A stretch of 64,000 nt of DNA from Bradyrhizobium commune (GTDB taxonomy: Bacteria > Pseudomonadota > Alphaproteobacteria > Rhizobiales > Xanthobacteraceae): contig NZ_CP061379.1 in NCBI RefSeq assembly GCF_015624505.1, positions 6,510,001 to 6,574,000 of the forward strand. The letters run 5' to 3'. The position numbers were made by a program, and so were the translations under genes. Positions within the stretch are counted from its first letter, which is position 1; the number at the start of each line of letters is the position of its first letter. A model generated the notes under the pieces. The model did no database searches. It worked only from the letters and a program-made list of their open reading frames with translations, and was not told where the DNA came from. Shown here in pieces: positions 1 to 64,000 of the stretch.

Positions 1-224
1 GAGGGCACGTTGTTATAGAGATCGAGATAGCGGCGGCCCTCGACGTCGAACATATAGACGCCTTCCGCGCGCTCCATCCGGATCGGCTCCTGGTAAAACA
101 GGACCGAGGCTTTGCCGAAGGATCGCAGGCGTCGTTGCATCGCCTCCCCGAGCTCGGTGTCCATCGAGGACGCACGGCTCTGGTCAAAGGCGTTCAACGC
201 CAGAATCTCTCTTTCCTTCTGCAT
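1..224 (-). CDS. class III aminotransferase (N-terminal part, cut by window edge)
   Basis: The frame is open from an ATG at 222-224 to the window edge and gives about 74 residues. The visible part ends in a YMFDVEGRRYLDLYNNV stretch, the usual N-terminal 'G-x-x-Y-x-D-x-x-G-x-x-Y-L-D' entry of PLP-dependent class III (omega) aminotransferases; the preceding 45 residues are a long helical leader. The PLP lysine lies outside the window. Some members of this fold are phospho-lyases acting on phosphorylated amino alcohols (ethanolamine-phosphate and phosphohydroxylysine phospho-lyases). That reading is attractive because two kinase-fold genes lie nearby, but the fragment cannot decide it. It is divergent from the DeoR gene. 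Confidence 0.8.
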   Translation of the reverse strand, partial: MQKEREILALNAFDQSRASSMDTELGEAMQRRLRSFGKASVLFYQEPIRMERAEGVYMFDVEGRRYLDLYNNVP

Positions 225-574
225 CGCCCGCCTCCTCCGACCCACGCCTGCGCAAGCCCAAGCAGTTGCTGCAGCGATCGTGCCGCAGCCATTCCACGAC
301 TAAGTTGGAGAAATGTGCGAATTCCCACAATAACAAGCGGGTCAGAGGCAAAAGACATCGGAGCGTCAGACACACAGCCGCGCGCAACCCTAGATGATCT
401 ATAAACTTCAATGGCTTGCATACAACGAAGCGACGCCTTGCGAAAATAGTAGGCAATCGACCGCTCAAAATTTGAGGGACTTGCCACAAACTTGGTGTGG
501 TTTCCCAACCTACCTTGAGAAAGGATCGCTGCTGCCGACGACCGGATCCGTCAGGGATCGGTGAGGACAGCTGA
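225..574. promoter_or_regulatory. divergent intergenic region with two small dyads
   Basis: This 350-base gap separates the divergent aminotransferase and DeoR genes and has no convincing coding potential. A 16-base near-palindrome at 314-329 has TGTG and CACA arms around GAATTC, with one mismatched pair. A second dyad at 484-500 has CCACA and TGTGG arms. Both share TGTG/CACA arms, so they could be sites for the adjacent DeoR protein. This is inference from symmetry and position only. Confidence 0.3.
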
Positions 575-1411
575 ATGACGAGCGAGCGGTTACAAACCAG
601 CGACGTCCCACAGGCCGACAAGCGGCAGCGAAAGGCCGATGGCGATCGCCTCACGAAGATCGCGCGGCACAAGCACATCATCTCGCAACTCACCGCCGCT
701 CCCACTCTGCGGGCCTCCGAGATTGCGGCCGTGCTTGGCGTCTCCGGCGAAACCATACGCCGCGACCTCGTGGAGCTTCAGGAACAGAAGCTCATCAATC
801 GCACCTATGGCGGCGCCTCTCGTCCGTTCGCGCTCGAACCCGCCCTCACCGACCGCAAGGCGATCATGATCGCCGAACGCGAAGCGATCGCCGCCGTGAT
901 CGCCGACCTCGTTCTGCCGAACGAAGTCCTGATGCTCGCCGCCGGCGCCACGACATTCCATATCGCGCGACGGCTGGCTTCGCGCGCGCGCGACATCACG
1001 GTCATCACGCACGACTATGCAATTGCGGGCGCGCTCGCCGTGAATTCGTCGATCCGAGTGCTCTGCTGCCCGGGCCGCTATCACCCGACCGAGGGCTACG
1101 TGTTCGGTACCCAGACAATCGCCAACATCAACAGCTATGAGGCCAACCGCGCCATCGTGAGCGCGACCGGCATCAGCGCCCGTGGCGCGAACGATGCGGA
1201 TGATGAGGCCGGCGCCATCTATGGCGCGATGCTGAAGCGCGCCGCGGAAGCGATCCTCGTCGCCGATCACAGCAAGTTCGACCAGCGCGCGCTGACCGTG
1301 TTCGCGCATTGGACCGATATCGACCGTCTGGTTACCGATCGGCAACCGGAAGGATCTCTGGCAACTGCACTCCGTGAGGCCGGAACGGAGTTGATCGTTG
1401 CCCAACCCTGA
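575..1411 (+). CDS. DeoR/GlpR-family transcriptional regulator
   Basis: The 278-residue product has a DeoR-type winged helix at about residues 35-85 (segment LRASEIAAVLGVSGETIRRD, then the recognition wing up to RTYGGA). A DeoR C-terminal sensor domain follows, with the AGATTFHIARRL loop and, near the end, VADHSKF, which is typical of this family. Members usually sense a phosphorylated sugar or polyol through an isomerase-like fold and repress an adjacent catabolic operon. It is divergent from the aminotransferase and is followed closely by an AraC gene, so the aminotransferase/kinase genes are likely targets. The effector is not deducible. The N-terminal 30 residues are longer than usual, and an internal start is possible. 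Confidence 0.9.
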   Translation: MTSERLQTSDVPQADKRQRKADGDRLTKIARHKHIISQLTAAPTLRASEIAAVLGVSGETIRRDLVELQEQKLINRTYGGASRPFALEPALTDRKAIMIAEREAIAAVIADLVLPNEVLMLAAGATTFHIARRLASRARDITVITHDYAIAGALAVNSSIRVLCCPGRYHPTEGYVFGTQTIANINSYEANRAIVSATGISARGANDADDEAGAIYGAMLKRAAEAILVADHSKFDQRALTVFAHWTDIDRLVTDRQPEGSLATALREAGTELIVAQP

Positions 1412-1424
1412 GAAAGACCGAACC

Positions 1425-2456
1425 ATGGCACGCCTCACCTCTCTTGCTGCCCGCGAGGAGCATACCTGCCTTGATGGTCATGAGGATAAGGGCCCGGTAC
1501 TGCATCGGCGAACCCGGATCGGACGCTTGGATCTTGAACTCATCGAGCCGGGCTGGGCCTTTGCTCGTAAGTGGGAACGGGCTGCCCATGTGACTGATGC
1601 ATCCTATGTGCTCGCGTTGCCTCTGACGGGATGCGTGGCCTTCAGCCAGGACGGCCGGGTCGGCACTGCCCGACCCGGCGAATATGTCCTGCTCAGCGAA
1701 CTCGCCTTCTACGAACTGTCTTCGGATAAGACGGCGCGCTTTTTGGTGCTGCGGATCCCCGCCGTGGAATTGCGCGGGCGGCTCGTCTCGATCGAAGACC
1801 ACATCAGCCGACGCTTCAAGCCGAACGAACGGATGACCCGCCTGCTGGCCGGAATGATCGGAAGCGTCGCCGAACTCTTCATCGACTGCCCGCCGCCCAA
1901 TCCACAGGCGCTTGCAACTGAAATCGTCGGCTTCGTGGCGCTGACGATCGGATCGGAAGACCGGGGTGCCGCCACCGACGTCCGCAACGCACGCTATCAT
2001 CTGCGTCGCCGGATCGTCGACTTCATCGAAAGCAATCTCAGCGACCAGTCGCTGTCACCGAAGAAAATCGCGGCCAGCAGCCGCATCTCGCTAAGCTATC
2101 TCTACAGTCTGTTCAACGACAATGAGACGACGGTCAGCCAGTTCGTCCAGACCAAGCGGCTGCAGCGGGCCTATGAAATCCTGGTCGCCGATCCGAAGGG
2201 CCATCGCACCGTATCCGAGGTTGCCTACGAAGTCGGCTTCAAGAACGTGTCGCATTTCTCGCGCTGTTTCAGCCGTCATTTCAAGATCGCGCCGCGTGAC
2301 GCTCGCCAGACGCCCGCGGCCGCGCAGCAGGCGGGCACAAACGTGCGCCCTGCGCAGCCGAAAGGATCGTCCTCGCCACAAATCGCTTCCTCGCGCAACG
2401 CCTTTGACTCCCCGTATTGGGACGTCCGCAAGCAACCGCTTCACGAGACGTTCTAG
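1425..2456 (+). CDS. AraC-family transcriptional regulator
   Basis: The 343-residue product has an N-terminal cupin-like AraC-binding domain (about residues 20-190) and a C-terminal double helix-turn-helix (about 205-305). The second HTH is preceded by SEVAYEVGFKNVSHFSRCF, a classic AraC signature. I take ATG 1425 as the start; a TTG at 1398 in the same frame would overlap the DeoR gene by 14 bases. The last 40 residues beyond the HTH are low-complexity and probably disordered. It is probably co-transcribed with the DeoR gene. Two different regulators side by side suggest that the locus responds to more than one signal. Confidence 0.9.
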   Translation: MARLTSLAAREEHTCLDGHEDKGPVLHRRTRIGRLDLELIEPGWAFARKWERAAHVTDASYVLALPLTGCVAFSQDGRVGTARPGEYVLLSELAFYELSSDKTARFLVLRIPAVELRGRLVSIEDHISRRFKPNERMTRLLAGMIGSVAELFIDCPPPNPQALATEIVGFVALTIGSEDRGAATDVRNARYHLRRRIVDFIESNLSDQSLSPKKIAASSRISLSYLYSLFNDNETTVSQFVQTKRLQRAYEILVADPKGHRTVSEVAYEVGFKNVSHFSRCFSRHFKIAPRDARQTPAAAQQAGTNVRPAQPKGSSSPQIASSRNAFDSPYWDVRKQPLHETF

Positions 2457-2523
2457 GGACCATCTTCTCGAGGCCAGGCGTCGCGCTCCCTGTGCGCCGA
2501 CGTGCTTTTTCCTGGAGAAACCA

Positions 2524-3315
2524 TTGGACGAAATTCAAGACATGATATCGGCGGGCGAGCTCGCTTCGTTCTTCCATGAACTTGCCGACGTCGCTGGCCG
2601 GATTGCATTGCCTCATTTCCGCTCCAGCGTCGATTTCGAGCGCAAGGAGGATCTGACGCCGGTGACGATCGCCGATCGTGCGATCGAGGTGGAATTGCGA
2701 CGCCTGATCAGCTCGCGCTTCCCCGATCACGGCATCCTTGGCGAGGAGATGGGATCGACCTTGGGCGATCGCTATACCTGGTATCTCGATCCGATCGACG
2801 GGACGAAAAGCTTCATCTCGGGAATGCCGCTGTTCGGTACGCTTGTGGCGCTCGCCGACGAGCGCGAGGGTGTGGTTGTCGCCGGCATGATCGACATGCC
2901 TGCGCTCGCCGAACGGTGGTACGGCACGCCACGCGGCGCCACCTTCAACGGCAAGCCGGCCAAGGTGAGCCGCACGGTGAAATTGGAAGACGCACAGATC
3001 TACACATCGTCGCCGGATTTCTTTACGCCGCAGGACTGGGCCCGCTACGACGTGCTGAGCAAAAAAGCCATGTTTCGGCGATTTGGCGGCGACTGCTACC
3101 AGTATGGGCTGTTGGCATCCGGCCACTGCGATCTCGTCGTCGAAACGTCGCTCAAGTCGTTCGATTTCATGGCATTGATCCCCGTGATCGAAGGTGCCGG
3201 CGGGATCATACGCGATTGGGATGGGCGGCCGCTCACGCCCGACTCGGACGGACGCGTGATCGCTGCTGCGAACGAAAGCCTGCTGAAACAGGCCTTGGCC
3301 GTCTTGAAGCAATAA
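2524..3315 (+). CDS. inositol monophosphatase / histidinol-phosphatase family protein
   Basis: This is a Mg-dependent phosphatase of the IMPase fold, 263 residues from TTG 2524 or 257 from ATG 2542. The TTG is favoured because GGAGA at 2514-2518 lies 5 bases before it. Visible metal-binding motifs are GEEMG (metal 1), DPIDGTKSFISG (the WxxDPIDGT signature) and, near the C-terminus, SFDFMALIPVIEGAGG (third-metal Asp region). Close family members include HisN-type histidinol phosphatase, and many annotated homologues act on inositol-1-phosphate or similar. Here it sits between two regulators and two kinase-fold genes rather than in a his operon, so a role on a phosphorylated catabolic intermediate is at least as likely. 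Confidence 0.85.
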   Translation: MDEIQDMISAGELASFFHELADVAGRIALPHFRSSVDFERKEDLTPVTIADRAIEVELRRLISSRFPDHGILGEEMGSTLGDRYTWYLDPIDGTKSFISGMPLFGTLVALADEREGVVVAGMIDMPALAERWYGTPRGATFNGKPAKVSRTVKLEDAQIYTSSPDFFTPQDWARYDVLSKKAMFRRFGGDCYQYGLLASGHCDLVVETSLKSFDFMALIPVIEGAGGIIRDWDGRPLTPDSDGRVIAAANESLLKQALAVLKQ

Positions 3316-3348
3316 TTGCGAGAGGCCCGCCGGGCCGGTCGGCGCGCC

Positions 3349-4305
3349 TCACACCAGCCGCAACCAGCCATCCCAGCGCGGGTCATACATCACGTCGTGG
3401 GCGCGCATGTATTTCCAGACGCCATACTTCTGATAGTCGAAATCCCAGCTGTTGAGCTTGCGGTTGACGACCGCCCATGAGGCCCATTTCATGTCCGCGA
3501 GCGCACGGTTGAGGATGACGCGCGCGATCATCTGCGGACGAACTTCGCCCAGATATTGCTCGATAAGAGTTTCCGTCAGCTTCTCGTCAAAGAACATTTC
3601 GGCAAACAGCACGCCGAGCTCGTAGCTGCGCTCATTGTTGGAGGCAAATTCGTAGTCGATCAGCTTCATCGGCTTGGGTTCGCCGGCTTCCGCTGAAATG
3701 AGGAAATTTCCCGGCATGGGGTCGTTGAAACACGGTACAAGATCGAGGCCCGATGCCAGGAAGGCGGCCTTGGCCTGATTGTAGCGGTGCATGAGCCAGG
3801 GCATGTCTTGCGGAAAATGTGCGCCAAGCTCCTTGCCCTGCTCGATATGTTCCTCGATCATGTCAAAGATCGTTTTGGTCTGGCCGAGCTTTGGGCCGCC
3901 GTGCAAGCGGCGGTAGAGATTGAGAACGTCGGACTGGATGCCGGGATCACCGAAATCAGCGTTGGTACAGGCGCGATAGCCCTCCAGAAATTCGCTGATC
4001 TCCAGCCCGTCCGCCGCGTCGAAGAAGATAACTTCCGGTCCAACATCCATGGCGTGGGCATTGCGCGCGGCCTCGTTGGCGGTCACGCGATCGATGAACA
4101 TCTCCGAGCCCTCGCCGGGCACCTTGACGAAATAGCGGCGGCCGTCGCCGGAAATCTCGACCAGCCAGTTCTGGTTCGACAGGCCGCCGACCAGCGGCGC
4201 ATAGGCGGCCGCCTTGCCGCGCCATTGCGGTACGCGAGCAATTGCAGCTTCGACATTGCGTTCGTGGACCGTGGTCCCCTCGCCGAGTTGTCTGCGAACG
4301 GTCAT
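3349..4305 (-). CDS. APH/choline-kinase-family phosphotransferase (second of a tandem pair)
   Basis: This is a 318-residue small-molecule kinase of the aminoglycoside phosphotransferase/choline kinase fold. It has an N-terminal nucleotide lobe with PLVGGLSNQNWLV and the lysine of RYFVKVPG. The catalytic loop is atypical: FNDPMPGNFLI, where HxDxxxxN is usual, so the loop His is replaced by Asn while Asp and Asn remain. The metal motif is LIDYEFAS. Choline and ethanolamine kinases have 'H.D....N' and 'IDYEY/F', so this is closest to the choline-kinase branch. The start ATG overlaps the upstream kinase stop (ATGA). The substrate is probably an amino alcohol; that is inference. Confidence 0.85.
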   Translation of the reverse strand: MTVRRQLGEGTTVHERNVEAAIARVPQWRGKAAAYAPLVGGLSNQNWLVEISGDGRRYFVKVPGEGSEMFIDRVTANEAARNAHAMDVGPEVIFFDAADGLEISEFLEGYRACTNADFGDPGIQSDVLNLYRRLHGGPKLGQTKTIFDMIEEHIEQGKELGAHFPQDMPWLMHRYNQAKAAFLASGLDLVPCFNDPMPGNFLISAEAGEPKPMKLIDYEFASNNERSYELGVLFAEMFFDEKLTETLIEQYLGEVRPQMIARVILNRALADMKWASWAVVNRKLNSWDFDYQKYGVWKYMRAHDVMYDPRWDGWLRLV

Positions 4306-5258
4306 GCGAGCCTCCGAAGCATTTCGCCGAAGCGCGGCTCCCGGACCGCCATGCGGCAACGCACGAAGCGCCAACTGGCAAATTTGTAGAACTCGAGCGT
4401 ATTGCGGGCCGACCTGGCAGCGAGCAGCGCGCCGATCAGTCCCCAGCGCAGATCATCCGCCACGCCATAAATGCGCGCCCGATTGAACGCACCTTCCTCG
4501 AATGCGCCGGCATTTCGAATGAAAGCGTCGCGCGCCTCGGGCTCTTGGGCAAAGGCCTCGACGAGGAAACTGCCGATATCCTCCAGCGGGTCTGCCGTCG
4601 TCGCGCGGTCCCAGTCGATCAAACGTATCTCACCGGCATCGCTGATCAGAATGTTCGAGACGTTGCCATCGCCGTGGATCGGTACCGGAGTGATATCAAG
4701 TTCCCCGAAGGCATCCGCCGCAAAGCGTAACTCCTTGACCATCCATTCGGCGTCCAAAGGCAGTTGGGCGTTCGCTGCCATCGCCGCGGTATAAAAATCC
4801 TCGATCTCGTCAAAAACGCTCTTGCGCCGCGGAAGCGGTTGTCCTGTCTGGAACAGACGCCGGGCCGCAATGACGGCGTCGACGATTTTGGGCTCCAGCA
4901 TCCGCTCCAGGGTGCCGACCCGCCAACCTCGGTTGAGGTCCTCCATCACCAGATGGCCAGCCTTCGCATCAGCCAAGAGCACCTTCGGGCCAATGCCGAG
5001 GTCGGATGCGCGCTGGGCTGATTCAAAAGCACAGGCTACGTCGATATAGAGCTCGGCATCGCGATCCATGCGCTTGATGAAGATGCTTTCATCGCTTCCC
5101 TTCCGGGTGGCGCGCCAGGGAAAGCCGTCGACACCGCGCCAGCTCGGCGACGCCAGAACCGGTATGGCGGGCTCAATCACCATGTCACCAGATCCCCATC
5201 CCGGGAGACCGGCAATGTGGCTTCGGATCGTAGCTAGTTCCGTTCCAGATGAACTCAT
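4302..5258 (-). CDS. APH-family phosphotransferase (first of a tandem pair)
   Basis: This is a 318-residue kinase-fold protein, the same length as its downstream neighbour but clearly diverged. The catalytic loop is canonical (IHGDGNVSNILI: H-x-D-x5-N) and the metal motif is LIDWDRA. I chose ATG 5256-5258; an upstream in-frame start at 5318 would add 20 residues without family character. The two kinases overlap by four bases and must be translated together. Members phosphorylate hydroxyl groups of amino alcohols, homoserine, hydroxylysine, aminoglycosides and others. The class III aminotransferase at the left edge and the phosphatase next door suggest catabolism of a hydroxylated amine rather than antibiotic resistance. 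Confidence 0.85.
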   Translation of the reverse strand: MSSSGTELATIRSHIAGLPGWGSGDMVIEPAIPVLASPSWRGVDGFPWRATRKGSDESIFIKRMDRDAELYIDVACAFESAQRASDLGIGPKVLLADAKAGHLVMEDLNRGWRVGTLERMLEPKIVDAVIAARRLFQTGQPLPRRKSVFDEIEDFYTAAMAANAQLPLDAEWMVKELRFAADAFGELDITPVPIHGDGNVSNILISDAGEIRLIDWDRATTADPLEDIGSFLVEAFAQEPEARDAFIRNAGAFEEGAFNRARIYGVADDLRWGLIGALLAARSARNTLEFYKFASWRFVRCRMAVREPRFGEMLRRLA

Positions 5259-5458
5259 GGCGACGTCTGATCTCGCGTGCTTGTTCGGCCGACTTTCGTG
5301 CCCGCCAAATTTGATCAAGACAGATTTTGATCAAGACAGATGCAAAAGGGATGCCTCGCGCTCCACCAAATCGTGCCCTTGGAGCAGCGGCCCTACCCTA
5401 ACGCAGGCTATTTTCGCTATCCGGACAGTGATCCTTGACGCCACCATTTGGGGCCTAC

Positions 5459-6865
5459 ATGTCTGCTGCAGAACTGATCGGGATGAACCTTGCCGAGCTG
5501 ACAGAGGCTTACGCCTCGCGCGCATTGTCACCTGTTGAGGTCTTGCGGACCACCCTCAGCCATGCCGAGGAGGTCAATACCGCGATCAACGCCCTGTTCT
5601 CCTTCCGTCCGGAGCAGGCCTTGGCCAGCGCGCAACAGTCGGAAGCACGATGGAAGTCCGGGGCTGCGCTGGGCCCGCTCGACGGCGTCCCGATGACCGT
5701 CAAGGACAGCGTCGCCATGATCGGCTGGCCCTACTTTCACGGTATCGGGGCCAACCGCGCCCTGCCGCCCTCGAACTACGATTCACCGCCGGCGCTCGCG
5801 CTGCACGAAGCCGGCGCGGTGATCTTTGCAAAAGCCACCATGCCGGATTGTGGCCTGATGGCATCCGGCATCAGCTCGCTGCACGGCATCACCCGCAATC
5901 CCTGGGGCCTCGCCTGGAACACCGGCGGCTCGTCCGCCGGCGCCGGCGCCTCCGTTGCGGGCGGTGCCGGATATGTCTCGGTCGGAACTGACATCGCGGG
6001 CTCCGTTCGCCTTCCAGCAGCGCATTGCGGACTGGCCGGACTGAAACCGACCCACGGACGCGTGCCGCATCTGCCGGCCGACACCATGCGCATGGCGGGT
6101 CCCATGGGCCGTAGCGTCGATGATATTGCCCGCCTCCTGACCGTACTGACGCGGCAGGACGAACGCGACACATGGAGCCTTCCCGCGGACGGCGTGCGCT
6201 ACCACGAGCGCCTCAAGTGCGATGTGAAGGGCCTGAAGATCGGCGTCCTCACCGACATGGGTTTTGGCATGAAGCCCGAAGCGGTCGTACGCGAGACCGT
6301 CGAGGCCGCCGGCAAGCTGCTCGCCGACGCAGGCGCCGTCGTCGAGCCCTTTGTCTCGCCACTCGACTATGACGCCTACGAGGCCATCGACCTGTTCCTT
6401 CAGGTCCGCGGCTATCTCGAATACACGTCGCTGCCCCCACACAGCGACACTGCACGCGACATCAATCCTTATGTTCGCGCGTGGTCCCTCGGCGGAGCGA
6501 AGCACTCCGGCACAGACCTTTACCGGGCACTGGGCCGGATCGCCAAGATGAAGGCGGCGCTGCTGGCGGCCTTCGAAGGCTGGGACTATGTCATTTCACC
6601 GACGTTGCCGGTGGTGAATTTTCCAGCGGAGGAGCCGGGTGTCTCCCGCGACATGCCGCTCGCGCACACACACTTCGCCGCCATGTTCAACCAGACCTGC
6701 CAGCCCGCCTCAACGGTCTGCATGGCATTCGACTCCCGCCATCTGCCAATCGGCGTGCAGGTTATCGGCCATCGCTTCGATGATCTCGGCGTGCTCCAGG
6801 TGACCAAGGCGCTCGAAGATATGCGCACCGTCAAGATGGACTGGCCGTTCAAGCCAAGGGCCTGA
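5459..6865 (+). CDS. amidase (amidase signature family)
   Basis: This 468-residue enzyme hydrolyses a carboxamide to acid plus ammonia or amine. The Ser-cisSer-Lys triad is visible: Lys82 in VPMTVKDSV, the GGSSAGAGAS loop (Ser158/159), and the nucleophile Ser182 in GTDIAGSVRLPA. Length and motif order match stand-alone amidases rather than the GatA subunit, and no gatB or gatC is nearby. I chose ATG 5459; a TTG 24 bases upstream is the alternative. The gene is convergent with the peptide-type ABC importer downstream and may act on its cargo. The substrate cannot be read from sequence. Confidence 0.92.
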   Translation: MSAAELIGMNLAELTEAYASRALSPVEVLRTTLSHAEEVNTAINALFSFRPEQALASAQQSEARWKSGAALGPLDGVPMTVKDSVAMIGWPYFHGIGANRALPPSNYDSPPALALHEAGAVIFAKATMPDCGLMASGISSLHGITRNPWGLAWNTGGSSAGAGASVAGGAGYVSVGTDIAGSVRLPAAHCGLAGLKPTHGRVPHLPADTMRMAGPMGRSVDDIARLLTVLTRQDERDTWSLPADGVRYHERLKCDVKGLKIGVLTDMGFGMKPEAVVRETVEAAGKLLADAGAVVEPFVSPLDYDAYEAIDLFLQVRGYLEYTSLPPHSDTARDINPYVRAWSLGGAKHSGTDLYRALGRIAKMKAALLAAFEGWDYVISPTLPVVNFPAEEPGVSRDMPLAHTHFAAMFNQTCQPASTVCMAFDSRHLPIGVQVIGHRFDDLGVLQVTKALEDMRTVKMDWPFKPRA

Positions 6866-6984
6866 CAATAAAAATATTAAAACAACCCCATGCACAGTAG
6901 CCGGGACCCACCGGCGTGATGCCTGTGAATCCTGCGAAATCATTGATATGGCGGGTTAATCAACGGGCACGACGCAGTCGCACT

Positions 6985-8820
6985 CTAGGCGGCCGCTTGC
7001 GCCTTATTCCCGTCAAGCAGATGGCAGGCGGCGAAGCGCCCGGGCGAATGTTCGACGAGTTTCGGCGTCTCCATCCGGCAGCGCCCGAATGCCTTCGGGC
7101 AGCGCGAAGCGAAGCTGCAACCCGCCGGGATATCGATCGGACTGGGCGGCTCGCCCTCCAGCAGGAAATCGGACGGATCGAACGGCTTCTCCTCCAGTGT
7201 CGGGGCCGCCGACAGCAACGCCTTCGTATACGGATGCTGCGCATCGAAAAACAGATCGTGATTGTCGGCAATCTCGACCATCTCACCGAGATACATGACC
7301 GCAATTCGCGTGCAGACCTTCCGCACCATCGCCAGATCGTGCGAAATGAAGACGTAGGTGAGGTCGTTCTTGTCCTGCAGTTTCGAGAACAGCTCGATCA
7401 GCCTGCCCTGCTCACGCTGGTCCAGTGACGACAAGGTCTCGTCGAGGATCAGGAGCTTGGGGTCGAGAATCAGGGCCCGCGCGATCGAGATGCGCTGTCG
7501 CTCGCCGGTGGAGAGCGCGTTCGGCAACTGGTCGTAAAGTTCGGCGGCAAGACCGACCTCGGCCATCGCCGCGATCACCCGCTTCCGCAGATCGGCGCGC
7601 TTGATACGGCCACGGATCAGAAGGCTTTCCTCGATCATGCGGCCGACCGTGGTGCGCGGTGGCAAGGCGTTGTAGGGGTCCTGCAGAAGCAGCTGGAACT
7701 CGTTGCGCTTGCGGATCAGATCGCCTGACGACAGGGTTCCGAGCGACGTCCCGTTCAGGACGATGCTGCCGCTGTCAGGCGTCTCCAGCCAGGCCAGGAG
7801 CCGGGTCAGGGTCGACTTGCCGCAGCCGGATTCACCGACAATGCCGAAATTCTCGCGCGGCATGATGTCGAGCGTCACGCCGCGCACGGCCTGCACGTTG
7901 CTGTAGCTGTTGAACGTGCCGCGCTTGCGGGCCCGATAGGTGCGATGGACATTCTCCACTTTCATCAGCGGAGCCTCGCCCTGGGCCTGACGGCGGACAA
8001 GCGGGCCTTCCGCTGTCGCCCACATCTGCGGCACGCTCGCGATGGCCTTGCGCGTGTAGTCGGATTGCGGGGATGCCAGCAGGTCGGCAAAGGCCTGCTG
8101 CTCGACGAACCGGCCCTGGTGCAGCACGGCCGTCCGGTCGCCGAACTGGCCGAGCGTCGGCAAGGACGACGACAGGTAGATCGTTGCCATCTTGTGGCGC
8201 GTACAGAGGTCATGAAGCAGTGCCACGATCTGCGCGGCAATGGTGACGTCCAGCGGCTGGGTAACGTTATCGGCGATGAGAACCGCTGGTTCGGCGCAAA
8301 TGGCGTCGACAATCATCGCACGCTGCATCATGCCGCCAGAGAATTTCGACGGGTAGTCCCAGTAGCGCTCCTTCGGCGAAGGAATTCGGACCTCACCAAG
8401 GAGCTGCATGACCCGGTCCCGGCATTCCCGCTTGTTCCATTCAGGCCTGACGCTATGCAGTTTCTCCGCGATCTGGACGCCGACCGGCACGGTCGGATCG
8501 AGCGAGCTCTGCGGCTTGGAGCCGATATAGGCGATGTCACGTCCGATCCGGACCTCCTGCGCCCCGGCGCCGAGGATATCATGACCGGCGAAGGCGACCC
8601 GCCCGGCGCGATATTGCAGGCTTTCCGGCAACCAATTCGCGAGCGCGCGGCTGAGCACGGTCTTTCCCGCGCCGCTCTCGCCATAGATGCCGAAGATCTC
8701 CGACGAGCCGAGGCGGAAGCTGATGTGATCGAGGATCGGAGCTGCGCCCGGCATCGTGGCAGCGACCGTCAGATCGTCGATTTCGAGAATGAGCGAGAGA
8801 TCCACCTCAGAGACCTCCAT
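6985..8820 (-). CDS. peptide/nickel-type ABC importer, fused double ATPase
   Basis: The 611-residue protein carries two complete ABC ATPase domains in one chain. The first has Walker A GESGAGKT at about residue 50 and a KFSGGMMQRA signature. The second has GESGCGKST at about residue 330, LSTGERQRISIARAL and Walker B LLILDETLSSLD. The C-terminal oligopeptide-transporter extension (ending in cysteine-bearing CSFASRCPKAFGRC) is present. In most Dpp/Opp systems these are two proteins (DppD and DppF). The start overlaps the end of the dppC-like gene by 14 bases. It powers uptake by the permeases and binding protein encoded just upstream in the same operon. Confidence 0.93.
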   Translation of the reverse strand: MEVSEVDLSLILEIDDLTVAATMPGAAPILDHISFRLGSSEIFGIYGESGAGKTVLSRALANWLPESLQYRAGRVAFAGHDILGAGAQEVRIGRDIAYIGSKPQSSLDPTVPVGVQIAEKLHSVRPEWNKRECRDRVMQLLGEVRIPSPKERYWDYPSKFSGGMMQRAMIVDAICAEPAVLIADNVTQPLDVTIAAQIVALLHDLCTRHKMATIYLSSSLPTLGQFGDRTAVLHQGRFVEQQAFADLLASPQSDYTRKAIASVPQMWATAEGPLVRRQAQGEAPLMKVENVHRTYRARKRGTFNSYSNVQAVRGVTLDIMPRENFGIVGESGCGKSTLTRLLAWLETPDSGSIVLNGTSLGTLSSGDLIRKRNEFQLLLQDPYNALPPRTTVGRMIEESLLIRGRIKRADLRKRVIAAMAEVGLAAELYDQLPNALSTGERQRISIARALILDPKLLILDETLSSLDQREQGRLIELFSKLQDKNDLTYVFISHDLAMVRKVCTRIAVMYLGEMVEIADNHDLFFDAQHPYTKALLSAAPTLEEKPFDPSDFLLEGEPPSPIDIPAGCSFASRCPKAFGRCRMETPKLVEHSPGRFAACHLLDGNKAQAAA

Positions 8821-9724
8821 AGATCCGGTTGCGCGCCTTTTCCAGCGCCGAGCCCATGAGATTGATCGAGGTCAGCGCGATGGCGAGGAAAATGCCCGGG
8901 ATGGTCCCGATCCACCAGGCATTGAGCAGATATTTGCGGGAATCGGCGATGATGCTGCCAAAGCTCGGCGTCGGCGGCTGAATGCCGAGCCCAAGAAAGC
9001 CGAGGATCGCTTCGAAGATCATCATGCGGGCGACATCGAGCACTGCGACGAAAGCGATCGGCGGCAGGATGTTGGGCGCCGCGAACAGCAACAGGATCCG
9101 CCAATCTCCGGCCCCAAGCACGCGCAAGCCGCGCACATATTCCTTGCCGCGCTCGGCGACTGCGGCACTGCGGGCCACCCGCGCGTAAAGCGGCCAGCCA
9201 GACAGCGCGAGCACGATGATGATGGTCGGAACGGTCGGCCGCGATACGCCAAGAATCGTGATCGCCAGGATGATCATCGGAATCGAGAGCTGGGCGTCGG
9301 TGATCCGCATGATGATGGTGTCCCACCATTTGCCCTTGAAGCCCGCGAACAGGCCGAGGCCGCAGCCGATGATGAAGATGAGCAACACCGTGACGATGCC
9401 GACCAGCAGCGAATAGCGCAAGCCTATCAGGCTGCGCATCAGGATGTCGCGGCCGAGTTGATCGGTGCCCAGCACGTGATCCCAGGTCCATTTGTCACCG
9501 AGGTAGACGGGCGCCAGGAACTTGTCCTTCACCACCATTTTGGTGGCGCTGACCGAGGAGACCTCGGGATAGATCGCGGACGCGAGCAGCAGCGCGACGA
9601 AAACAAAGAAGCCGATCTTGAAGCTCGTCATGCCCCAGGCTGCAGCCAGGATCCGCCTATTGACCGATCGGATGCGAGCCGTCCCGGACACCGGCTCCGC
9701 AGCGATGACTGTGGTGGCCGTCAT
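8807..9724 (-). CDS. peptide/nickel-type ABC importer permease, DppC-like
   Basis: The 305-residue inner-membrane protein has the N-terminal OppC-type transmembrane helix at about residues 35-55 and a five-helix BPD_transp_1 core. The cytoplasmic coupling loop contains EYVRGLRVLGAGDWRILL, the EAA-type motif that contacts the ATPase. The DQLGRDILMRSLIGLRYSL segment is the standard DppC 'GTDxxGRDxxSRxxxGxRxSL'. It pairs with the DppB-like permease, whose stop lies two bases upstream. Confidence 0.93.
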   Translation of the reverse strand: MTATTVIAAEPVSGTARIRSVNRRILAAAWGMTSFKIGFFVFVALLLASAIYPEVSSVSATKMVVKDKFLAPVYLGDKWTWDHVLGTDQLGRDILMRSLIGLRYSLLVGIVTVLLIFIIGCGLGLFAGFKGKWWDTIIMRITDAQLSIPMIILAITILGVSRPTVPTIIIVLALSGWPLYARVARSAAVAERGKEYVRGLRVLGAGDWRILLLFAAPNILPPIAFVAVLDVARMMIFEAILGFLGLGIQPPTPSFGSIIADSRKYLLNAWWIGTIPGIFLAIALTSINLMGSALEKARNRIYGGL

Positions 9725-9726
9725 GG

Positions 9727-10707
9727 TCAGATCTCCACGCGAGGATCGATCAGGTAGGCGACCAGATCCACGATGATATTGATGAAGACAAAGACGGCGC
9801 TGGTCGTGATGGCGATGCCCTGAATGACTGGGAAATCGCGCCCGACGACGGACACAACGGTCAGATTGCCGAGGCCCGGATAATCAAAGATGTACTCGAT
9901 CACCAGCACGCCGCCGATCAGGCTCGAGAGCTGGATGCCGAGCAAATTGACCAGCGGCACTGCCGCATTACGCAGCGCATGGGAATAGACGATGCGCCGG
10001 CGCGAAAGGCCGCGGACGCGGGCTTCATCGATGAAAGACGCCTGCATCACCTCGCCCAGTGACGTCGTCAGCGTCCGGATGATGAAGGGAGCGATCTCGA
10101 CCGCCAGCACGAGGGCCGGCAGTATGACGTAAGAGAACCCCTGATAGCCGAGCGCCGGAAGCAGCTTCAGCTTGATCGACAGAAACAGGATCAGGACGAT
10201 CGCGAGCCAGAAATTCGGGATCGACACGAACAGCGACTGCATGCCGAACGCCAAGGCGTTCTGCCATCGATGCTGATGCAGGCCGCCGGCTATCCCGACC
10301 GGAAACGAGAGCAGCAGCGCGAATAGCAGGGCCATGCCACCCAATTGCAGCGTGAACGGCAGGCGTTCGAGAATGAGATCGGTCACCCGCGCCATATCCG
10401 ACTTTGTCGGATCGATATATTGCCCACCGGCCGCAATCATGCCGCTGCGCGGTCGCAGATAGGACTGCCCGAGATCGCCCTGGAGCAGACCGCCCATATA
10501 GCGGCCATATTGCACGATGATGGGATCACGCAGCCCCATCTTGGTCGCCACCTGCTCGACCACGTCGGGCGGCGCCATGCCGCCGACGATCAGGCGGACG
10601 GGGTCGCCGGGAACCACGCGCAACAGCGTAAAGATGATCAGCGAGGTGATGACGACGATCAGGAGGCCCTGCGCGATCCGCTTGACCAGGAATTCCAGGA
10701 TCAACAT
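9727..10707 (-). CDS. peptide/nickel-type ABC importer permease, DppB-like
   Basis: The 326-residue inner-membrane permease begins with the DppB-type helix followed by FTLLRVVPGDPVR, which matches the conserved 'F.l....GDP'. Six membrane segments can be seen. The coupling loop DEARVRGLSRRRIVYSHALRNA is the EAA motif. It is first of the two permease genes after the binding-protein gene, separated from it by a gap of about 155 bases with two repeated hairpins. Confidence 0.93.
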   Translation of the reverse strand: MLILEFLVKRIAQGLLIVVITSLIIFTLLRVVPGDPVRLIVGGMAPPDVVEQVATKMGLRDPIIVQYGRYMGGLLQGDLGQSYLRPRSGMIAAGGQYIDPTKSDMARVTDLILERLPFTLQLGGMALLFALLLSFPVGIAGGLHQHRWQNALAFGMQSLFVSIPNFWLAIVLILFLSIKLKLLPALGYQGFSYVILPALVLAVEIAPFIIRTLTTSLGEVMQASFIDEARVRGLSRRRIVYSHALRNAAVPLVNLLGIQLSSLIGGVLVIEYIFDYPGLGNLTVVSVVGRDFPVIQGIAITTSAVFVFINIIVDLVAYLIDPRVEI

Positions 10708-10769
10708 CGGGAAGAGCTACCCTTGTATTCGTCGAGAACTCCGGCAGGCCGGGTTGTCCAGCCTGCACC

Positions 10770-10851
10770 CGACCTGAGAAAACCGGCACGTCGGACAAGT
10801 CCGACCTGCGGCCGACCTAAGAAAACCGACTGGTCGGACAAGTCCGACCTG
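10770..10851. repeat. two 39-base direct repeats, each holding a perfect hairpin
   Basis: Units at 10770-10808 and 10813-10851 are near-identical, differing mainly in a 5-base middle part. Each contains GTCGGACAAGTCCGAC (10790-10805 and 10833-10848), a 7-base stem with an AA loop. They lie between the binding-protein stop (10864) and the dppB-like start (10707). This is a usual place for RNA hairpins that stabilise the upstream message or reduce downstream expression. They may also be members of a dispersed repeat family; one window cannot tell. Confidence 0.8.
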
Positions 10852-10863
10852 TCGGAGCAATCA

Positions 10864-12426
10864 TCATGCCAGCGTGGCCTTGGTCATGTCCTGCATGCCG
10901 TTCGGGTAGATGTAGAGACCATCCAGCTTCTTGCTGTAGGCGTGGATGAAGACCGACGTGAACAGCGCCAGCGCCGGCGCCTTCTTGGCGATCATCGGGA
11001 GCGTCTCGGTCTGCAGGATCTTCTTGCGTTCCTCGATTGAGGTAGCGTTGCGCTCCTTGTCGAGGACGGCATCGATGTCCTTGTCGACGATGCCGGTGAT
11101 GCGCTTGGACGAGGAATGGAAGTGGGTGCGCAGCACCAGATCCGGCTCGGGCGAACCCGTGCACCAACCGCAGTCGATCATATTGCCTTCGCCGCCGCCG
11201 GGCTTGTCATAGAGCAAGTTGCCCCAGGCCGCGACCTCGAGGGTCTGAAGATTGACCTTGAAACCCTGCTCCTGGAGCATGCCGGTGATCAGTTCGGCAT
11301 ATTCCTTGGTCTTCGGATAGAACCCGACCGAGGTGTAATAGGTGAGTTCCGGAAGGCCTTGGCCCTTCGGGAAGCCGGCTTCCGCCAGCAGCTTCTGGGC
11401 CTTGGCTGGATCGAACTCCGGATAATCGGCGACCTCCGCATAGCCAAACTTCACCGGCGAGATATGCGCCTTGGAGTAGGTTCCGGAGACGCCAAGCACC
11501 TCCAGCACCTGCTTACGATCGATGGAGTGGCAGGCCGCCAGCCGGATACGCGGATCGTCGAACGGCTTCTTGGAGCAGCGGAAGAACAGATATTTGTTCT
11601 CGACCGACACCGCCTTGTGGATGTTGAAGCGAGCATCCTTGGAAATAGTCTCGACCTGCTCCTGCTCCAACCGCTCGATAATGTCCGCCGAGCCATTCAG
11701 CAACGACAGCGTCCGGGTCGTGGTATCGCCGACGAAGTGATATTCGACGCCGGGGATCTTCGGTGCTCCGAGGAAGAAATCGGTATTCGCGGCAAGGACG
11801 GTGGTATCGCCCTTCTGCTCGACATACTTGTAAGGCCCGGTGCCGTTCATGCGGGCTGACAGCTGTGCCTTATTGGCAACGTCCTTGGCGGACATGATCG
11901 GCAGGAACGAAGACAGATAGTAATAGAGCGTTGCCGGATAGCCCTGCGCCCTGGTGTTGATACGGCAGGTGAAATCATCGACGACGTCGACGGAGACGAG
12001 GCCCGGATACCATTGCGCCGGTCGATCGGGCAGGCAGCCATATTCATAGGTTGCCTTGACGTCGGCTGCCGTAAACGGCGTGCCGTCATGAAACTTGATG
12101 CCCTTCCGAAGCTTGACTTCCATCGTGGAAGCATCGATCGGCGTCATGGACTCGGCCAATTCGAAGATCAGCTCATCCGGCTTGTCCGGTTTCATCGGCG
12201 CCCGCGTCAGATAGCCGAACACGAACCCTTCGACGATGAGCTGGCCAAGATTGGTGTGCGTGGTCGGATCCCAATTCCCGCTCAGCGCCTCCGCGCCGAG
12301 AAATCGCAGTGCCTTGCCTTCGGCGGCAAAGGCGGAGTTCATCAGAAAATCTGGATTGACCCGTCCGAAGCCCAACGCTGCGGCACCGGCAAGCCCCCCT
12401 AACATCAAATCTCTACGGTTGATCAT
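10864..12426 (-). CDS. ABC transporter substrate-binding protein, family 5 (peptide/nickel type)
   Basis: The 520-residue secreted protein begins MINRRDLMLGGLAGAAALGF, a twin-arginine-like (NRRDLM) leader, then the SBP_bac_5 core. The segment LIFELAESMTPIDASTMEVKLRKG is the conserved 'LAesw..s.D..t..f.LR.gvkFHDG', and FHDGTPFTAADV follows it. It binds the ligand in the periplasm for the DppBC-like permeases. Family 5 proteins take peptides, opines, glutathione, nickel chelates and amide-type compounds. The neighbouring amidase suggests an amide or peptide, but this is inference. Confidence 0.93.
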   Translation of the reverse strand: MINRRDLMLGGLAGAAALGFGRVNPDFLMNSAFAAEGKALRFLGAEALSGNWDPTTHTNLGQLIVEGFVFGYLTRAPMKPDKPDELIFELAESMTPIDASTMEVKLRKGIKFHDGTPFTAADVKATYEYGCLPDRPAQWYPGLVSVDVVDDFTCRINTRAQGYPATLYYYLSSFLPIMSAKDVANKAQLSARMNGTGPYKYVEQKGDTTVLAANTDFFLGAPKIPGVEYHFVGDTTTRTLSLLNGSADIIERLEQEQVETISKDARFNIHKAVSVENKYLFFRCSKKPFDDPRIRLAACHSIDRKQVLEVLGVSGTYSKAHISPVKFGYAEVADYPEFDPAKAQKLLAEAGFPKGQGLPELTYYTSVGFYPKTKEYAELITGMLQEQGFKVNLQTLEVAAWGNLLYDKPGGGEGNMIDCGWCTGSPEPDLVLRTHFHSSSKRITGIVDKDIDAVLDKERNATSIEERKKILQTETLPMIAKKAPALALFTSVFIHAYSKKLDGLYIYPNGMQDMTKATLA

Positions 12427-13280
12427 GTCCTATCCCTCGATGATTTCGGCAACGCTGAAACTGCTCTCGAGGCCGCGAGGCGCTCTGCCGTTTCGATCGT
12501 CTTGCGCATTTGCGTCTTGCGTAACTTGCAAAGCGTAGACCAAAGGCAGCGGTTGCCCGATTCCTGCTGCTCCACGATTCCGTTGCTGACACTCCCGGGT
12601 GCGACGATAGCGCGCGCAGGTTTTGCCCCTCCGGAGCGCGTCGCTCAACTCCAAGGCAGTCGCGCCCGTCCGCTGTGCAGGACAGGAATGATGGACGCCG
12701 AGAACAGCGGTTCGGCGCCGGCGACCGTATGATCCCTGCACTTTGGAGTGAACCACTGGAGCCCGAGCTAGCCACGCAATTCGCGGCATAATCTCGGACC
12801 TCGACGGCGACCAATCCAGACGTGTTGAAACCCGTACACGATGGATATGACCCTTGCGTCGCTGCGCTGCGCGACGAGATCAGTCGCGCTTTTCCATCGC
12901 TCCTCCGCGATTCCAGAAAACCACGATCGGTGAACCACAGCGATCACGGCTTTTCGCGCCCGGCAGCGAACATTCTCAAAGCCTTTCACGCGCAGCGATT
13001 CTGTACTCTGCGTATAGCTAATTTCGTTCAGCTTGGCTCTCACGCGCGCCACTCACCGGCTTGGACTCGCGAGTTACACGAATGCCATTGACCACATTCG
13101 CCCGCTAAAATCGCTCGGCGATCGATCGAAATTCGAGCGATCGGCCGCCCTCACCTCGCTGAAAGTCAGCATCATCAGAATTTCCGATATCAGCGAACAA
13201 TATTTCGAATTTTACAATCGCCTCCCGCAACGCAAAAATCCGTCTGTGGTTGGCGGCGAGTGAAGTGAGAAGGCCTTGAG
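12427..13280. other. 854-base divergent intergenic region; one strong dyad
   Basis: This gap separates the minus-strand binding-protein gene from the plus-strand ABC/lactamase operon. I recognise no gene in either strand; short open frames here have no family features. It must contain both promoters. The one clear element is a dyad at 13119-13143 (listed separately). The left half (12430-12800) is GC-rich and the right half is noticeably AT-richer, as expected near a promoter. Confidence 0.5.
13119..13143. promoter_or_regulatory. 25-base dyad, candidate operator for the lactam operon
   Basis: Arms CGATCG-A-TCGAA and TTCGA-G-CGATCG are symmetric about base 13131 with one mismatched pair. It lies about 140 bases before the first ABC gene. 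Position and symmetry suit a regulator-binding site, for example for the LysR or AraC protein encoded at 22.6-24.7 kb. No experimental support is implied. Confidence 0.4.
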
Positions 13281-14057
13281 ATGACTTCCGGTGGCTTGGA
13301 GTTGGTCGCTCGCGACGTCAGCGTCCAATTCGAAGGCTTGAAAGCGCTGTCCAAAGTCACCCTCTCTGTACCGCGGGGACGTATCACCGGATTGATCGGC
13401 CCCAACGGCGCCGGGAAGACGACACTCATCAACGTACTGACGGGATTCCAGCCGGTCGGTACAGGGATCGTGGAACTGGAAGGCGAAGCGCTCATTGGCA
13501 TCGCGGCACACAAGCTGCGACGCAAGGGTGTTGCGCGCACGTTCCAGTCCGGCCGTCTCTTCCGCGACCTGCCGGTCGTGGACAATCTGGAGGTGACCGG
13601 CGTCGGTCTTGGCCAGACTCGGCGCGAGGCGATCACGGAAGCCGAGCGCGTGATGGCGTGGCTCGGCATATCGCACCTCGCCGGCACGATCGCAGGCGCC
13701 CTGCCCTACACCGACGAGCGCCGCGTCGCCATCGGCCGCGCCATCATGTGCACGCCGCGTTATCTGCTGCTGGATGAACCGGCAGCGGGCATGTCCGAGC
13801 ATGAAAGCCACGATCTGGCCGTCATCATCAGGCGGATCGCCGGTGAGCTCCGCGTCGGCGTGCTGCTGATCGAGCACAATATCGGGCTGGTCCTCGAGCT
13901 CTGCGAGCGCATCTTCGTCCTCGATTCCGGCGAGATCATTGAAGTCGGAGATCCTGCGCAGATCCGCGACAGCGACGCCGTCCGGCATGCCTACATGGGC
14001 ACGCAGCGCGAGGAAGCGATTCCGGCCCTTGCTGCGGCCGAAGCAGGCGTCGCATGA
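13281..14057 (+). CDS. branched-chain-type ABC importer ATPase, LivG-like
   Basis: The 258-residue ATPase has Walker A GPNGAGKT at about residue 40, Walker B RYLLLDEPAAGMS and the H-loop LLIEHNIGLVLELC. LivG-type features include ARTFQSGRLF, the Q-loop region of this subfamily. The ABC signature is degenerate: LPYTDERRVAIGRAI instead of LSxGxxRR, so the signature Ser and Gly are replaced. AGAAGG lies 7 bases before the ATG. It is the first gene of a ten-gene operon, and the next gene overlaps it by four bases. Confidence 0.93.
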   Translation: MTSGGLELVARDVSVQFEGLKALSKVTLSVPRGRITGLIGPNGAGKTTLINVLTGFQPVGTGIVELEGEALIGIAAHKLRRKGVARTFQSGRLFRDLPVVDNLEVTGVGLGQTRREAITEAERVMAWLGISHLAGTIAGALPYTDERRVAIGRAIMCTPRYLLLDEPAAGMSEHESHDLAVIIRRIAGELRVGVLLIEHNIGLVLELCERIFVLDSGEIIEVGDPAQIRDSDAVRHAYMGTQREEAIPALAAAEAGVA

Positions 14058-14779
14058 TGACGCCGCTCGCCGTCGACGAGATCACGGTAACCTACGGACG
14101 CCTGACCGCCTTGCGAGGCGTGACGCTGGAGATCGCCGAGGGCGAGGTCCTGTTCGTGACCGGCCCCAACGGCGCCGGCAAGTCGACCCTGCTGAATGCC
14201 ATTGCGGGCGTCGTGCCGACGGGATCGGGCAGCATCACGATCGACGGCGCGAGAGTCACGGGAGCCTCGCCGGAGGACATCGCCCGGCGCGGCTTTTCGC
14301 TGGTGCCGGAAGGACGCAACGTCTTTGGCGCACTGAGCATCGAGGAGAATCTGAAGGTCGGCACCGGCATGCGGACCGACAGGAACAAGATCGCCGGCGA
14401 TCTGGAGTCCGTCTACGACGAATTCCCGATGCTGGCTGATCGACGGCATACTGCGGCCGGCATGCTCTCCGGTGGCCAGCAGCAGATGCTCGTCATCGGC
14501 CGCGCACTGATGACGGCGCCCCGCATCATGGCGATCGACGAGCCGTCGCTCGGCCTCGCGCCCAAGATCATCGATCAGGTCTACGAAATCCTGATGCGGC
14601 TGCGATCGCAGCGCAGGCTCACCCTGCTGATCGTCGAGCAGAGTTCGGCGCGCGCCATGATGACCGGCGGACGCATGATCCTGATCCGCGGCGGACGCAT
14701 CGTGCTCGAAGGCGCGGCCGCAGACATGGTCAAAGACGAACGCCTCAAGCAGGCCTATTTCGGCTTCGGAGACCACTGA
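14054..14779 (+). CDS. branched-chain-type ABC importer ATPase, LivF-like
   Basis: The 241-residue ATPase has GPNGAGKST (Walker A), VPEGRNVFGALSIEENL (LivF-specific stretch), LSGGQQQMLVIGRAL (signature) and MAIDEPSLGLAP (Walker B). It pairs with the LivG-like ATPase. The signature here is canonical, so if the LivG signature is weak, one of the two ATP sites may be degenerate. The start overlaps the upstream stop (ATGA). Confidence 0.94.
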   Translation: MMTPLAVDEITVTYGRLTALRGVTLEIAEGEVLFVTGPNGAGKSTLLNAIAGVVPTGSGSITIDGARVTGASPEDIARRGFSLVPEGRNVFGALSIEENLKVGTGMRTDRNKIAGDLESVYDEFPMLADRRHTAAGMLSGGQQQMLVIGRALMTAPRIMAIDEPSLGLAPKIIDQVYEILMRLRSQRRLTLLIVEQSSARAMMTGGRMILIRGGRIVLEGAAADMVKDERLKQAYFGFGDH

Positions 14780-14781
14780 GA

Positions 14782-15696
14782 ATGACAGCGGTCCTGCAAA
14801 TCATCTTCGACGCGCTGAGCCTCGGCAGTCTCTACGCCCTCGGCGCACTGGGCATCGCCCTGATCTTCGGCGTCATGCGTCTCGTCAACTTCGCCCATGG
14901 CGACTTCATCGCCTTCTGCGTGTTCGCGATGCTGTGGCCGTCGATCAACGCGACGGCCGTCGTCTTTGCCGGCAACCTGCCGTTCTTTCTCCTGATTCCG
15001 CTGTTGCTGCTCGTCGGGGCCGGACTTTCGATCCTGTCGGAGATCATCGTCTTCCGCCGCTTCCGCAACACCAATCCGGCGACGATGATGATCGCCTCCT
15101 TCGCCCTCGGCTTCGTCATCCGCCACGTCCTGCTGATGTTCTATTCGAGTCGGCCGAAATCGATCACGCTGTGGCCGAGCCTCGGCCTGCCGGTCGATTT
15201 TCTCGGCGCCCACATCCCGATGCTGCAAGTCGTGACCATCATCATCACGCTGGTTACGCTCGCCGTGCTCGTGCTGTTCCTCAAGCGCACGCGCTACGGT
15301 CTCGAAATGCGCGCGGCGGCCGAGAACTTCACCATGGCACGCATGCTCGGCGTCCGCGCCAACGGCGTCATCCTGCTGGCCTTCGCCATCAGCGGCATGC
15401 TGGCCGCCGCGATCGGATTGATCCTGGCTACCATCTCCGGCACCGCCGATATCAACATGGGCGCCAACGTCATGTTGATTGCCTTCATCGCCACCGTGAT
15501 CGGCGGTCTCGGCAGTGTGCCCGGCGCGGTTGCCGGCGGCTTCATCATTGGCGCCGCCAGCGTCGTGTTCCAGGCAACCTTGCCGCACGACGCGCGGGTC
15601 TTCCGCGACGCCTTCGTCTATGGCGCGGTGATCGTCGTGCTCCTGGTGCGGCCGCAGGGCCTGTTCGCACCAAAATCCGCCAAGCAGAGAGTTTGA
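14782..15696 (+). CDS. branched-chain-type ABC importer permease, LivH-like
   Basis: The 304-residue membrane protein has about eight hydrophobic helices. Near the N-terminus, GSLYALGALGIALIFGVMRLVNFAHGD matches the LivH signature 'G.iyaL.AlGl.li.G.....NfAhG'. The coupling loop includes RYGLEMRAAAENFTMARMLGV. It forms the channel with the LivM-like permease encoded three bases downstream. Confidence 0.94.
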   Translation: MTAVLQIIFDALSLGSLYALGALGIALIFGVMRLVNFAHGDFIAFCVFAMLWPSINATAVVFAGNLPFFLLIPLLLLVGAGLSILSEIIVFRRFRNTNPATMMIASFALGFVIRHVLLMFYSSRPKSITLWPSLGLPVDFLGAHIPMLQVVTIIITLVTLAVLVLFLKRTRYGLEMRAAAENFTMARMLGVRANGVILLAFAISGMLAAAIGLILATISGTADINMGANVMLIAFIATVIGGLGSVPGAVAGGFIIGAASVVFQATLPHDARVFRDAFVYGAVIVVLLVRPQGLFAPKSAKQRV

Positions 15697-15699
15697 TCG

Positions 15700-16773
15700 A
15701 TGCCGCAGCGACCATCAGTCATCCGGCAAACGATCATGACACCGATCATCCTGATCGTGGTGCTGCTGGTCATGGCGGCCCTGACCTACCAATTCGGCAG
15801 CCGCGCCTTCAACCGGACCGCCGTCGAGATGTTCATCAACATCATGATCGTGGTCGGCCTTTACGTGTTCGTCGGCAATTCGGGCCTGCTCTCGTTCGGA
15901 CACATCAGCTTCATGTGCCTCGGCGCCTACATGACCGCCTGGCTGGCGATCCCCCCGATGATGAAATCGATCACGCTCAAGGGGCTACCCGCGTGGCTGT
16001 TGCACACGCAGCTACCGATGTGGGTGGCCACGCCGATCTCGGGTTTGTTCGCGGCCTTGTTCGCGCTCATCGTCGGGCGCGTCATCATGCGCCTGTCGGG
16101 GATTGCCGCCTCGATCGCCACCTTCGGGCTGCTCGGTGTCGTCAACAACGTCTATTCGAACTGGGATTCCGTCACGGGCGGACAAGGTTCGATCGTCGGC
16201 ATACCGCCAACCATGAACGTCTGGATTGGATGGCTGGGTGCGGGGGTTGCGATCGCGATCGCTTATCTCTACGCGATCTCCCGCTCCGGGCTCGCGCTGC
16301 GCGCCACGCGCGACGAGTCCGTCGCCGCCAGTGCCTCCGGGATCGACATTGTCCGTGAGCGGTTGATCGCCTTCGTGGTCAGCGCCTTCATCATCGGCCT
16401 CGCCGGCGCGCTCTACGCGCACTTCCTGAGTATCGTCAATCCCGGCGCCTTTTATCTGCGGACGACCTTCATCACGCTGTCGATGCTGGTGGTCGGCGGC
16501 ATGTACAGCCTGAGCGGGGCGGTCACCGGCGTCGTCGCGATCTCGGTGCTGATCGAGCTGTTCCGCAGCCTGGAAAAGGGCATCAACCTCGGCGGAGCGA
16601 CCGTCGCGCTGCCGAACGGGATCCAGGAGATCGCGATCGGCATCATCACCATCGTCATCCTGATGTACCTGCCGACCGGCCTGACCCGCAACCAGGAGTT
16701 CTCCTGGCGCGGATGGCCGATGCAACGACGGTTGTCACGCCCCGTGCGGACGGCACTGAAGGAATCGAACTGA
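15700..16773 (+). CDS. branched-chain-type ABC importer permease, LivM-like
   Basis: The 357-residue membrane protein has the LivM landmarks GNSGLLSFGHISFMCLGAYM near the N-terminus, TGGQGSIVGIP in the middle and the coupling loop SRSGLALRATRDESVAASASGID. ATG 15700 fits the gene spacing; an internal ATG at 15736 is a possible alternative that would remove twelve polar residues before the first helix. Confidence 0.93.
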   Translation: MPQRPSVIRQTIMTPIILIVVLLVMAALTYQFGSRAFNRTAVEMFINIMIVVGLYVFVGNSGLLSFGHISFMCLGAYMTAWLAIPPMMKSITLKGLPAWLLHTQLPMWVATPISGLFAALFALIVGRVIMRLSGIAASIATFGLLGVVNNVYSNWDSVTGGQGSIVGIPPTMNVWIGWLGAGVAIAIAYLYAISRSGLALRATRDESVAASASGIDIVRERLIAFVVSAFIIGLAGALYAHFLSIVNPGAFYLRTTFITLSMLVVGGMYSLSGAVTGVVAISVLIELFRSLEKGINLGGATVALPNGIQEIAIGIITIVILMYLPTGLTRNQEFSWRGWPMQRRLSRPVRTALKESN

Positions 16774-16801
16774 AGGTCACTGCACAATCGGAGGAATGGT
16801 T

Positions 16802-17989
16802 ATGCGTCTTATGAAAATACTGGGCATCCTGGCTGGACTGTCCACGCTCTCGTTCACAGCGGCCAAGGCGGCCGACGAGATCGTCATCGGATTTGCGACC
16901 GCGGCGTCGGGCTTCATGCAGGCCTATGACAAGCCGGCGCAGGATGCGGCGATGATCCGGATCGACGAGATCAACAAGGCCGGCGGCCTGCTCGGCAAGA
17001 AGATCAAGACCGTGTCGGCCGACACCAAGACCGACCAGGCCGAAGGCGCCAAGGCCGGCCTTGCAGTGCTCGACCAGGGCGCCGACCTCGTGATCGTCTC
17101 GTGCGACTACGATTTCGGCGCGCCGGCAGCGCTCCAGGCGCAGGCGGCGGGCAAGGTCTCGTTCTTCCTCTGCGCCGAGTCGATCAAGGCCGGCATCCCC
17201 GGCGTCGGCCCCTACTCGTTCTCCGCCTCGGTTCTGGCGGCCGTGCAGGGGGCGACCATGGCGGAATGGGCCTACGACAAGAAGAATGCCCGCAGCTTCT
17301 ACCGGCTGCTCGACAGCTGGACCGTCTACAACAAGGGCATTTGCGACGGCTTCGACTGGATGATGCCGAAGCTGAAGGACGCGACGCTGGCCGGAAGCGA
17401 CACGTTCAAGAATGACGACGCCTCGATCGCATCCCAGATCACGCGCATCAAGAGCCTGCCGAAGGAGCCCGACGCGATCATGGTCTGCACCATGATGCCG
17501 GGCGCGGTTTCGGCCATCAAGCAGATCCGGGCCGCAGGCATCAAATCGATGATCCTCAACGGCTCCAGCATGGACGGCAGCTATTGGCTGAACGCCATTC
17601 CGGACCTGTCGAACTTCTACGTCCCGGTGCAAGGCTCGATCTACGGCGACGATCCCAACCCGAAGGTCAACGAGTTCAACAAGAAGTACAAGGAAGCAAC
17701 CGGCGGCGATCCCTCCAGCCAGTACGTCTATCCCGGCTATGTCCTGATTGACGTGTGGGCCAAGGCGGTGGAACGCGCCAAGACCACCGACGCACCGGCC
17801 GTCGTTGCCGAACTGGAAAAGATGAACAACGAGGCCACGCTGTTCGGGCCGCGCACCTTCAACAAGGACATCCATCACCAGAACCAGGGCCGTTACCTGA
17901 TCATCGATACCGAGGGGGGCAAGCCGAAGATGGTCGATCAGTGGACGATCTCGGAGAAGATCCCGGTCGACTATCTGGTGTCGAAGTAG
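16802..17989 (+). CDS. ABC transporter substrate-binding protein, family 4 (Leu/Ile/Val-type fold)
   Basis: The 395-residue periplasmic protein has a cleavable signal peptide (MRLMKILGILAGLSTLSF...AKA|ADE). GGAGG at 16790-16794 is 7 bases before ATG 16802, which makes it the better start than ATG 16796. The mature part is a type I periplasmic-binding fold (EINKAGGLLGKKIKTVSADTKTD, the usual 'iNa.GGv.Grki.lv..Dd.'). It delivers the substrate of the operon. Placement directly before the lactamase/carboxylase genes says the cargo is probably their substrate. A strong hairpin follows the gene. Confidence 0.93.
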   Translation: MRLMKILGILAGLSTLSFTAAKAADEIVIGFATAASGFMQAYDKPAQDAAMIRIDEINKAGGLLGKKIKTVSADTKTDQAEGAKAGLAVLDQGADLVIVSCDYDFGAPAALQAQAAGKVSFFLCAESIKAGIPGVGPYSFSASVLAAVQGATMAEWAYDKKNARSFYRLLDSWTVYNKGICDGFDWMMPKLKDATLAGSDTFKNDDASIASQITRIKSLPKEPDAIMVCTMMPGAVSAIKQIRAAGIKSMILNGSSMDGSYWLNAIPDLSNFYVPVQGSIYGDDPNPKVNEFNKKYKEATGGDPSSQYVYPGYVLIDVWAKAVERAKTTDAPAVVAELEKMNNEATLFGPRTFNKDIHHQNQGRYLIIDTEGGKPKMVDQWTISEKIPVDYLVSK

Positions 17990-18000
17990 ATTGGCGAAGC

Positions 18001-18027
18001 GCCGCCCGCGGTGCACCTGCGGGCGGC
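18001..18027 (+). terminator. hairpin after the binding-protein gene (attenuator or stabiliser)
   Basis: GCCGCCCGC (18001-18009) and GCGGGCGGC (18019-18027) form a perfect 9-base stem around a 9-base loop. It begins 11 bases after the binding-protein stop, inside the operon. There is no U-run after it, so I read it as a partial terminator or mRNA-stabilising structure that keeps the binding protein more abundant than the enzymes downstream. A direct repeat of GAATGCAAGCC (18043-18053 and 18056-18066) follows. Confidence 0.65.
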
Positions 18028-18086
18028 CTTGCGCCTTGGGTCGAATGCAAGCCTTGAATGCAAGCCGTTGAGAGGAAACAAGAGAG

Positions 18087-18815
18087 ATGGTCGTGATTAA
18101 TTGCGACATGGGCGAGGCCTATGGCCTCTACAAGATGGGCGACGACAAGGGGTTGATGCCCCATATCGACGTTGCCAACGTGGCCTGCGGCTTCCATGCA
18201 TCCGACTTCAATCACATGCGCAAGACTGTGCAGCTCGCCAAGCAATTCGGCGTCAAGGTTGGCGCCCATCCTTCGCTGCCGGACCTGCAAGGGTTTGGAC
18301 GGCGGGAGATGAAGATCGACCGCGAGGAGCTGACCAACTGCCTGCTCTACCAGATCGGCGCGCTCAAGGCGTTCCTGGACGCCGAGGGCGTGCCGCTCAA
18401 TCACATCAAGCCACACGGCGCGCTCTACGGCATGGCGGCGCGGAACGAGGAGATCGCGGAGGCGATCGCCGATGCTGCCGATGTCTACAAGGTACCGCTC
18501 CTCGGCATGAAGGGGACGCTGCATCAGATGGTCTACGAGCGGCGCGGCCACACCTTCGTCGCCGAGTACTACGCCGACCTCGACTACAATGCCGACGGCA
18601 GCCTCATCATCACGCGCGAGCACGAAGCCAAGGATCCGACCGATGCGGCCTCGCGGTGCACGCGGGCGGTGAATGAAGGCAAGACCCGCACGGTGGCCGG
18701 AAACGACGTCCTGGTCGGAGCCGATTCCATCTGCATCCACTCCGACACGCCCAATGCCGTCGCGATCGCGCACGCCGTTCGCGAGGCGGTCCGCCCCTAC
18801 CTCACCGCGCGGTGA
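18087..18815 (+). CDS. pxpA: LamB/YcsF family protein, 5-oxoprolinase subunit A-like
   Basis: The 242-residue protein has INCDMGEAYGLYKMGDD at the N-terminus, ANVACGFHASD, VGAHPSLPDLQGFGRREM and IKPHGALYGMAA, all signatures of the LamB/YcsF (PxpA) family. PxpA forms the ATP-dependent 5-oxoprolinase with PxpB and PxpC; relatives act with biotin-dependent partners. Here KipI/KipA (PxpB/PxpC) follow, but two biotin genes are inserted between them. The substrate may therefore be a lactam other than 5-oxoproline. The symbol marks family membership, not proven substrate. Confidence 0.88.
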   Translation: MVVINCDMGEAYGLYKMGDDKGLMPHIDVANVACGFHASDFNHMRKTVQLAKQFGVKVGAHPSLPDLQGFGRREMKIDREELTNCLLYQIGALKAFLDAEGVPLNHIKPHGALYGMAARNEEIAEAIADAADVYKVPLLGMKGTLHQMVYERRGHTFVAEYYADLDYNADGSLIITREHEAKDPTDAASRCTRAVNEGKTRTVAGNDVLVGADSICIHSDTPNAVAIAHAVREAVRPYLTAR

Positions 18816-18856
18816 GGCGGGAAGACCCGAAGAGACGAGCCCATCAGGAGGTCCCC

Positions 18857-19099
18857 ATGGCAACACAGCAGATATTCTCGCCGCTCCCCGGCATATTCTA
18901 CCGCAAGCCCGCACCCGACAAGCCGGACTACAAGAGCGACGGGGACACGATCACGGAGAACGACACGATCGGGCTCATCGAGGTGATGAAATCGTTCAAC
19001 GAGGTGAAAGCCGGCGCGGCGGGCAAGATTTTGCGCTTCCTGGCGGAGAATGAGGACGCCGTGATGGCAGGACAGGCAATTGCCGAGATTGATGTTTGA
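18857..19099 (+). CDS. biotin carboxyl carrier protein, minimal biotinyl domain
   Basis: This is an 80-residue protein consisting of little more than one biotinyl/lipoyl domain. The biotin lysine lies in EVMKSFNEV (canonical E-[AV]-M-K). A perfect AGGAGG at 18846-18851 precedes ATG 18857. It lacks the Ala/Pro-rich N-terminal arm of housekeeping AccB (about 150 residues). It is translationally linked with the biotin carboxylase downstream. It presumably carries CO2 from that enzyme to the KipI/KipA-like carboxyltransferase, as BCCP does within urea carboxylase. Confidence 0.9.
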   Translation: MATQQIFSPLPGIFYRKPAPDKPDYKSDGDTITENDTIGLIEVMKSFNEVKAGAAGKILRFLAENEDAVMAGQAIAEIDV

Positions 19100-19115
19100 A
19101 ACCTTTCGACCGGCC

Positions 19116-20516
<1,401 letters not shown>

Positions 20517-20559
20517 CCGCAAGAGAATCTGCCCCGTCAGCAACAGGAGGCCGCTAGTC

Positions 20560-21435
20560 ATGCAAACCCGATTTTCCTACGGCGGCGACGAGCACATCTT
20601 TGCCGAGGTCGCCGAGTCCATGTCGCTGGAAGCCTTTTTCAAGGGCCTCTTCATCACCAATGCGGTGCGCGACGCCGAGATCAAGGGCGTCACGGAGATC
20701 TGCCCGGCCAATGCGTCCTATCAGGTCAAGTTCGATCCGGATCAAATCAAGCCCGACGATCTGCTTGCCGAGCTGAAACGTCTGGATTCCGCGTCCGAGA
20801 CATCCGCCCCCGTCATCAAGACGCGGATCATCGAAATCCCCGTTCTCTACAATGATCCCTGGACACACGAGACGCTGATGCGCTTCCGCGAGCGCCATCA
20901 GGATCCCAACGGCACCGATCTCGAATACGCCGCGCGTATCAATGGGCTCGATGGAGTCGATTCCTTCATCAAAGCGCACTCCAGCGCGCCCTGGTTCGTC
21001 TCGATGGTCGGCTTCGTCGCCGGCCTGCCGTTCCTCTACCAGATGGTGGAGCGGCAGCGGCAGATCCAGGCGCCGAAATATCTGCGCCCGCGCACGGACA
21101 CGCCGAAACTCACCGTCGGGCACGGCGGATGCTTCAGCTGCATCTATTCGGTGCGCGGCGCCGGCGGCTACCAGATGTTCGGCATCACGCCGATGCCGAT
21201 CTACGATCCCAACCAGACGATCAGTTACCTGCGCGACTTCATGTGCCTGTTCAAGCCGGGCGACATCGTGAAATGGAAACCGATCGACCGATCGGCCTAT
21301 GACGCGGCGGTCGCCGATGTCGATGCGGGTCGTTTTGCCCCTGTGATCCGCGATGTCTCGTTCTCGCTGACCGAGTTCAACCAGGACATCGATGCCTATA
21401 ACCGCAAGCTCGAGGGGGTTCTCCATGGCCATTAA
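20560..21435 (+). CDS. KipI/PxpB-like carboxyltransferase subunit (divergent)
   Basis: The 291-residue protein of the allophanate-hydrolase-subunit-1/5-oxoprolinase-B family starts at ATG 20560 behind AGGAGG (20545-20550). The C-terminal cyclophilin-like part is recognisable (FVSMVGFVAGLPFLYQM, then GAGGYQMFGITPMPIY). It differs from typical PxpB: the usual 'GF.PGF.YL' has Ala for the first Pro, and the 'aGSVgiag.qtgiYp' stretch reads VGHGGCFSCIYSV. It is also some 60 residues longer than ordinary KipI. It resembles the carboxyltransferase half of urea-carboxylase-like enzymes. The next gene overlaps it by 11 bases. Confidence 0.85.
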   Translation: MQTRFSYGGDEHIFAEVAESMSLEAFFKGLFITNAVRDAEIKGVTEICPANASYQVKFDPDQIKPDDLLAELKRLDSASETSAPVIKTRIIEIPVLYNDPWTHETLMRFRERHQDPNGTDLEYAARINGLDGVDSFIKAHSSAPWFVSMVGFVAGLPFLYQMVERQRQIQAPKYLRPRTDTPKLTVGHGGCFSCIYSVRGAGGYQMFGITPMPIYDPNQTISYLRDFMCLFKPGDIVKWKPIDRSAYDAAVADVDAGRFAPVIRDVSFSLTEFNQDIDAYNRKLEGVLHGH

Positions 21436-22402
21436 GGTTTTGAAGCCGGGTCTTGCGACCACCGTCCAGGACCTTGGGCGTCCCGGCTATTATCACATCG
21501 GCATTCCGCTTTCGGGCGGCATGGATCGTCACGCGCTTGCGGCTGCAAACCTGCTTGTCGGCAACGCGGAAGGCGCTGCGGTCCTCGAAGCCGTGTTCAT
21601 GGGGCCGGAGCTCGAGTTCACCGACGACGCCCTGGTCGCGATCACCGGCGCCGAGCTGCCGCCGAAACTCGATGGCGAGCCGCGCGAGACCTGGACGAGC
21701 TTCAAGGTGAAGCGTGGTCAAAAGCTCTCCTTCGATTTCCTCAAGCAGGGCGCGCGCGGTTACATCGCGATCGCCGGCGGCATCGACGTGCCGCTCGTGT
21801 TGGGCTCACGTTCCACCTACGCGCTCGGCGGGCTCGGCGGCTTCAAGGGCCGGAAGCTCGAGGCCGGTGACGAGCTTCCGATCGGCAACGCCGGCGCAGC
21901 GGTCAAGGACGGCCGCTCGGTCGCGAAGGATCTGCGCGGCCTGCCGGCGGCGATGCCAACGGAATTGCGCGTCATGCCCGGCCTCTATTGGCACCGCATC
22001 ACCGAGACCGCTGGCAACGGCTTCTTCAGCGGCACCTGGAAGGTCGCGCCGGAAGCCGACCGGATCGGCTATCGTTTCAGGGGCGGCAAGCCGCTCGAGT
22101 TCGTGCCGCGCGAGCCGCCCTTCGGGGCCGGTTCCGATCCGTCCAACATCACCGATGCCTGCTACCCCTACGGTTCGATCCAGGTTCCCGGCGGCACCGA
22201 GCCGATCGTGCTGCATCGTGACGCCGTCTCGGGCGGCGGCTATTTCATGGTCGGAACGGTCATCGCAGCGGACATGGATCTGATCGGCCAGCTGCAACCC
22301 AATACGCCGGTGAGGTTCGTCAAGGTCGGGATGGACGAAGCACTTGCGGCGCGCAAGAGCCGGGCCGAGTTGCTGGGCAAGCTCCGGGGCGCATTGGCGT
22401 AG
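21425..22402 (+). CDS. KipA/PxpC-like biotin-dependent carboxyltransferase subunit
   Basis: The 325-residue protein begins with the family signature: LKPGLATTVQDLGRPGYYHIG, PLSGGMDRHALAAANLLVGN and LEAVFMGPELEF (canonical 'TtvQDlGRpGy', 'sGAmD..A...AN.lvGN', 'lE.t..Gp'). Near the C-terminus, GGYFMVGTVIAADMDLIGQL is also typical. KipA and KipI interlock to form the carboxyltransferase/oxoprolinase core. Translation is coupled to the KipI-like gene. It is the last gene of the operon; a weak stem (GCTCCTGG 22404-22411 with CCAGGAGC 22445-22452) follows. Confidence 0.9.
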   Translation: MAIKVLKPGLATTVQDLGRPGYYHIGIPLSGGMDRHALAAANLLVGNAEGAAVLEAVFMGPELEFTDDALVAITGAELPPKLDGEPRETWTSFKVKRGQKLSFDFLKQGARGYIAIAGGIDVPLVLGSRSTYALGGLGGFKGRKLEAGDELPIGNAGAAVKDGRSVAKDLRGLPAAMPTELRVMPGLYWHRITETAGNGFFSGTWKVAPEADRIGYRFRGGKPLEFVPREPPFGAGSDPSNITDACYPYGSIQVPGGTEPIVLHRDAVSGGGYFMVGTVIAADMDLIGQLQPNTPVRFVKVGMDEALAARKSRAELLGKLRGALA

Positions 22403-22614
22403 AGCTCCTGGACCTCAGGGCCAAAGGGGCGGTACGCTCGGCTGCCAGGAGCCGAGACAACCGCGCATGGGCGCTTGCCCTATTCTACCAATCTTGTTGC
22501 TTCAGTCGCCCACGAGCCCGTTGGGCACGAGAGTTGCAGAGACGAATCTTGCGCCGAGAAGCAGCGCTCAACCGCTCGTGAGTTAGGCAAATTCAAAATA
22601 TCGGATCGACCGCG

Positions 22615-23580
22615 ATGTCCGTTTCCCTGAAACAAATCCGCTATTTCGTCGCCGCCGCCGAGACTGGACGTATCAGCCAGGCGGCCATCGACCTGAACGT
22701 ATCGCAATCCGCGGTAACCGCCGCGATCCAGCAGCTCGAAGCGACGGTCTGCGCCCGTCTGCTGGAACGCACGCCAACCGGCGTGACCGTCACCATGGAA
22801 GGCAGCCGGTTCCTGTCGCAGGGACGACAAATCCTCGCAGCGGTCGCCGAAGCCGTACGCGGGACCCATATGTCGGCGGGGCCGCTGTTCGGAACCGTGC
22901 GCGTCGGCGTCACCTACACTGTTTCCGGTTATTTCCTGCCGCGCCATCAGATGCGTTTCCAGGCAAGCTTTCCCGGGATCAAAGTCGAGCTGTTCGAGGC
23001 ACCGCGCGACGTGCTCGAACGCGCGCTCGTTGACGGCGCGCTCGATCTCGGCGTCATGCTGGTCTCGAACCTGCACAATAATGCCATGCTCGCGAGCGAG
23101 ACCTTGCTGCGGTCGCCACGCCGGTTGTGGCTCGCTCCCGATCATCCGCTCACGCGCGCCGAGCGGGTCCATCTCGCGGAGATTGCGACCTACCCATACG
23201 TCATGCTCACCGTCGACGAGGCCAAGCATACCTCGATGCGCTATTGGAACGCCTTGTCGCTCGAACCGCGGACGATCTTCCGCACCTCCTCGGTCGAAGC
23301 CGTCCGGTCCATGGTCGCAGGCGGAATGGGCATTACCATCCTGTCCGATCTCGTCTACCGACCCTGGTCGCTCGAGGGCCAGCGGATCGAGACCCGCGTC
23401 ATCGAGAACGAAGTGCCTAGCATGGACGTTGGACTGGCCTGGCGCCGCGACTCCAAATTCTCCGAGGCGACGAAAGCTTTCCGCGACTTCATGCGCTTTG
23501 CCGTGGCCGGCGTCGGTTCGGCACGCCCCCCTGTCGGTACCGATCACCGGCAGCGGTCGGAGGAGGCCATCGAAATCTAA
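22615..23580 (+). CDS. LysR-family transcriptional regulator
   Basis: The 321-residue protein has an N-terminal winged HTH (residues 1-62: LKQIRYFVAAAETGRISQAA, then VSQSAVTAAIQQLE) and a LysR substrate-binding domain from about residue 90. It lies in the same direction as, and 212 bases after, the lactamase operon and before the AraC/hydantoinase genes. It is a good candidate to control one or both halves of the locus. The ligand is probably a pathway intermediate. Confidence 0.93.
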   Translation: MSVSLKQIRYFVAAAETGRISQAAIDLNVSQSAVTAAIQQLEATVCARLLERTPTGVTVTMEGSRFLSQGRQILAAVAEAVRGTHMSAGPLFGTVRVGVTYTVSGYFLPRHQMRFQASFPGIKVELFEAPRDVLERALVDGALDLGVMLVSNLHNNAMLASETLLRSPRRLWLAPDHPLTRAERVHLAEIATYPYVMLTVDEAKHTSMRYWNALSLEPRTIFRTSSVEAVRSMVAGGMGITILSDLVYRPWSLEGQRIETRVIENEVPSMDVGLAWRRDSKFSEATKAFRDFMRFAVAGVGSARPPVGTDHRQRSEEAIEI

Positions 23581-23709
23581 GATACCCGCCTCCGCTTTAT
23601 TCGATTTGACGCCGTCCCGTCGTCCTCGCCAAGATTCGGTCGATCGCGGCGGTCCACGCAATGAGAGAGAGCAAGGCCCGAACGAGCGACGGCGGGGACG
23701 GAGTGCGGC

Positions 23710-24669
23710 ATGCAGGCTACTCATGCGACCAGCGATGTTCCTCCGCAAAGTCGGCGGCATTTCTGGCAGGACGTCGTCTCCAAGACTTATTTCCCGCTCG
23801 ATCTTGTCTTTCCCGGCGGCCGCGACTTCCATGCGAGCCTGGGCGCCTGGACCATGGGCCCCCTCTCGGTCTCCCGCAACGTCTCGAATGGGCTGCTCTA
23901 CAGGCGCCACGAACGGCACCTGGTAAACGAGCGGGAAGAATGTTTCCTCATCACGGTCCCTGAGCTCGCTGAAATCCGCTTTGAGCAGGACGGCAAGGAC
24001 GTCCGATGCCAGCCAGGCGCATTCGTGATCGAGCGAAGCCATTTGCCATATGAATTCAGCCATCACGATCCGGCGGCGCTATGGGTCCTGAAAGTGCCAA
24101 GCGCCGTGCTGCGCACCCGGATATCCCGTCCCGAACGCCTCGCTACGCTGCAATTCGACGCCAGCCGCAGCGTAGGCGCGCTGTTCGTCGACACCTTGCG
24201 GTTTGCCGGTGAGCGCATCGCGGCAATGGACGATGCGGCCCACGCCGTGATGGGCAAGCACCTGATCGATCTTCTGGCAATGGTGATCGAGGCCGACGAA
24301 CGCGTGCTGACGGGCCACTCCTCCTCCGTTCGCAACGGCCACCTGCATCGCTGCGAGCTGTTCATTCGCTCGCGTCTCGACGATATGCGGCTCACACCGC
24401 AAATGGTCGCGGACGGCTGCGGCATCTCGCTCAGATATCTGCACCAGATCTTTGAGGGAGAGGGCATTACCGTTTGCGCCTATATTCGGAACCAGCGCCT
24501 GTCGATGTCCGACACCATGCTGCGCGATCCCACCTGCCGAATGAGCATCTCGGAGATCGCCTACCAATGCGGTTTCGGCGACCAGGCGCAGTTCAGCCGG
24601 AACTACCGCGCCCGGTTCGGCTGCACCCCGAGCGATGCTCGCGCCGCATCGCGTGCCGCCCTGCCCTGA
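23710..24669 (+). CDS. AraC-family transcriptional regulator
   Basis: The 319-residue protein has an AraC-binding-like N-terminal domain (about 20-190, with LYRRHERHLVNEREE and WVLKVPSAVLRTR) and a C-terminal double HTH. The second HTH contains ISEIAYQCGFGDQAQFSRNYRARFG. The architecture matches the AraC protein at 1425-2456. It lies directly before hyuA and is likely its activator. Confidence 0.92.
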   Translation: MQATHATSDVPPQSRRHFWQDVVSKTYFPLDLVFPGGRDFHASLGAWTMGPLSVSRNVSNGLLYRRHERHLVNEREECFLITVPELAEIRFEQDGKDVRCQPGAFVIERSHLPYEFSHHDPAALWVLKVPSAVLRTRISRPERLATLQFDASRSVGALFVDTLRFAGERIAAMDDAAHAVMGKHLIDLLAMVIEADERVLTGHSSSVRNGHLHRCELFIRSRLDDMRLTPQMVADGCGISLRYLHQIFEGEGITVCAYIRNQRLSMSDTMLRDPTCRMSISEIAYQCGFGDQAQFSRNYRARFGCTPSDARAASRAALP

Positions 24670-24835
24670 AGCGCCATCCGCGCAGCACCACTGACTGATC
24701 CCCAGGCATCCCGCTGCCGATCCTGGCGCGACAACCGTTCGTGCTCTCTCGCACAAGACTTCCTGCGCTCAGCGTCAAGAAAAGCGGTCGACGATCTGCC
24801 TATGATCGACGAACGCAATTCGATGAGGAAGTCGC

Positions 24836-26863
24836 ATGGTGCAGAACCTTCGCGTGGCCGTCGACGTCGGCGGTACCTTTACCGACATCTGCATCATGGA
24901 CGAAGCAACCGGCCTCATCCGTATTGAAAAGACCTCGTCGACGCGCGATCCCATCGAGGGGATCATGGGCGGCGTATCCAAGGCCGGCATCGACCTTGCC
25001 GAGGTGGCGCTGTTCTCTCACGGCACGACCGTTGCGACCAACGCGCTGATCACACGCCGCCTGCCCCGCACCGCCGTGGTCACGACCAAGGGGTTTCGCG
25101 ACGTCATCGAGATCCGACGCGCCAACAAGGAAGACCTCTGGGATACCTACAAGGATGTCGTCAAGCCTTACGTCCCGCGGCGCGACCGCCTGACCGTCCC
25201 CGAACGCGTCGATGCGGGCGGCATCGTGATCGAGCCGCTCGATCTCGAGGCGGCACGCAACGTCGCGCGCATCCTCAAGCGCCGCGGCGTTGCTGCGATC
25301 GCCGTCTGCTTCATGAATGCCTATCTCAACGGCGCCAATGAGAGGGCGATGCGCGATATCCTCCTCGAGGAAATGCCCGACATTCCGGTCTCGATCTCCT
25401 CACAGGTGCTCCCCGAAATCTTCGAGCACGAACGGTTCTCGACCACGGTCGCGAATGCCGTCGTGAGCCCGGTCGTGGTCAGCTACACGAGCAGGCTCGG
25501 CGAACGTCTCGCCGACGAGGGCTATACCCGCGATCTCCTGCTGCTGCACACCGGCGGCGGCGTCATGACGCCGGCAAGCGTCAAGGATTTCGCCGCGCGC
25601 CTGGCGGGATCGGGCATTGCCGCCGGCGCCATCGCCAGCCGCTACATCGCCGGCCTCTGCGGCTTTCCCAATTCGATCGGCCTCGACATGGGGGGCACCT
25701 CGACCGACGTCTCGCTGGCCTATGAAGGGCAGTCGCGCATCACCAAGGACTGGTATATCGAGTTCGGCTATCCGATCCGCTTTGCCTCTATCGAGGTCCT
25801 CACCATCGGTGCGGGCGGCGGATCGCTGGCCTGGACCGACCCGGCCGGCTCGCTGCGGAACGGCCCGCAATCGGCCGGCGCCTTTCCGGGCCCCGCCTGC
25901 TACAGCAACGGCAACACGCAGCCGACCAATACGGACGCCAACGTCACGCTCGGTCGCCTCGGCACCAATCTCGCGGGCGGCAAGGTGAAGCTTGACCCCG
26001 CGCTGGCACGCCAGGCGGTCGAGGACGGCGTCGCAAAGCCATTCGGGCTCGGCCTGCACGAGGCTGCCGACGCGATCGTCAAGGTCGCCAACGCCAACAT
26101 GTCGGATGCCGTGCGACTGATCTCGATCAGCCGCGGCTACGATCCGCGCGACTTCGCCCTGGTGGCCTTCGGCGGCGCCGGCGCCCTGCACGGGGTCGAT
26201 GTCGCCCGTGAGCTTGCGATCCCCGTCGTCATCGTGCCGCCCAATCCGGGCGTGACCTCGGCGCTCGGCTGTCTCCTGGTCGACATGCAGCACGATTTTT
26301 CGCAGAGCTGCATGGTCGGTGCCGATGAGGCCGATGCCGCCGATATCGAGGCACAGTTCGCGGTCCTGGAGAAAGACGCACTCGCCCGGCTCACCCACGA
26401 AGGCATCGCACCAGAGGACATCGTGCTCCAGCGATCGATCGACATGATGTATCGCGGCCAATGGCGATCGCTCGCGGTCCGTGCGCCGAGCCCCATCGGC
26501 GTGATCGCCGACCTCGTCCAGAGCTTTCACGCCGAGCACAAGCGTGAGTACAATTTCCGCCGCGACAGTGCACCCGTCAGCTTCTTCCGTCTCAATCTGA
26601 AGGCGGTGGGCGTCGTCCCCAAGGCGGAGTTCGCCATCCACGAACCGACCGGTGTCACCCCTGAGCCGGTTGGCCGCCGCAGGGTGTGGTTCGACGGCAA
26701 CGGGTTGGACACGCCCGTCTACGAGCGCGACGACCTGCCCTGCGGCTTCTGCTTTCAAGGCCCCGCGATCATCGAGCAGGTCGATGCGACCACGGTCGTT
26801 CCGCCTGGCGCCAGCGCAGAGGTCGACAAGTATCTCAACATCATCATCCGCGTGAAGGAGTGA
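24836..26863 (+). CDS. hyuA: hydantoinase/oxoprolinase family protein, subunit A
   Basis: The 675-residue ATP-dependent ring-opening enzyme subunit has an actin-like fold with two phosphate loops: VDVGGTFTDICIMDEATG at the N-terminus and IGLDMGGTSTDVSLAY at about residue 280. FSHGTTVATNALITRR is the conserved hydantoinase_A stretch, and GGGSLAWTDPAG is the glycine-rich region. The family includes ATP-dependent N-methylhydantoinase, 5-oxoprolinase, caprolactamase and acetone/acetophenone carboxylase subunits. Its partner is the B subunit encoded three bases downstream. The molybdenum hydroxylase next door suggests an N-heterocyclic substrate. Confidence 0.92.
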   Translation: MVQNLRVAVDVGGTFTDICIMDEATGLIRIEKTSSTRDPIEGIMGGVSKAGIDLAEVALFSHGTTVATNALITRRLPRTAVVTTKGFRDVIEIRRANKEDLWDTYKDVVKPYVPRRDRLTVPERVDAGGIVIEPLDLEAARNVARILKRRGVAAIAVCFMNAYLNGANERAMRDILLEEMPDIPVSISSQVLPEIFEHERFSTTVANAVVSPVVVSYTSRLGERLADEGYTRDLLLLHTGGGVMTPASVKDFAARLAGSGIAAGAIASRYIAGLCGFPNSIGLDMGGTSTDVSLAYEGQSRITKDWYIEFGYPIRFASIEVLTIGAGGGSLAWTDPAGSLRNGPQSAGAFPGPACYSNGNTQPTNTDANVTLGRLGTNLAGGKVKLDPALARQAVEDGVAKPFGLGLHEAADAIVKVANANMSDAVRLISISRGYDPRDFALVAFGGAGALHGVDVARELAIPVVIVPPNPGVTSALGCLLVDMQHDFSQSCMVGADEADAADIEAQFAVLEKDALARLTHEGIAPEDIVLQRSIDMMYRGQWRSLAVRAPSPIGVIADLVQSFHAEHKREYNFRRDSAPVSFFRLNLKAVGVVPKAEFAIHEPTGVTPEPVGRRRVWFDGNGLDTPVYERDDLPCGFCFQGPAIIEQVDATTVVPPGASAEVDKYLNIIIRVKE

Positions 26864-26866
26864 ACC

Positions 26867-28828
26867 ATGGCCGGCGATCTCGCGCTCGACCCCGTGACCT
26901 TCGAGGTCCTCAAGAACTCCTTCATCACCAGCGTCGACCAAATGGGCGAGCAGGTGCTGCGCACCTGCTACTCCTTCGTCATCTACAACCGCGATTTTTC
27001 CAGCGCGCTGCACGACGCTCACGGCGAATGCGCGGCACAGGGCAATCAGGACATCGCCGTTCATGTCGGCACGTTGCATTTCACCTGCAAGGACGTCATG
27101 CGCCACTTCGACGGCGACATCCATGAAGGCGACGTCTTCGCCATCAACGACCCCTACGCCGGCGGCACGCACTTCCCGGATGTGCGCCTGATCCGGCCGA
27201 TTTTTGCCGACGGCAAGATCATCGCCTTCAGCCAGTCGAACGGCCATTGGTCGGATGTCGGCGGCAGCGTGCCGGGATCATTCGACGTCGCCGCGCGCGA
27301 AATGTTCCGCGAAGGCCTGCGCATCACGCCAATCCGCCTGTTCGACAAGGGCCGCTTCTGCAAGGACGTCGCGCATCTGATCGCCTCCAACACTCGCGAC
27401 CCCGTTTCGATCATCGGCGACATCCAGGCGCAATCCCAGGCGACCCAGGTCTGCGAGCGCGAGATCCTGCGCCTCGTCAACAAATATGGCCGCGACACCG
27501 TCGAGACCGGGCTCGCCGCCGTGCAGGACTATGTCGAACGCTCGGTCCGCCAGCGCATCGCAGCCCTACCCGATGGAGAATGGGAGACGGTCGACTTCAT
27601 CGACCGCGATCCCGCCGGCGGCGAAGGCATGATCCCGATCCGCATCAAGCTGACGATCAAGGGCGACCGCGCGATCTATGACTTCACCGGCAGTCATCCG
27701 ACCATCGGCTCGATCTACAATTCTGCTTTCGGTACCACCTTCTCGGCGGTGGCGGCCGGCATGAAGACTTTCTTCCCGGATCTCCCGCTCAACTCCGGAT
27801 TCTACCGCTGCTTCGAGATCATCGCGCCGGAAGGCTCGATCGTCGATGCCAAATGGCCGACCGCGGTCACCGGGTTCCTGATGCCGTTCGAAAAGATCAT
27901 GAACTCGATCTACGAGATGTGGTCGAAGCTGATGCCGGAGCGCGCGCTCGCCTGTGCCTTCAATCTCGAATATTTGCTCACCGGCGGGCTCGACGCCCGC
28001 AGCTCCGACAAGCCCATCTTCATGTTCTACGACTGGTTGCCTGGCGGCTGGGGCGGACGCAACGGCAAGGACGGCAGCAATGTCACGACGGCATGCTTCG
28101 GCACCGGCCTGATGTCGCAGCCCGTGGAAGGCCAGGAGCGCGCCAACCCGATCCTGACCACGGAATGCGAGATCCTCAAGGACTCGCCCGGTCCGGGCAA
28201 GTGGCGCGGCGGCGCCGGAGTGGTCAAGACCTCGCGCATGCTTCAGGCGGAGAAGACCGTCATCTCCTATATCTGCGACCGCGAGCGTGCCGTGGTATGG
28301 GGCATCGAAGGCGGTCTGCCGTCGATGCCGCACGGCCTGACGTTGACGCGTGCGGGCGGCCAGGCCGAGGAGCGGCTCGGCTCGATCTTCTCTGACGTTC
28401 CGATCGGCGAAGGCGACATCTTCACGCGCCCGACCGCCGGCGGCGGCGGGTTCGGCGACCCGCTCGAACGTGACCCGGCCCTCGTGATCGAAGACATCAA
28501 GGACGACTACGTCTCGATCGAGCGCGCCGCCAAGGATTACGGCGTTGTCGTGCACACCGTCGACGCTGAGCTGTGCGAATATGAGGTCGACAAGGCCGCG
28601 ACCGCAGCGCTTCGCACCAAAATCAGGGCCGAGCGTGTCGCCAATGTACGGCTTGATCCGGAGACCGTCGCGGAGCGTTTTCGCAGCGGCGCGATCGGCG
28701 TGCTCGACGTGATCCGCCAGCATGCCGTGATCCTCGACTGGGGCACCGGCGCCCTGCTGCCGAAATCCACAAGCCAGTTCCGCGAAGTATTTGAGCGCCG
28801 CTCGGTGGCAAAATGGAGCGCAAGCTGA
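26867..28828 (+). CDS. hyuB: hydantoinase/oxoprolinase family protein, subunit B
   Basis: The 653-residue partner of HyuA has the HyuB landmarks DPVTFEVLKNSFITSVDQMG at the N-terminus, INDPYAGGTHFPDVRLI, SNGHWSDVGGSVPGS and GGGGFGDPLERDP. It carries a helical C-terminal tail of about 100 residues. A/B heteromers of this type cleave cyclic amide bonds with ATP hydrolysis. Its 3' end overlaps possible starts of the next gene, so the hydantoinase and hydroxylase genes form one operon. Confidence 0.92.
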   Translation: MAGDLALDPVTFEVLKNSFITSVDQMGEQVLRTCYSFVIYNRDFSSALHDAHGECAAQGNQDIAVHVGTLHFTCKDVMRHFDGDIHEGDVFAINDPYAGGTHFPDVRLIRPIFADGKIIAFSQSNGHWSDVGGSVPGSFDVAAREMFREGLRITPIRLFDKGRFCKDVAHLIASNTRDPVSIIGDIQAQSQATQVCEREILRLVNKYGRDTVETGLAAVQDYVERSVRQRIAALPDGEWETVDFIDRDPAGGEGMIPIRIKLTIKGDRAIYDFTGSHPTIGSIYNSAFGTTFSAVAAGMKTFFPDLPLNSGFYRCFEIIAPEGSIVDAKWPTAVTGFLMPFEKIMNSIYEMWSKLMPERALACAFNLEYLLTGGLDARSSDKPIFMFYDWLPGGWGGRNGKDGSNVTTACFGTGLMSQPVEGQERANPILTTECEILKDSPGPGKWRGGAGVVKTSRMLQAEKTVISYICDRERAVVWGIEGGLPSMPHGLTLTRAGGQAEERLGSIFSDVPIGEGDIFTRPTAGGGGFGDPLERDPALVIEDIKDDYVSIERAAKDYGVVVHTVDAELCEYEVDKAATAALRTKIRAERVANVRLDPETVAERFRSGAIGVLDVIRQHAVILDWGTGALLPKSTSQFREVFERRSVAKWSAS

Positions 28829-28848
28829 CCGATCGAAACGAGAGCTCC

Positions 28849-29703
28849 ATGGATACGCCCATTTCGGGGTCGGTTTACGTCGCCCCGTCGCTATCGACGG
28901 CGCTCGACGCGCTCCACGAAGGCGGCTCCGCAGCTGCGCCCTTCGCTGGCGGCACCTGGATCATGCGCGCGCCAATCCGGCACGAGCAGCTCAAGTCCCG
29001 TTACGTCGCAATCGGGAAAATTCCAGAGCTCCACACGATCAAGGTCGATGCCGATGCGGTCGAGATCGGCGCCGCGGTCACACACGCCGCGCTGGCCACA
29101 GCGCTGGCGGAACTTGGGGAATTTGACGTGCTCACTGCGGCTGCCGGCCACTCCGCTAATCCGGCCATCCGCACGATGGCGACCATCGGCGGCAACCTGG
29201 CAACGACCGCATTCGCAGCGGCCGATTGCGTGCCCGCGCTGCTCTGCCTCGATGCCGAAGTCGAGATCGCGAGCCGTGACGATCGGGAGCGGACCAGCCT
29301 GGAGCAGTTCCTGACGATGAGATCGACGCTTGCGCCCGGGCGGCTGCTCCACCGGATCATCGTGCCTCGGCGCGACCGCAAGACGGTTCACGCTCGCCTG
29401 CCGCTACGGCGAGCCGGAGATTATCCGACCGCCATTGTCAGTCTCGCCATGATCCTCGACGACGCCGGGCTCGTTGAGACGGCGCGCATCGCCGTAGGTT
29501 CAGTCGAGCCGGTTGCGCGCCGATGGGGGCGTCTCGAGACTGCGCTCATCGGGCATCCGCTAAATGCGGCAAAGGCCGCGGAAGCTGCGGCCGAGCTGGC
29601 GGATGAATTTGCGGGTCGCGACGCCGCAGACGTGCCCGGCTGGTACCGCGTGCGCGTACTGCCAGGCCTCGTCCGCCGCGCCGTCGCCGCGCTTGGCTCT
29701 TGA
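28849..29703 (+). CDS. molybdenum hydroxylase FAD-binding subunit (CoxM/xanthine dehydrogenase type)
   Basis: The 284-residue medium subunit has the two FAD-binding motifs AGGTWIMRA (canonical AGGTDLM) and ATIGGNLATTAFAADC. ATG 28849 gives the best N-terminus; an ATG at 28813 overlaps hyuB. It passes electrons from the 2Fe-2S subunit to the acceptor. The gene order M-S-L matches the CoxMSL arrangement of molybdenum hydroxylases. Confidence 0.9.
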   Translation: MDTPISGSVYVAPSLSTALDALHEGGSAAAPFAGGTWIMRAPIRHEQLKSRYVAIGKIPELHTIKVDADAVEIGAAVTHAALATALAELGEFDVLTAAAGHSANPAIRTMATIGGNLATTAFAAADCVPALLCLDAEVEIASRDDRERTSLEQFLTMRSTLAPGRLLHRIIVPRRDRKTVHARLPLRRAGDYPTAIVSLAMILDDAGLVETARIAVGSVEPVARRWGRLETALIGHPLNAAKAAEAAAELADEFAGRDAADVPGWYRVRVLPGLVRRAVAALGS

Positions 29704-29713
29704 ACCGTCGGGG

Positions 29714-30178
29714 ATGAACATGGGCCTCAGCATGACCATCAACGGCGATCACCTCACCTCCACGGCCGATCCCGTCACCCCGCTCGTCGACGTCCTGCGC
29801 GAGGACTTTCATCTGACCGGCGCCAAGCCCGTGTGTCGCGAAGGGTTCTGCGGCGCCTGCATGGTGTTGATCGACGGCAATCCGACCCCGTCGTGCCTGA
29901 TACCGGCAGCGCTCGCCCAAGGCTGCGATATCCGCACCGTCGAGGGGCTGGCCGCAAATGGCAGGTTGAACCCGATCCAGGCCGCACTCGAGGCCTGCGA
30001 TGCTGTCCAATGCGGCATGTGCTTTCCCGGCATGGTCGTCAGCCTGACCCATCTCCTGACGACCCGCCCCGAGGCGACCCGCGACGACATTCGTGCCGCG
30101 CTGACGGGCAACATCTGCCGTTGCACCGGATATGAGCGCATCATTGAGGCTGCGCTGCTTGCGCTTGCTACGCCATGA
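29714..30178 (+). CDS. molybdenum hydroxylase 2Fe-2S subunit (CoxS type)
   Basis: The 154-residue small subunit has the N-terminal plant-ferredoxin-type cluster site CREGFCGACMVLIDG...SC and the C-terminal four-helix cluster site QCGMCFPGM with ICRCTGY. All eight expected cysteines appear present. I chose ATG 29714 (GGGG lies just before it); ATG 29720 and 29732 follow. The stop overlaps the start of the large-subunit gene. Confidence 0.93.
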   Translation: MNMGLSMTINGDHLTSTADPVTPLVDVLREDFHLTGAKPVCREGFCGACMVLIDGNPTPSCLIPAALAQGCDIRTVEGLAANGRLNPIQAALEACDAVQCGMCFPGMVVSLTHLLTTRPEATRDDIRAALTGNICRCTGYERIIEAALLALATP

Positions 30179-32556
30179 CGGGAGACGCAAGAATGTCCGA
30201 CGCTTCCGCAACCATGAACTTCCGGCGGCGCGACGCCGCTGACAAGTTGCGCGGCCGCACACGCTACACCATCGATCGCTACCTGCCCGGCATGCTGCAC
30301 GCGGCGGTATTGCGCGCCAGCGTACCGTCGGGCCGGATCACCCGTCTCGACACCTCCAGGGCTGCTCGCATGCCCGGCGTGCGCGCCATCGTGACCGCGG
30401 CGGATGCACCCGGCATGATCGGGATCGGCATCGCCGACCATCCACTCTTTGCCCGCGACGTGATCCGCTATGACGGCGAACCGATCGCCGCGATCGCGGC
30501 AGACACGCTGATGCAGGCGCGGGCCGCGCTTGCGGCCATCGACGTCGAGATTGAACCGCTGCCTGTGGTGCTCACCATGGCGGATGCGCTTGCTGTTGAC
30601 GCTCCGCTCGTCCATCCCGCCTGGCGCAACTACGAGGTTCTGCTCGCAGGCGGTGCCCGCGGAGGCAACGTCGCCTGGGAAGCGACCGTCGTTCGCGGCG
30701 ACGTCGACGTCGCTTTTGCCCGGCCCGATGTCGAGATCATCGAAAGCTGCTTCCGCGTCGGCCGCCAGAACCATGTCGCCTTCGAGCCGCGCGCGGTGGT
30801 CGCAAGCTACGAAGATGGACGCTTCCATATCGAGACGTCCACCCAGGTGCCCTGGACCATCCGCAACGCGACCGCGCGCCTGCTGGGCGTACCGGCCTCC
30901 CAGGTCCGCGTCACCGTGCCGCCAGTCGGGGGCGGCTTCGGCCTCAAATTCGATCTTGCGATCGAGCCCTTTGCTGCCTTGCTCGCACGGGCGAGCGGAC
31001 GGCCCGTCCGGCTCGTCAATTCGCGCGAAGAGGAAATGCTCACCTGCCTGTTTCGCGAAAACGCCGACATCCGTATTCGCTCGGCGGTGACGCGACGAGG
31101 CGAGATCGTCGGACGCGAAGCCGTGGTCTTGATGGACTGCGGCGCCTACGGCGGCGAGCAGATTTTCCTGACCACCATGACCGCTCACACGCTCGGCGGA
31201 AACTACCGGCTCGGCGCGGTACGGCTGGTGTCGCGCGCGATCTACACCAACACCGCCCCGAACGGCGCGTTCCGTGCCTGCAACGGCGTCTACAACACCT
31301 TCGCGCTCGAGCGGCATACCGACGAAATCGCGGCCCGGATCGGCATGGATCCGCTCGTCTTCCGTCGCCGCAACGTGCTGGGCGACAGCGATTTCGGTGC
31401 CACCGGCCAGGTGTTCGAAGGCGACGTGCTTGGCCCGATGCTTGACCGGATGGATACGATGCGCGATGCCGCCGCAATACCGCCCAAGCGAACCGACGGC
31501 CGGCTCTACGGACGCGCGACCGCCGTTGGAACATGGTTCGTCTTTGTCGGTCCCTCGGCCGCGACCGTGAACATGAATGCCGATGGCACAGCCACGCTGG
31601 TGACGTCGGGGGTCGAGATCGGGTCAGGCTCCATGATGCAGGCATTGCCCCAGATCGTGGCAGGTACGCTTGGCCTTGCACCCGACGACGTCATCGTGCG
31701 CGCGGCGGACACGGATGCCGCCGGCTATGATGTCGGTGTCGGAGGCGGCCGTACGACCGTCTCGCTTGGTGCGGCCAGTCTATCGGCGGCCCAAGAGGTG
31801 CGCACGAAGCTGCTGAAGGTCGCCTCCGAGATGATCGAAGCCGCGCCCGGGGACCTCGTCATGCGAGCCGGCCGCATCGAGATCGCCGGAGCGCCCGGCT
31901 CCGGCCGCACGATCTCCGAGGTTGCGACCCGCGCCCAGGCCCAGTTCGGGCCGGTGTCCGGCACCGGCGCTTTCACGGGATCAGGCGTGCCGGCGATGCC
32001 CGGCTGCGTTGCCGGTCATTTCATCGACGCGATCGACATCCCCGTCTTCGCCGTCCATGACTGCGAGGTCGCCGTCGACACGGAGACAGGACACGTCGAG
32101 GTGTTGAGCTATCGCGTCGTCCAGGACGTTGGTCGCGCATTGAACCCGCGAGCGATCCATGGCCAGATCCAGGGCGGCGTGGTTCAGGGATTGGGTTACG
32201 CCCTGCACGAGGAAGTCACGATCGGCAGCAATGGCCGAGTCCGTCAGAATGGGTTTGAGACCTATCGCGTGCCCTTGGCGCTCGACATCTTACCTGTCGA
32301 GATCAATCTCTATGAGGGCGCACCGTCAATCGGACCGCTCGGCACCAAGGGAGCAGGCGAGGTCCCGATCCTCAATGTCGGCGCGGCCATTGCGTGTGCG
32401 GTTGCCAACGCGACAGGAAAGCGCGTCCAGGAGCTGCCGTTGACACCGCCGCGGGTACTCGCGCTTCTCCTTGACCGAGAGCCGGCGCTCTCCCTCCCCC
32501 ACATTGCCGACTCTTGGATAGATAATCTGGTGCGCCCTCACGGTACCGCTGAATAG
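30175..32556 (+). CDS. molybdenum hydroxylase catalytic subunit (xanthine dehydrogenase family, CoxL type)
   Basis: The 793-residue protein binds the molybdopterin cytosine dinucleotide cofactor. Visible motifs are VGGGFGLKFD (about residue 250), NGAFRACNG (about 365), QALPQI with GVGGGRTT (about 490-525) and, near the end, GTKGAGEVPILNVGAA, whose Glu is the catalytic base. The CO-dehydrogenase active-site loop AYRCSFR is absent, so it is a hydroxylase of an organic, probably N-heteroaromatic, substrate. It could introduce the oxo group that makes a ring a substrate for the HyuAB or Pxp-like systems; that is inference. Confidence 0.92.
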   Translation: MTGDARMSDASATMNFRRRDAADKLRGRTRYTIDRYLPGMLHAAVLRASVPSGRITRLDTSRAARMPGVRAIVTAADAPGMIGIGIADHPLFARDVIRYDGEPIAAIAADTLMQARAALAAIDVEIEPLPVVLTMADALAVDAPLVHPAWRNYEVLLAGGARGGNVAWEATVVRGDVDVAFARPDVEIIESCFRVGRQNHVAFEPRAVVASYEDGRFHIETSTQVPWTIRNATARLLGVPASQVRVTVPPVGGGFGLKFDLAIEPFAALLARASGRPVRLVNSREEEMLTCLFRENADIRIRSAVTRRGEIVGREAVVLMDCGAYGGEQIFLTTMTAHTLGGNYRLGAVRLVSRAIYTNTAPNGAFRACNGVYNTFALERHTDEIAARIGMDPLVFRRRNVLGDSDFGATGQVFEGDVLGPMLDRMDTMRDAAAIPPKRTDGRLYGRATAVGTWFVFVGPSAATVNMNADGTATLVTSGVEIGSGSMMQALPQIVAGTLGLAPDDVIVRAADTDAAGYDVGVGGGRTTVSLGAASLSAAQEVRTKLLKVASEMIEAAPGDLVMRAGRIEIAGAPGSGRTISEVATRAQAQFGPVSGTGAFTGSGVPAMPGCVAGHFIDAIDIPVFAVHDCEVAVDTETGHVEVLSYRVVQDVGRALNPRAIHGQIQGGVVQGLGYALHEEVTIGSNGRVRQNGFETYRVPLALDILPVEINLYEGAPSIGPLGTKGAGEVPILNVGAAIACAVANATGKRVQELPLTPPRVLALLLDREPALSLPHIADSWIDNLVRPHGTAE

Positions 32557-33060
32557 AAATAGACAACAAAGCGACAAGATCCGAGTCTTTGCCAAGCACT
32601 GGCACTGTGAGCGAGCAAGCGCGACGAGGGCCCCGTTTGTCGGCTGCAGATTTTTGACAGGAAACGATCGCCAGTCGCGACGTTGCATGACCAGCGCGCG
32701 CACTGGATCGCAGCAAATCGTAGCTTGGCGTACAAAATCGTACGATTAGTAGCGGGAGAGCGCTACCGCCTTTGCCCACACCAACCAAATCTGCGATATT
32801 TTCTCCAGTGGCCCGCCTAAAGTCTCCCGGCTCGACCGGCGATAGGTTCAAATCAGGGACACGCAACACCCGATCCCGGCGAAATGAAACATCTGTTCCT
32901 GGGATCGAGGTTTCGCAAGAATCGTTGGCTGCCGGGGCTCGCAACAGCCGATTCCTGCGATTGGTCGAGAAGTGCATTCCGAGGTTGGCCGCGTAGTTGC
33001 AGCGGTCCTGCTTATTGAGGTTTTGGCCACCGCCTAAAATTTGTAAATAGTTGCCCGATA
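32557..33060. other. about 500-base intergenic region, no gene recognised
   Basis: Both strands were read. The open frames are short, lack family features and overlap the end of the hydroxylase gene. Base composition drops from GC-rich to mixed after 32700. No clear terminator hairpin with a U-run was found after the hydroxylase operon. Confidence 0.4.
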
Positions 33061-33117
33061 TCCACGCAATACCGTAGCTAACCACGCAAAGCGTGGTATA
33101 AGAACGCATTGCGTGGA
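33061..33117. promoter_or_regulatory. nested concentric palindromes, probable operator of the HTH gene
   Basis: Inner arms ACCACGC (33081-33087) and GCGTGGT (33091-33097) and outer arms TCCACGCAAT (33061-33070) and ATTGCGTGGA (33108-33117) are all perfect and share the same centre at base 33089. CCACGCAA thus occurs twice on each strand. The site ends 7 bases before the start codon of the HTH protein, where it would block its own promoter or start. This is the expected layout of an autoregulator binding as two dimers. Confidence 0.75.
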
Positions 33118-33124
33118 GACGGTT

Positions 33125-33886
33125 ATGGCAGAAATCACAGAGATGACTCCCGAGGAAGTGCGGACGTTCCGAGAGGAATTCGATCTGACCAAAGCCGAAC
33201 TGTCGGAGAGGCTGGGGAGTGCGCTTCGCACGGTGGAGGACTGGGAAGCCGGGCGTCGCCAGTCCCCCTCAATGTTGCGCGTGGCCCTAGCAGCGATCGC
33301 CCGCGAGCTCTCCCCGTGGTGCGCCACTCCCAAGCTTTGCCCATCTTCGACGATCGATGACGTTGGCCAGGTAGTGCGGAAAATGTTTGCTCGGCTGGGC
33401 GATGACCATGTTGTCGACTTAAGCGATCTCTTCGAACGCTGCCTCAGTTCGGACGCGACGCCCGCCGAAAGGCTGTTGTTGGCGCACTGCATGGAAATAT
33501 CGGACGGTTATAACAGGGTCGACCCGCTCGAAGAGTGGTCGTCGCGACCAATGAAGGGGTGGCACACGTCAATGGCCTTTCGACCCGAAATTGACGGTGT
33601 CCGGCCTTCTCTTGGGTTTGAGACGCGACACGACAATGTGGCGAAGCGGATGGCGGTATTTATCGACACCCACCGCCCCGGCGAGCGCCTTCCGGAGAAA
33701 CTCCGTACCGAAACAGCACTTGTTGCACGAGGCGTCCGTGTCATCTCGCTCAGCGCAAACGACGTCCTCGTTGACGGCGAGAGCAGCAAGGAGACGATCG
33801 AGACTGTTCTAAGTGAAATGGCGGAGGAAGTCCTGTGCGAGGCTGGCCAGATCAGTCACGCGTGGAAAAGGCCGGATCGTCGATGA
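33125..33886 (+). CDS. XRE-type HTH protein with possible restriction-nuclease-like C-terminus
   Basis: The 253-residue protein starts at ATG 33125; a GTG at 33113 would fall inside the palindrome. Residues 8-60 form a Cro/C1-type HTH (FREEFDLTKAELSERLGSALRTVEDWEAGRR). The middle is helical. The C-terminal part (MAVFIDTHRP..., RGVRVISLSANDVLVD) resembles the beta-alpha-beta of small PD-(D/E)XK-like nucleases such as the DUF559/Vsr-like group, but the full catalytic set is not evident. It stands alone behind a nested palindrome. It could be a plain repressor or a defence/addiction component; the function is unknown. Confidence 0.65.
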   Translation: MAEITEMTPEEVRTFREEFDLTKAELSERLGSALRTVEDWEAGRRQSPSMLRVALAAIARELSPWCATPKLCPSSTIDDVGQVVRKMFARLGDDHVVDLSDLFERCLSSDATPAERLLLAHCMEISDGYNRVDPLEEWSSRPMKGWHTSMAFRPEIDGVRPSLGFETRHDNVAKRMAVFIDTHRPGERLPEKLRTETALVARGVRVISLSANDVLVDGESSKETIETVLSEMAEEVLCEAGQISHAWKRPDRR

Positions 33887-34361
33887 AGCGGTCGGATATC
33901 GCGTGACCTTAACACTGGTGGAGGAAGGATAGAGGCGGGGATGCCGACGTTAACTGAGATAACGTAAAGCCGGAGCTGCGCGGTTTCTCGTCCTAGATCG
34001 ATGGCCTTGAAGTTGCATCAATGGGAGGTGTCCATCCTCAAAAATCAATTGGCGCACGCAGGAGGCGGCGCTTGAGCAGTAGCTTCGATAGCCAAAGCGA
34101 CAGATCGATTGTCCATCGGATGCGTGATCGCACGTTCGTCGACGCCTTCAGTGACGCTCTCGACAGAGCCTGAGATTTTTGTGGAGTGCGTCAATGCTCA
34201 GTTGCAGCGATTCGCAACGTTTCCTTCGTCTCTGCAACATTCCTTTCGAAGGCCCACCGAGTCAGTTTCAGGCTGCGCGAACCGTCGTTAGAAACTTCTG
34301 GACTTCGGTCTTCAGCCGCGCGCTGTCGTTGGACAGCATCTGTGCGAAGGCGAGCAGTTGA
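33887..34361. other. 475-base stretch without a recognised gene
   Basis: Open frames here have no family features. The right end (from about 34280) may hold the decayed upstream part of the IclR-type gene whose C-terminal part follows, because RALSLDSICAKAS in one frame runs into the remnant in another. Stops and frame changes prevent a firm reading. Confidence 0.35.
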
Positions 34362-34784
34362 GTTGAAGGCGAGCCGGTCTCGGCTGCGCCGTGTTTCACG
34401 TCGGTTATCCGCGACGGCAACCAGCGCATCTGCCTCTATCGGGTCAATTCGCCCCGCGCCGTCAGGCATCATCTTGACGAAGGACAGCGCTTGCCGCTCG
34501 ATCGCGGCGCGGCGGGGCATGTGCTCGCCGCCTATGGCGACCAGAGCGGATCGAACCGCAAGATGGTGCTGGCGCAGGGATATTATGTCTCGCTCGGCGA
34601 GCGCGATCCGGAGGTTGCGGCCGCGGCCGTCCCTCTGATCGACGGCCAGGGCAAATTGCGCGGCGCATTGTCGGTGTCGGCCATTCGCATGCGCTTTGAT
34701 ACGCAGGCGCAGAAGATGGCGTTGAAGGCGCTCAAGTCAGAAGCGCGGGCGTTGGCCGGATTACTGCCGGCAAGCGAAGCGTGA
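34362..34784 (+). pseudogene. IclR-family regulator, C-terminal effector-domain remnant
   Basis: A frame open from 34362 to a stop at 34784 gives about 140 residues that read as the second half of an IclR effector-binding domain: TSVIRDGNQRICLYRVNSP, HHLDEGQRLPLDRGAAGHV, LAAYGD and VAAAAVPLIDGQGKLRGALS are characteristic. There is no DNA-binding HTH upstream in frame; a TGA at 34359-34361 closes it. The fragment is about half of a normal IclR protein (about 250 residues). It is a 5'-truncated, probably non-functional gene left by rearrangement. Confidence 0.75.
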
Positions 34785-34835
34785 TCGGGAGGCACGCGAT
34801 CGCAGACCGCGCGATGGCGATATCGCAACGTCCGC

Positions 34836-34925
34836 GTAAAGGCCGGCGCAAAGCAGGAAGAGGTTGCCCGCCGCTTCAACGTCAGCAGCTCGACGATTTC
34901 GCGGCTGAAGCCTTCTAGGCGCTAG
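34836..34925 (+). pseudogene. recombinase-type HTH scrap
   Basis: A 29-codon frame reads VKAGAKQEEVARRFNVSSST then ISRLKPSRR and stops. It resembles the C-terminal HTH of resolvases and transposase-associated proteins ('eVAr.fgvs.sTisR'). It has no visible start and overlaps the extended end of the minus-strand gene next to it. Low-confidence remnant of a mobile element. Confidence 0.3.
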
Positions 34926-35534
34926 GCGCAGATTCCTGAGACTTTGAGCCGCTCGAATAGGCCTTGGCCCATTTTGTCAGCTTTTCGGAAAGCCAGACTT
35001 GGCCATCTACGGCAGCCTGCACCATCTCGAAGAACTCGGACCGCCCACCACGCTAAACATGAGACCGTGCTTCGGAAGCGTTTGGCCCGCTTTCTTAACG
35101 TCCTTGGTATTTTTGTTGGCAAAGACATATACGTCTTCATTCGGGTACCGCTTCGCTGCGGCATGACCCGCGAGATTCCGAAAAGTACGGAATTTCGAAA
35201 TGGCAGCCAGCCAGGTCAGCGTTTCTTCGACCGGCTCAGTGTTCGGGTCGAGCGTTCGCACAACATCGGACAGCGCGTCGGTCAACGCTACGTCGGTGAT
35301 CTTGGGATATTCCTTCTTCCACTTTTCAGGCAGCTTGCCCGCTAAGTAAAACACCTCTAAGGCCCGGCGCAGATTAAGGTCGATGAAACAAAAGCATTGG
35401 ATCAATCGGCCAAAGCAGCGGAAGTCAGTCCCCTCAAGCTCCGGCAATGCCGCGATCTCTTCGCCTGACATCTTGCTCAGGGCTTCGGAGATCGCGTCAA
35501 CCTTGTCGGAACTAATTTCGTCAGGTAGAGTCAT
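34915..35534 (-). CDS. hypothetical protein with HEPN-like RxxxxH motif, apparently frameshifted
   Basis: The uninterrupted frame (35007-35534) gives 175 residues ending in a short non-native tail (GPSSSRWCRLP). A one-base shift near 35039-35042 restores a plausible, charged and helical continuation (GRSEFFEMVQAAVDGQVWLS, then EKLTKWAKAYSSG) to a stop at 34915. One G missing from a GGGG run would explain it. The protein is helical and has RNLAGHAA, an R-x4-H motif like that of HEPN ribonuclease domains, about residue 125. No family is firmly recognised. It may be an inactivated or translationally recoded gene, or contain a sequencing error. Confidence 0.55.
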
Positions 35535-35741
35535 ATATTTCGCGGTTTCGGTTGTCGGCTTGGATGACTAGTCCAAAACGTCAGCAGCCATAGGCCCTTT
35601 TTCGAATGCCTTGCCTTCATTCTCTAGCGTCTTGGGCCGATTGTCTGCGTTAGCAATAAACGCCGCCAGGCTGTCAAGGTGCAATAACGGGCATCGCCGT
35701 TTTTCTAGGGGGATACCGTTCCCTCATTTACTGGAGAGATC

Positions 35742-37229
35742 TCACCAGTTTCGCTGTACACGCAGGAGCAGGCTCACCGTGCTCTGATCCTTCAGCTCAT
35801 AAGTAGCACCCGGCTTGGCGATACCCGTTTGAACCGGCAGCGTTACTGTGCTTCCGCCCGCATATTTCTGATCGAGTACGGTGTAAGTTAGATCGGCCGA
35901 AAAGGTCAGGTTCTTGACTGGCGTCCAGGTCGTGCGTGTACCGACGACTTCGTAATTGAAGTCGGGGTTACATCCAGGACCTCCGCTCGACAATGCGAGA
36001 CTGGAAACGAACGCTCCGCACATATAGCTCTTGGCGGTACTGCTATATCGCACAGCAGCCCATGCTCCGTAGATGCTGCTGGCCCAGTACGGATTCCAGT
36101 TGTGGGTATATCCACCATTAAAACCGTAGGTAGTTGTCAGTTGCTGGCCAGAACCGGCAGTGAACACCGAATCCGACAGACCTCCAATGCCGAGGCTTTG
36201 GTAGGCACCCGTCAGGCCGGTCCCACTGTACATCGCGTAGGTGGCCGGCACTAAGTTCTGGAAGTTGTAGCGGCTCGCACCGTTTGTATACACCCCAGTC
36301 AGATTGATGGTATCACCCGGGCCAGTCGGCAGGTTCTTGATCGACAATGCCAACTGTCCAGCCCAGCCCCATTTATCGCTCGGGTGACCGGTCAATTCGG
36401 TGGCACCATAATATGCGGCATGGTTGTCATGGGCTGCGACGGACGCCTGAAAAAGTCCCCAAGCCTGGTCAACGCGAAGGCTCGCGACAAGATCCGGCGC
36501 TCTCGAACCACCAATGTCGCTGGCGCCATATGTACCGGTCGCAAGGCCTGTGGCCGACGCGCCGCTCACGTTCCAAATATTGGACGTGTATTTGGCAACC
36601 TGATCCTGGGCCGAAAAAGAAGCCGTGATTCCCTGACCGAAGTCTGCAGTATATGCAATTTGGTTCACCGGGTCGCCGCCGCCGCTACCTGGCAGTTCGA
36701 CATTGTTAGCTGGATACTCGGCCCAAGGCGTAGCGAACTGCGTTTGTGCCTGACCGAAGGTGAAACCGGCAAATTGGATAAATGCGTAGTAGAGCGCGAA
36801 TGTACCGCCCCCGGCAGCATCACCTGAGTACGTCGTGGCGCCGCCAGTGAGACCCGCGCCAGCACCGCCGTAGCCACCCGTCGTCCACTGGAAGCGACCT
36901 TCGAAAAACGTCCGAAGTACACCGTACTCCGTCGCCGTGCGCGTATCGATGTCAAGAGCATCGCGAGAACGCATGGTGTAGTAATTGCTAAGGGAGTTGT
37001 TGGCCCCGCTCCCGCCGTTCACCCGGCCCGGCACCAGAGTTGTCTCGGCGCGCAGGTATCCACCCACTTGGATGCAGGTATCGCTCCCCGGAATGTAGTA
37101 GAAGCCCGCGCCATACAACGAGCAGACCTTCACGTACTCGATTGCCTTTGCTTTGACGGGAAGGTCAGCGGCCAAGGCCCCATCAAAAACCACGAGCCCC
37201 GCCGCAGAAGCTAACACAATCTGCTTGAT
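35742..37229 (-). CDS. outer-membrane porin (rhizobial/Bradyrhizobium type)
   Basis: This is a beta-barrel porin of about 495 residues. After a signal peptide ending GALA|ADLPVK comes VKVCSLYGAGFYYIPGSDTC then IQVGGYLRAETT, the hallmark N-terminus of alphaproteobacterial porins. The barrel strands alternate, and the chain ends LLLRVQRNW with a C-terminal aromatic residue. No ATG or GTG is correctly placed. Homologues start Met-(Ile/Lys)-Lys, but here ATC-AAG (I-K, at 37229) follows AGGAG by 4 bases. Initiation may be at this non-standard codon, at GTG 37217 or far upstream at 37427. The barrel itself is intact. Confidence 0.85.
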   Translation of the reverse strand: MKQIVLASAAGLVVFDGALAADLPVKAKAIEYVKVCSLYGAGFYYIPGSDTCIQVGGYLRAETTLVPGRVNGGSGANNSLSNYYTMRSRDALDIDTRTATEYGVLRTFFEGRFQWTTGGYGGAGAGLTGGATTYSGDAAGGGTFALYYAFIQFAGFTFGQAQTQFATPWAEYPANNVELPGSGGGDPVNQIAYTADFGQGITASFSAQDQVAKYTSNIWNVSGASATGLATGTYGASDIGGSRAPDLVASLRVDQAWGLFQASVAAHDNHAAYYGATELTGHPSDKWGWAGQLALSIKNLPTGPGDTINLTGVYTNGASRYNFQNLVPATYAMYSGTGLTGAYQSLGIGGLSDSVFTAGSGQQLTTTYGFNGGYTHNWNPYWASSIYGAWAAVRYSSTAKSYMCGAFVSSLALSSGGPGCNPDFNYEVVGTRTTWTPVKNLTFSADLTYTVLDQKYAGGSTVTLPVQTGIAKPGATYELKDQSTVSLLLRVQRNW

Positions 37230-38136
37230 GACACTCCTGAACCTTGCACGATCCCTGCGGCACGTTGGAATCGAGTCGGAGCGCAGCTGAACCCTGGCCA
37301 ATCTGGAGCCTGGCCCTGGAAGCCCCAGAGTGCCGCCGATTAATGCCGTTCGCGAGCCGGATGTTGGACGGCAGATTTTCTCGCCCGAAATTTGCCTGAT
37401 GAGTTCTTTCAACACTAAAGCCTCCATTCAATAAAACACAATCGTCGACGTTACGTATTCAGTCGACGTCCCCGGTCGAACGAGAGCACGATGCCAAGGC
37501 GTTCGGCGTGCGCTGGGGTGATATCCCGCGAGACCTATCGCTGGTTGGCAACGTGTCAGGTCAAATTCGACAGACGCGCTTGCCGTTCTGCGCCTGCGAA
37601 GATGAGCCTCGCGTCTGAAGGGCCGATGTCGGTTCGTTGAAGCGGCACTGACAGTTTCCGGATGAATTCGGAAAACGTACCTTCAGACGAAACAAACGTC
37701 GGCCCTGGCGTGTGCGTAACTCACTCGCCGAAGCGAATGCGCGCTTCCTTGTTTTGTGCGGCCATTCGGTGTGGCGTGAGGACTGCGATCCGAATACTGC
37801 GGCTAGCGCTGGCAAACAGAGTGAAAGTGGAGCGTCGACCATGATTAGCCGAGCTGTTTGCCGCAGGTGAGGAGGGAATAGGCCGCAACAGTTAGCGGGT
37901 GAAAATCGCGGTTCGCGTGGGCGGCAGTCGAGGACGTCAAATGCAGAATGTCGCGCACTCTGAGCCGTATGGTGATCCGAGCAAGGTAACGCGGGATACC
38001 AAAAGCCAGAAAAATGCAGCAAGGAGATCCCATCAGCAACGAAAGCAACTGAATCGTTTTCGTCTTACTCAGTCGCTGCTGATGGGTTTGCTCGAAACAC
38101 CACTTCGGATGTCGGCGCGAGAAGCTGATTAGCTTC
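37230..38136. other. about 900-base gap holding only a regulator remnant
   Basis: No intact gene is seen between the porin and the HIT gene. The porin promoter must lie near 37240-37480; arms CGTCGAC (37443-37449) and GTCGACG (37462-37468) form a weak dyad there. The tail of a PhnF-like regulator is at 37640-37850 (listed separately). The remainder (37850-38136) shows nothing recognisable. Confidence 0.4.
37640..37850 (-). pseudogene. C-terminal remnant of a PhnF-like GntR regulator
   Basis: Reading minus from about 37844, the frame ends IRIAVLTPHRMAAQNKEAR then IRFGE and a TGA at 37721-37723. It aligns with the intact PhnF end at 39336 (IPIVVSRARMAPQHMEIVIRFSE). DNA similarity continues about 50 bases past the stop (both have a GTCGGCCC block downstream), so it is a duplicated gene end rather than convergent coding. 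The rest of the gene is gone. Confidence 0.65.
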
Positions 38137-38640
38137 TCATGAGCTTCTTCCTGCCTCGTGTTCAAACGAGAAGTCGATTCCATGCCGATCGGCAATGTTC
38201 TTTAACCCCGACCTGAGCTGATCGCGGATGCTCAAAAGGTCCTCATCGGTGGGATGGACGCTTTCCACGATTTCGCGATCGATGCTCCAGATGGCATCTT
38301 CCGGCAATGGATCGGTGCCGTATCGCGGTATGATATTCCAATGCACATGTTTCCAGCTATTGCCAAAGAAAGCGACGTTCATTTTCTTTGCATTGAACGA
38401 ACTTTGCACAGCCTCCGCGACAATCGACATTTCGACCAGATGGCGCGCAGCAAAATCATTCGGTAGCTCATGAAGTTCTTGCGCTGGAAGCTTGCACGTA
38501 AAAAAACAATACCCTCTAAAATACTGCCGATTTTTGCTGAGAGTTAAATACCCCGTATTGAGCTCTGCAACGAAGTGCCGTTCGTCGGCTCGATCGACAC
38601 GGTTTAGCGCATCCTTGATTGAGATCACTGTTTCAGACAT
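38137..38640 (-). CDS. HIT-family protein with an Asn in the third triad position
   Basis: The 167-residue nucleotide-hydrolase/transferase-fold protein has the triad region KHVHWNIIPRYG at about residue 98. The first two His of H-x-H-x-H are present; the second is the nucleophile in HIT enzymes. The third is Asn, recalling the H-P-H-P-Q of galactose-1-phosphate uridylyltransferase. HIT proteins act on Ap4A or nucleoside phosphoramidates. It stands alone between remnants, so its role is not given by context. ATG 38640 is the only sensible start. Confidence 0.85.
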   Translation of the reverse strand: MSETVISIKDALNRVDRADERHFVAELNTGYLTLSKNRQYFRGYCFFTCKLPAQELHELPNDFAARHLVEMSIVAEAVQSSFNAKKMNVAFFGNSWKHVHWNIIPRYGTDPLPEDAIWSIDREIVESVHPTDEDLLSIRDQLRSGLKNIADRHGIDFSFEHEAGRSS

Positions 38641-39335
38641 CGCGATTTCTCTCTTTACGGATGGCAGATCTTCAAGCTGCCGGTCGATGAGTCTTTAATA
38701 TTCGGCATAAAAAAGTTCGTGACATTGCGATCCACGCAGGCCTGGCCGTGGAAAGCGAGCCGATGAGCACGGTCGCTTATCGCTTGGTCTCCTCCGGCAT
38801 GACAGAAAGAATGTCCATTTTGAGGGACCGCGCCGCCGTTTCTCCAAGCGCGAGCAGTGTAGTCGAAGACGAAAATCGACCAAATGGGTGGCTGGATGAC
38901 GAAGGTCATAGCGGAAGTAAGGCGTCCTCGTTGACACCGGCAGATGGCCTTGAAGAACCCATCCAGGGAGTTGCTACTCGTCACGTAACCTCTTTCGAAG
39001 ACCAGTTCTGCCGCCGGGCGCGGTCGACAAGTTTTGCGGAATGTAATGCAGCGTTCGACGCGAAAGGATAGTGGCTCATCTGTGAGACATCGTTGACAAA
39101 AGCGGTACGAATCAGGAATTCGTATGGAACGATAGTTGCCAGCGCACACTCAGGACCCCGCTAGTCTAAGGCAGGCGGTCTTCGTCATTCAGAACTTGGG
39201 GGACGAACGCAGGTCTGAAGCTTGGAGCTGGGATGAGCGGTCCCACTGAATCGAAGATGAGGAACGGGATGGATAGCCTTCGGCAATTGGCAAACGCACC
39301 TCAGCCGAACACAGGTCGGCCCGGGCCTCGGACTG
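38641..39335. other. about 700-base stretch without a recognised gene
   Basis: Both strands have open frames of up to 164 codons, but none shows a family motif, signal peptide or a ribosome-binding site. From about 39245 the sequence resembles that downstream of the PhnF remnant at 37.6 kb, consistent with a duplicated segment. Confidence 0.35.
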
Positions 39336-40088
39336 TCACTCGCTAAATCGAATGACGATTTCCATGTGTTGCGGAGCCATTCGAGCCCTTGAGACCACGA
39401 TCGGAATGCCCTCGACGTCCACATTGATGTTGGTCATTAGGATCACCGGTTGCCGGCGCGGCAGACCGAGCAAATGGGAATCCAGCTGCGATAGTAACCC
39501 GGCAGAGATCCGCGTCTCGAACCGCCGATAGTCTGGGACGCCGAAGTGTCTCCAGGACTCTGTGAGACTGCCGGTCCGTTCGATTAACGCCTCGATCCCC
39601 TCGAACCGAGGCAGCGGGAAATAATTCGATGTGATCGAGGCGGCGATGCCGTCGATCATCATCAGTGTATCGACCCTACGCGCGAACTGGGCCTGAGGCA
39701 CACGAAGGTCGCGCGCGAGGTCCTTGTCAACGCGGACGCGCGCTGAGCCGACGAAGCGGCGCTGGCCGTTCCGCTGCATATCGCGCAGGGCCGCGGTCAG
39801 ACGGGTCTGGGAACCCAATCGGGAGTGGACGATGCGCTCCTTGACGAAGGTACCTCGTCCCTGCTCTATGCGCACATAGTCGCGCTCTCTAAGAACCGAG
39901 AACGCGCGGCGCACGGTGTTGCGGTGAACGCCGAAGGTCGCCGCCAACTCAGTTTCCGTAGGCAGGCGTTCGCCCGGCTTATATCTCCCGCCGATGATAT
40001 CCTTGCGGATAGCCTCGACCACGATCCGCCAGAGCGAAGTCGCGCCCCGCCTGGCGTAGAGGGAAGATGGTTGATCGTGGCCGGTCAT
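39336..40088 (-). CDS. phnF: PhnF-type GntR-family regulator of phosphonate metabolism
   Basis: The 250-residue protein has a GntR winged HTH at about residues 15-85 (IIGGRYKPGERLPTETELAA then FGVHRNTVRRA, and the wing GRGTFV) and a UTRA effector domain from about residue 100 to the end (SLTESWRHFGVPDYRRFETRI; QPVILMTNINVDVEGIPI). Length and the UTRA sequence fit PhnF, which regulates C-P lyase genes. It is transcribed like the ABC importer genes upstream, and the phn structural genes are divergent beyond them. Two PhnF remnants flank it in this window. Confidence 0.88.
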   Translation of the reverse strand: MTGHDQPSSLYARRGATSLWRIVVEAIRKDIIGGRYKPGERLPTETELAATFGVHRNTVRRAFSVLRERDYVRIEQGRGTFVKERIVHSRLGSQTRLTAALRDMQRNGQRRFVGSARVRVDKDLARDLRVPQAQFARRVDTLMMIDGIAASITSNYFPLPRFEGIEALIERTGSLTESWRHFGVPDYRRFETRISAGLLSQLDSHLLGLPRRQPVILMTNINVDVEGIPIVVSRARMAPQHMEIVIRFSE

Positions 40089-40483
40089 CGGTCTCGAGCT
40101 TGTGGTTGGTGGGAAAGTGTGCGGTAAGACCGCGCCAACGTCCAGCCGCTTAGCATATCAAACCGGCGCGCCAACGAGCGTAAGGGCAGATCGTCGTCGA
40201 AATCCGGCCGAAAGCTGCTGCGCGCAGCAGGAAATCGGCGGGAAGGTAGACGACGGTCCCCTCCGTGGCCGGCTGTACCTCGAACTCGGCTCCACGTGTG
40301 CGCCCGACTCCAGCGAGGGACCGAGGAACGCGGTGATACTCCGGAGCACGGATCCCTGCGCCCTGTATCCGATTGTCCTAGACGTAGCCAGTTCGGGACG
40401 GAGCCGCCCAAACAATGTCGATAGAAGCTCCGGCCGATTTCGATGCCGCACCCTGCATTGCCCGTACGTTCAAAAAAGCTACG
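40089..40483. other. 395-base gap between the permease and phnF
   Basis: No gene is recognised on either strand. The gap presumably holds the phnF promoter near 40100-40200. Its length suggests that phnF is transcribed separately from the importer operon. Confidence 0.4.
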
Positions 40484-41317
40484 TCATTTGACTGCTCCCC
40501 CTGTCATTCCCTCGACGAACCATTTCTGAGCGACGAGGAAGGCGACGACGAGGGGGAGGATGACGATTGTAGCCGCGGCCATGAGGGGCCCGTAGTCGCT
40601 CCCTGCCTCCTCATTCGCGAACGCAATGATCCCGAGCGGTGGCGGCATCAGGCTCTCGGAGCGCACCGCTATCAGCGGCCAGAACAGGTCGTTCCAGCGG
40701 CCGACGACGGAGAAGATTGAGAAAGCGATCACAGCGGGCATCGCCATCGGCACCATCACCTTCCAAACGATCGCCAGTTCCGAGAGTCCGTCGAGCCGCG
40801 CCGCGTGGACCACGTCGTCGGGAATCGTCTTGAACACCTGACGAAAGAGGAAAATGCCAAACGGCGAGACTACAAAGGGAAAGATCAGTGCTGCATAGGT
40901 ATTCAAGATGCCGAGTTCATAGGCGAGCACGAACAGCGGCAGCGACAGCACCTGGTGCGGCAGAAGGAGTCCGATCAGTACGAAACCGAAGATCACATCC
41001 CGGCCGGGAAAGCGCAGCTTGGCAAGTGCATAGGCGCAAGGGGCGCAGATCAGGATCTGAAGCGTCAGGATTGCGGCGCAGACGAGGACGCCGTTGGCCA
41101 TGAAGCGTGGCAGCGGCGCAGAGGTCAGCGCTTTGCTGTAGTTCTGCACCGCATACCATTGCTCGGGGAGAAACGAGAAGTGTTCGCGAAAGATTTCCCC
41201 CGGCGGCTTAAACGACAGGCTGACCATCCAGACAAAGGGGACGAGTATGAGGGCTGCCGTGGTTAACAACACGGCGTGGCGCCCAATGGCGGCATGAAGA
41301 GGAAGGCGGCCATTCAT
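40484..41317 (-). CDS. ABC importer permease, MalG/UgpE type (phosphonate locus)
   Basis: The 277-residue membrane protein has six helices and the coupling loop DDVVHAARLDGLSELAIVWKV, close to the MalG/UgpE 'E.A..DGAs....f..i.lPl'. LSLKPPGEIF after the first helix is also typical. I chose ATG 41317 (MNGR), which overlaps the upstream permease stop as ATGA. It partners with the MalF/UgpA-like permease, the ATPase and the family-1 binding protein. In this setting it is expected to import an organophosphonate or phosphate ester, in place of PhnE. Confidence 0.92.
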   Translation of the reverse strand: MNGRLPLHAAIGRHAVLLTTAALILVPFVWMVSLSFKPPGEIFREHFSFLPEQWYAVQNYSKALTSAPLPRFMANGVLVCAAILTLQILICAPCAYALAKLRFPGRDVIFGFVLIGLLLPHQVLSLPLFVLAYELGILNTYAALIFPFVVSPFGIFLFRQVFKTIPDDVVHAARLDGLSELAIVWKVMVPMAMPAVIAFSIFSVVGRWNDLFWPLIAVRSESLMPPPLGIIAFANEEAGSDYGPLMAAATIVILPLVVAFLVAQKWFVEGMTGGAVK

Positions 41318-42258
41318 TGGTAGTGTACCCTCTTGTCCATGACGCGAGCTTGAATGAGCGTCAGTGCCACAACAATGACGAGGAAGACGACGGCGATGGC
41401 CGCACCGTAGCCGGTGCGCAAATATTCGAAACTCTCGCGGTAGAGCGTGTAGAGCAGTACATCCGAGGCGTGGCCTGGTCCACCTTGGGTCAAAACCTTG
41501 ACGGTATCGAATACCTCGAACGCGCGAAGCGCCACAACGATGACGACGAACATCAATACCGGACCGAGCATTGGCAAGGTGACGGTGCGGAAGCGATCGA
41601 GCCAGAGGTCGGCGCCGTCGATCTCGGCAGCATCGTAGAGGTCGCGGGGGATCGACTTGAGGCCGGCAAGGAAGAGGACCATGGCGAAGCCGAGGTTTTG
41701 CCAGATGCCGATGATAGCGAGCACCGGCAAGGCGGTCACCTCGTCGCGCAGCCAGTTCGCTGTGGGCAGCCCCAGCGCAGAGAAGGTCTGGTTGACGAGG
41801 CCGATGGTGGGATGGAGCAACGCCTCCCATGCGATGGCCATAGCGGCCAGCGTCGCCATGAAGGGCAGGAAGTGAATAGCGCGATACAGAGCGCGCAGCG
41901 ACCGCCCGCTCTCGATCAGCATTGCGATGCCAAGGCCGAGGATTACGGTGCCGGGCACGACGACGGCGACATAGAAGATGCTGTTGAGGAGCGCGGCACG
42001 AAACCCCTCATCGGCGAACAACTCGCGAAAGTTCGCAATTCCGACGAAGGCGAAGGAGCGCGCGCCGAAGTGCCAATCGGTTAGTGCGATGACGAAGACG
42101 GCGAGCACGGGCACGAAGAACAGCACGAAAAGCAGTAGGACCGCCGGCCCGGCGAGCGCGTAGGCCGCCATACCCTCGGCAAGGCGCTGTCGGCGCAGAC
42201 GGACCTGCGCGGCCCGCGTTGGTGCCTCGACCGATTGAGTGGAACTGAGTGCGTTCAC
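41314..42258 (-). CDS. ABC importer permease, MalF/UgpA type (phosphonate locus)
   Basis: The 314-residue membrane protein has six helices, the N-terminal one at about residues 35-55. The coupling loop is PRDLYDAAEIDGADLWLDRF, the classic 'P.elyEAA.iDGA..w..f'. A GTG start at 42258 overlaps the ATPase stop (GTGA). It forms the channel with the 277-residue permease. Confidence 0.92.
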   Translation of the reverse strand: MNALSSTQSVEAPTRAAQVRLRRQRLAEGMAAYALAGPAVLLLFVLFFVPVLAVFVIALTDWHFGARSFAFVGIANFRELFADEGFRAALLNSIFYVAVVVPGTVILGLGIAMLIESGRSLRALYRAIHFLPFMATLAAMAIAWEALLHPTIGLVNQTFSALGLPTANWLRDEVTALPVLAIIGIWQNLGFAMVLFLAGLKSIPRDLYDAAEIDGADLWLDRFRTVTLPMLGPVLMFVVIVVALRAFEVFDTVKVLTQGGPGHASDVLLYTLYRESFEYLRTGYGAAIAVVFLVIVVALTLIQARVMDKRVHYQ

Positions 42259-43433
42259 AGAGCGGCCTGCCGCATCGGGGTAACCTTGTTGATCCCGGCC
42301 GATCCGCTGAGCCTGAGCCGCTTGCCGTCCTGACCAAAGACCAGGATGCGGTCGGGGTTCACTGACAAATGCAGCATTTGGCCAAGCGCAATCTGCGGCG
42401 CCCGCTCAGCGGCGAGCCGGGCAATAAGCGGATGATCGAGACCGGCGAGGTCGAGATGGACGAAGAGATCGGAGCCCATGTGCTCAATGAGCCGAACCGC
42501 CCCGATCAAGGTATTGACTCCGCCACACTCGGAAAGGTGGAAGGCTTCCGGACGGATGCCGAGTGCGAGCGCCGTACCGGGCGGCGCGTCGGAGAGAGTC
42601 TGGAAGCTAGTGCCGGCAGCGGCGATCAAACCCCGCTCGCGCACCAACGCATCGAGCAGGTTGATCTTGGGGCTTCCGACGAATTCGGCCACGCGGCGGT
42701 CGTCGGGATCGGCATAGATCTCTTGGGGTGGAGCGACCTGGATCAAGTCGCCGTCGAGCATCACTGCGACGCGATCAGAGAGCGTCATCGCCTCGGCCTG
42801 ATCGTGGGTGACGTAGATGAAGGTGACGCCGAGACGGCGGTGGAGGTCTTTGATCTCTGCGCGCATCTGGACCCGGAGCTTGGCGTCCAGATTACTGAGC
42901 GGCTCGTCCATTAAAAAGACGGCCGGATGGCGGACCATCGCGCGGCCCACGGCGACGCGCTGACGTTGGCCGCCGGACAGCTGGCCGGGCTTTCGGGACA
43001 GCAGATGACCGATGCCGAGCGCCCTTGCGGTGCGGTCGACTTCTGCGTCGATCTCGGCCGACAGTCGCCGGGTGCCCGGCACGACCCATCCCACGATCGG
43101 CAGCCTTTGCCAGGCATTCAGTTGCCGCATTCGGAGCGGTACGGCCATATTGGCGGCGACCGTCATGTGGGGATAAAGCGCGTACGACTGGAACACCATG
43201 GCGACATCGCGAAGCTTTGGCCGCATGCCATCGACCAGGCTCTCACCGATCCTCACGGAGCCGCTGTCCTGCACTTCCAACCCGGCCAAAATCCTGAGAA
43301 GCGTCGACTTACCACACCCCGACGGCCCCAACAGCGTCAAGAACTCCCCCTTCTCGATCGCAAGCGAAATCCCCCGAAGGACCGGCGTTGGGCCAAAGGA
43401 TTTGGTAATCTGATCAAGGTGGATGTCACTCAT
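42255..43433 (-). CDS. ABC importer ATPase, UgpC/MalK type (phosphonate locus)
   Basis: The 392-residue ATPase has Walker A GPSGCGKST, LSGGQRQRVAVGRAM, Walker B FLMDEPLSNLDAK and the H-loop VTHDQ. The C-terminal TOBE domain (IRPEAFHL..., VNPDRILVFGQDGKRL) is typical of the CUT1 carbohydrate/glycerol-phosphate class. ATG 43433 gives MSDIHLDQITKSFG. A 25-residue insertion around residues 105-140 (RLPIVGWVVPGTRRL) is longer than in UgpC. It energises the UgpA/UgpE-like permeases. Confidence 0.93.
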   Translation of the reverse strand: MSDIHLDQITKSFGPTPVLRGISLAIEKGEFLTLLGPSGCGKSTLLRILAGLEVQDSGSVRIGESLVDGMRPKLRDVAMVFQSYALYPHMTVAANMAVPLRMRQLNAWQRLPIVGWVVPGTRRLSAEIDAEVDRTARALGIGHLLSRKPGQLSGGQRQRVAVGRAMVRHPAVFLMDEPLSNLDAKLRVQMRAEIKDLHRRLGVTFIYVTHDQAEAMTLSDRVAVMLDGDLIQVAPPQEIYADPDDRRVAEFVGSPKINLLDALVRERGLIAAAGTSFQTLSDAPPGTALALGIRPEAFHLSECGGVNTLIGAVRLIEHMGSDLFVHLDLAGLDHPLIARLAAERAPQIALGQMLHLSVNPDRILVFGQDGKRLRLSGSAGINKVTPMRQAAL

Positions 43434-43962
43434 GTGCGAATGTCTTTCCAGGGCCGCCCCTGATCGTGAAGGGGCTCTTGCTGAGGCATGTTCAGCGATC
43501 GCTATCGGGTCTCGATGAAACCGCGCTGACAGAATAGGTACAACTGCGCCATTCATACCCATTCCGAGGGGCCTTAGGAAATTTCCAGAGGTTGAAACGA
43601 AACTATTGCCACGTCTTATAATTGAGTCAAAGGCGCGGCCGAAATCATCCGGACGCATCTTTCTTCTGAGCGCGCTGCACCGCCTCCGTGAGGTCATCTT
43701 GGAAGGTGCTGCGTCGGGGATCGACCGGCACGTCGTGCAGCGCGCGCCTTACCCTGCAAGACCGGAAGCCCACGTAAATTCTGGCGCGCTGAACGCCAGA
43801 TAGCCGGTCGACCGCTCGCGCCGAATCAATGCCCGTCGGCGCAGTCAACAGGGTGCAGGAGCTCTCGCCCAGAGGAGGAATTGTGGGAACAGGGCGACGG
43901 CCCTTCCGAAGTATGATCGACCGCCTCCGCGCACCAAGGTGGCGCCAAAAACACCACAGGAA
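43434..43962. other. 529-base gap between the binding-protein and ATPase genes
   Basis: The gap is unusually long for an ABC operon. No protein family is recognised; a frame on the plus strand at 43606-43803 and one on the minus strand at 43645-43848 show nothing. It may be a decayed gene or may hold an internal promoter for ATPase plus permeases. Confidence 0.4.
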
Positions 43963-45234
43963 TTAGGGCTTCGGCAGGAGTTTCCTGACGTCTCGAACCA
44001 TGTCGGGAAGCGCTTCGTCCGGTGTCCGCTTGAGCGTTACAATACTTTGCAGGTGGTCTCGAATCACCGCGGTGATGCGCCCCCCGTTTTCGCCGGGATA
44101 TACGTTCATGCTTTTTATCCGGGCAACCTCCGCGAGGCCAGCGAGGGCGTTCGGCTTGGATTTGAAATAGTCGCCAAGGTATTTCGGGTCCTTGATCGCG
44201 ATTGTGTTGACGGGCGTGAAACCGGTCTTCGACACCATCAGCGTCTGCGCCTCCGGGCCGAGGGCGAATTTCAGGTATTTCCACGCCGCTCGCTGCTTCG
44301 CTGGGTCCCGAGCCATGATCGCCAATCCGCCACCGCCAGAGGGCATCCGGCCATCGACAGCCGATTGGGGAAAGGGACCGGTGCGAATATCGAGCGCGGG
44401 TCCGGCGTTGGCCGTCAATTGTTCCAGGCGCGAATTGGAGGCAACATAGATGCCGATCTTGCCCGAAGCGAAGGCTTGGCGCGCCTGTTCGGAGGTCATG
44501 TCGACCATGCCAGCCTCCCCGAAACGGCGCATCAGTTGCAAGGCGGCTTGGCCGGCAGGGCCATCGAAGGCGATCTTTCCATCGGGCGTGAACACGTCGC
44601 CGCCGTGGCTGTAGACGAGCGCGTGAAACGACCAATTGTAGCTGTCGGGATAATATTCAAAGAAGATCGGAACAAATGCGGGGGCAGTCCTGCGGATGTC
44701 GTTGGCGAGCGACAGGATCTCGTTCCAGGAAAGGTCCAAGTTCGAAAGATCCGGACGCACCTTACGAATGATGTCCATGTTGTAATAGACAATGCTCGTT
44801 GATACCGATTCCGGAAGGGCGATCGTCTTGCCTTTCCATTCCGTCGCAGCGAGCGCCCCAGGCGCTACGCCCACTGCGGCCCATGACGGGTCGGAGGCGA
44901 GGAAGCCATCGAGTGGGACTAGCAGTCCTCGCTCGGCAAGGACCGGCATGTCCGGATAGCAGAGCGAGGCAACGACGTCGGGTAGATCCCCGGTGACCGC
45001 CGCCCTTAGGAGTTGCTGCAACAAGGCCGGGCAGTCGGCGGCGTTAGCCTCCGTGACGATCCGGACGTCTGGGTTCTGTTGCATGAAGCGCTCGATGATC
45101 GGCTGGCGGAAGAGGCCGTCACGCGCCGGAAAGGCGTAGCCCACCCGCAGAGTGACCGGATCGGCACAGGCTGCAGTCGCCCCGATCAGCGCCCCGGCGA
45201 CGGCCGATACCAGCAAAGACATCGCTTTCATCAT
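43963..45234 (-). CDS. ABC substrate-binding protein, family 1 (phosphonate locus)
   Basis: The 423-residue periplasmic protein has a Sec signal (MMKAMSLLVSAVAGALIGATAACA|DPVTLRV). The mature family-1 (CUT1) fold is seen in VTEANAADCPALLQQLLRAAVTGDLPDVVA and in GGLAIMARDPAKQRAAWKYLKFA. Family members bind sugars, glycerol-3-phosphate or glycerophosphodiesters, and some bind 2-aminoethylphosphonate. The location in a C-P lyase locus makes an organophosphonate likely; this is inference. Confidence 0.9.
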   Translation of the reverse strand: MMKAMSLLVSAVAGALIGATAACADPVTLRVGYAFPARDGLFRQPIIERFMQQNPDVRIVTEANAADCPALLQQLLRAAVTGDLPDVVASLCYPDMPVLAERGLLVPLDGFLASDPSWAAVGVAPGALAATEWKGKTIALPESVSTSIVYYNMDIIRKVRPDLSNLDLSWNEILSLANDIRRTAPAFVPIFFEYYPDSYNWSFHALVYSHGGDVFTPDGKIAFDGPAGQAALQLMRRFGEAGMVDMTSEQARQAFASGKIGIYVASNSRLEQLTANAGPALDIRTGPFPQSAVDGRMPSGGGGLAIMARDPAKQRAAWKYLKFALGPEAQTLMVSKTGFTPVNTIAIKDPKYLGDYFKSKPNALAGLAEVARIKSMNVYPGENGGRITAVIRDHLQSIVTLKRTPDEALPDMVRDVRKLLPKP

Positions 45235-45933
45235 GGCAAACCTTTCTTGGAAGGGTAACAATTCATTGCTGCGCCGAACCGGCATTGTGCTGGACAGGCT
45301 CAAAATTAAGCCCGACGGATGAAGCCGCATTGACGGGATTAGAACAACATCACTACTTGTACCTTCGGAAAGAACCGCACTGGCTTGCGACCTTTCAGTC
45401 CCTATTGGCGACGATCTGAATCGGCCCAGCTAGCAGAATTTTTGCCGCTGGTTTCATGTAATGACGGCAGGCGCGCGCGTCCTCGACAACATGATCGGCG
45501 TGGCCGGCCGCGGCATCGACATTAATGTTGGTCAAGAAAACAATTGGCTGGCGGCGCCGCAGCCAATTCATTCCGCATCGGCACGACCCAGGTCGAGCCG
45601 GAGATCACGGCCGAGGCTCTCTTCCGCCCGCATCCGGCTGAAAGCAATGAAGCACGGTTCGCCACCCGAGGGCATAAGCGCAAGACCACGCAAAGTCGCG
45701 ATGTAGGACTGATGGGATGCGACTTTACTCGCTTCCTAACAAAGGAGCTACGCCCTTCTCGATCCGTAGGAGATTGCGTTCACTCAACGAGGTACCATTT
45801 AGGACACTCTCGATCGAGGACATTGTACCACTCGATCAAAGTAACACGATTTGTCATCGTGACGTCTCTCACCACCCCTTTAACAGCTGATAGAACTCAA
45901 GCCGGTTTAAAGGCAAGAAAGAGGCGCCCTCTA
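45235..45933. promoter_or_regulatory. divergent promoter region of the importer and phn operons
   Basis: This 700-base region contains a PhnF remnant (45455-45660) and otherwise no gene. The dyad CACGAT (45845-45850) / ATCGTG (45856-45861), spacer TTGTC, lies about 75 bases before phnM. The overlapping TTGTCATCGTGACGTCTC only loosely resembles the rhizobial Pho box (CTGTCAT repeats). It could be a PhnF or PhoB site; the evidence is weak. Confidence 0.35.
45455..45660 (-). pseudogene. UTRA-domain remnant of a second PhnF-like regulator
   Basis: On the minus strand, codons at 45513-45560 read RRQPIVFLTNINVD, nearly identical to RRQPVILMTNINVD in the intact PhnF at 39.4 kb. The reading frame decays on both sides. 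This is a recognisable fragment of another phnF-like gene lying directly upstream of phnM, the place where a phn operon regulator usually sits. Confidence 0.65.
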
Positions 45934-47103
45934 ATGGGTCAATCGGCGAATACGCTTAGTCAAGCTCGACAAGACATCCTCCAATCCAGCGAGGTTGTCC
46001 TGACCAACGCCAAGATCGTGACCCGGTCGGCGTGTTTCAAAGGAACGGTTCAGATTGTCGACGGCATGATCGCTGACATCTCGGCAGCCAATGTGACAGC
46101 GCGGGGCGCGGTCGACTTTGAAGGCAATTATTTGCTGCCTGGTTTGATTGACGTCCATACCGACCACCTCGAAAAGCAGATCTTGCCGCGGGCCGGCATG
46201 ACTTGGGATCCCCTCGGCGCCGCGATCGCCCACGACGTCCAGGTCTGCGCGGCGGGCACCACGACGGTGTTCGACTCCCTGATTGTCGGGGCGGTGGGCA
46301 ATCCAGAACGGCGACGCCTGCTGCCGCTCATGCTGGAAGGTCTCGACGAGGCGCGCCGGCACGGGCTGCTCAGGGCCAATCACCTGCTTCACTTGCGCTG
46401 CGACGCCCGAGAGCCCGACCTCATTGAACTCTTTCTTACCTATGCCGACCGGTCAGAGCTTCGGTTCGTGACTATCATGGACGACGGGCCGCGGCGGGAC
46501 CCGGAGCGCTTCCGCCATCTGGAACGCCGCAAGAATACGCTCGAGGTGGAGATCGAAGCGGCGATACTCGCCGTCGCCAGCACAGAGGACTGCACCGAGG
46601 ATAATCGGCGTCGCCTCGTGGCGCACTGTCGCGCGCGGGGCCTCCCCTTAGCCAGCCATGACGACACCGCCGCGGAGCACATCGCCGAAGCGATCGGGTT
46701 CAGGCTTGCTATCTCTGAATTCCCGATCACCCTGGAGGCGGCGAAGGCTGCCCGCGCCGCCGGCATGACGATTATCGTCGGTGGCCCCAACCTCGTCGCC
46801 GGGCGCTCGCATATCGGCAATGTCTCGGTGCGGGAACTGGCGCGGGACGACCTGATCGACATTATCAGCTCCGACTACATTCCTGCGAGCATACTTCGCG
46901 CGATCTGGTATCTGGCGGCTCAGTCAGAGGGGCCGTCGCTCGCCGAGGCCGTACTGTTCGGCAGCCTGCGACCGGCAGAGACCTTCGGGCTTTCCGACCG
47001 TGGCGAGATCGCGGTGGGCAAGCGCGCCGACCTCATCCGCGTCGCCGACCGAAACGGACCGATTGTGCGCGCGGTTTGGACGGCCGGCAGGCCGGTGCTC
47101 TGA
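45934..47103 (+). CDS. phnM: alpha-D-ribose 1-methylphosphonate 5-triphosphate diphosphatase PhnM
   Basis: The 389-residue amidohydrolase-fold metalloenzyme removes pyrophosphate from ribose-1-phosphonate-5-triphosphate to give the C-P lyase substrate. The metal site begins LPGLIDVHTDHLEK; HDVQVCAAGTTTVFDS, MDDGPRRDPERF, LASHDDT and SEFPIT follow in PhnM order. The end is GKRADLIRVADRNG...VRAVWTAGRPV. I chose ATG 45934 as the start; open frame continues upstream but lacks family character. It is the first gene of the phn structural operon. Confidence 0.93.
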   Translation: MGQSANTLSQARQDILQSSEVVLTNAKIVTRSACFKGTVQIVDGMIADISAANVTARGAVDFEGNYLLPGLIDVHTDHLEKQILPRAGMTWDPLGAAIAHDVQVCAAGTTTVFDSLIVGAVGNPERRRLLPLMLEGLDEARRHGLLRANHLLHLRCDAREPDLIELFLTYADRSELRFVTIMDDGPRRDPERFRHLERRKNTLEVEIEAAILAVASTEDCTEDNRRRLVAHCRARGLPLASHDDTAAEHIAEAIGFRLAISEFPITLEAAKAARAAGMTIIVGGPNLVAGRSHIGNVSVRELARDDLIDIISSDYIPASILRAIWYLAAQSEGPSLAEAVLFGSLRPAETFGLSDRGEIAVGKRADLIRVADRNGPIVRAVWTAGRPVL

Positions 47104-47127
47104 AGCGAGGCGAAAAGAGAAGTGAGT

Positions 47128-47607
47128 ATGTCCGCGACGCAAATTGCTGCCGCCGATCGGTGCACCCGTCAGGTTTGGATGACGTTGCTCGCCAAGGCGC
47201 CACTCGCCGAATTGGAGCGACACTGGGCGGTGATCGCCCGTCCGAAGTTTCAATGGATCCGTCGGCCCGAATATGGCGCCACCATGCTGCGAGGGGCGGT
47301 TGGACGGACCGGCGCCGTGTTCAATCTCGGCGAGGCGACGGTTACGCGCTGTACGCTCCAGATCGAAACGGGCGAAATCGGCATCGCTTATGTGCTCGGC
47401 CGTAACAAGCGCCACGCCGCACTTGCTGCTCTGTTCGACGCCTTGATGCAGCGCGACCTAGCCACCAGGACCGGTGCGATCGCCCCGGTGATCGCCGCGC
47501 TCGACCAATATCTGCGCGAGGCGGAGCGAGCGGTCCGGTGCGAGACCCAACGTAGCAAGGTCGATTTCTTCATGCTGGGGCGGGAGGCCAATGGCGATGA
47601 CCGCTGA
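47128..47607 (+). CDS. phnG: C-P lyase complex subunit PhnG
   Basis: The 159-residue protein fits PhnG (about 150 residues). It starts MSATQIAAADRCTRQVWMTL, then GATMLRGAVGRTGAVFNLGE and VTRCTLQIETGEIGIAYVLGRNKRHA, all PhnG hallmarks. PhnG is one of the four subunits (G, H, I, J) of the core complex that installs methylphosphonate on ATP ribose. The end overlaps phnH by 17 bases. Confidence 0.93.
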   Translation: MSATQIAAADRCTRQVWMTLLAKAPLAELERHWAVIARPKFQWIRRPEYGATMLRGAVGRTGAVFNLGEATVTRCTLQIETGEIGIAYVLGRNKRHAALAALFDALMQRDLATRTGAIAPVIAALDQYLREAERAVRCETQRSKVDFFMLGREANGDDR

Positions 47608-48193
47608 TCTCGTACCGCCCGCCTTCCGCGATCCCGTTCACGACTCGCAGTCGGCCTTCCGTCGGCTCCTGAGAGCGTTGTCGCGGCCTGGCACCCCGGT
47701 TTCGCTTCCCGGTCCAGCCCAACCGCCGGCGCCGATGGGCGGACCGCTCGCTGCCATTGCTCTGACACTCGCGGACACTGATTGCCCGATCTGGCTGGAC
47801 GGGGCCCTCTCGACGGAGCCGGTCCGACGCTACCTTCACTTCCATACCAACGCGCCGCAGGTTGCCGATACGAAGGCCGCGGCCATCGCCCTGATTGGTG
47901 ATGCAGGTCGCCTGGCGCCCATCGGCGGTTTCCATCCGGGCGAGGCCGCCTATCCAGACCGCTCGACGACGCTCGTCCTCCAGGTGCCGGCGCTCACCGG
48001 CGGGCCTACCGTCCGCCTCTGCGGGCCGGGGATCGAAACCACGGCGAGTTTCGCGCCCCGGGGCCTCCCGGACTGGTTTTGGGCGGCATGGCGCGAGAAT
48101 GCCGCACGCTATCCCCTCGGCGTCGACATCTTCCTCACCGACGACCGTGACGTTGTCGGCCTGCCGCGCTCCACCAAGGTTGAGGCACCATGA
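47591..48193 (+). CDS. phnH: C-P lyase complex subunit PhnH
   Basis: The 200-residue protein begins with PPAFRDPVHDSQSAFRRLLRALSRPGTP, the PhnH N-terminal signature. It continues with ALTLADTDCPIW and GCGHPGE-like FHPGEAAYPDRSTTLVLQV. PhnH is the small, PLP-transferase-like core subunit that contacts PhnJ. Its ATG lies within phnG, and it overlaps phnI by four bases. Confidence 0.92.
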   Translation: MAMTADLVPPAFRDPVHDSQSAFRRLLRALSRPGTPVSLPGPAQPPAPMGGPLAAIALTLADTDCPIWLDGALSTEPVRRYLHFHTNAPQVADTKAAAIALIGDAGRLAPIGGFHPGEAAYPDRSTTLVLQVPALTGGPTVRLCGPGIETTASFAPRGLPDWFWAAWRENAARYPLGVDIFLTDDRDVVGLPRSTKVEAP

Positions 48194-49374
48194 TTACCTC
48201 CATCAAGGGCGGCGAAGCCGCGATCGCCGCATCGCACCGGCTCCTCGCAAAACGCCGGCGTGGCAACCCGGCTGTCGCCGATATCGGCGTCAACCAGATC
48301 CGCGAACAATTGTCGCTCGCCGTCGATCGTGTGATGAGCGAAGGCTCACTCTACGACCCGGCACTGGCGGCACTGGCTATCAAGCAGGCCGAGGGCGACC
48401 TCACCGAGGCAATCTATCTGTTGCGAGCATTCCGGACCACGCTGGCCCGCTTCGGCTATGCCGAGCCAATCGACACAGCGGCGATGGTGGTGCGCCGACG
48501 GATCGCGACAACCCACAAGGACGTGCCGGGCGGACAACTCCTCGGACCGACCTACGACTATACCCATCGCATCCTTGATGTCGCTCTGTTAGGAGAGGCA
48601 GGCAGCGACGACCTTTCCGATCTCGTCGATGGCGGCGACGGAACGAACGAGGGCGACAGCAGCGATCCCGCGCCCGACGCGGTGGCTCTCGCGCTGACGA
48701 GAGACTGCGGCGTGCTGGCACGAGCCGACCTAGTCGAGGAGCCCAGATCGGACGGAGAAGAAAAGGTCGCCGACATCACCCGCGATCCCGTGGTGTTTCC
48801 GTCCAGACGGGACGAGCGTTTGCAAGCTCTCGCACGCGGGGACGAGGGTTTCCTGATGGGGCTTTGCTATTCGAGCATGCGCGGCTATGGGCGCAATCAT
48901 CCTTTCGTCGCTGAGTTGCGCTACGGTGATGCTGCCGTTGTCCTCACCATCCCCGAACTCGACATCCCGGTCGGCATCGGAACGCTCCGCGTCACCGAAT
49001 GCCAGACAGTGCATCTGACCACCGGCGACGGGTCTCTGCCGCCGCGTTACACGCGAGGCTATGGACTCGTCTTTGGTCATGGCGAACGCAAGGCGCTTTC
49101 GATGGCGATCGTCGACCGCTCGTTGCGCTCAGCCGAACTGGGCGAGCGTGTCGCCTACCCTGCCCAGGATGACGAATTCGTCCTCTCACATTCCGATAGT
49201 GTCGCAGCCTCCGGTTTGGTGCAGCACCTCAAGCTGCCTCATTATGTCGATTTCCAAGCTGAGATGCAGATGCTCGATCAGATGCGCGCAGAGCACGCCG
49301 CACGTCGAGAGAAGCCCAGTTCCGAGACCATTCCCGAACTGGACCGGACCCCAGAGGTGGATTGTGCAGACTGA
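48190..49374 (+). CDS. phnI: C-P lyase complex subunit PhnI
   Basis: This is the 394-residue nucleosidase subunit of the C-P lyase core. It displaces adenine from ATP with the phosphonate. Recognised stretches are the N-terminal KGGEAAIAASHRLLAKRRRG, RVMSEGSLYDPALAALAIKQAEGD, FLMGLCYSSMRGYGRNHPFV and GYGLVFGHGERKALSMAIVDR. Length and order match PhnI (about 355-370 residues) with a slightly long tail. The stop lies inside the phnJ start region. Confidence 0.94.
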   Translation: MITSIKGGEAAIAASHRLLAKRRRGNPAVADIGVNQIREQLSLAVDRVMSEGSLYDPALAALAIKQAEGDLTEAIYLLRAFRTTLARFGYAEPIDTAAMVVRRRIATTHKDVPGGQLLGPTYDYTHRILDVALLGEAGSDDLSDLVDGGDGTNEGDSSDPAPDAVALALTRDCGVLARADLVEEPRSDGEEKVADITRDPVVFPSRRDERLQALARGDEGFLMGLCYSSMRGYGRNHPFVAELRYGDAAVVLTIPELDIPVGIGTLRVTECQTVHLTTGDGSLPPRYTRGYGLVFGHGERKALSMAIVDRSLRSAELGERVAYPAQDDEFVLSHSDSVAASGLVQHLKLPHYVDFQAEMQMLDQMRAEHAARREKPSSETIPELDRTPEVDCAD

Positions 49375-50230
49375 CCTCGAATTCGACGACTCCGTCGGCT
49401 ACAGCTTCGCGTACCTCGACGAGTTGACAAAGCGGATGATCCGGCGGGCGATCCTGAAGGCGGTGGCCGTGCCCGGCTACCAGGTGCCGTTCGGCAGCCG
49501 CGAGATGCCACTGCCGCCCGGCTGGGGCACCGGCGGGCTCCAGGTCACTGCGAGCATTCTGGGCCGGGACGACCGGCTGAAAGTGATTGATCAGGGCGCC
49601 GACGACACGACCAATGCGGTCTCGATCCGCGATTTCTTCGCTAAGGTCGCTGATGTCACAACGACTGAGCGCACCGCAGAGGCGACGATCATCCAGACCC
49701 GTCACCGGATTCCTGAGCGGGCACTGACGGAAGATCAGATCATCGTCTTCCAAGTCCCGCAGCCAGAGCCTTTGCGCCGCTTCATTCCGGAGGAAACGGT
49801 TGCGCGGAAGATCCATGCCTTTGCACGCTATGGCATCATGTACGTGCGCCTCTACGAGGATATTTCCCAGCTGGGCCAGGTCGCCATGTCGAGCGACTAT
49901 CCGGTCATCGTCAACGGGCGCTACCTCGCCTCGCCGTCGCCGATCCCGAAATTCGACAATCCCAAGCTTCACCGCAGCCGCGCCCTCGCCATTTTTGGCG
50001 CCGGGCGAGAACGTCGCATTCACGCCATCCCGCCCTTCACCGATGTTAAAAGTCTCGATTTTGCCGATTACCCTTTCACAGTGCAGCGCTTCGAAGCGTG
50101 CTGCTCGCTTTGCGGCGCGCAGGACAGCTATCTCGACGAAATCCTCCTTGATGATCGCGGCAGGCGGGCATTCGTCTGCTCGGATACCGCCTATTGCGCC
50201 GAGCGGCGCGGCGAAAGGACCGAAGCATGA
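49364..50230 (+). CDS. phnJ: alpha-D-ribose 1-methylphosphonate 5-phosphate C-P-lyase PhnJ
   Basis: This is the 288-residue radical-SAM enzyme that breaks the carbon-phosphorus bond. The 4Fe-4S cysteines are Cys247, Cys250 and Cys272 (CSLC and FVCSD), and Cys278 (AYC) matches the catalytic thiyl cysteine of E. coli PhnJ (241, 244, 266, 272). YSFAYLDELTKRMIRRAILKAVAVPGYQVPF is the N-terminal signature. The start is GTG 49364, overlapping phnI by 11 bases, with AGAGGTGG just before it. All residues needed for activity are present. Confidence 0.95.
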   Translation: MQTDLEFDDSVGYSFAYLDELTKRMIRRAILKAVAVPGYQVPFGSREMPLPPGWGTGGLQVTASILGRDDRLKVIDQGADDTTNAVSIRDFFAKVADVTTTERTAEATIIQTRHRIPERALTEDQIIVFQVPQPEPLRRFIPEETVARKIHAFARYGIMYVRLYEDISQLGQVAMSSDYPVIVNGRYLASPSPIPKFDNPKLHRSRALAIFGAGRERRIHAIPPFTDVKSLDFADYPFTVQRFEACCSLCGAQDSYLDEILLDDRGRRAFVCSDTAYCAERRGERTEA

Positions 50231-51006
50231 AGCCGAGAGCGAGGGATATTTTGCGTGCCGACCGCGTCTCGAAGCTCTTCGGGCGTATCCCAGCTTGCAA
50301 CTCGGTGTCGTTCTCGCTGCGGGAGGGCGAAGTTCTTGGCATCGTCGGTGAGAGCGGCTCGGGCAAGTCAACATTGCTGCGCTGCCTTGCTGGCCGCATC
50401 CCACCGGACGCCGGCACGGTCCGGATCGCCTCAGATGACCATCTCGTCGATCTCTGGGCGATGGACGAAGCCTCGCGCGAGCAATTCCTGCCGACGACAG
50501 TCTCGCTCATCCACCAGAACCCGCGCGATGGATTACGCCTCGATATCAGCGCCGGCGGCAATATTGCCGAGCCTCTGATGGCCGCCGGCGGCCGCCACTA
50601 CGGCTCGTTGCGCGCGACGGCGCTGGAATGGCTTGAGAAGGTCGATATTGAGAGCCGCCGCGTCGACGACCCGCCCGAGATCTTTTCCGGCGGGATGCAA
50701 CAGCGTTTGCAGATCGCTCGGGGACTCGCTACTCATCCCCGCCTTGTGCTGATGGACGAGCCGACCGGCGGACTCGATGTCTCCGTCCAGGCAAAGCTTC
50801 TCGACCTGCTGCGCCGCCTCGTGCACGAACTTGGCATTGCCGTTGTTGTCGTCACCCACGATATCGGAGTGGCACGTCTGCTCGCCGACCGGCTGATGGT
50901 GATGCAGCACGGGCGCGTGATTGAAGAAGGACTTACCGACCAGGTGCTCGATGATCCTCACCACCCCTATACGCAACTGCTCGTTTCCTCCGTGCTGCAA
51001 GTCTAA
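50227..51006 (+). CDS. phnK: C-P lyase ATP-binding subunit PhnK
   Basis: The 259-residue ABC-type ATPase associates with the PhnGHIJ core. It has Walker A GESGSGKST, IHQNPRDGLRLDISAGGNIAEPLM (PhnK-specific), FSGGMQQRLQIARGL, LVLMDEPTGGLDVSVQAKLLD and VVTHDIGVARLLADR. It has no membrane partner. ATG 50227 overlaps the phnJ stop as ATGA. Confidence 0.93.
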   Translation: MKPRARDILRADRVSKLFGRIPACNSVSFSLREGEVLGIVGESGSGKSTLLRCLAGRIPPDAGTVRIASDDHLVDLWAMDEASREQFLPTTVSLIHQNPRDGLRLDISAGGNIAEPLMAAGGRHYGSLRATALEWLEKVDIESRRVDDPPEIFSGGMQQRLQIARGLATHPRLVLMDEPTGGLDVSVQAKLLDLLRRLVHELGIAVVVVTHDIGVARLLADRLMVMQHGRVIEEGLTDQVLDDPHHPYTQLLVSSVLQV

Positions 51007-51021
51007 GGAAGGGCACCGGTC

Positions 51022-51753
51022 ATGACCATCCTCTTCAGCGTCGGCGGCCTTTCCAAGACCTTCACGCTTCATACCCAGGGCGGCGCAGAAATCGATGTCT
51101 TTAACGACATCTCCCTCGAGGTCCGGGCGGGCGAGTGCGTCTGCCTGCACGGCCCCTCTGGGGCCGGCAAGTCGACGTTGCTGCGCTCGCTGTACGCCAA
51201 CTACAAACCGGACGCCGGGCACATCCTCTTGCAACACGGCGGCGAATCGATCGACCTCGTGAGCGCCGAGCCGTGGGAAGTGATCGAGGTGCGGCGTCGG
51301 ACGATCGGCTATGTCAGCCAGTTTCTGCGCGTCATCCCGCGCGTCGCCACCATCGATATCGTCACCGAACCGATGATCGCCATCGGTATCCCGGCAGATG
51401 AAGCGCATGCGAAAGCGAAGGCGCTGCTCGCCCGCCTTAACATCCCCAAGCGGCTTTGGTCTCTGGCGCCCGCGACCTTCTCCGGCGGTGAGCAGCAGCG
51501 CGTCAATATCGCGCGCGGCTTCATGGTCGACTACCCTGTCCTGCTCCTCGACGAGCCGACAGCTTCGCTCGACGCCACCAACCGCCAGAGCGTAGTTCAG
51601 CTAATCAACGAGGCCAAGGCGCGCGGGGCTGGCATCGTCGGCATCTTCCATGATGAGGAGGTGCGCAAGGCTGTCACCGACCGGCTGTTCGAGGTGCGCC
51701 AGATGCCGGTTCGCAAATCTCGGCGCAGCACCACAGCGCAGATGGTCGCATAA
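51022..51753 (+). CDS. phnL: C-P lyase ATP-binding subunit PhnL
   Basis: The 243-residue ABC-type ATPase has PhnL landmarks: [87 protein letters not shown] and [15 protein letters not shown]. PhnL works with PhnK in the C-P lyase machinery. The stop overlaps the next start (TAATG). Confidence 0.94.
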
Positions 51754-52481
51754 TGCCCGAGTCGTTCTCGCCCCGCTACGCGATCTACTACACACCAGCA
51801 CCGGATCACCCGCTGACGGTGGCAGCGAGAGCCTGGCTCGGGCGCGACTCGTTTGCTGGGGGCGCGCACAGGGCTCATGTTGAGTCCGTTGCTGCGGATC
51901 CGGTTCGCGGCACTCTGACCGCTGCGCCGCGCCACTACGGGTTCCATGCGACGCTCATGGCGCCGTTTCGCCTGAGGCAGGATCGTACGGTCGAAGAACT
52001 GGAGCGGGCGCTCCGCACGTTCGCGGCGGCTTGGCCTCCCTGCCCGATCGGCCCCCTGAAGATTGATATGCTCGGCAGTTTCTTCGCCCTGGTTCCTGTG
52101 AGTTCGATCCCCACTTTGCATGGCTTTGCTTCGCACATCGTCGAGGAGTTCGATCGTTTCCGGGCACCTTTGACCCAGGACGAGTTTCAACGGCGTTTGC
52201 GCAGCCCACTCGACGACATTGAGACCACCCAGCTCGTGCGATGGGGCTATCCTTACGTCTTCGATCGCTTCCGCTTTCACATGACGCTAACCGATCAGGT
52301 TCCCGCGGAAAGGCGAGCCGATGTGCGGGAAGAGTTGGATGCGATTTTCGGGCCGTTGCTCTTGGAAGACTACGCCATCGATGCTCTTTCCCTTTTTACT
52401 CAAGAACGGCCCAGCGCCGATTTCGTCGTGCGGTCGCAGTTCGTGTTGGGGAGCCGCGCCCTCCTCAAGGAGGCGGTGTGA
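51753..52481 (+). CDS. DUF1045 protein, 2H-phosphoesterase-like (phosphonate operon)
   Basis: The 242-residue protein belongs to the DUF1045 phosphonate-operon family. Two H-x-T motifs are visible, HYGFHATLMAPF (about residue 65) and FHMTLT (about residue 172). Paired HxT motifs define the 2H phosphoesterases, which open cyclic phosphodiesters. No phnP (cyclic phosphate phosphodiesterase) is in the locus. DUF1045 could do the same step, opening ribosyl 1,2-cyclic phosphate; this is inference. It is translationally coupled to phnL. Confidence 0.85.
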   Translation: MPESFSPRYAIYYTPAPDHPLTVAARAWLGRDSFAGGAHRAHVESVAADPVRGTLTAAPRHYGFHATLMAPFRLRQDRTVEELERALRTFAAAWPPCPIGPLKIDMLGSFFALVPVSSIPTLHGFASHIVEEFDRFRAPLTQDEFQRRLRSPLDDIETTQLVRWGYPYVFDRFRFHMTLTDQVPAERRADVREELDAIFGPLLLEDYAIDALSLFTQERPSADFVVRSQFVLGSRALLKEAV

Positions 52482-52485
52482 GCTG

Positions 52486-53067
52486 ATGACCCCTGCACGC
52501 CGCCACCTGATTCTCGTTGTTGGCCCCAGCGGAGTGGGCAAGGACGCCCTGATCGATTTTGCCCGCGCGCGGTTGCGGTGCGAGCCTAATTTTCATTTTG
52601 TCCGCCGGATCATCACCAGGCCTGCTTCCATCGGCGAGGATCACGAACCTGTCGATATCGAAGAATTCCAACGCCGAGCCCGCGCCGGCGCGTTCGCCCT
52701 GCATTGGCAAGCGCATGGGCTCTTCTACGGGATTCCTGCAACAGTCAACGACCAGCTTGATCGCGGCATAGTCGTGGTCGCCAATGGTTCCCGGGCGATC
52801 GTGCCCCTGGCCCGTCAACGCTATCCGCAACTACGTGTCGTCAATGTCACCGCACCCGTTGACGTCCTGTCCAAGCGCTTGGTGGGGCGCGGACGGGAGA
52901 GCGATTCATCATTGAAGCAGCGGCTTGCGCGAAACAACCCAAATCCGATCGGAGAGGATGTGCTGCACATAGACAATGGCGGGTCGTTGAATGTCGCCGG
53001 TGAGCGGTTCATGGATGCGCTGCGAGCCTGCCGTCAAGCAAGCAGTATCATGAGCAGTCCTCACTGA
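52486..53067 (+). CDS. phnN: ribose 1,5-bisphosphate phosphokinase PhnN
   Basis: The 193-residue P-loop kinase of the guanylate-kinase fold has VVGPSGVGKDALI, FVRRIITRPAS, HEPVDIEEFQRR, FALHWQAHGLFYGIP and RGIVVVANGSRAIV (family-typical). It phosphorylates ribose 1,5-bisphosphate to PRPP, so that the sugar left after C-P cleavage re-enters nucleotide synthesis. ATG 52486 follows the DUF1045 stop by four bases. Confidence 0.93.
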   Translation: MTPARRHLILVVGPSGVGKDALIDFARARLRCEPNFHFVRRIITRPASIGEDHEPVDIEEFQRRARAGAFALHWQAHGLFYGIPATVNDQLDRGIVVVANGSRAIVPLARQRYPQLRVVNVTAPVDVLSKRLVGRGRESDSSLKQRLARNNPNPIGEDVLHIDNGGSLNVAGERFMDALRACRQASSIMSSPH

Positions 53068-53224
53068 CGAAATAACGGCCACTCCATCGATGTGGTGAAG
53101 GATAGGAAACACAGAGCTTTGGGAGCGACCGCCAAGGCCGAATCGGAGGATGCTGAGATAGTGCAAGCAACTGAAATGACCCGTTCAAACCTGGTTAACG
53201 GCAACTCGCCATAGGGCTTCGACC

Positions 53225-54142
53225 GTGCCTGTGGAATTTCGAGAACTGCGCTGGGCGATCGTCGCGTCCCAGCATCGGAGCCTGCGCCAAGCGGCAGAGA
53301 CGCTCAGAATCAAGCAGTCGACGCTCAGTCGCAGCCTGCGCAATCTCGAAAACAAGTTGGGCGGCACTCTGTTCGAGCGCACCAATGGCGGCACGCGACC
53401 GACCATGGAAGGTCAGGAATTCCTCGGCTCCGCGCGACGCATCGTCGGCGAAACCGAAGCAATCGCCGCTCGCTTCAAGACCCGCTCGCGAGGCGAGAGC
53501 GGTCGATTGACCATTGGCGTCCACGCCTCACTCTCAGCCGGCAATCTCCGGGCCACCCTCCTCGACCATCGGCAACGCTTCCCCGATGTCGATACGTATC
53601 TGGTCGACGGATCGAGCGACCATCTGATTTCCGACCTCGCCAGTTCTGCCATTGACGTCGCAGTCGTGGCCGAACCCAATCCAAGGTGGAGCGACGGATC
53701 GTTGACGGTCTGGAGCGAACGTGTCGTCGCCGCTCTTCCCAAGAATCATCCGCTGACAGGTCGTGATGTGGTTCACTGGGGCGAACTAAGGCGCGAACTG
53801 CTTTTGTCGTCACAACGCGGTCCAGGACCGGAATTCCACAAGCTTCTCGTCAGCAAAATGGGAAGTTCTGATCCGTGCCCATTGCTTCGTCACGATGTGG
53901 CGCTCGACCGGCTTCTCGCCTTGGTCGGCGCCGGTTGGGGTATCCTGCTGGTATTGGAAAGTGCGACCGGCGCCACCTATCCGGGTGTCACCTTCCGCGA
54001 GGTACATGATGCCGAAGGGCCGACACGGTTGAGCTTCCGCGCCTATTGGCGCGAGGCCAACGGCAATCCATCGCTGCGTCCGTTCCTCGACCTGCTTCGC
54101 GAGCGCTATCCGGACCTCTCGGCTGCCCCAGGGACGGACTGA
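53225..54142 (+). CDS. LysR-family regulator convergent with the trb operon
   Basis: The 305-residue protein has the LysR HTH at residues 5-65 (LRQAAETLRIKQSTLSRSLRNLENKLGGTLFER) and a substrate-binding domain from about residue 95. The start is GTG 53225. Its last 37 bases overlap the 3' end of the DUF2274 gene on the other strand. A LysR gene next to trbI-DUF2274 is a repeated arrangement in rhizobial integrative elements, so it probably serves the transfer locus rather than phn. Confidence 0.9.
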   Translation: MPVEFRELRWAIVASQHRSLRQAAETLRIKQSTLSRSLRNLENKLGGTLFERTNGGTRPTMEGQEFLGSARRIVGETEAIAARFKTRSRGESGRLTIGVHASLSAGNLRATLLDHRQRFPDVDTYLVDGSSDHLISDLASSAIDVAVVAEPNPRWSDGSLTVWSERVVAALPKNHPLTGRDVVHWGELRRELLLSSQRGPGPEFHKLLVSKMGSSDPCPLLRHDVALDRLLALVGAGWGILLVLESATGATYPGVTFREVHDAEGPTRLSFRAYWREANGNPSLRPFLDLLRERYPDLSAAPGTD

Positions 54143-54363
54143 GCAGCATTTCGGCGTGCCTTCGCAAACGCACGGTCGGTCGCCATGAAACGCTCGATCA
54201 TCGGCGCGATCAATTTGGCAGGCTCGGTCGGCGTCGTCGCGCCTTCGCTCCGCGTCAGAATCTCGGCGTAGACTTTGAGATCCCTGAAGACCGCCGCCGG
54301 CAGTTCGACCGTGAGCTTGACCGGCTTGTCGTCTTCAAGCGGCCCAAGCTTGAGCTTCGTCAT
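54106..54363 (-). CDS. DUF2274 protein (last gene of the trb operon)
   Basis: The 85-residue protein has KLKLGPLEDDKPVKLTVELPAAVFRDLKVYAEIL, then RSEGATTPTEPAKLIAPMIERFMATDRAF. It is ribbon-helix-helix-like and typical of DUF2274. It overlaps trbI by four bases (ATGA). Often found after trbI. A DNA-binding role is plausible from the fold. Confidence 0.85.
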   Translation of the reverse strand: MTKLKLGPLEDDKPVKLTVELPAAVFRDLKVYAEILTRSEGATTPTEPAKLIAPMIERFMATDRAFAKARRNAAQSVPGAAERSG

Positions 54364-55568
54364 CGTGTTCCTCCCTTACCATAGGGCGCCAGCACCAAAT
54401 CGCGCGTGACGATGACCCGCACCGGGAAACCTGGCCGGATGGTCAGTGTCGGCTGGATGTTGAGCTGGCGCTGTACGATCTGTTGACCAGTCTGGCTGAT
54501 GCTGTTGGACGCGCCGCTGCGGATCGCTTGAATGAGGTTGTTTTCATTCTGGCTCGTGCCGGCCTCGGCGCCGACGCTGAGCAGGGTCGAAAGGACGGCG
54601 GCCTTGAACAGCATGCCCCAATGGTTGTCGACCTCGTCCTCGAGCCCGGCATACCCCCCGGTGTCGGCGCCGGGCTGGCGCTCCAGCACGATCGAGGTGC
54701 CGTCCGACATGATGATGCGGGTCCAGACCAGGAGGATGCGAGACTGGCCGAACGCGACGGAGCTGTCGTATTGGCCGATCAGCTTCGCGCCCTGGGGCAC
54801 CAGAAGATATTTGCCGGATGGGCTGTCATAGACCGCATCGGTTACCTGGGCGGTGACTTGACCGGGCAGATCGGAGCGAATGCCCGTGATGAGCGCAGCC
54901 GGAATCACGGTGCCGGCTTGCACGACGTAAGGTGAAGCCTTGGCCTCAAGCCGGTCCGGACTGACGGTGCGCTTGTCCGTCGACGCGTTGAGGAAGGCCG
55001 TCTTGCGGTCCTGCATGTTCTGGGCGGATCCGGCGTCGACAGGTGGTGTCGCGGCCGGGGTCGTCGCGGTCCCGGCGGAGGCATTCGGGATGACTTGGCC
55101 GACGCTCTGCGGTTGCTGAACGGACTGGGCGAACAGGCGGCTGACCCGCGCCGCCTCGATTTCCTGAGCCTTGTGCTGCGTCTCCGGATCGGACGTCGTT
55201 CCAGGGATCACGGTGTTCGGTGCAGCGCCTGCGTTAAGGATCGGCTTGCCGAGATCGCCGGGCAGCGGCGGCCCGAGCGGCGGCGCTTGACGCGGCAGAC
55301 CGGTATAGTCCTTGGGCAACCCGGCCAGGCCCTCAGCCGAAGGCCTGTTCTGGATGCTGAGCAACTCCTGGCCGGCTTGCTGCTCGTTGCGGGTCTGCAG
55401 CGCGTAGCCGAGCGCGCCCGCGACTGCGAGGGCCGACACTGCGCCGAGGCCGACCAGCATCTTGCGTGAGAGGCGTGTGACGCGCGGTCGCTCGCCTCGG
55501 AGCCGAAGGTCCGGCGGCGCGATGGGCGGAATGTCGCGTTGATGTTCGTGTTCGTCCCCTATCGCCAT
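54360..55568 (-). CDS. trbI: conjugal transfer protein TrbI
   Basis: The 402-residue inner-membrane protein (VirB10 family) has one transmembrane helix at about residues 37-55 (MLVGLGAVSALAVAGALGY), a Pro-rich periplasmic linker and the beta-barrel C-terminal domain: YVVQAGTVIPAALITGIRSDLPG, YLLVPQGAKLIGQYDS and PVRVIVTRDLVLAPYG. It bridges inner and outer membrane parts of the mating channel. The start overlaps trbG by 10 bases. Confidence 0.95.
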   Translation of the reverse strand: MAIGDEHEHQRDIPPIAPPDLRLRGERPRVTRLSRKMLVGLGAVSALAVAGALGYALQTRNEQQAGQELLSIQNRPSAEGLAGLPKDYTGLPRQAPPLGPPLPGDLGKPILNAGAAPNTVIPGTTSDPETQHKAQEIEAARVSRLFAQSVQQPQSVGQVIPNASAGTATTPAATPPVDAGSAQNMQDRKTAFLNASTDKRTVSPDRLEAKASPYVVQAGTVIPAALITGIRSDLPGQVTAQVTDAVYDSPSGKYLLVPQGAKLIGQYDSSVAFGQSRILLVWTRIIMSDGTSIVLERQPGADTGGYAGLEDEVDNHWGMLFKAAVLSTLLSVGAEAGTSQNENNLIQAIRSGASNSISQTGQQIVQRQLNIQPTLTIRPGFPVRVIVTRDLVLAPYGKGGTR

Positions 55569-56638
55569 GAGCGCGGCCTTCCGTCAGTGCGGACGATGCG
55601 CACGCGCCGCTCGCTGTCCTTGTCACCCAGACGCAATTCGGCGGCCGCGAACAGGCGATCGACGATGTAGTAGTTGCGGTTCGCCCGGTAGTTGACCAGC
55701 TCGGAGCCCCCGGCCGGACCGATGACAAACAGCGGCGGCATTTCGCCCTGCGCGATCCCGCTGGGAAACTCGATGTAGACCTTGTTTCCGTCATCGAAGG
55801 CGCGCAGCGGCCGCCAGGCCGGATCATCGCCCTCGATCGCGTAGCGGAAGTTGATCGAGCCGAGATCGACGCCGGCCGCGATTGGCGTGGCGGCCTCAGC
55901 CGTTGCGTTCTGTCGCCGAAGAGCGATGAGCTGGTCCTCGGGGTACTGCCAGGAGACCGAGGCCATGTAGGTCTTCTCCGTCGAGCGCAGCTCAAGCAGG
56001 TAGGTCCGCCGGTCGGTGTTGATGACGAGATTGGTGATCAATTCCGGCCGCGTCGGCTTGGCCAGGATATGGATCTTCCTGGTCGCGCCCGCGCCGCTCT
56101 CGGTATCGCCGATGATCCAGCGCACGGTGTCGCCGGAGGCGACCGGACCGGATCCGACGAGTTGCTCGCCGTCCTGCAGAGCGATGTCCGTAATCTGGCC
56201 GGGCGCCGTATAGACCTGGTAGAGGGCTCCGCCGGAGAAGGGATAGACCTGGACCGCGTTGATGAAGCCGTTGCGGACCGGCTGCACCCGTGCGGCGGCG
56301 TTGGCCTGTTTGACGCGAACCTTGGGATCGGCGGCTTCGGGGACGTGTTTGCCCGCGGCGAGGGGTTTCAACTGCCCGGGCAGCGGCAGGAGCTTCGGCA
56401 ATTCAACGATCTTGACGGGAGCCGGCGGATCGACGGTGAGCGTCGCCGGCTCCGCGCTATCGTAGTTGATGTCGGGCGGGATGAAATTGTGCGCGCAGCC
56501 GCCAAGCGCCGGGACGAATATCAGCAAAGCCGCAAGTACGGATTTACGGAAGTACGTATCGCTATCTTTCCGGCTTTGATGAACGATGGAGAAGCGTGAA
56601 GCCGGACCGCCGGCTTTGGAGAACATCGGCGGGGTCAT
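55559..56638 (-). CDS. trbG: conjugal transfer protein TrbG
   Basis: The 359-residue VirB9-family protein has a lipoprotein-like signal (AALLIFVPALGGCAHN, lipobox LGGC) and the VirB9 core: TAPGQITDIALQDGEQLVG, WIIGDTESG, LITNLVINTDRRTYLLELRS. It is part of the outer-membrane complex with TrbI. It starts at ATG 56638, overlapping the trbF stop by one base. Confidence 0.94.
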   Translation of the reverse strand: MTPPMFSKAGGPASRFSIVHQSRKDSDTYFRKSVLAALLIFVPALGGCAHNFIPPDINYDSAEPATLTVDPPAPVKIVELPKLLPLPGQLKPLAAGKHVPEAADPKVRVKQANAAARVQPVRNGFINAVQVYPFSGGALYQVYTAPGQITDIALQDGEQLVGSGPVASGDTVRWIIGDTESGAGATRKIHILAKPTRPELITNLVINTDRRTYLLELRSTEKTYMASVSWQYPEDQLIALRRQNATAEAATPIAAGVDLGSINFRYAIEGDDPAWRPLRAFDDGNKVYIEFPSGIAQGEMPPLFVIGPAGGSELVNYRANRNYYIVDRLFAAAELRLGDKDSERRVRIVRTDGRPRSWR

Positions 56639-57324
56639 TATCCCAGCTCCTTCGACCAGTTGATGGCGTTGACGTAGATGCCGAGTGGATTCTTGCGCAG
56701 CCGATCGGCGTCGGTGGGCGGCTGAATCGCGATGGTGAGTATCGCGGTCCAACGTGTGGTGCCGGCGAGCGCCCCGTCTTGATAGCGGTGCTCGACCCAG
56801 GCGATGCGGAAGCTGTCGGGCGAGGCGCGGATGACGCTGGAGACGTCGATGGCAACCTGCTGCTTGCCGAGATTGGCGAAGGGGTCATTGGCGCGGGCGT
56901 AGTCGTTCAGCGCCGCCGCGCCCGTCGTGGTCGTAAAATCATAAGCCTGCAGCCAGTTGTGCCGCACGATGATCGGGTCGGCCGGAAGTGAGCGCACGAT
57001 CTCGATGAAGTGGGCGAGATACCAGGCAATCTGCGGGTCGTTCGGCCGGTAGTCGGCCACAGCGGGCGCTATCGCTTGCGCCTCGCCGAACTTGTCGACC
57101 TGCACCACCCAGGGAACGACGGTGCCGTGCGTCGATTGCCAGACGAGCCCGCCGGCGAGGCCGCAGCTAAGGATCAGCGAACCGAAGGCCATCAGCCGCC
57201 AGTTCTTCGCCTGCACGCGAGCGGAGCCAATACGGTCGTCCCAAACTTGCGCGGCGCGCTGATATGGGGTTGCAGGTTCGGGCATGCGGCCGTAGCGGAC
57301 CGACGACCGGCGGAAGATCGACAT
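56638..57324 (-). CDS. trbF: conjugal transfer protein TrbF
   Basis: The 228-residue VirB8-family protein has one N-terminal membrane helix (LMAFGSLILSCGLAGGLVWQ) and a periplasmic domain with VPWVVQVDKFGEAQAI and YQDGALAGTTRWTAILTIAIQPP. The end is DRLRKNPLGIYVNAINWSKELG, the common TrbF ending. It nucleates the channel. ATG 57324. Confidence 0.94.
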   Translation of the reverse strand: MSIFRRSSVRYGRMPEPATPYQRAAQVWDDRIGSARVQAKNWRLMAFGSLILSCGLAGGLVWQSTHGTVVPWVVQVDKFGEAQAIAPAVADYRPNDPQIAWYLAHFIEIVRSLPADPIIVRHNWLQAYDFTTTTGAAALNDYARANDPFANLGKQQVAIDVSSVIRASPDSFRIAWVEHRYQDGALAGTTRWTAILTIAIQPPTDADRLRKNPLGIYVNAINWSKELG

Positions 57325-57327
57325 TGG

Positions 57328-58689
57328 TTATTCTCCTTGCCTGAGATCGACGGCATGGCCGCCGCCATGGCTGTCACCGGATTTGAGGGCTTGCGCCGCG
57401 GTCTGCGCGCCGTGGACCATCGTCTGGTTGCGCTTCACGCGGTCGGCCCAGGCGGGCGGACCGCTCTCGCTCGCCGCCTGAGACGCGGCTCCATCGTTTG
57501 CGACCCCGCCACCCTCAACCGTTCCCATGGTCGAGGAGCCACCCGTGTTTGCGAAACTGGCGCGGGCGCCGGCGGCAAAACTCTCGTTCATGGCGCCGGC
57601 GGCTTGCGCAGCGGCGCGTCTGACGGGAGCTGCAACAGCGCCGGCCGCCGCGCGGCCCGCACCGCCGAGACCGGACGCGACGCCGCCAGCACCGGACCGA
57701 CCGGCTGATGCGAGGCTGTAGGCCGACGACATGCCGCCCGCCATCGCCGCACCACCGCGCGCGGCGGCCGCAGCACCAGAGGCAGCAGTCATCGCTCCCC
57801 GCCCCGCGAGACCGAGCGCCGCGCCGCCCGCCATCGCCGTGCCGGCGACGGCGAGGCCGGTGCCGACCACAGCACCCGCGCCCAGCTGCGGTGCGCCGGA
57901 TACAAGACCGGTGGCGATGCCGGGCCCGAATATGCCGAGGCCGAGCATGGCGAGTGCGGCGAGCACCACAGAGAGCGCCTGCTCGATGGTCGGTTGGCCG
58001 CCGCCATAGGCTGTGGTGAACTGGGAGAACAGCCCGGTGCCGATGCCGACGATGACAGCGAGCACCATCACCTTGATGCCGGAGGCGACGACGTTGCCCA
58101 GCACCTTTTCCGCGAGGAAGGCCGTCTTGTTGAAGAGGGCGAATGGAATGAGGATGAAGCCGGCGAGCGTCGTCAGCTTGAACTCGAGCAGCGTGACGAA
58201 CAGCTGCACCGCCAGAATGAAGAAGGCGATCAGCACCAGGAGCCAGGACACCATCAGCACGGCAATCTGGACGAAGTTTGCAAAGAAGCTGGTGAAGCCC
58301 ATCATCTGGCTTGCGGCGTCGAGCAGCGGTTGGCCGGCGTCGAGCCCGACCTGCGCCAGCCGGCCGGGCCGCAGGAAATCTGCTGTCGAGATCGACGAGC
58401 CGCCGGCCTTCAGGCCGAGGCCGGCGAAACTGTTGAAGATGACGCCTGAGAGATTGTTGAAGTTGGTGATGATGAAGGCAAAGAACCCGATGTAGAGCGT
58501 CTTCTTGACCAGCCGCTGCAGGATGTCCTCGTCTGCGCCCCACGCCCAGAACAGGCCGGCCAACGTGATGTCGATGACGATCAACGTCGACGACAGATAG
58601 GTGACCTCGCCTTTGATCAGGCCGAAACCTGAATCGATGTAGGTGGTGAAGGTATTGAGGAAGGTGTCGATGACGCCGACATTGTTCAT
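57328..58689 (-). CDS. trbL: P-type conjugative transfer protein TrbL
   Basis: The 453-residue polytopic inner-membrane protein (VirB6 family) has about six membrane helices in the first 270 residues (for example VIDITLAGLFWAWGADEDIL and VLMVSWLLVLIAFFILAVQL). A Gly/Ala-rich C-terminal half follows, as expected for TrbL. The C-terminal 180 residues are low-complexity. It overlaps trbK by four bases. Confidence 0.93.
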   Translation of the reverse strand: MNNVGVIDTFLNTFTTYIDSGFGLIKGEVTYLSSTLIVIDITLAGLFWAWGADEDILQRLVKKTLYIGFFAFIITNFNNLSGVIFNSFAGLGLKAGGSSISTADFLRPGRLAQVGLDAGQPLLDAASQMMGFTSFFANFVQIAVLMVSWLLVLIAFFILAVQLFVTLLEFKLTTLAGFILIPFALFNKTAFLAEKVLGNVVASGIKVMVLAVIVGIGTGLFSQFTTAYGGGQPTIEQALSVVLAALAMLGLGIFGPGIATGLVSGAPQLGAGAVVGTGLAVAGTAMAGGAALGLAGRGAMTAASGAAAAARGGAAMAGGMSSAYSLASAGRSGAGGVASGLGGAGRAAAGAVAAPVRRAAAQAAGAMNESFAAGARASFANTGGSSTMGTVEGGGVANDGAASQAASESGPPAWADRVKRNQTMVHGAQTAAQALKSGDSHGGGHAVDLRQGE

Positions 58690-59009
58690 GGCCGCTTGTC
58701 TCCCTCCGTCGCGTTCGCAGGCGGAGTGGCCGGCGCGGCCTGCGGCGACAACGGCCGCGCCGGCCTGCCGAAGAAGCGCGCGCGGTTCTCCTCCCAGACC
58801 GCCTGGCAGTGCGGATCTTCGGCATCCTCGGGGCCAAGCGCGCGGCAGCGGCGCAGCTCGGCCGACAGATCATCGGGCGCTGAGACGGCAGGGGCATCAG
58901 TAATGAGCCGCGGCACGGGACGCCGATGGATGAAGGACAGAATGGCCATGAAGACGGCCAGCAGAACGACCATCGCGGCGGCGCGCCAAAAATCAGAGCG
59001 ATCCATCAT
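58686..59009 (-). CDS. trbK: TrbK-type (entry-exclusion-like) protein
   Basis: The 107-residue protein with one membrane helix (AAAMVVLLAVFMAILSFIHR, residues 9-28) carries in its C-terminal part RRCRALGPEDAEDPHCQAVW, the motif of the alternative TrbK family. TrbK proteins block entry of the same plasmid or element. ATG 59009 (or 59006) follows trbJ by 7 bases. Confidence 0.8.
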   Translation of the reverse strand: MMDRSDFWRAAAMVVLLAVFMAILSFIHRRPVPRLITDAPAVSAPDDLSAELRRCRALGPEDAEDPHCQAVWEENRARFFGRPARPLSPQAAPATPPANATEGDKRP

Positions 59010-59016
59010 GCGCGCC

Positions 59017-59775
59017 TCAGTGGCCGCCGAACATGGTGACGTTGCCGGGCTGGTAGCCGCTGCGCGTCGAGAAGATCTTGTACTGCTGCTGGCCCTGCGA
59101 CTCGGTCGCCGTCGCGCGCGCCTGCTCCAGTGCGTCCGCGCGCCCCTTCGCAGCGAGCACTGCGACAAGATCGGAGAGCTGCTGGGATTGCAGGGCGAGG
59201 AGCTGGTTGCCGGCCTGGGCGGCCTGAAGGGCGCCGCTTGCCGACTGGCTGGCGGTGACCAACGAACTCATGGCGCCGGAGTTGGTCGAGATATTGCCGA
59301 CGACGCCGGCCTGCACCTTCAGCGAATCCTCGAAGGCGCCCACCGAATTCTGCCAACGACTTTGAGCCGCGGCAACCATTGTCGCATTGGACCCCGTAGC
59401 CGCCGCCGTGCCGTAGACGCTCGAGTACGCCGTCTGGATGCGTTCGACGTTGAAGGCGATGTTCTGGGCCTGGCTCAGCAGCGACTGGGTCCGGGCGACC
59501 TGCGCCTGAAGCTGGGTCAGCGTCGACAACGGCAGGTTGGCGAGGTTCTTTCCCTGGTTCAGCAGGCTCTGGGCCTGATTGGTCAGCATCTGGATCTGAT
59601 TGTTGATCTGCTGCAGCTCGCGCGCCGCAGTCAGCACGTTCTGGCTGAAGTTGGTGGGGTCGTAGACGATCCACTGCGCGAAGGCTCGCGTCGTCACAGG
59701 CGGCGAGATCGACAAAGCGAGCGAGAGAGCGGTTGCGGTGATCAAGGCTGCGCGCCGCGTCTTAAGGGCGGTCAT
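59017..59775 (-). CDS. trbJ: P-type conjugative transfer protein TrbJ
   Basis: The 252-residue secreted protein has a Sec signal (AALITATALSLALSISPPVTTRAFA) and a coiled-coil VirB5-like body (NFSQNVLTAARELQQINNQI and MLTNQAQSLLNQGKNLANLP). It is the minor pilus/tip component. Start ATG 59775 overlaps the trbE stop (ATGA). Confidence 0.93.
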   Translation of the reverse strand: MTALKTRRAALITATALSLALSISPPVTTRAFAQWIVYDPTNFSQNVLTAARELQQINNQIQMLTNQAQSLLNQGKNLANLPLSTLTQLQAQVARTQSLLSQAQNIAFNVERIQTAYSSVYGTAAATGSNATMVAAAQSRWQNSVGAFEDSLKVQAGVVGNISTNSGAMSSLVTASQSASGALQAAQAGNQLLALQSQQLSDLVAVLAAKGRADALEQARATATESQGQQQYKIFSTRSGYQPGNVTMFGGH

Positions 59776-62210
59776 GATGGCACCTCCAGGTTTGTCAGGT
59801 CAGGGATGAGATCGGCGGCCCAGAGCAGCTCGTGATCGGCGAGCCAGGTGGGCGTGAAGTCGTCGCGGCCGTGCTCGGCGAGCAGCCGTTCGATTGCGGC
59901 ATGGTCGGCCTTGGAGGACGCGGCGCAGAAAGCGAGCGCGACCGGCCCGAGGCCCAGCTCGAAAAGCCGATTGCCACGGCGGGATTGACAGTAATAGTCC
60001 CGCTTCGGCGTCGCGCGCGCGATGATCTCGATCTGGCGGTCGTTCAAACCGAACCGCTGGTAGATGGCGGTGATCTGCGGTTCGATCGCGCGCTCGTTCG
60101 GCAGGAAGATGCGCGTCGGGCAGCTCTCGACGATCGCCGGCGCAATGTTGCTGCCGTCGATGTCGGAGAGGGATTGGGTTGCGAAGACGACGGACGCATT
60201 CTTCTTCCGTAGCGTCTTCAGCCACTCCCTCAGCTGTTGCGCAAAGGCCGGATCGTCGAGGACGAGCCAACCCTCGTCGATGATGAGAAGGGTCGGCCGG
60301 CCATCGAGCCGTCCCTCGATACGATGGAAGAGGTAGGTGAGGACGGCGGGTGCTGCTCCAGCGCCAATCAAGCCCTCGGTCTCGAACGCCTGCACCGACG
60401 CGAAGCCGAGTTGCTCGGCCTCGGCGTCGAGCAGGCGGCCGGAGGGGCCGCCGACACAATAGGGTTGCAGCGCCTGCTTGAGCGCGGTTGATTGCAACAG
60501 GACCGTCAAGCCGGTGATCGTGCGTTCCTCGACCGGCGAGGAAGCCAGCGAGGTCAACGCCGACCAGACGTGCTCCTTCGCGGTCGGATCGATGGTGACG
60601 CCTTCCTTGGCAAGGATCGCGCTCACCCATTCGGCAGCCCAGGCGCGCTCCGCCGCATCGCCGATGCGTGCGAGTGGTTGAAGGGAGACGGAATCCTCCG
60701 CACTGTTCGACAGGCTTCCGCCGAGGTCGTGCCAGTCACCGCCCATGGCAAGCGCAGCTGTGCGGATGGAGCCGCCGAAATCGAAGGCGAAGATCTGGCT
60801 CTTCCGGTAGCGCCGGAACTGGATCGCCATCAGCGCCAGCAGCACGGACTTGCCGGCGCCGGTCGGGCCGACGATCAGGGTGTGGCCGACGTCGCCGACA
60901 TGCAGCGAGAAGCGGAACGGCGTCGAGCCTTCGGTCTTGCCGAAGAACAGCGGGGCGCTGCGGAAATGCTCATCGCGGTCCGGGCCGGCCCAGACCGCCG
61001 AAAGCGGAATCATGTGGGCCAGGTTCAATGTCGAGAGTGGCGGCTGGCGGACGTTGGCGTAGGCGTGCCCCGGCAGAGAGCCAAGCCAGGCTTCGAGCGC
61101 ATTCACCCCTTCCGGCATGCAGGTGAAGTCGCGCCCCTGGATCACCTTCTCGACCAGGCGAAGCTTCTCAGCGGCAAGACCTGCGTCCTCGTCCCAGACG
61201 GTGACGGTCGCGGTGACGTAGGCCTGGCCGACGTCGTCGGTGCCAAGTTCCTGCAAGGCAAGATCGGCGTCGGCGGCCTTGTTCGCCGCATCACTATCGA
61301 CCAGTGTCGAGGCCTCGTTGGTCATGACCTCCTTGACGATGGCGGCGATCGACTTTCGCTTGGCGAACCACTGCCGGCGGATCTTGGTCAGCAATTTCAC
61401 CGCCTCGGTCTTGTCGAGGAGGATCGCGCGGGTCGACCAGCGATAGGGAAAGGCGAGCCGGTTCAGCTCGTCGAGAATTCCGGGATGGGTTGCGGTCGGA
61501 AAGCCGACCACGGTGAGCGTGCGAAGGTGATGGTTGCCGAGGCGCGGCTCGAGGCCGCCGGCGAGCGGCTCATCTGCGAGCAACGCGTCGAGATGCATCG
61601 GCGTCTCGGGGACGCGTACGCGCTGTTGCCGGGTCGAGATGGTCGAATGCAGGTAGGTCAGCGTCTCGCCGTCGTCGAGCCACGCCACCTCGGGCATGAA
61701 CCCTTCGACCAGTTGCAGGACGCGGTTGGTGCGATCGACGAAGCCACGCAGCAGCTCGTGAGGATCGACGCCGCGCTGCGCACGGCCCTCATAGAGCCAG
61801 GCTTCAACGCGCGATGCGTCCTCGGCCGGCGGGAGCCAGACGAAGGTGAGGTAATAGCGGCTCTCGAAATGCGCACCGGCCTCCTCGAAAGCGTCCTGCC
61901 GCTCCAGATCGACCAGCGCTGATGCGGCGTCAGGAAAACTGTTGTGCGGATAGGTCTGGGCGGCGAGGCGCTGGGCTTCGACGAAGATCGCCCAGCCCGA
62001 GCCGAGACGGCGCAGCGCGTTGTTGAGGCGGGCCGTCACGCCGACGAGCTCGGCAGGCGTCGCGCTGTCGAGATCCGGACCACGGAAGCGCGCGGTGCGC
62101 TGGAACGCCCCGTCCTTGTTGAGGACGACGCCTTGCGCGACCAAAGCGGCCCAAGGCAGGAAGTCGGCCAGACCGGCGGGCCGGTTGCTGTATTCGGCGA
62201 GGTTCAGCAT
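59772..62210 (-). CDS. trbE: conjugal transfer ATPase TrbE
   Basis: The 812-residue VirB4-family ATPase has an N-terminal CagE/TrbE domain (LTYLHSTISTRQQRV) and a C-terminal ATPase. Walker A is IVGPTGAGKSVLLALM (about residue 445); Walker B is TLLIIDEGWLVLDD (about 620); TLRKKNASVVFATQSLSDI follows. It drives pilus assembly and substrate transfer. I chose ATG 62210 (MLNLAEYSN), 7 bases after trbD. Confidence 0.95.
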   Translation of the reverse strand: MLNLAEYSNRPAGLADFLPWAALVAQGVVLNKDGAFQRTARFRGPDLDSATPAELVGVTARLNNALRRLGSGWAIFVEAQRLAAQTYPHNSFPDAASALVDLERQDAFEEAGAHFESRYYLTFVWLPPAEDASRVEAWLYEGRAQRGVDPHELLRGFVDRTNRVLQLVEGFMPEVAWLDDGETLTYLHSTISTRQQRVRVPETPMHLDALLADEPLAGGLEPRLGNHHLRTLTVVGFPTATHPGILDELNRLAFPYRWSTRAILLDKTEAVKLLTKIRRQWFAKRKSIAAIVKEVMTNEASTLVDSDAANKAADADLALQELGTDDVGQAYVTATVTVWDEDAGLAAEKLRLVEKVIQGRDFTCMPEGVNALEAWLGSLPGHAYANVRQPPLSTLNLAHMIPLSAVWAGPDRDEHFRSAPLFFGKTEGSTPFRFSLHVGDVGHTLIVGPTGAGKSVLLALMAIQFRRYRKSQIFAFDFGGSIRTAALAMGGDWHDLGGSLSNSAEDSVSLQPLARIGDAAERAWAAEWVSAILAKEGVTIDPTAKEHVWSALTSLASSPVEERTITGLTVLLQSTALKQALQPYCVGGPSGRLLDAEAEQLGFASVQAFETEGLIGAGAAPAVLTYLFHRIEGRLDGRPTLLIIDEGWLVLDDPAFAQQLREWLKTLRKKNASVVFATQSLSDIDGSNIAPAIVESCPTRIFLPNERAIEPQITAIYQRFGLNDRQIEIIARATPKRDYYCQSRRGNRLFELGLGPVALAFCAASSKADHAAIERLLAEHGRDDFTPTWLADHELLWAADLIPDLTNLEVPS

Positions 62211-62217
62211 GGAAGCC

Positions 62218-62493
62218 TCACACGCCGAGATAGGATGGATAGCGGAGGTGGCGTCGAACGACGTCCACGAACTGCGGGTCGCGCTTGGCCGCCCAGACGG
62301 CGGCGGCATGGCCCACGGCCCACATCAGTACGCCGGGAATCCAGAGGCGGAGGCCGAGCGCGATAGCGGCCGCCAACGTCCCGTTGGCGATCGCAACCGT
62401 GCGGGGCGCGCCACCCATGAGGATCGCCTCGGTCAGCGCGCGATGGACCGGCGCAAAGAAGCCCGGCACTTCCGGATCGACGACAGCGGCCAT
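62218..62493 (-). CDS. trbD: conjugal transfer protein TrbD
   Basis: The 91-residue VirB3-family membrane protein has the VirB3 opening VPGFFAPVHRALTEAILMGGAPR and a hydrophobic pair (VAIANGTLAAAIALGL, WIPGVLMWAVGHAAAVW). The end RDPQFVDVVRRHLRYPSYLGV is typical. ATG 62493 overlaps the trbC stop by one base. Confidence 0.93.
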   Translation of the reverse strand: MAAVVDPEVPGFFAPVHRALTEAILMGGAPRTVAIANGTLAAAIALGLRLWIPGVLMWAVGHAAAVWAAKRDPQFVDVVRRHLRYPSYLGV

Positions 62494-62834
62494 CACACCA
62501 GCGCTCCGCCGGAGAAGGAGAAGAAGGTCAGGAAGAAGCTCGACGCGGCGAAGGCGATCGACAGACCGAAGACGATCTGGATCAGCCGGCGGAAGCCGCC
62601 GGAACTATCGCCGAACGCGAGCGTCAGGCCGGTCACGGTGATGATGATGACCGACATGATCTTGGCGACCGGACCTTGCACCGACTCCAGGATCTGATTG
62701 AGCGGCGTCTCCCACGGCATCGAGGCGCCGGAGGCGTGGGCCGCGGGCGCGAACGCGACGGAGATCAAGGCAATCGCCGTGAGGTCGGCGAAGCGGCGGC
62801 GAGCGTGACGGATCGCGGAAGGGAACTGAATCAT
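62493..62834 (-). CDS. trbC: conjugal transfer pilin TrbC
   Basis: The 113-residue prepilin (VirB2 family) has a signal region ending near APAAHASG, then MPWETPLNQILESVQGPVAK, and two membrane helices (IMSVIIITVTGLTLAFG and IVFGLSIAFAASSFFLTFF). TrbC pilin is processed and, in some systems, circularised. ATG 62834 overlaps the trbB stop (ATGA). Confidence 0.93.
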   Translation of the reverse strand: MIQFPSAIRHARRRFADLTAIALISVAFAPAAHASGASMPWETPLNQILESVQGPVAKIMSVIIITVTGLTLAFGDSSGGFRRLIQIVFGLSIAFAASSFFLTFFSFSGGALV

Positions 62835-63829
62835 GATAAGTCCTTGGGAAGCGAGGATTGGCCGTCCGCCCTGGCCGACTGGACGCAGTAATCGCCGGTG
62901 GCGGGATCGAGGCCGGCGACGAGAGCAAGTTCGGCGAGGCGGCGTTCGCTGCCGCGGCCGCGCAGCACCGCGACGAGATTGATGGTCTCGGCGATCAGCG
63001 CCTTGGGAACAGTGAGGACGGCTTCCTGAATGAGCTGCTCGAGGCGGCGGAGCGCACCCAGTGCGGAGCCTGCGTGAATCGTTCCAATCCCGCCGGGATG
63101 GCCCGTGCCCCAGGCCTTGAGGAGCTCCAGGGCTTCGCCGCCCCGGACCTCGCCAATCGGAATCCGGTCGGGGCGTAGACGCAAGGAGGACCGAACCAGA
63201 TCGGACAGGGATGCCACGCCATCCTTGGTGCGCAACGCGACCAGATTGGGCGCGCGGCACTGCAGCTCACGCGTATCCTCGATCAGGACCACGCGGTCGG
63301 TGGTGCCGGCGATCTCGGCCAGCAGTGCGTTTGTGAGCGTGGTCTTGCCGGTCGAGGTGCCGCCGGCGACCAGGATGTTCTTGCGGGCGGCGACGGCCTC
63401 GCGGAGCACGCCCGCCTGGGCCGCCGTCATGATACCGGCCGCCGCGTAATCATCCAGGGTGAAGACAGCGACCGCGGGCTTGCGGATCGCAAAGGCTGGC
63501 GCGGCAACGACGGGCGGGAGAAGCCCCTCGAACCTCTCCCCCGTCTCGGGAAGCTCGGCCGAGACGCGCGGCTTCTCGGCATGCACCTCGGCGCCAACAT
63601 GGTGCGCGACCAGGCGCACGATCCGCTCGCCGTCGGCGGCGGACATCGTTCGTCCGCTATCCTCCAGCCCGCCGGACAGCCGGTCGATCCAGAGCCGACC
63701 GTCGGGGTTGAGCATCACCTCGACGATCGAGGGGTCTTCGAGGAAGGTCGCGATCGCGGGGCCGAGCGCGGTGCGCAGCATGCGCGCGCCACGCGAGAAC
63801 GCTTCCGAATGGATTGAAGTGCCCGCCAC
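62831..63829 (-). CDS. trbB: P-type conjugative transfer ATPase TrbB
   Basis: The 332-residue VirB11-family ATPase has [16 protein letters not shown] near the N-terminus, Walker [20 protein letters not shown], the Asp box [35 protein letters not shown] (Walker B with the conserved Arg) and [16 protein letters not shown] (His box). The start is GTG 63829. It is the first trb gene in the window; copG/traG genes commonly found upstream would be to the right. Confidence 0.95.
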
Positions 63830-64000
63830 GATCGTCCCCCGGAGGCCGATCGCGGCAAGCGATCGGCGATGGGGACGGATAGAAAAGGCACGGAATGGGT
63901 TAGTTCAACAAGTATTCAGGTGGCGTAGGAGTGCAGCGTAGAGGAGAGAAAAAATACTTGCTACGGCGTGGGCGCACTGTGGACGCGCCGAGAGATGCAA
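63830..64000. promoter_or_regulatory. region upstream of trbB with an 8-base inverted repeat
   Basis: CAAGTATT (63909-63916) and AATACTTG (63953-63960) form an inverted repeat with a 36-base spacer about 80 bases before trbB. It could flank a promoter or operator for the trb operon. No gene is recognisable in the 170 bases to the window edge. Confidence 0.35.

What the first reader, a model, noticed from the sequence alone, without database searches (positions are those of the whole stretch)
18087..22402. A split urea-carboxylase-like enzyme joined to a LamB/YcsF (PxpA) protein
Seen: pxpA-like, mini-BCCP, biotin carboxylase, KipI-like and KipA-like genes in that order, coupled by overlaps and strong Shine-Dalgarno sites, right after an ABC importer. 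Known: urea carboxylase carries biotin carboxylase, KipI/KipA-like carboxyltransferase and BCCP domains in one chain, while ordinary 5-oxoprolinase PxpABC uses no biotin. Inferred: this is a five-subunit biotin- and ATP-dependent enzyme that carboxylates and opens an imported lactam or amide. The divergent KipI (GFVAGLPFL in place of GFxPGFxYL) argues for an unusual substrate.
Basis: partly seen in the sequence, partly recalled or inferred. Interest (0 to 1): 0.8.

Follow-up and report, generated by a model that had tools for sequence, protein, structure and literature searches.

The report
Biotin-linked cousin of 5-oxoprolinase
Five neighbouring genes in a soil bacterium look like the parts of one biotin-using enzyme that tags a ring-shaped amide with CO2 and then opens the ring, a combination that recurs in related bacteria and seems unstudied.

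Summary
In detail: pxpA-BCCP-BC-kipI-kipA lie in this order at 18087-22402, after an ABC importer. It is not a one-off: the order is complete in 79 of 85 related loci and in 14 of 15 loci from an even sample of the class. I call the group T1. Its carboxyltransferase (KipI+KipA) is sister to that of urea/guanidine carboxylase (SH-aLRT 97 and 96) and keeps its catalytic lysine (KipI K173, 85 of 85), where all 31 oxoprolinase-type KipI sampled have Arg. At the residue taken to sort guanidine (Asp) from urea (Asn) enzymes T1 has Gln, as oxoprolinases do. BC does not group with urea-carboxylase BC, so 'split urea carboxylase' fits the carboxyltransferase only. T1 PxpA is its own subfamily. A bioY biotin-transporter gene often follows kipA. 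Best reading: a five-subunit ATP-, bicarbonate- and biotin-dependent enzyme that N-carboxylates a non-urea amide, probably a lactam, which PxpA then cleaves. Biotin use is well supported; complex, chemistry and substrate are inferred. 'PxpABC uses no biotin' is too simple: 7 (or 8) of 25 oxoprolinase-type loci in an even sample also carry BC.

The parts
13281..16773 (+). ABC importer: two ATPases (13281-14057, 14054-14779) and two permeases (14782-15696, 15700-16773), branched-chain/urea type
   Evidence: ORFs; not scanned by Pfam themselves; named by likeness to L046 genes (ATPase 66%, permease 72% identical) that match LivG/UrtD and UrtB models below cut-off
16796..17989 (+). solute-binding protein of the importer
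   Evidence: Peripla_BP_6, 172.9 bits
18087..18815 (+). PxpA (LamB/YcsF) of the T1a subfamily; Leu165, Thr176, Ser219
18857..19099 (+). BCCP, 80 aa, biotin lysine K45 in EVMKSF
   Evidence: (NF005457 above cut-off)
19116..20516 (+). biotin carboxylase, 466 aa
   Evidence: (NF009471 above cut-off)
20560..21435 (+). KipI-like carboxyltransferase subunit; K173 aligns with the catalytic lysine of urea carboxylase
21425..22402 (+). KipA-like carboxyltransferase subunit; D244 and Q253
22615..23580 (+). LysR regulator; a homologue lies near 66 of 85 first-set and 10 of 15 new T1 loci, against 2 of 43 others
23710..24669 (+). AraC-type regulator
24836..28828 (+). HyuA (24836-26863) and HyuB (26867-28828), ATP-dependent lactamase/hydantoinase family; probable pathway partner
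28813..32556 (+). molybdenum hydroxylase: FAD subunit 28813-29703, 2Fe-2S subunit about 29714-30178, molybdopterin subunit 30175-32556; possible pathway partner

Best explanation
The five genes encode one biotin-dependent enzyme. BC uses ATP and bicarbonate to carboxylate biotin on BCCP K45. KipI+KipA, a carboxyltransferase of the urea-carboxylase type with K173 as general base, moves the carboxyl to the nitrogen of a cyclic amide (a lactam or the like). N-carboxylation weakens the amide bond; PxpA hydrolyses it and the carbamate loses CO2. The sum is ATP-driven ring opening with bicarbonate as helper, in the manner of urea amidolyase, with PxpA in the place of allophanate hydrolase. Shown by sequence: the subunits, the conserved order, the type of carboxyltransferase, the biotin lysine, the separate PxpA subfamily. 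Inferred: the complex, N-carboxylation, hydrolysis by PxpA, and the lactam.
Against: No biochemistry exists here. L023 and L159 have no BC between BCCP and KipI. Arg-type KipI/KipA are also found with BC, so K173 marks the urea-carboxylase type, not biotin use as such. The conserved residues reflect one common ancestry, not repeated events. The lactamase link is weak in the even sample: HyuA near 1 of 10 T1a and 1 of 5 T1b. Non-T1 loci have mostly shorter flanks than T1 loci, which favours T1 in neighbour counts. Importers beside T1 differ. The KipI model has pLDDT 68 and under 50 around K173. Natrialba T1 genes are dispersed.
Confidence: 0.5

Rival explanations
1. It is a 5-oxoprolinase in essence: PxpA-KipI-KipA act on 5-oxoproline, and BC/BCCP are auxiliary or only add biotin dependence.
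For: PxpA, KipI and KipA belong to the PxpA/B/C families; KipA Q253 is shared with 30 of 30 oxoprolinase-type KipA; some oxoprolinase-type sets carry BC.
Against: KipI and KipA fall below the PxpB and PxpC cut-offs (75.2 of 145.55 and 229.4 of 500 bits) and group with urea carboxylase. T1 PxpA lacks Arg176, present in 29 of 29 others, and the window's T1a type also lacks Arg165. The genome has another PxpABC set without BC (L087).
Confidence: 0.15
2. It is a split urea or guanidine carboxylase whose product goes to an allophanate-type hydrolase.
For: Carboxyltransferase of the urea-carboxylase type with the catalytic lysine. The genome carries an allophanate hydrolase above cut-off (807.8 bits) and no fused urea carboxylase among its three KipI places. 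The importer models nearest are urea/branched-chain type.
Against: Gln in 83 of 85 T1 (two gaps) where 12 of 12 urea-carboxylase chains have Asp or Asn. BC does not group with urea-carboxylase BC. That hydrolase lies about 0.88 Mb away, while PxpA is in the operon.
Confidence: 0.08
3. The carboxylase and PxpA act in separate steps of one pathway: KipI/KipA with BC and BCCP carboxylate some metabolite (at N or C) for growth, and PxpA cleaves a different amide.
For: NCBIfam names BC and BCCP as acetyl-CoA carboxylase parts, above cut-off. Neighbours vary. Dispersed T1 genes in Natrialba.
Against: PxpA is next to BCCP in 80 of the 81 loci where it was found near the set, all but L139, and its subfamily goes with the type of carboxyltransferase. 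No acyl-CoA carboxyltransferase domain among the neighbours scanned (16796-33886).
Confidence: 0.17

Closest known systems
Urea carboxylase / guanidine carboxylase (TIGR02712; K. lactis 3va7, 5i8i)
   Same: Carboxyltransferase type, catalytic lysine, KipA insert and D244; BC + BCCP + carboxyltransferase division of labour
   Different: Five separate chains; Gln for Asp/Asn at the substrate residue; BC of another branch; PxpA instead of allophanate hydrolase
PxpABC 5-oxoprolinase (E. coli YbgJKL, L100)
   Same: PxpA, KipI(PxpB) and KipA(PxpC) homologues in one cluster; Gln at KipA 253
   Different: BC and BCCP present; KipI/KipA of the urea-carboxylase type; PxpA subfamily without Arg176 and, in T1a, Arg165
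BC-linked oxoprolinase-type clusters (here T2; L088, L142, L144; M. smegmatis MSMEG_0435-0436 bound to an acyl-CoA carboxylase complex, PDB 9yx5)
   Same: PxpA + KipI + KipA + BC + BCCP
   Different: Arg-type KipI, Ser at KipA 244, ordinary PxpA residues, other gene orders and fusions
Caprolactamase CapAB (HyuA/HyuB family)
   Same: ATP-driven lactam opening, bicarbonate-dependent in vitro (PMC8453981, abstract passage); CapA-type gene near 24 of 55 T1a loci, the L043 pair above both cut-offs
   Different: Different families and no biotin; a neighbour, not part of the five-subunit set; weak link in the even sample

Membership tests
Urea/guanidine carboxylase | catalytic lysine of the carboxyltransferase (K. 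lactis Lys1605) | tested here: met
   KipI K173; 85 of 85 T1, 12 of 12 UC
Urea/guanidine carboxylase | Asp (guanidine) or Asn (urea) at the substrate residue | tested here: not met
   Gln253 in KipA; rule from a passage of PMC12186494; residue number recalled
Urea/guanidine carboxylase | one chain of about 1200 aa with BC, carboxyltransferase and BCCP; TIGR02712 cut-off | tested here: not met
   separate genes; partial scores 517.5, 234.2, 111.6 and 20.5 bits against 1303.85
Urea/guanidine carboxylase | BC of the urea-carboxylase branch | tested here: not met
   tree (quick tree)
PxpABC 5-oxoprolinase | PxpA, PxpB and PxpC homologues clustered | tested here: met
PxpABC 5-oxoprolinase | PxpB and PxpC model cut-offs | tested here: not met
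   TIGR00370 75.2 of 145.55; NF045499 229.4 of 500; PxpA subfamily NF003814 is met, 271.6 of 226
PxpABC 5-oxoprolinase | conserved PxpA residues Arg165, Arg176, Gly219 | tested here: not met
   Leu, Thr, Ser in the window; that they define activity is inference
PxpABC 5-oxoprolinase | ATP-dependent turnover of 5-oxoproline | not testable with these tools
   needs an assay
Biotin-dependent carboxylase | BC with ATP-grasp core and catalytic motifs | tested here: met
   GGGGRG and E.N.R.QVEH..TE motifs both present in 80 of 82 T1 BC
Biotin-dependent carboxylase | BCCP with a biotin lysine | tested here: met
   EVMKSF, K45; actual biotinylation not testable here
Biotin-dependent carboxylase | subunits form a complex with carboxylase activity | not testable with these tools
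   needs purification and assay
Acetyl-CoA carboxylase (the name of NF009471 and NF005457) | AccA/AccD-type carboxyltransferase partner nearby | tested here: not met
   none among Pfam-scanned neighbours 16796-33886; KipI/KipA are there instead; an unlinked partner was not searched for

The most novel reading that the evidence does not exclude
T1 is an uncharacterised class of biotin enzyme that opens lactams or cyclic amides made from N-heterocycles by transient N-carboxylation, joining urea-carboxylase chemistry to a PxpA hydrolase: a biotin N-carboxylase for substrates other than urea and guanidine. In the window it would act after a molybdenum hydroxylase that makes the lactam.
Probability: 0.4. 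Interest if true: 0.8.

Novelty: new variant of a known kind. Interest (0 to 1): 0.6.

Why it matters
To my knowledge (recalled) biotin-dependent N-carboxylation of substrates is established for urea and guanidine only. A five-gene set found in 16 of 289 evenly drawn genomes of the class (the window's genome included), whose parts databases call 'acetyl-CoA carboxylase' and '5-oxoprolinase', would be a new amide-opening enzyme with direct tests at hand. The BC-linked oxoprolinase types reopen the question whether some 5-oxoprolinases use biotin.

Tried and rejected
Split urea carboxylase by simple fission: rejected, since BC does not group with urea-carboxylase BC. K173 as a mark of biotin use in general: rejected, since Arg-type KipI also sit with BC. 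HyuAB as a general partner: weakened; HyuA near 39 of 55 T1a and 2 of 26 T1b in the first set but 1 of 10 and 1 of 5 in the even sample. An isochorismatase-like gene beside L149: homologues in only 2 of 143 loci. A class-III aminotransferase beside L068: 100% in L068, 28% in L040 and in L118, a PxpABC-only locus, 46% beside L157. Riboswitch: no Rfam match at gathering score in the window. Promoter and terminator scan of 17900-22700: 0 promoter-like (0.7 expected), 2 terminator-like (3.4 expected). Fisher tests (HyuAB p 5e-8, bioY p 0.016) treat related loci as independent and are only a guide. All trees are 'quick' ones, with long branches among the oxoprolinase types. In L076 my count took the farther of two pxpA genes; the nearer one also has Arg165. 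An antisense-biased ORF picker was replaced by tblastn for all core genes.

Literature: ten full-text searches listed no paper whose title or abstract start describes this five-gene enzyme; the founding PxpABC paper and the K. lactis urea carboxylase structure paper are not held, so whether they mention such clusters was not seen. Papers read in passages only: PMC5770610, PMC8453981, PMC13274462, PMC12186494, PMC6061476, PMC12427679, PMC11001197.

Full report
What is there. The five genes read as described: PxpA 18087-18815, BCCP 18857-19099, BC 19116-20516, KipI 20560-21435, KipA 21425-22402. KipI and KipA overlap by 11 bases; the other gaps are 41, 16 and 43 bases (read). Upstream is an ABC importer whose solute-binding protein is Peripla_BP_6. 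Downstream come LysR, AraC, HyuA and HyuB and a three-subunit molybdenum hydroxylase. The genome is one contig of 7.62 Mb. The 14 closest KipI (91-97% identical) are from records titled Bradyrhizobium.

Three related sets in one genome. The genome has three KipI, three PxpA and three KipA places: the window; L087 at 3.82 Mb with PxpA, KipA and KipI but no BC or BCCP seen within the 18 kb fetched; and L088 at 6.47 Mb with oxoprolinase-type KipI plus BC and BCCP. Another stand-alone BC lies at 4.22 Mb (454 aa frame), so the window BC is probably not the housekeeping one.

A conserved group, here called T1. With the window, L129, L133, L139 and L143 this makes 85 T1 loci. The order PxpA-BCCP-BC-KipI-KipA is complete in 79; four are cut by contig ends, L023 lacks BC, and in the Natrialba plasmid L139 the genes are dispersed. 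As a check, 289 evenly drawn genomes of the class gave 16 with T1, the window's included. The 15 other loci were fetched; one, L157, is the place of L129 seen before. The order is complete in 14 of 15; L159 (a 4.7 kb contig) has no BC between BCCP and KipI.

Not a urea or guanidine enzyme by its residues. A review says Asp is found in guanidine and Asn in urea carboxylases (PMC12186494, passage). In the column I take for this residue (number recalled, mapped through 3va7) UC has Asp 11 and Asn 1 of 12; T1 has Gln in 83 of 85 (two gaps), like 30 of 30 oxoprolinase-type KipA, and in 15 of 15 new loci. Against this, the genome does carry an unlinked allophanate hydrolase above cut-off.

BC and BCCP. 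In a quick tree 13 of 14 sampled T1 BC form one branch apart from UC BC; the Natrialba BC falls elsewhere, and T2 BC fall in several places. NCBIfam puts window BC and BCCP above cut-off in families named acetyl-CoA carboxylase (773.6 of 686 and 114.3 of 87 bits). BCCP reads E-V/I-M-K in 80 of 81 T1 found; in L-loci one read MAMKQIL. A bioY gene follows or overlaps the end of kipA in 9 of 85 loci, lies 3.8 kb on in a tenth, and was found in 0 of 43 non-T1 loci, most of which have shorter flanks (Pfam check of three ORFs). In the even sample it directly follows kipA in 6 of 15 and lies 5 kb off in one more at 35% identity. The window's genome has one bioY, elsewhere.

Substrate clues. CapA-type genes lie near 24 of 55 T1a loci; a different HyuA near 15 more, the window and 14 Bradyrhizobium records. 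The L043 pair passes both caprolactamase cut-offs; the window pair does not (479.5 and 317.9 of 1000 bits). In the even sample HyuA was near 1 of 10 T1a and 1 of 5 T1b, so this is no general rule. A molybdenum-hydroxylase large subunit lies near 12 of 100 T1 loci (L129 and L157 being one place; the window was searched further out than the rest) and 0 of 43 others. Such enzymes often turn an N-heterocycle into a lactam (general knowledge). Importers are branched-chain-, sugar- or polyamine-type. A lactam is likely but unproven, and members may differ.

Biotin beyond T1. Of 100 evenly drawn genomes of the phylum 28 had PF02682, 41 places, 3 of them this genome's. All 38 others were fetched and sorted: 11 UC type, 2 T1, 7 oxoprolinase type with BC, 1 with PxpA, BCCP and BC about 3 kb off on the other strand, 17 without BC in the stretch. 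PDB 9yx5 is titled as the M. smegmatis long-chain acyl-CoA carboxylase complex with MSMEG_0435-MSMEG_0436 bound; its KipI is Arg-type (alignment). Its paper was not seen. C. glutamicum PxpABC work treats PxpB/PxpC as a phosphorylating pair (PMC13274462, passages).

Mechanism and verdict. Best reading: ATP- and bicarbonate-driven carboxylation of BCCP-biotin, transfer to an amide nitrogen by KipI/KipA, hydrolysis by PxpA, loss of CO2. The first step follows from the families; the rest is inferred. I file T1 neither under urea carboxylase nor under PxpABC, since features of each were tested and not met; it would work like the first with a hydrolase like the second.

Noticed in passing
L088 (this genome, 6.47 Mb), L102, L106, L109, L112, L116, L117, L119, L142, L144: Oxoprolinase-type PxpA/KipI/KipA with BC in the same locus. 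In 6 of 10 KipI-KipA are fused (52-57 kDa) and in 7 of 10 BC carries a BCCP-like C-terminus (60-63 kDa), close to the 64 and 51 kDa parts reported for the P. putida two-component 5-oxoprolinase. That enzyme may be biotin-dependent.
   Followed up: partly
window 28813-32556: Molybdenum hydroxylase genes (FAD, 2Fe-2S and molybdopterin subunits) directly after HyuB; similar large subunits near 12 of 100 T1 loci.
   Followed up: partly
L139 (Natrialba magadii plasmid pNMAG02): A haloarchaeal T1 relative (KipI 51% identical) with KipI, KipA and BCCP together, PxpA and a BC several kb away, next to a peptide-type ABC importer.
   Followed up: partly
L023 8751-9001 and L159 2100-2500: T1 clusters in which BCCP is followed directly by KipI with no BC between; BC may be supplied from elsewhere or missing from these assemblies.
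   Followed up: no
L076 4549-5319 and 6583-7332: Two pxpA genes close together in one T1b locus.
   Followed up: no
window 5612-6841: An amidase-family stretch (108 bits to the allophanate hydrolase model, below cut-off) upstream of the importer.
   Followed up: no
L142 and L144: BC-linked PxpA/KipI/KipA sets on Lactiplantibacillus and Klebsiella plasmids, with a gene annotated putative hydro-lyase and an NRAMP-family transporter.
   Followed up: no
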